Source: Kipferlia bialata (taxonomy: Eukaryota > Fornicata). Taken from it: 20,858 nucleotides of DNA. The DNA lies in contig BDIP01000350.1 of NCBI GenBank assembly GCA_003568945.1, positions 1-20,858 of the forward strand, written 5' to 3'. Positions 1 to 20,858 of this stretch are shown here, piece by piece. The translations under genes were made by a program, and so were the position numbers. Within the stretch, counting starts at the first letter, position 1. Each line of letters starts with the position of its first letter. A model generated the notes under the pieces. That model ran no database searches, was not told where the DNA came from, and saw only the letters and a list, made by a program, of their open reading frames with translations.

Positions 1-705
1 CTTGGAGAGTGTCTGGTTGCTGGACTTGAGGCTAGCTATCTCTAACTTGAGACTAGCTATCTCCTTGTTGAGTGAGGTGACCTCGGCTGTGTTTCTCCTC
101 TTCTCACTGTCTCTCTCCCTCTTCTGCTCTTCCACAGTCTCCTTCTCCTTCTGAAGAGCGCTCTGAAGATTAGCAACTCTGTTCCTCTCTGTCTCTAGAT
201 CACTCTGGGTATTGACAACTGTCACCTCCAGAGACTGTGTCAGCTCTCTCTCCTTCTCTAGTGCTGCCTGTAGACCGACCACCGTCTCCTTCAGTGAGTC
301 GATCTCCTCTCTCCCATGCAGCCTCAGATACTCAGTATCCTCTCTCTCCCTCTGCTCTCTCTCCTCCTTCTCTCTCTCTTCTCTCTCTCTCTCGAGTCTC
401 TCCCGCTCTGCTCTCTGTCTCTCTTGCTCCTCCTTTCGCTTCTTCTCTCTTTCCCGTCTCTCCTTCTCCTTGATCTCCTTTCTCTCCCTCTCAAGTCTCT
501 CTCTCTCCTCCCTTTCCTTCTCCTTTCTCTCTCTATCCTTCTGCTGCTTCTCTCTCTCCACTCTTGTTCTCTCTCTCCTTGCCTTCTCCTTCTGTTGCCT
601 CTTCTCCTTCCGTATCAGATGTGCCCTCTTCTTGCCGCTGAGACCCTGCATCCTCTCGGCCTGTGATATTGTCCTCTGAGTCCCAATACCAGGTTCCCCA
701 TTGGA
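1..705 (-). other. Coiled-coil / ER-K-rich helix exon of the LRR gene
   Basis: This is the terminal visible exon, read in phase 0 after acceptor CTAACCCCAG (706-715 on the plus strand). About 20 residues of linker lead into roughly 110 residues made almost only of Glu, Arg, Lys and Gln (blocks such as RERKEKEREERERLERERKE), corresponding to about 300-645. A more regular heptad-like part follows (EEIDSLKETVVGLQAALEKE, then ANLQSALQKEKETVEEQ). A near-exact doublet encoding IASLKLEIASLK lies at the window edge. The first part looks like a single stable alpha-helix (ER/K type), the second like a dimerising coiled coil. The Ser/Leu-rich reading on the plus strand is its antisense shadow. Confidence 0.85.
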
Positions 706-3700
706 CTGGGGTTAGAATAATACTAGACTACTATACATGTGCTAACGAACGTGACACTGCTCAATGAATCGCTTAAAGTTGAATATATGAGAAACGTATA
801 TTCACCTGCATGCTAGGCATTTGCGGACACTTGGACCTCAGGTATGCTGCTCCCTCAGCTGTGATCTCATTGTCATCAAGCCACATCTGGCATTAGAAAG
901 TTGTTGAAATTCAATGTAAATATTATATTATAAATACTAAATTAATACACATAGATATCGATACTTCACAGTACAAGTCGTGGATCTTGATTCAAGAAAC
1001 ATGATATATCTCATATTGCATCCATTCAGCACTAACTAAGCTTTCCGTCTACATAACAGAATTCGGAGCAGAAACAATTCCTATATCCACTACTTCTCTG
1101 CTATGTCTACCATCATACCTTCGATAGGCCTGGTGTTGTGTGGGGTATATCACATAGAGCCTTGGCGCCTTCGTCTCTGATGTGGTTTCCCTGGAGATTC
1201 AACTGGGGTCAAGATCAACAGAGAGCTGACAGGAAGTAGTCATCACGGACCAACAAGGCTTACAGCAGGTACATTACCTCCTTGAGATCTGGCAGGAGAT
1301 ACGTAAGATGTCTCATTTCTGCAGCTACTCTATCTCCCATCCCGGTGCTTGACAGATCCAGCTGAAGTTACAATTAATTGTTGCTCATTCTTAATAACAT
1401 AAACCCTAGACGAATACAGGACTACTCAAGAACCACTGGAAAATATCATCATATACTAGAAATGAAAGCCAAGACCAGTATGACATATGGCTCTACTACG
1501 TACCGACAGAAGACTTGGCAGATAATACATGGTCTTGTAGAGTGCGATTACTCCTGTGTCTCCAATGGGAATGTTGGCGAAAGACAACTAAGGTGAGTCA
1601 TGAGCCTAAGTGTCTCGAATATGTAATTGGGCCTGGATGCTAATAGTATGGAATACCTCTCTACCCTCAGACTCCAACAACTCTTTGACTGGTTTCACAA
1701 CCGACTCTGGGGACTGTTGCTCCCATGGCTCCCACCCCTGCCAGCCTAACTTAGGGGGATACTTCTGGGAATCAGGCTGCTAATAATGGGAATGAGACAT
1801 GTATTCAGAGAAAGCGGTTCCTTCAAGAATCTCTCCCTTCGCCGTACCTTGAAGTCGGACAAGAAGCTGCTGAGGCCCTTCACAAGTGCTTTCTGCCCCT
1901 CAGCCCCAATATTGTTATCATCTAGCCTCAGCTTAGGTAAGAAAGAGTCAGATAAGTATTGTTAGGTTAAGAGACTATTCATTGAAAATGTGAAGAACAC
2001 TCACATCATGGAAGGAACTCTCCAAGCTGGAGATGGACTGTGATAGTGCGATGGCGCCAGCGTCTCCAACATCGTTGCCACAGAGCCACAACTGATGTGA
2101 GTTTATAGAGAACACACGTGCAATGTTAGGAAAGGACGCATGTATACATTATACTGAAAATGCAGTCACTTACTTCTCTCAACCCGAGTCTTTCGGGCAG
2201 TGTCCTGGATAGAGCGATAACACCCTTGTCTGTGATACCGTTGCTAGACAGACGCAGCTGGTATTAGTATGGTAGAATCATCTTTACAATAGTGCATACT
2301 GAATCTAGCTTCAATATCGTTGAGGATTGAGGCCACACCGTCTGAAGGTGTGTCAGGTGGGGCAGCACATCAGCTAATCTGGATACCCCATTGTCACCCA
2401 TACGATTCCCCGCAATACAGAGCTGTGTGTGAGTATATGGACCATACGATGATTCAAATTGGCTCTAGGAGATACAATATGTATCTGTAACAGAAAGGTG
2501 CTATTCCAGCTACTTGCCTAGTATTACTACACATACTAGCATCAAATAATAGTGTAAAATAATATACCACGGAGAGAGCAGGCAATCTAGGGAGCGCATC
2601 AACAAGCCCAACGGTTGCACTTTCACTAAACGGGTACCCCGAGATACTGATCTAGTATGAGTCCTGAGTGCACTGAGAGTATATATACCGTATACATATA
2701 CAAGTCACTTAAAGAATGGTGATGGATGTATAGAAGGTACTGTTAGTTTCAATCAATGTAATAGTGGCCCAAATCCTACCTGTTCTAATCCCGTGGTCTC
2801 GCCAATGGCCTCAAACAGCAATTGCATACTGGGGTCTCCAATAATATCTCCCGACAACGACAACTGATATAAGAAACAAATATCATCTGATGATCATAAA
2901 TCATTCAAAGTAGAGTCAGTATTAGTACACGTAGCGCGATCCTGTCAAAAATTTCATGTTCAAGCAGCTAGAGTTCAATGGGTATGTTCAATTGATGTCC
3001 AATAGGTGTTCAATGGCCGTTCACAAGATGTTCAATACCTTAGTGAGGTGTGGCAACCGGTACAGCGCCTGGAACAATGCAGTAACCTCCTTAGCGCCAA
3101 TATCAACAGTGCACTGGAGCTAAAGTTAGATCAAATGCCCATTCAATTGTATTTCCATAGAATCCACGACATGTCAGTAATGCTATTCTGTCACCACGGG
3201 GGCTCAACAATGGCTATCTTAACACTGCTGATCACGTACCAGTGTTCCGTCTCCCCTTTGGCACTGTTTCACTGCCTTCACAATGGCCTGATGGGACTTC
3301 TGCTTCCATGCCGGCCAGCCCTGCCAGCCGATACCAGGGTGGTCAGTGCACTGATTATCAATAATAATTATAGAATACAATAACTATAAATACTATTTAC
3401 AATAATAAATACTATATACCCTACCACCCTATGCCAGGGTGGTCAGTGCACTAATTCTTAATAGAGAGAGGTATATAATGATAGAGGTACAATATGCGGC
3501 ACTACATTAACGGAGAGACAGAAATAGGGTTATATGCCAGGGTGGTCAGTGTACTGAGTATTCGTAGATATATTGATTAATAGATATATATCTGGTAGAT
3601 ATTTAGATATATATCTGTATACAGGCTAATAACTATATATACCGATAGAGTGAGAATGAGAAAGCAAAATTACCAAAGTGCACTGAAGGGATGTATATGG

Positions 3701-5198
3701 ATATAGAGAGGGAGAATAGAGAAGAGAGAGGAACAGAGGCAGAAGGAAAGACAGGGATATATCATATATTATATATGTCAGGGTGCGAATTGCACTGATG
3801 GTGGGGATAGAAATTATACACAAATTATACAGAGACGTGTACATATGTATATATACCATATATAGAGAGAGTGAGAAAGAGAAAGAGAGGGATAGGGTTA
3901 TTTAACAGGGTGCGCAGTGCACTAGAGGTGCGTAAATAGCGCTGTACATAGAGAGAGAGAGAGAGAGAGTACTAACTAATTGTGTACTATTCACTCTACT
4001 ACACCACGTACCTGCATACTGCTGAGTATATATACATAATGTATATGTATATATGTATACACAATATGTATCTATTGAGTGACATTGTGTACAATCCACT
4101 ACCGACTACTAATTAGTACCTGCATACTGCTCAGGTGGGGGAGAGCCTTGGTGAGTGCTGAATCACCCTTGGCGCCTATCTCGTTATGATCCAGGTAGAG
4201 CTGAATAATGAGACAGTCAGTGAAAGCTAACTATTACTTGTATTACACATAGAAGATGCACTCCGATGTTCAGAATATGATGATCGCAGCATCAAGATAA
4301 GTGCACCAAAACATTGGCCAATGGATGGCACTTTGCTGCGGGGGTACACACAGCTAAACTTACCGTTTTGAGAGCTGGCAGCCTGGCAAGTGTCTGTGAG
4401 AGAGCAACAGCCCCAGAGTCTCCAATCTTGTTATCTGAGAGACACAGCTGTAGTTAGAGCTCTGTCCATTCAATATACATGTCATTCCTGACATGCGAGT
4501 CGTTTAGGAATACTATTTGACGTACCGTCTCTAGAGAGGCCAGATTGGATAGAGCCTCTGCAAGATAGGCAGCATCACAGTCGGTCATCGCAGTGCTTCC
4601 CAGGTTCAGCTGATGTTAGTATATATGCACTTCAATATTCTATACTATACTGTAATACTATATTACACCATACTCTGTATTGACTCAACGACATACAGAG
4701 AACGATGAGAATGCATCAAGGAGGAATGAAAGGCAGTTCCCTTACTCAATAGAACCACTTGTGTCTGAAGGCGCTTCGCAATATCGCACAACGCAATACA
4801 AGCAATAGTATGATGCTTGTATTGTGACGGTCATACTCATCAAGTGAGTGCATGAATATGTCGTACTAAGGATACGGCAAGGTATGGAACGAAACCTACC
4901 TCTCTTAGACTGGTAACCATCCCAATCGCGTTGAACAGATACTCCTTATTCCACGGATCAAATCGACTTCCATCCAATGATAGCTGTGATGAGTTTCTAC
5001 CCGATAAGACAAAAGAAATACAGTGAAGATTGTAGCAATGTAGACAATTAGGTGTAGGGAAAAAAATCGAAAAATAGAGAAAAAAGCATGAGTGGCATAT
5101 GACTCTCAACTCACCCTACGGAGGGTGGCCAGGTTTGCGAGGGCCTGCATAAGGTACTGGGTATCTTCTCTACCCATCTCGGCATCTCTACAGTTCAG
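1..5198 (-). CDS. Leucine-rich-repeat protein with C-terminal coiled coil (partial, 19 exons)
   Basis: Exons in transcription order: 5198-5115, 4983-4900, 4609-4526, 4447-4364, 4200-4120, 3320-3240, 3119-3039, 2863-2780, 2651-2568, 2422-2339, 2257-2174, 2091-2005, 1931-1848, 1737-1657, 1587-1504, 1361-1278, 1202-1119, 886-806 and 705-1. All internal exons are 81, 84 or 87 bp, start and end in phase 0, and are bounded by GT..AG. Sixteen each encode one ribonuclease-inhibitor-type LRR (for example LCLSDNKIGDSGAVALSQ, LRLDDNNIGAEGQKAL); two encode a different GWxxW module. The last exon (235 codons, open to the window edge) is a charged helix. LRRs of this kind normally form a curved protein-binding surface, so a scaffold or recognition role is inferred; no catalytic domain is visible. 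The 5' end is unresolved: no start codon can be tied to the first sure exon, and the 3' end lies outside the window. Confidence 0.85.
1657..1737 (-). other. GWxxW module exon 2 of the LRR gene
   Basis: This 27-codon phase-0 exon starts GWEPWEQQSPESVVKPVKEL. It is the paralogue of the exon at 3240-3320 and sits exactly eight exons further along the gene. The neighbouring LRR exons also match their counterparts eight exons away, so the module was probably copied as part of a block. Confidence 0.75.
3240..3320 (-). other. GWxxW module exon 1 of the LRR gene
   Basis: This 27-codon phase-0 exon starts GWPAWKQKSHQAIVKAVK and is flanked by acceptor CGGCTGGCAG and donor GTACGTG. It does not fit the LxLxxN LRR pattern. 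It shares G-W-x-x-W, Ser at position 9, and V-K-x-V-K with the exon at 1657-1737, and both have the same acceptor context, GGCTGGCAG. It may be a capping or spacer element within the LRR array; I do not recognise the module. Confidence 0.75.
3321..4119 (-). repeat. Enlarged intron with LRR-exon relics
   Basis: This intron of about 800 bp, between two LRR exons, is far longer than its neighbours. A motif CAGGGTGGTCAGTGCACT recurs near 3336, 3433, 3538, and in weaker form near 3779 and 3905. Read on the minus strand it gives S/A-L-T-T-L, the usual end of an LRR exon (compare NLATLR at the end of exon 5115-5198). A second relic near 4007-4023 repeats the 3' end plus donor of the next exon (TACCTGCATACTGCT, also at 4117-4131). 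The rest is A/T- and GA-rich simple sequence. Confidence 0.6.
4759..4824 (-). pseudogene. Decayed LRR exon interrupted by an inverted repeat
   Basis: On the minus strand 4815-4759 reads as the second half of an LRR (IALCDIAKRLQTQ) and ends at a plausible donor, GTGGTT. The first half is missing: an in-frame TGA lies upstream and no acceptor follows it closely. The break coincides with a perfect 11-bp inverted repeat, CAATACAAGCA (4794-4804) and TGCTTGTATTG (4814-4824), with a 9-base loop. Position and spacing fit a former LRR exon between 4900-4983 and 4526-4609. Confidence 0.45.
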
Positions 5199-5650
5199 CT
5201 ACGGTAAGAACAGACACACACACACACGTATATATACATATATATATGAGTGTTTATTTATATATGTATATATGTAGGATGCACCACACAGTATTCATAT
5301 ATAAATTTCATATACATTCATACTGATACCGCAACGATTACAACATATATCAACAGAGAGACTACATATAGAAACTGTTCCCAATGAAGAATCCTGTCAT
5401 TTAGTCGCGAGAACATTGTATAATAATTCACTGATCACATTTTGTTATATATTCACACACATGTGGGTATGTATCTATGTATATACAAATTTACTAGTAT
5501 TAGTTACAGTATACACACACACATATATATATTTACAATTGTCGGCCGAAAGTGCCTCTATCGCTCCGAACAACACAGAGTACTTCTCAATTCAATAATA
5601 ATAGTGATAATAATGTGTCAATGGATATATATATATATATATACATTTAC

Positions 5651-5771
5651 CTCTATCCCTCCGTTGTCTAGGCACTCTCTGATATACATCCGCCTTGTCT
5701 GCTATCTCAGGATATGATGGCTTAGAGCCTTCTCCCCATTCACATGGTGGTTCCGGGTAGACAAGCTCTTC
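5651..5771 (-). other. Doubtful upstream exon of the LRR gene
   Basis: The segment is bounded on the minus strand by acceptor TTGACTTCCAG and donor GTAAATG. In one frame it is open for 40 codons (EELVYPEPPCEWGEGSKPS...), is not LRR-like and ends in phase 1, which does not match the phase-0 start of exon 5115-5198. In the second frame it reads STRNHHVNGEKALSHHILR, a good LRR match, but then hits a TAG. Either it is an N-terminal exon in frame 1, or a decaying LRR exon in frame 2. The LRR fit favours decay. Confidence 0.35.
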
Positions 5772-5938
5772 CTGGAAGTCAAAACCAATACACGAATGCA
5801 TAAAGGTATTATTGTATGTATATATATATGTGTGTATATATATAGAGAGGGAGACACTCTCTCTCAGAGAGAGTTCCTGGAAGTCAAATCCAATACAAGA
5901 ATGTATAGAGGTACTATTGTATTTATGTATATAGACAT

Positions 5939-5982
<44 letters not shown>

Positions 5983-6020
5983 GGAGAGAGAGAGAGAAAG
6001 AGAGACATACTCTCCCTGGA
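5771..6020 (-). repeat. Tandem copies of an exon acceptor region
   Basis: CCTGGAAGTCAAAACCAATA at 5771 recurs with few changes at 5876 (period 105 bp) together with the following stretch (CGAATGCATAAAGGTATTATTGTA versus its near match). A shorter trace, CCCTGGAACC, lies at 6014. Each begins at the acceptor side of the doubtful exon 5651-5771, so the 3' splice site and the intron end were duplicated away from the exon. GA and TA microsatellites fill the rest of each unit. Confidence 0.6.
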
Positions 6021-6861
6021 ACCTACCGACCAGGTTCTGAGGGAGATGGGAGAAGAATAGTAACATGGTACATATGTAAATAGTTATATATAAAAATAGT
6101 TATACTAGTATACATAGATGTACACAAAGTACTATTATATATATATATATACATACCAATGGCATGACGGAGTGTGTGGCTTACTGACACACACTCTCAA
6201 TGTGTGTGCCTTTCTGTCTGTCTCTGTCTGTCTCTCTCTTTTCCTAATTGTACAAGGGTCTGTTCCAGGTTGGAATGTTGGGTTAACTAGTGGAACTGGC
6301 GGTCAGAACTATGCTATGTGGAAATAGAAACATGTCAAGTAGTTTGGAAGGTGGAGTAGTATTGGGGCGGTGAGGCAAAGCTGAATTAACCATATATACA
6401 AAAAGAGAAGTACATAGAGAGAGAGGGATAGTCGTAATGAGGGCTGTGAGTCAGAGCTGTAATGTTCAAATTCAGTTCTTTAGTTGGAACACAAGTGAAT
6501 GGAGAGAGAGGGAATTCCGAGAGCTAATCTGAGTATATATATAACAACGGAGAGAGAGACAGAGAGAGAGAGAGTAGTCTGGTGGTAGGGATGGGGGAGA
6601 GAGTGAGGGGATTGGGGGAAAGAGAGAGAAATAGAACGGAGAGGATGAGACAGAGACTGAGAGACTGGAGAAGAGTGAGAGAGTGTGGAGGGGGGAGGGG
6701 GGAACACATACTCATGGCATGTATATACTGTTCAAAGTGCACTATAACCACCCCGTGTTACCACAATGAGTGGAATACACAATCAGTATTGCCATATATA
6801 CATATATTCGATTCCAGTTCTCACTCTTATGCCGTATAAGACTTATACGTGTGACAAATAT

Positions 6862-6909
6862 CCCCCCCCCCCCCCCCCCCATTTCTCACCCCCCCCCCCC
6901 CCCCCCCCC
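6862..6909. repeat. Two poly-C tracts
   Basis: There are 19 consecutive C at 6862-6880 and 21 at 6889-6909, separated by ATTTCTCA. Such paired homopolymers can form i-motif/G-quadruplex structures and are error-prone in sequencing, so their lengths should not be trusted. Confidence 0.9.
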
Positions 6910-7053
6910 TCTCCCACCAACATTATGATACTTATTGTCCAGTTAGCTCTCCTTTCTGCGCTCTAGCGGTGTCCCCAGAATTCACCAGTCCCCCCCACCC
7001 CCCTTCCTCCCTCTCTTCTATACCCTCATGCCTGGCCCTGCATGATATTGTCA

Positions 7054-7086
<33 letters not shown>

Positions 7087-7170
7087 TTGTATATATATAT
7101 ATTTGTATATACTTATATATACTTATATATATGTGTGTGTGTGTGTAAAATGTAGCACGCTGAGCCTGAG

Positions 7171-10100
7171 CTGCCACCATAATCTTCACGTAAGTACACT
7201 GAATACCTTCTATATGTACTTACACTAACCCCCAGAATCACTGACCTGCACCTGACAGTATGTATATATATATATATTTATATATACTATAGCACAATAC
7301 CATCTTTCTATGTGTATATACTAACCCCCAGAATCACTGACCTGCACCTCACAGGATGTGGTCTGTTGAGGAAGGAGATCATGGGGGAGATTAGGTATGT
7401 AGTAAAGGTAGTTTATAGTGATAGTGCAGCTAATGCTTCCATATCTCTCTCTCAAGATATCTCTCTCTCTCTCCCCCCCCCCATCTTACTTTCCCCTCTC
7501 AGTCATAATAATAATATCGAATAGTATTGTATATGATTTGTAATTAACCTCAGGTGGTTGGTTCAGAACTATGCACCTGACCTTGTCGTCAACACAGGTA
7601 GGAAGAGATACCCATATATAGTGTATGGAAATGGGCAGCCTATTGCAATACAACGTAATAGTATATATTTGTGTTTTGCATATCATCCCTGACCTGGTCG
7701 TCAACACAGCTAGGAATGGATATATATATATATATATATATATAGTGTCGATATATATACATACAGGTATAGATATATATCTCCCAATGGTATCATTGAA
7801 TGGTAGTCTATAATGGTGTGCTGTTGTATATTGCTATATATACTGATATCGTCCCTGACCCGGTGGTCAACACAGGTAGAGTTGTGGTATATACCTCACC
7901 AAGTGATATGTACTATTAGGCAAAGTACCAGTGTTTTCGACATCATCCCGCTCTCTATAACAATGCTTGAACCTAGCTACGAATGCTTACACACAGGTGA
8001 CATTACTTCATGCACGGCCAAGGTGACCCAACAGGTGAGAGGGAGACATCATATTAGAAAGATAGATATGTATATATGAATACATTTGACTTGACTTAGA
8101 AACACCACTATATTGAGAATGACCGGGGGGAAGAGGGGAATAGGGAGAGTGGGAACAGCTGGTGCCATATTCTAGCAGGCGCCTACGCGCATATATTCAT
8201 CTACCATGAGTAATCGTCTCTGATGGTAAATCCGCTGTAATGATTGTATACTCTTCACCCCGCCAGCATGTCGATGTGTGTTTGGGTATGTCACCAAGAG
8301 AATGGGTATGCTCGTGACCTATCTATGTCTAAGACAGCTGGTGTCCCTATGTATGATAGTGTTCACATACATACCTCCTTGTCTTACCCTCCAGGTCCAT
8401 GTTGATGTGTGTGAGTATGTCACCCAGACACTCGGGGTACCCTACCTAGTCACATTCGGTAAGTGATGCATATGTATATATACAATAGTAAATATATATG
8501 CGTGGTAAGTATTTCGCTAACACAACTGAACTTCAATAGTGTAGTCTGACTAGTCACAGTCAATGCCTTAAAGTGTGGTGCATAGACAATAGGCAACCAC
8601 GCCGATGACCTGTGGTTCATGTCAGATGAGGAGATATATATTGATGATGAGTATCAAGGATATATATATATATATATATATTCCCATATATACCTTAAAT
8701 TATATATACCTACTCTAGGTAACCATGCCGATGACCTGTGGTTCATGTCGGATGAGGAGATAGAGGAGGCATATCCTGAGGGGTACAGGTAAATGTATAT
8801 GAGTGCACTTGTGTGTATGACACCGTATACTCACTACTCTTTGGATATAATGGGGCATATCCAGAGGGGTACAGGTAATGATATATGTAGAAGTATTATA
8901 TAGGTAGAAGTATATATATATATAGAGGGGGCATATCCAGAGGGGTACAGGTAAGTATTAATATAAGTATTATATAGGTAGAAGTATGTGCTTGGTACAC
9001 AATATACTATCTTAGGAAGACAGAGGGGGCATATCTAGAGGGGTCCAGGTAGTGTATATTTGTATTATATTAGTTAAAGTATGTGTTTGGTACACTATAT
9101 ATATAGAGGCGGCATATCCAGAGGGTACAGATAGTGTATGTTTGTATTATATAGGTAGAAGTATGTGTTTGGTACACTGTATGTATAGAGGGGGCATATT
9201 CAGAGGGGTACAGGTGATACTGATACTGGTATTACACCTGTCAGGTCTGATCCTTGCAGAAGGTAGGACATTAGTGTTGGAATAAGGTACTTGCTCATAT
9301 AGGGGAATAATGCAGAGTTTATATATTCTCTCATACCAGACGCACTCTGATCCAGGACATTGTGGACAGGTGTATATCACTTATGTGACCCGCTATGAAT
9401 ATATTCCAGAGTGGTATATAGTAGTATCCGGGGGTTTTGCGTGCTCTCATACCAGACACACTCTGATCCAGGACATCGTGGACAGGTGTGGAGGGAAAGG
9501 GTCACTCTTTATGGGCTATGTAGGTATCAGGACTATATATGGTGGCTATATCGACTTTCACAATGGTGTGTAGTAGATACACCTAACGTGCACTATACAA
9601 GAATATTAGTATAGATGCTCATTCTTACAACAGGCGAAGCAGAGAGTAGCGAGGGCCACAGTGCTGATAATGTGGTTCCCATTTACTCCTCCGAATCAGC
9701 CTCTGACCCTGCTGGGTTGATATGGGTACTAGATACACACTCAGGGGGGTTAGAGGAATCCCAGGTATTTGTATCTCTCTTGCGACTGTATACATACTAC
9801 AATAGTATACAGTGTGAGCTTATACGTTCTGTATGCGTATATGGTATACTATCTTGTATGGGTACTGGATAGAGGAGGCACAGGTGTGTATATACAGATA
9901 GTGCATATATATAGTATAATAGTTGGAACTATATAGTGTGCTGCCTTGATATGGGTAACGTCCACACACTCAGGGTGGATACATGGGAAATATTTAAGAT
10001 AGTCAGGTATGTATATATATATGTATATGTTATACATATGTACAATATCTGGTATGAGTGCTGGACACACACTCAGAGGGAATAGAAGAGTCCCAGGTGT

Positions 10101-13100
10101 ATATACATATATATACCTTTTGACTAACCCCACAGGTGGGTCAGAGACACAGTGTCATCACATATATAGTAGGAGACTATCTGGTGTTACCGTGCTTGTA
10201 TAGCACATGGTCTATGCTGACCCTCTAGGTCGAGTGGGTCAGAGACACTGTGTCAGCAGAGTACACTGACAATGAGACTGGGGAGATACCCCCATCCCTC
10301 GTGTATTGGCACAGTACGTATGTGTATATTAGTAGTACATATACCTTGCAGTCTTTGGATCATGTCTATCAAACATTGATTCTACCTCCCTCCTAATAGG
10401 TCTCTGCACATACCATCCTATGACTGACATTATGTCATCTAACCTCCAGTCTCCACAGCGGAGTGGGACCCAAGTCCATAGACAGACATACCATATTCAT
10501 NNNNNNNNNNNNNNNNNNNNNNNNNNNNNNNNNNNNNNNGACATACCATATTCATACTATATATATTCCATATGTGATGTACCATATACAAACTGGATAC
10601 TATATATTTCTTCTAACCTCCAGTCTCCACAGCGGAGTGGGACCCAAGTACTGAGATAGACATACTGTACACATATTTTAGTAATTCTGTATACATGTTA
10701 AATACAATATATATAGTAAGTCTATAATATTGTATTGTCTACCCTTCAACCCCAGTCTCGATATACCATATACAAACTAAGCTATATACATGTCTTCTAA
10801 GCCCCAGTCTCCACAGCGGAGTGGGACCCAACTACTGAGATAGACATACTGTACACCTATTATAGTAATTCTGTATACATGTTATATACAATATATATAG
10901 TAAGTATATATTCTATGTATGTCTTCTGACCTCCAGTCTCCACTGCGGAGTGGGACCCAAGTACAGAACATGTCACAGGAGTGTATGGAGACACAATCAG
11001 AGATGGTACGCAGTCCCAGCTAATAGTCACTACACATATCACACAGATAAGCATATACCCATATTACCATATTCACTACCATTTGTCTCCAACGTCAGAG
11101 GTCTCTGCGAGACAGAGGTACCCAGGTGTCCTCTCAGACGTACTGGACGCAATAGGTATGTATGGATACTATAGTCATACTCACCTGATATGGAATCTTG
11201 CGGGTTGAGAGTTTGTACGTCCGTGTCCCCCTAAGTGTCAAAGACTACGTATATGATTTGTATGCTTCAGTTTGCTATTTGTAGTTGTACAAGATAGAGT
11301 ATATACTAAATACATACTATTCTACGAAAAGGTGCTCACCATATGCAATACATGGATTGTGTATGTGCTTCTTGCAGCTATTTGCATTTCTGCAATAGTA
11401 TATACTTAGTATATTGACTTCAATGAGTGCTCACCATATGTAATGTGTGGCTTGTGTCTGTGGGCCATCTGAAGTATAGAGAGAGAGGTATATTCATTAT
11501 GGACAATTCAATAGGCGCTCATTCCAGGCAATGCGTGGCTTGTGTCTGTGGGCCATGATCACTTGAACAACCACGCCTTGGAGACTTCAGGTGTGTGCGC
11601 ACATATATGTAGATATTGAATGAATGTCATTAGTGGTGTGTTCGTTTGCCAGCTCAGACCCCAGCTGCTGTGCGAATGAGTATTATATACGTACTCTGTG
11701 TAAATACTACACATCTACCTAATGTGTAGAGCATAATAATTCTGACCCCAGCTGCTGTCCAGCCATCCACAGCAGACAGACCAGTGACACTGATGTGAGT
11801 ATATACACAAATTTATCAGACAGACCAGTGACACTGATGTGAGTATATGTATAGTACTAGATACACACATATAAATATATATAGTAATATGTATTTATGT
11901 ACCATCCATCCACCGCAGACAGACCAGTGACACTAATGTAAGTATATGTATAGTACTAGATACACACACACATATATATATATAGCAATATGTATTTATG
12001 TACCATCCATCCACAGCAGACAGACCAGTGACACTGATGTGAGTATGCTCTGGTATATATATGTGTGTGAATAGTAAAAATCCATGTGTTAATGTAGGTA
12101 CATATACTTTGAATGAATGTATATATACATCAGCCATTTCCAGCAGACAGGCCAGTGACATTAATGTTAGTATATATATAGAACTAAATGTATATATATA
12201 TGTGTATTGTGTCTTAGTACCATCCATCACCAGTATAGTTCAATTATTGGATTATTCATTTCGTGCATACATATGAATCAGCCCTCGACAGCAGACAGGC
12301 CAGTGACATTAATGTAAGTGTATATATCTGTATTCTCTCTCACACACATATATATGCATTGTTAGTGCTATACCTAACATCAGGTATGGCATGAAGACTT
12401 GCATCTCCGCCTATGGCATGCTGGACATGGATGCATACACAGGGGGGAGGGTGTTCAACCTCAGCATAGATGAAGGTACCACGACGATACATTGTAGTAT
12501 ATATCTTGCGGCTATATTTGATAGACGCATAATCTAGTATTGGTTGTGTGTTCAAGCTCAGCCATTGTATCGGTGTATGTGATAGATCTCCCTGGGACAG
12601 TCTCACCCCCAGGTGATCTATCAGTAGAGACCTTTCTGGCCAGGCTGGCACCAAGGGATAACAGGAACATTAGGTGACATGTTGCTGTTTCCATTGTACA
12701 TACTATCTTACACATTATCGACTATATAGCTGCCTTCATTGTTTGATGATGATCACAGGGTATACGGGTATATATGGTGTTCACGTATACTATCTGATGC
12801 CAGTTCAGAGGACTACCGCATTGCCCTCTACCCTGGCATGCCCTTTGTAGAGATGGAACAGACCACTACTGGGGTGTACAGAAGGGCCATATCATACATG
12901 CCAAGTACGTTGGTGTTGAAATAACTATATTACTCTCCTCTCTCTTCAACGTACAATTGTCATTGTGTTGTATATTCATGTGTCTTGTGACTACTAATCC
13001 CAGTCCTTGTCCGGCTCCACTTCTTCTGTCTTGATACATTTGTATATATATACATATACTAATACAGAGACTCTATATGTATATACCCTTGTATTGTGTA

Positions 13101-13222
13101 TATACAGAGCATACCTCACCCCAGTGCTTGTCCTCCTCCCCTTCAGCTGTCTCTTCTGCTGTCTCATGTGCTGTGTGTGTAGAAGGGCATATCCACGCAG
13201 GAAGGGCAGTTCACTATTGTGA
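7171..13222 (+). CDS. Membrane-anchored calcineurin-like metallophosphoesterase (PAP/Dcr2 type), 17 exons
   Basis: Exons: 7171(?)-7189, 7332-7394, 7554-7597, 7997-8034, 8395-8458, 8719-8788, 9456-9523, 9634-9764, 10229-10313, 10937-11005, 11099-11155, 11528-11590, 11752-11794, 12384-12475, 12613-12673, 12759-12904 and 13125-13222 (TGA). Phases agree at every junction, giving about 400 residues. All metal-binding motifs occur in order: D-x-H in TITDLHLT (about residue 10), GD in DLVVNTGDIT (43), GNH in YLVTFGNH (77), His in LVYWHISTAEWD (194) and GHDH in LVSVGHDHLNNH (245), then YGMKTCISAYG typical of the Dcr2/PAP29-like group. The usual acidic residue after GNH is Ala (GNHADD). The end is a hydrophobic stretch (LVLLPFSCLFCCLMCCVC) with a basic tail, RRAYPRRK, so a membrane-anchored phosphatase is likely. 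The start codon and any signal peptide are unresolved. Introns contain decayed copies of exon ends. Confidence 0.82.
7236..7257 (+). repeat. Copy of the metallophosphoesterase motif-I exon start
   Basis: ACTAACCCCCAG plus AATCACTGACCTGCACCT at 7224-7253 duplicates the acceptor and first 18 bases of the exon at 7332, followed by divergent TA repeats. The functional copy is taken to be 7332 because only it continues in frame to the next donor. Confidence 0.75.
7688..7876 (+). repeat. Two decayed copies of the GD-motif exon end
   Basis: CCTGACCTGGTCGTCAACACAG (7688-7709) and CCCTGACCCGGTGGTCAACACAGGT (from 7853) repeat the 3' end of exon 7554-7597 (CCTGACCTTGTCGTCAACACAG). The 7853 copy keeps an AG|GT donor; in the 7688 copy the GT has become CT. 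Both lie inside the following intron. Because the second copy keeps its donor, which one is used cannot be decided from sequence alone. Confidence 0.75.
8267..8300 (+). repeat. Decayed copy of the exon at 8395
   Basis: CATGTCGATGTGTGT behind acceptor CTTCACCCCGCCAG repeats the start of exon 8395-8458 (CATGTTGATGTGTGTG). It then diverges and reaches a TGA in frame, so it is read as a relic. Confidence 0.6.
8593..8640 (+). repeat. Decayed copy of the GNH exon
   Basis: The stretch GCAACCACGCCGATGACCTG and what follows, to GATGAGGAGATA, matches exon 8719-8788 at nearly every base for about 45 bases. It then runs into TA repeats and has no donor. It keeps an AG just before it (AATAG), so the 5' part of the exon with its acceptor was copied upstream of the functional exon. 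Confidence 0.75.
8852..9213 (+). repeat. Minisatellite of five exon-end plus donor copies
   Basis: The 3' end of exon 8719-8788 with its donor (GGCATATCC..GAGGGGTACAGGTAA) is repeated at 8852-8874, 8927-8950, 9025-9048, 9106-9130 and 9187-9213, with spacing of about 75-98 bp. Each unit also carries a shared intron piece (GGTAGAAGTATGTG, TTGGTACAC). Four of the five keep CAGGT; the unit at 9106 has CAGAT. The original donor at 8789 is assumed to be used. Confidence 0.8.
9340..9369 (+). repeat. Second copy of the exon at 9456
   Basis: Acceptor CTCTCATACCAG and 30 bases encoding HTLIQDIVDR occur here and again at 9456-9485 with three base differences. Both copies keep a usable acceptor. Only the second continues in frame to a donor that fits the next exon (9523, phase 1). 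Confidence 0.7.
9857..10096 (+). repeat. Three decayed copies of the WVLDTHSGG exon end
   Basis: The tail of exon 9634-9764 (TGGGTACTAGATACACACTC..TCCCAG) recurs at 9857-9883 (TATGGGTACTGGATAGAGGA), 9945-9979 (TTGATATGGGTAACGTCC) and 10051-10096 (GGACACACACTCAGAGG..GTCCCAG). The first and last retain CAG|GTGT donors. Confidence 0.7.
10136..10169 (+). repeat. Decayed copy of the WVRDTVS exon
   Basis: GTGGGTCAGAGACACAGTGTCA after acceptor GACTAACCCCACAG repeats the start of exon 10229-10313 (AGTGGGTCAGAGACACTGTGTCA). It lacks the first codons and soon stops in frame. Confidence 0.7.
10450..10834 (+). repeat. Three tandem copies of the STAEWDPS acceptor/exon start
   Basis: CTCCAG|TCTCCACAGCGGAGTG occurs at 10450, 10624 and 10808 before the functional copy at 10937. 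The 10624 and 10808 units share a further 90 or so bases of intron (GAGATAGACATACTGTACAC .. CAATATATATAGTAAGT). A fragment, CCCCAGTCTCGATA, lies near 10751. Only the 10937 copy continues to a donor (11006) in the right phase. Confidence 0.8.
10501..10539. other. Assembly gap (39 N) with matching flanks
   Basis: The 39 undetermined bases are flanked on both sides by the same 16-mer, GACATACCATATTCAT (10485-10500 and 10540-10555). Either the contigs overlap and the gap has no real length, or a tandem repeat unit is missing. Confidence 0.95.
11345..11468 (+). repeat. Two decayed copies of the GHDH exon start
   Basis: The beginning of exon 11528-11590 (GCAATGCGTGGCTTGTGTCTGTGGGCCAT) is repeated at 11440-11468 (TAATGTGTGGCTTGTGTCTG) and more weakly at 11345-11369 (GCAATACATGGATTGTGTAT). 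In both the acceptor AG is lost (CATATG in place of TTCCAG). Confidence 0.7.
11809..12317 (+). repeat. Five tandem copies of an exon end with donor
   Basis: The tail of exon 11752-11794 (CAGACAGACCAGTGACACTGAT|GTGAGT) is repeated around 11819, 11919, 12017, 12145 and 12294. Later copies read CAGACAGGCCAGTGACATTAAT|GT. Several also carry the upstream CCATCCACAGCAGAC. Each keeps AT|GT at the donor position. The choice of donor does not change the reading frame as long as AT is the last dinucleotide. Confidence 0.8.
13004..13031 (+). repeat. Decayed copy of the membrane-anchor exon (upstream)
   Basis: CTACTAATCCCAG followed by TCCTTGTCCGGCTCCACTTC repeats acceptor and start of the terminal exon (TGCTTGTCCTCCTCCCCTTC at 13125). 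It soon meets a stop. Confidence 0.65.
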
Positions 13223-13871
13223 CTAGTACATTTTGATGTAGTATAGGAGCCTGCATATTAATATATATGTCCTCTCCTGTCTCATGTGTTGTGTGTGCAG
13301 AAGGGCCTATCCACGCAGGAGAGACGACTTGTCATGCTCAGTATAGTCAGTACACTTTGGTATAGTCCAAGAGGCTATTCATGTATAGTCTTCATATGTC
13401 TCCTTCTCCGAGTTCATGTGATCGTTCAAACGTGTATTGTAACAGTAAATGTAGTGGTATACGGTACATGAGCCTTGATATATTACTAATGGCGTCCTAC
13501 TTCTGATCTCAAGTTGGTTCAAACTGAAACCTCATCTCTATTTATATTACTACTGTAATAGAGCAAATATTCCTGACTATCTTTCATGACTATGTGTCTT
13601 GCGGAGGAGACGGTTCTGCTTATGACGGTGACGGTGGGGTGTATGGTGGAGAGAAGGAGGAGGAGGAGGAGAGGGAGGAGGATACTGGCGACTCAGATAC
13701 CATGCCGGACCCTAGAGGCGTGGACAGGAGGGGCAGAGCTGATATAAGGGTGTAGAGAGAGAGAGAGACAGGACACTGGAGGCGTGGACAGGAGGGGCAG
13801 AGCTGCCAGAAGAAGGGGAGAGAGAGTACGTAGAGGTATGAGAGAGGACTACTACTCTATGGGAGGTGTAC
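13223..13871. other. Convergent spacer with GA-rich repeat
   Basis: After the anchor-exon copy the spacer holds a GA-rich block (13648-13683) and a duplicated segment CGTGGACAGGAGGGGCAGAG at about 13718 and 13782. In one plus-strand frame 13615-13755 reads as an acidic Gly/Glu/Asp stretch ending in TAG, with no start or clear splice link. It may be 3' untranslated sequence of either convergent gene. Confidence 0.5.
13268..13349 (+). repeat. Downstream copy of the membrane-anchor exon
   Basis: CTCCTGTCTCATGTGTTGTG and the following bases repeat 13158-13201 and encode LMCCVCRRAYPRRRDDLSCSV before a TAG, instead of the RRAYPRRKGSSLL end of the main exon. It has its own AG (GTGTGCAG). It could be a relic or an alternative 3' end. 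Confidence 0.55.
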
Positions 13872-15084
13872 TTAGTTCGCATTTGAAAGAGAATGCATAG
13901 TACATTCAATAGACAACCCATGTCTCCTTATCCTACCTTTGTCCCACTCGTGAAGCTGTGCCCACACCCTCTGCTCATCTGGGTACACAAGCGCCTCGTT
14001 GAGTGTAAGAAGAGTGGCAACTACATCTGTGGTCTGGTTGACGGTATCTCGTCTAGTCACCAGTCTGCTCAGACACCTCCTATCACCTATGGAGGTGCAA
14101 CCTGTGTTGTCGTTGAACGTGGTGTCCTTTGACAGATGGATCCAGTCTCCACTGATGGTGTCATAGGCATGTATTCCCTTCTGCCCGAAGAGCACTATCA
14201 GCCGGCCAGCAGTCTGTGTATAAGAATGACATTCAAATACATAATATGTGCCCAATACAAGTACACTGAATGTAAATGCATATTCAACATACACATACCT
14301 GTGCCATACTGAAGTCTCCAAGACCCTGAGGCAGTAATCTATGCTCTGTCCAGCCGTGCTTGGGTGTGTAGGAGTGATGGGTCCTGTCTCCAGAGTGGAA
14401 CACATGTACCACACCATCCACTGCAGTGAAAGCATTGTATGCTGGGGACTTTCTCTTGTCTATGGTGATTGTGTACAGCTCTGCGTCAAAGAGGTAGGTG
14501 TTGCACTTATCATTGAACCAGACGGTGTGGTCTCTGAGAGCACATGCAGATGGGAAGTGGAGTGGGTACAGCCTCTTGGGCTCGCTCGTTGGAAGTGTGA
14601 CGTGAACTCCGTACCCATCAATGAAGGAGGTGGTTGTCGACAAGGAGACCCTACTCTCAACGCCGGCCTCGTAGCATCTGATGACACACATGGGGTAACC
14701 CCCGTCAACATCATCAAAGGTCTCTCTGACGTCTTGATGCCCTATCACCACCCCACCAACCTCTACCAGGCAGTCACACTCCGTCAGGGGGGCAGAGCTA
14801 GGCTCCCACACTGACTTCGTGGATAACTGGTACTCTGATCTGTCAATGGATACATCTGAGACATTGTCCTGGGGAAGAGCGAACTGTAGGTAACAGTCGT
14901 GGGTGAAGGTCCGAGCAGCAGCGAGGCATGTATCAGAGTCCATGAGATGCACAATGTTGGACCGTAACAGGCCTCTCTCATTGAGGTGGGGTAGATCAAG
15001 ACTAGTGAAGGTGACGGAGTCTACCTCAACGGCACTGCGGTGGTCTGCTCTCGCCTCAGAGTACCCGTAGGGCCTCTTTGCCAT
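13872..15084 (-). CDS. Kelch-like beta-propeller protein, two exons
   Basis: Exon 1 is 15084-14299 and exon 2 is 14213-13872 (TAA). The 85-bp phase-0 intron has donor GTATGT and acceptor CTTATACACAG. The product is about 375 residues, starting MAKRPYGYSEAR. The first true ATG is at 15084; the frame is open a little further upstream but only with GTG. The C-terminal half shows propeller strand patterns: AVDGVVHVFHSG..HHSYTPKHGWTEHRL, then AGRLIVLFGQKGIHAYDTIS-GDWIHL, the hydrophobic-strand, H-x-Y/A-Y-D, G-x-W layout of kelch blades. The segment HAYDTISG resembles HAYDTVSG in the gene at 16009-18322, so the three kelch-like genes here are probably related. No signal peptide or membrane segment is seen. 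The likely role is protein-protein binding; the partner is unknown. The gene is convergent with the phosphoesterase and divergent from the kelch pair. Confidence 0.75.
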
Positions 15085-15246
15085 GTGTGATATCACTCTC
15101 TGATTCGATTACGTGCTGACTGTAGAGGCAACCCTGGGGTCAGATACATTGGTAACATCTCTAACACAATGTGGCTAGATCAATATAGGATAACAAGTAT
15201 GACTCAATGTGGGAAGTTACCAGTGTGTTTGCTCCTTCTGTGATAG

Positions 15247-15269
15247 AGAAGAGGCTCTTCTCAGAAGAG
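15247..15269. repeat. Zigzag inverted repeat Z1
   Basis: AGAAGAG, G, CTCTTCT, C, AGAAGAG: three perfect 7-base arms alternating in orientation with single-base spacers. Confidence 0.9.
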
Positions 15270-15292
15270 CTCTGTGCTAATGCTGCTAGTTG

Positions 15293-15312
15293 CAGTAACT
15301 TACTGGCAGTAA
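15293..15312. repeat. Zigzag inverted repeat Z2
   Basis: CAGTAA, C, TTACTG, G, CAGTAA: perfect 6-base arms. The outer palindrome extends to 12-base arms (15294-15318) with one mismatch. Confidence 0.9.
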
Positions 15313-15434
15313 GCTACTAACCCAAGTGACGCCATCAAGTGTTATCGTTGAGAGTTCAACTGTAGTCAACAGTGGATAGGATCTCGACTGCAGTTCTATC
15401 TGCATGTTCTGAATACTATAGAGTGTAGAACACA

Positions 15435-15641
15435 ATGTGTAATATGCAGCAAGTGCAAAGTAACCGAGCTTACGACGGGGCTATAGGGAGCGGTATCAAG
15501 TTGAGACTATCAACAAAGGATGGGAGAGTAAGATGGACTCTAACTGTGGGGGGACAGAACCGCAAACGGATAGTATATATGAACTGCCCCATCTCGGTAT
15601 GGGCCACACCAGATACGGTGTACTACGCAGAGATTCAGTGA
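15435..15641 (+). CDS. Small hypothetical protein (68 aa), uncertain
   Basis: An ATG-to-TGA frame of 68 codons starts MCNMQQVQSNRAYDGAIG. The middle alternates polar and hydrophobic residues (LRLSTKDGRVRWTLTVGG, then IVYMNCPISVWATPDTVYYA), which looks like a run of beta-strands rather than chance sequence. I do not recognise a family. It could be an independent small gene, a remnant of a larger beta-rich protein, or a 5' exon of something downstream, although it has its own stop and no donor joins it to the gene at 16009. No copy is seen upstream of the tandem paralogue at 19035. Confidence 0.35.
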   Translation: MCNMQQVQSNRAYDGAIGSGIKLRLSTKDGRVRWTLTVGGQNRKRIVYMNCPISVWATPDTVYYAEIQ

Positions 15642-16008
15642 GAGTGTGGGGAGGACGGATACGAGTAGAAACTAATTCAGGATTATGTCACCGGATTCTA
15701 GGGAAACATCAAATCTTTCACGTGCTTGTGGGCCACAAGTTGTGGCGTACATACTCCAAACACATGCAATACTAGAGGGGCGCTGTCTCGTGTGGGATTC
15801 CGATTAATGTCCCTGTTGGGACTTCAGGTGTGAATAGTAATAGTGTCATTTTGAGGGTATCTTCGAATCTATGATTGTATACATATTAGATCTTCTACTG
15901 TATCAGTGCCACCCACTATACTGTAGAGTATACAGCAGAGGTTAAACAGTGATAGAGACTGGTGATGCCTGGAGTCTTTTCTCTACCTACCATACTTCAA
16001 ACCACTGA
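15642..16008 (+). other. Spacer before the first tandem kelch gene
   Basis: No supportable gene. It contains the zigzag repeat 15726-15745 and a short hairpin, TATACT-GTAG-AGTATA, near 15918-15933. Promoter and 5' leader of the gene at 16009 are expected here but not recognised. Confidence 0.5.
15726..15745. repeat. Zigzag inverted repeat Z3
   Basis: TTGTGG, G, CCACAA, G, TTGTGG: perfect 6-base arms. Confidence 0.9.
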
Positions 16009-18322
16009 ATGGGACCATTCCTAAGCCGTTCCACTACTGGACGTGCCCAAAGGCTCTCCATCCCCACTGAGGCTCATACTCTGTCAGGCCTCGCTGCCTC
16101 TCTGTGGGATGAGGGGTTCCCTTCACTCACTGCACTCTTAGGTATTACTGTTGAGAAGTGAGTCAAACATATACTTATGTTACCGCTTGAGTCATGGTCC
16201 ACTATATGGATAGTCTCAGAATCATAGTTTGTATCAGCCAATACCTCTCCTCACTTCTAGACGCCATGGCTGCAGAGTCCTGTGGAGAGTGGAAGAAGGG
16301 GAGGGTACCCCCTTGGATGGAAGGCAAGACCCATGGTGTCATCAAGTGCAGCTGTGACAGGGTTTCTCTACAGTACGAGAGAGACACGTCAGGATTCAGA
16401 CTTGGTGAATTCAGACACATGGGTGATGGCAGGTATGGACCGTATCAAACATTCATACAGCACTTACTATGTCCACATTCCTACTACAACTTTGCTCCAA
16501 ATTGGCCTCCAATATGGTTACTAATAGTAACTTACAATATATACATGAGTATAACAGCAGTGTCCTATCGAGTCATGCTGACTTCTGTGAGCACATGCCC
16601 AGAGACATGATTGCCACCGAGCAGTCGGAGAAGTCCTCTAACATCCCTCTCTACCTGTTGCATCAGGAGTTTTCGAGTATCAACAGTCTTCTCGAGAGAA
16701 TGGATCAGGTATATGTGCAATCATACAGACAGGATGGCACTGCGAAGCGATAGTCGACTCGACACTATATGAGTCACTCATATATACAAGTAGAAACACT
16801 TATAGAAGGATAGTTGTGATATATTCCTCGCTCATTTATCTTAAGGTCACCGGTGGCACGTGGGATGTCCTGCAAGCTCCTATCCGCAACGTTGGAGGTG
16901 AGTAAAGGACATATACATGAAAGAGAAGTGGCAACTTCTGTCAAAGATTGTTGGTATGCATAGAGGAGAATGACTGTCGTTGTGTCTCACTCTCAGTTGG
17001 GGTAATTGAGTGTGCGGGGTGTGGAAAGTGTAGAGTGTTGTACACTGTCATGGACGTCACTAGACTCAGACGGTTCCACCAAAGTCTCTTCTGTCCTACA
17101 AAGCGCTTTGACTGTCATGATCCAGCGTGTCCTGCTAATAGCAGTGCTAGAACCCATGGTATAGGTGAGTAACTAAGTTACTCACTGAGTAACTGTAGCA
17201 CTGGGATCCAAACTAGTTACCAGGAAGTACAGTCTCTCCCTGTTACACTCCTATGGAGACTCTAACACAGACGTTTACTGTCACCGTGTAATTCCATCAC
17301 GTCGCCCTAAGTACACGGAGACTCTATTGTGTGTACTGGGACCGTCGGAAGCTCTCTTTTGTGAGAACCACTCTGATGAGAAGAAAAGGCGCCTCTGTGT
17401 GTTGACAATACCAACGACTGGAAGCAGGGAAAGTAGGTCACACTACACAAGAGAGTTCATAAGACTGCCCCCTGGTATGGGTTTCCCTTATTTAACGTGT
17501 GCAGAGAGGCGTAATGATGGAATTCAGATGGGAGCGGAAGTGATTCTTACTCTAAAGTCGGAGAAGTACTGGGTGTATGCACTCTCTCTGGATTCGTATA
17601 CCTGGAGGTGTCTTCCTAGCTCTCCTGAAACACAAGGGTCACTGGAAGAGACACCAGTGTGGCATTGGGAGATTGAACTGGAACCAGTGTTTGCACTGGA
17701 TGGATGCTTACACCTGGTAGGAAGTGGATCCTATTCCGGTCAGCGGAGTGATGTACATACTGTACATTGGAGGCTAGATCTTGAGACCAATGAGTGGTGT
17801 AACGTGCCTGTTCCTTTCCCACAGAGTGACTCTTTCCACCTCTCTGGGGGCAGCACTCAGACTGAGTGGTGTGTCGTTGGATGTACTGTATATGCATTGC
17901 ATGGTCAGATGCTTCTTGGTACGTACACAGATCAGTCTGGGTGGCAGATAGTAGTTACCCCAAGGAGGTCGGAATACCCACCCCCCAATGATTGGTGCCA
18001 CTTCTACTCTGGAGCCGTAGCAGTTGGCCGGTATATTGTACGGTTACGAAACCAGAGAGACATCTACACAGTGATACCTGCGGTGTACCATGCCTACGAT
18101 ACAGTGTCTGGTGAGACGGAGGTATGGTTGGGTGACAGACGTCTATCGGGTGTTCTGACAAAGGGGAACGCTGTTTATCCAATTTGGGTAACTGCGGATT
18201 TGGCGGGATACAGATGTCTCTTCTTCCTCCAGATTGGAGAGAAACTGAGGTGGAAGGATGAGCTTTCAGTGAATCTGGTAAGACAGGAGTTCGGAAGGTC
18301 AGACCCGGAGGGGTACATGTGA
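16009..18322 (+). CDS. Cys-rich plus kelch-like propeller protein, paralogue 1 (6 exons)
   Basis: Exons: 16009-16141, 16261-16432, 16561-16708, 16846-16897, 16964-17164 and 17217-18322 (TGA). Phases are 1, 2, 0, 1, 1, giving about 600 residues. Start is MGPFLSRSTTGRAQRLSIP. The N-terminal third has two Cys clusters: KCSCDR (exon 2) and ECAGCGKC followed by FCP, DCH and PACP (exon 5), which may bind zinc. The last exon (368 codons) is a kelch-like propeller: CVLTIPTTGSRESRSHYTRE, SLDSYTWRCLPSSP, RLDLETNEWCNVPV, VYHAYDTVSGETEVW. The D-x-Y/T-x-x-W pattern recurs once per blade. The predicted role is a binding scaffold, probably cytosolic since no signal peptide or membrane segment is seen. The gene at 19035 repeats the exon plan exactly. 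The acceptor of the last exon (ACTAG, 17216) was chosen because it alone restores the frame. Confidence 0.8.
16518..16537. repeat. Imperfect zigzag inverted repeat
   Basis: TTACTA, A, TAGTAA, C, TTACAA: one mismatch in the third arm. It lies in intron 2 of the first tandem kelch gene, just upstream of the acceptor. Confidence 0.7.
16766..16784. repeat. Single-base-centre palindrome
   Basis: TATATGAGT, C, ACTCATATA: perfect 9-base arms in intron 3 of the first tandem kelch gene; no third arm. A smaller one, GTCGA, C, TCGAC, sits just upstream at 16753-16763. Confidence 0.9.
17166..17194. repeat. Zigzag inverted repeat Z4 at a 5' splice site
   Basis: TGAGTAACT, A, AGTTACTCA, C, TGAGTAACT: perfect 9-base arms, the longest of the set. 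The first arm overlaps the GTGAGT donor of intron 5 of the first tandem kelch gene (donor begins at 17165). Confidence 0.92.
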
Positions 18323-18417
18323 ATATGAAGAGCAGTCAGGGGATAGGAATAGATCATACAGAGGGCCGAGAGGTCCAGAGACAGAAATATGCGAGAATTG
18401 TGATACTGTGGAGAGGG

Positions 18418-18437
18418 TCAGAGGCTCTGACTCAGAG
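18418..18437. repeat. Zigzag inverted repeat Z5
   Basis: TCAGAG, G, CTCTGA, C, TCAGAG: perfect 6-base arms. Both overlapping palindromes extend to 7-base arms. Confidence 0.9.
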
Positions 18438-18649
18438 CTACATCCACTGGGCATATTATGATTCTTGTAACTTGTGACTACTTATACATTCTAAACAGTG
18501 GCATTGTCAACCTCAATGCCAGTAGCAGTGTGTCATAGACTGTCTCTATTAGAGTGTGTATTAGGATGATATTATCCGGATCAACACAGTAGACCTTCAA
18601 AGTCACTCACTGTTGTGAGTCACAAGAGGATGAGATGGTTTCACACGAA

Positions 18650-18672
18650 TCAGACAGTGTCTGATTCAGACA
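18650..18672. repeat. Zigzag inverted repeat Z6
   Basis: TCAGACA, G, TGTCTGA, T, TCAGACA: perfect 7-base arms. The first palindrome extends to 10-base arms (18647-18667), the second to 9 (18656-18674). Confidence 0.92.
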
Positions 18673-18749
18673 CTCAGTTAACCTCAGTGCAAATGCTGAA
18701 TTCTCCACTCTTCCTCTCAAAGCAGATCATATCTCTGGGGGAACTAGGG

Positions 18750-18772
18750 ATACTGAGTCAGTATCATACTGA
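18750..18772. repeat. Zigzag inverted repeat Z7
   Basis: ATACTGA, G, TCAGTAT, C, ATACTGA: perfect 7-base arms; both palindromes extend to 8-base arms (18749-18765 and 18757-18773). Confidence 0.92.
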
Positions 18773-18791
18773 CACATCCCTCGCAACAGCC

Positions 18792-18851
18792 CAGGCGCAG
18801 AGACTTCCCAATAAGAAGTTCTGAAGGCCCATGCCCTGTCAGGTAACCTCC
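18792..18851 (+). pseudogene. Relic of exon 1 of the kelch pair
   Basis: AGGCGCAGAGACTTCCCAAT and the run GAAGGCCCATGCCCTGTCAG align with exon 1 of the downstream gene (GTGCTCAGAGACTGTCC .. GAGGCCCATACCCTGTCAG). The frame is broken by an in-frame TGA and small length changes. It lies about 200 bp upstream of the intact exon, so it is either the remains of a third tandem gene or a partial duplication of exon 1. Confidence 0.65.
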
Positions 18852-19034
18852 GCAGTGTAAATATTGGCCCATATATGAGGGTATCTCTCTTGTGTGGAAG
18901 ATACTCTTTACAGGTCTGAAGAAACCAAGGATTTCTGTAGAGTCTACGGTGTTGGCCCTATCCCCACTACAGCACATACACCACTGTCAATGCTAGTGTC
19001 GTCTTCTTTCCATATATTCAGCAGGTGCTGTACT

Positions 19035-20858
19035 ATGGGAACCGCATTCAGCCACAACAAGACAGGGCGTGCTCAGAGACTGTCCATCCCGCCTGAGGCC
19101 CATACCCTGTCAGGCCTACCTGCCTCCCTGTGGGATGAGAGGTTCCCTACACTCAACGACCTCACAGGTATATTGTGTGTATTCACTCTACTTGAGTTCT
19201 CTTCCGCTTAGTATGTGTTCACCGTTCACCGATAACCGTTCAGGTACCATGTGCGCAGAGTCCTGCCGGGACTGGGTGGAGACTAGGATCTTGCACTTAC
19301 ATCATGACCCGACTGTACCTGTTGTCACCATCCTTGCAATTAAGTGTGGCTACTGCAGAGTCCGCTTAGTCGAGTGTGTGTTGACTCGTGATGGGTACAC
19401 ACTGGGTCAGTTCTGTGACGTGTTTGGCAGAAGGTATATCGGCAATACTGTTGGCAACTACATTGTGATAGATGTTGGGATCTGACCAGAACGACTGTGA
19501 TATTCTTCCATCAGGGTTGGCGCTGTTGCCCACTCCTCGTACTGTCCACATGGCACAAGAGACACATACATACAAAGGAGCTCCCAAGAGTCCTCTGGTA
19601 TCCCTGTCTCCCTGTGGGATGAGGAGTTTGGAAGTGTAAACAGTATGCTAGAGAGACTGGATGAGGTAAACATAGTACTGAGAATTGGTCTTTATGAATT
19701 GGGAGACATATCCCATAATAGAAACTGCATATATGTACGATTGGTAACCACCAGGTGGTATAGACTCTATACTTAGGATGTCTTAAGGGTGTCCAGCGCT
19801 GGGACTGTACCAGGATACAGTAGACAACATACTACTTCTGTGAGTTGAATCCTCACACGTCTCACTCAAGGTAACAGGTGGCACATGGGACATAGGTCAC
19901 CGACAGACTCTGCCTTTACCACCCACAGGCGGTATGGACACTATAGTATCTGACATCCATTGTGGAAGTTCGAAGGATGCGACGTCTATTTTGTACTGGT
20001 AACCAATGGTCAATATCCCTAACTATATCTTTAGTGCTCAATGACTCCCAGCCGGAACTGTTGAGTGCCAGACGTGTTGCCGCTGTTCTGTTGGATACAC
20101 CAACAGGGGCATCGTACAGCTGAGAGGCTTCAGGAAGAAGTATACTATCGGTCCTCCCGAGGGTGATCTCCTCAATTATCACATTCCAACCTGCCAAAGT
20201 CGGCTACGAATTAGAACCGGTACGGTCAGTGACTAACATCGAGAGTTGTAACTTGGTTCAAATATTTAAATGTTGGGGTGCCTTGAATGACTCTAGGCAA
20301 CCAGTACCCGGATGTGTCTCTCCACCGTCTCTTCTCCCCAAGGGTGTCTGACCTTTCGGTACAATGTGAGGAGCTCCTAACTGTTCTCGGCCCTGGACAA
20401 GCCCTATTGAGAGTCAGCAGTTCAAGTGACGGACACGCGGACGCCACCAGTCTCTGTCTCATCACCATGCCAACTACTGGGGATAGAGAGACCAGGTCCC
20501 ATCGCACTAGGGAGTACATCCAACTACCACCCGGGATGGTTATGCCCCTTCTTGTCACTCATTATGTCCACACATGCGTGCATGTAGGCAGTAGGCTTGT
20601 CATATCCCTATATCCTGTTGAGAGAACTGACTCATGGTCCCCAGACTGGGAGAACTACTCACTGTCCTTGGACACTTATGAATGGAAGCGTCTTCCCAGG
20701 CAGCCAACTCTCTTCCAATCTCCCCCAGAAGGGACCTGGGATCAAACAGACACTGTAGAGTTGTATCCGGAGATGAAAGTAGCGTTTGTGATGGGGGAAG
20801 AGGTCCATTATCTGGGCTTGCGTAGTGTATTCTTTGACTATGGCGATTCTAGGTTAAG
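19035..20858 (+). CDS. Cys-rich plus kelch-like propeller protein, paralogue 2 (partial)
   Basis: Exons: 19035-19167, 19244-19433, 19515-19665, 19871-19931, 20052-20219 and 20297-20858 (runs off the window). Phases are 1, 2, 0, 1, 1 as in paralogue 1; exon 1 is 133 bp in both. Start is MGTAFSHNKTGRAQRLSIP, then HTLSGLPASLWDE (paralogue 1 has HTLSGLAASLWDE). Exon 2 has IKCGYCRV, exon 5 VECQTCCRC, matching the Cys clusters of paralogue 1. The last exon shares LLTVLGPGQALL, MPTTGDRETRSHRTREYIQL, LPPGM and SLDTYEWKRLP with it. MGxxxS at the N-terminus fits the N-myristoylation consensus. Acceptor CTCCCAG at 20051 was chosen over TTTAG at 20033, which leads to a stop. The C-terminal half lies outside the window. 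Confidence 0.8.
19758..19772. repeat. Single-base-centre palindrome in intron 3 of kelch paralogue 2
   Basis: GTATAGA, C, TCTATAC, immediately preceded by ACCACC, A, GGTGGT (19747-19759). Same geometry as the zigzags but only two arms each. Confidence 0.85.

What the first reader, a model, noticed from the sequence alone, without database searches (positions are those of the whole stretch)
15247..18772. Zigzag inverted repeats: arm, 1 base, inverted arm, 1 base, arm, at seven sites with unrelated sequences
Seven perfect sites (15247, 15293, 15726, 17166, 18418, 18650, 18750) and one imperfect (16518) share one geometry: three 6-9 base arms alternating in orientation, separated by exactly one base. 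The arm sequence differs at nearly every site, so this is neither a dispersed repeat family nor one binding motif. For 6-base arms the chance per position is 4^-12, about 6 in 100 million, so several in 3.6 kb cannot be random. All lie in introns or spacers. In four of seven the two spacer bases are complementary. Possible causes: repeated template switching of a polymerase on its own nascent strand, or selection for a hairpin that can pair in two alternative ways (arm 2 with arm 1 or with arm 3).
Basis: seen in the sequence. Interest (0 to 1): 0.88.

Follow-up and report, generated by a model that had tools for sequence, protein, structure and literature searches.

The report
Scars left by departed jumping genes
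The zigzag repeats are most likely the repair scars left where a cut-and-paste transposon with 8-9 base target duplications jumped out repeatedly, leaving the target sequence forward, reversed and forward again; the mechanism is known from laboratory transposons, but a 3.5 kb stretch holding about a dozen such natural scars is unusual.

Summary
All seven perfect zigzags are present, and inverted repeats in this part of the window have exactly one-base centres (17 with arms of at least 7, against 0.55 in shuffles; none with 0- or 2-base centres). The sites obey a stricter rule: T minus its last base, then the reverse complement of T, then T minus its first base, with T mostly 8 or 9 bp. This is the product expected when a transposon flanked by a target site duplication T is cut out by a hAT/Mutator-type transposase. 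Such an enzyme leaves hairpins offset by one base on the flanking DNA; if they open with 3' overhangs, the two overhangs are complementary because both derive from T. Scanning with this model finds 12 scars in 15246-18773, including incomplete ones, against 0.3 expected by chance. All 12 lie in introns or spacers (P = 0.0003). T starts with G and has T second more often than chance, like hobo/Hermes targets. No transposon or transposase is in the window and the genome is not held, so empty sites could not be checked. The mechanism is known; dense, complete natural scars appear to be a new variant.

The parts
15246..15270 (.). complete scar GAGAAGAG-gctcttctc-AGAAGAGC, T=GAGAAGAGC (9 bp), intergenic
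15291..15313 (.). one-sided scar TGCAGTAA-cttactg-GCAGTAAG, T=TGCAGTAAG (9 bp), 7 bases of the inverted copy; the listed site that breaks the simple rule for spacer 2, explained as p=7, q=0
15725..15746 (.). complete scar CTTGTGG-gccacaag-TTGTGGC, T=CTTGTGGC (8 bp), intergenic
16209..16231 (.). probable incomplete scar GATAGTCT-cagaatc-ATAGTTTG, T=GATAGTCTG (9 bp), one mismatch, intron 1 of gene A
   Evidence: weaker; 0.3 hits of this score expected by chance in the region
16494..16513 (.). incomplete scar GCTCCAA-attggc-CTCCAAT, T=GCTCCAAT (8 bp): inverted copy lacks two inner bases, intron 2 of gene A
16517..16538 (.). complete scar GTTACTA-atagtaac-TTACAAT, T=GTTACTAT (8 bp), one substitution, intron 2 of gene A
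17165..17195 (.). complete scar GTGAGTAACT-aagttactcac-TGAGTAACTG, T of 11 bp, one mismatch; starts on the first base of intron 5 of gene A and copies its 5' splice site
18417..18438 (.). complete scar GTCAGAG-gctctgac-TCAGAGC, T=GTCAGAGC (8 bp), intergenic
18535..18558 (.). probable incomplete scar ATAGACTGT-ctctat-TAGAGTGTG, T of 10 bp, one mismatch, intergenic
   Evidence: weaker
18649..18673 (.). complete scar ATCAGACA-gtgtctgat-TCAGACAC, T=ATCAGACAC (9 bp), intergenic
18749..18773 (.). complete scar GATACTGA-gtcagtatc-ATACTGAC, T=GATACTGAC (9 bp), intergenic
16009..18322 (+). gene A, six exons and five introns, continuous reading frame, weak Kelch-motif similarity; host of four of the scars
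6825..6849 (.). candidate scar outside the cluster: TCTTATGC-cgtataaga-CTTATACG, T=TCTTATACG (9 bp), one mismatch

Best explanation
Each zigzag is an excision footprint of a DNA transposon that made target site duplications of 8-9 bp and used the flank-hairpin chemistry of hAT and Mutator-like elements. Insertion duplicates the target T, giving T-element-T. On excision the transposase nicks one base inside each flank and seals each flank as a hairpin, so that the base at the tip is the complement of the outermost T base. A host nuclease opens the hairpins away from the tip, leaving 3' overhangs that carry the reverse complement of T on one side and T on the other. Because both overhangs come from the duplicated T, they are complementary, anneal and are sealed, leaving T[1..n-1], reverse complement of T, T[2..n]. 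If the hairpins are opened nearer their tips, only part of the inverted copy remains. Shown here: the sequence rule, the one-base offset, the length of 8-9, the incomplete forms, the non-coding location and the target-like bias of T. Inferred: the transposon itself, the hairpins, their opening and annealing. Clustering by local hopping of one or a few elements is a further guess.
For: (1) The rule T[1..n-1].rc(T).T[2..n], with complete or partial inverted copy and at most one mismatch, fits every listed site. (2) With an offset of 1 the model finds 12 sites in 7 kb (0.3 expected at the same score); offsets 0 and 2 find none, and offset 3 finds shadows of the same sites. (3) T is 8 bp at five sites, 9 bp at five, 10 and 11 at one each. 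The Mutator-like Muta1 makes 8 or 9 bp duplications, MULEs in general 8-11, the hAT element Hermes 8. [quoted passage not shown] (5) Incomplete scars keep the direct repeat but lose the middle (16494) or one end (15291) of the inverted copy, as independent hairpin opening predicts. (6) T starts with G at 14/24 ends (P=0.0002) and has T second at 13/24 (P=0.004), like hobo GTNCGNAC and Hermes NTNNNNAN. (7) 12 of 12 lie outside exons, P=0.0003.
Against: No transposon with 8-10 bp duplications and terminal repeats and no transposase was found in the window; not every small reading frame was scanned. No empty-site allele was available: the genome is not held, and only exons of the paralogous genes A and B align. 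In the Candida footprints short insertions dominate, whereas complete inverted copies dominate here; this needs wide hairpin opening plus annealing, and short footprints would be undetectable by this scan. The mix of 8 and 9 bp (and one 11) does not fit a strict 8-bp hAT element. The clustering in 3.5 kb is unexplained.
Confidence: 0.78

Rival explanations
1. Double template switching during replication or break repair: the polymerase jumps to the complementary strand, copies back 8-9 bases and jumps home, creating the inverted copy and the direct repeat in one event.
For: Short-range template switching is documented (papers listed) and can make inverted copies of nearby sequence.
Against: It does not predict that both jumps are displaced by exactly one base at every site, a copied length of 8-9 bp, incomplete forms with the middle missing (16494), or a G-T bias at the ends of T.
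Confidence: 0.12
2. Footprints of the same kind made by a domesticated, regulated hairpin-forming transposase (programmed excision at this gene cluster) rather than by a free-living transposon.
For: Same sequence evidence; domesticated hAT enzymes such as Kat1 make flank hairpins; unusual density of 5.6 sites per kb of non-coding DNA.
Against: Mismatches in five of twelve sites suggest inherited scars of different ages, and T varies freely; no recurrent cut signal is seen.
Confidence: 0.05
3. Selected hairpin elements in introns and spacers (RNA or DNA structures that pair in two ways).
For: Perfect self-complementarity; non-coding location.
Against: A one-base loop is sterically unfavourable for a hairpin; three of five sites fold better than shuffles and two do not; the end-base rule and the incomplete scars are unexplained.
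Confidence: 0.03
4. Assembly or sequencing artefact.
For: The window has an assembly gap (39 N).
Against: An artefact would not respect exon borders (P=0.0003), or give 8-9 bp copies with one-base offsets and a target-like bias.
Confidence: 0.02

Closest known systems
Ac/Ds (hAT superfamily) excision footprints in yeast, plants and Candida albicans (PMC5873905 and works cited there)
   Same: Palindromic insertions centred on the complement of the base next to the element; hairpin opening followed by end joining, often with microhomology
   Different: Here the whole inverted copy of T is usually kept, T is 8 or 9 bp, and the scars are natural and dense
Mutator-like elements, e.g. Muta1 (PMC5225508)
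   Same: Target duplications of 8 or 9 bp; MULE transposition described as resembling hAT and V(D)J recombination (title of a paper cited in PMC6446971)
   Different: Muta1 excision in yeast is about 90% precise when target duplications are present and shows little target bias; here scars persist and T is biased
hobo/Hermes target sites (PMC3276498, PMC2803484)
   Same: GT favoured at the start and AC at the end of the duplication
   Different: hobo and Hermes duplications are 8 bp only
P nucleotides of V(D)J coding joints
   Same: Palindromic additions from opened hairpins
   Different: From general knowledge: RAG hairpins have no one-base offset, so palindromes are even-centred, and there is no target duplication
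Short-range template-switch mutations (PMC7954356)
   Same: Inverted copy of nearby sequence in one event
   Different: No fixed copied length or fixed one-base displacement is expected

Membership tests
hAT-type excision footprint | Palindromes centred on one base that is the complement of the base bordering the element, on both sides | tested here: met
   Each spacer rule holds in 7 of 8 listed sites; 15293 is explained as a one-sided form and 17166 as one mismatch
hAT-type excision footprint | Direct repeat (target duplication) of 8 bp around the insertion | tested here: inconclusive
   8 bp at five sites, 9 bp at five, 10 and 11 at one each
hAT-type excision footprint | Target motif nTnnnnAn / GTNCGNAC-like | tested here: met
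   G first 14/24, T second 13/24 against hobo and Hermes motifs; a bias, not a strict motif
hAT-type excision footprint | hAT transposase or terminal repeats in the same genome | not testable with these tools
   Genome not held; none found in the window
Mutator-like element footprint | Target duplication 8-11 bp, mostly 8-9 | tested here: met
Mutator-like element footprint | MULE transposase or terminal repeats in the genome | not testable with these tools
   Genome not held
P-element footprint | Retained bases of the element's terminal repeats between the target duplications (from general knowledge) | tested here: not met
   The inserted bases are accounted for by the inverted copy of T
Template-switch mutation | Variable copied length and variable jump distances | tested here: not met
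   T 8-11 bp, offset always 1

The most novel reading that the evidence does not exclude
Complementary hairpin overhangs derived from the duplicated target anneal as a regular repair route in this organism, so that many excisions leave a complete, self-dating T / inverted T / T scar. The genome would then carry a dense, readable record of transposon departures, independent of any surviving element, possibly made by a new element family with mixed 8/9 bp duplications and a GT...AC preference.
Probability: 0.4. Interest if true: 0.75.

Novelty: new variant of a known kind. Interest (0 to 1): 0.6.

Why it matters
If right, the rule T[1..n-1].rc(T).T[2..n] is a search pattern for transposon excision that needs no knowledge of the transposon. 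It would let one count past excisions, read the duplication length and target preference of vanished elements, date scars by their internal mismatches, and compare how hosts repair hairpin-ended breaks in nature. It also shows how short palindromic insertions can accumulate in introns and spacers, in one case copying a splice donor.

Tried and rejected
Whole genome for a genome-wide scan: not held. Relatives of genes A/B and C in viral and prokaryote genome contigs: none. Pfam: only weak Kelch matches and chance-level hits. Intact element with 8-10 bp duplications and terminal repeats in the window: none convincing; the best hits were weak, simple sequence or lay across the N gap. Rfam and tRNA: none. 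Offsets 0, 2 and 3 and a reversed-not-complemented control of the footprint model: none beyond shadows of the offset-1 sites. Short, typical footprints (direct repeats at 6-13 bases): no excess, but they are statistically too weak to detect. Empty-site comparison with the paralogous gene B: only exon stretches align. Organism: a free-living fornicate such as Kipferlia bialata was considered because of intron density and base composition, but this is only a guess and nothing rests on it. The primary papers on MULE transposition chemistry and Ds repair in yeast were not held.

Full report
Observation. A direct scan reproduces all seven perfect zigzags at the coordinates given. Counting maximal inverted repeats shows what is odd about the region: from 13800 to 20858 there are 17 with arms of at least 7 bases and a centre of exactly one base, none with a centre of 0 or 2, and one each with 3 and 5. 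Dinucleotide shuffles of the same DNA give 0.55 one-base-centred repeats on average and never a zigzag in 300 trials. The first 13.8 kb show no such excess.

The stricter rule. Looking one base beyond the arms, spacer 1 is the complement of the base after arm 3 and spacer 2 the complement of the base before arm 1, each in 7 of the 8 listed sites. So the sites read T without its last base, the full reverse complement of T, and T without its first base, where T has 8 or 9 bases (11 at 17165).

Model. This is the product expected when an element flanked by a target duplication T is removed by a transposase that nicks one base into the flank and seals the flank as a hairpin. Hairpin caps on the flanking DNA are established for hAT enzymes. 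[quoted passage not shown] If both hairpins are opened well away from the tip with 3' overhangs, the left overhang is the reverse complement of T and the right one is T; they pair, and the sealed product is the zigzag. The annealing step is my inference. It explains why complete copies are the commonest detectable class.

Test of the model. Allowing any part of the inverted copy to be kept from either side (p bases from the left, q from the right), a scan of 13800-20858 finds 12 sites, all in 15246-18773, with at most one mismatch. At the same score threshold shuffles give 0.3. Models with an offset of 0 or 2 find nothing. An offset of 3 gives hits that are shadows of the offset-1 sites. New sites include 15493 (complete, one substitution) and 16494 (GCTCCAA-attggc-CTCCAAT, the inverted copy of GCTCCAAT with two inner bases missing). 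The latter is what end joining of two separately opened hairpins would leave, and template switching would need an extra step for it. The listed site that breaks the rule for spacer 2, 15293, is perfect as a one-sided form (TGCAGTAA-cttactg-GCAGTAAG). The sites at 16209 and 18535 are weaker and should be called probable.

Independent support. The T sequences were defined only by the repeat geometry, yet their ends are biased: G at position 1 in 14 of 24 ends (P=0.0002) and T at position 2 in 13 of 24 (P=0.004). That resembles the hobo motif GTNCGNAC and the Hermes consensus NTNNNNAN with many GT...AC sites. A at position 4 is equally biased (13 of 24), which I cannot match to a motif. The lengths, five of 8, five of 9, one of 10 and one of 11, match Mutator-like elements (8 or 9 bp in Muta1; 8-11 bp in MULEs generally) better than the 8 bp of Hermes. 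I therefore do not assign a superfamily.

Context. Gene A (16009-18322) has six exons that join into one open frame; its paralog B starts at 19035 and agrees with the first exon borders. All 12 sites fall in introns or spacers; random placement avoids the exons with P=0.0003. The density is 5.6 per kb of non-coding DNA. The scar at 17165 begins on the first base of intron 5 and copies its splice donor GTGAGT. Five of the twelve have one mismatch, so the scars are probably inherited and not all of one age; since the scan allows only one mismatch, older ones are missed.

Limits. There is no transposon end, terminal repeat pair or transposase in what was scanned of the window, no whole genome and no relative in the searched collections. 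The decisive evidence, an empty or still occupied site in another strain or haplotype, could not be obtained. The clustering of 12 sites in 3.5 kb, with only one candidate (6825) in the first 13.8 kb, is unexplained; local hopping, as known for Ac/Ds, is one possibility from general knowledge. Novelty was judged against an open-access library only: searches for records of such footprints found laboratory footprints but no natural accumulation of complete T / inverted T / T scars.

Verdict. Real, non-random and best explained as excision footprints of a hairpin-forming cut-and-paste transposon, probably repaired by annealing of duplicated-target overhangs. Known chemistry, unusual natural record.

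Noticed in passing
16009-18322 and 19035-20858: Two tandem paralogous genes with matching exon borders; proteins begin MG and share the motif TGRAQRLSIP.EAHTLSGL.ASLWDE.FP; the long last exon of gene A has weak Kelch-motif similarity. No relatives in the searched collections.
   Followed up: partly
16766-16784, 17854-17868, 19758-19772: Three lone palindromes with a one-base centre and no third arm; they may be one-sided scars or chance (0.55 expected). The one at 17854 is inside exon 6 of gene A.
   Followed up: partly
17165-17195: A scar starts exactly on the first base of intron 5 and carries the splice-donor sequence again in inverted and in direct orientation.
   Followed up: partly
10501-10539: Assembly gap of 39 N with the same sequence (CATACCATAT) on both sides, next to a tandem repeat of 184 bp at 10576-10910.
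   Followed up: no
8924-9213 and 11817-12046: Tandem repeats of 82-95 bp and about 101 bp in the microsatellite-rich first part of the window, which differs in composition from the zigzag-bearing part.
   Followed up: no
1-13800 against 15246-18773: Scars are almost absent from the first 13.8 kb (one candidate at 6825) although much of it looks non-coding.
   Followed up: partly
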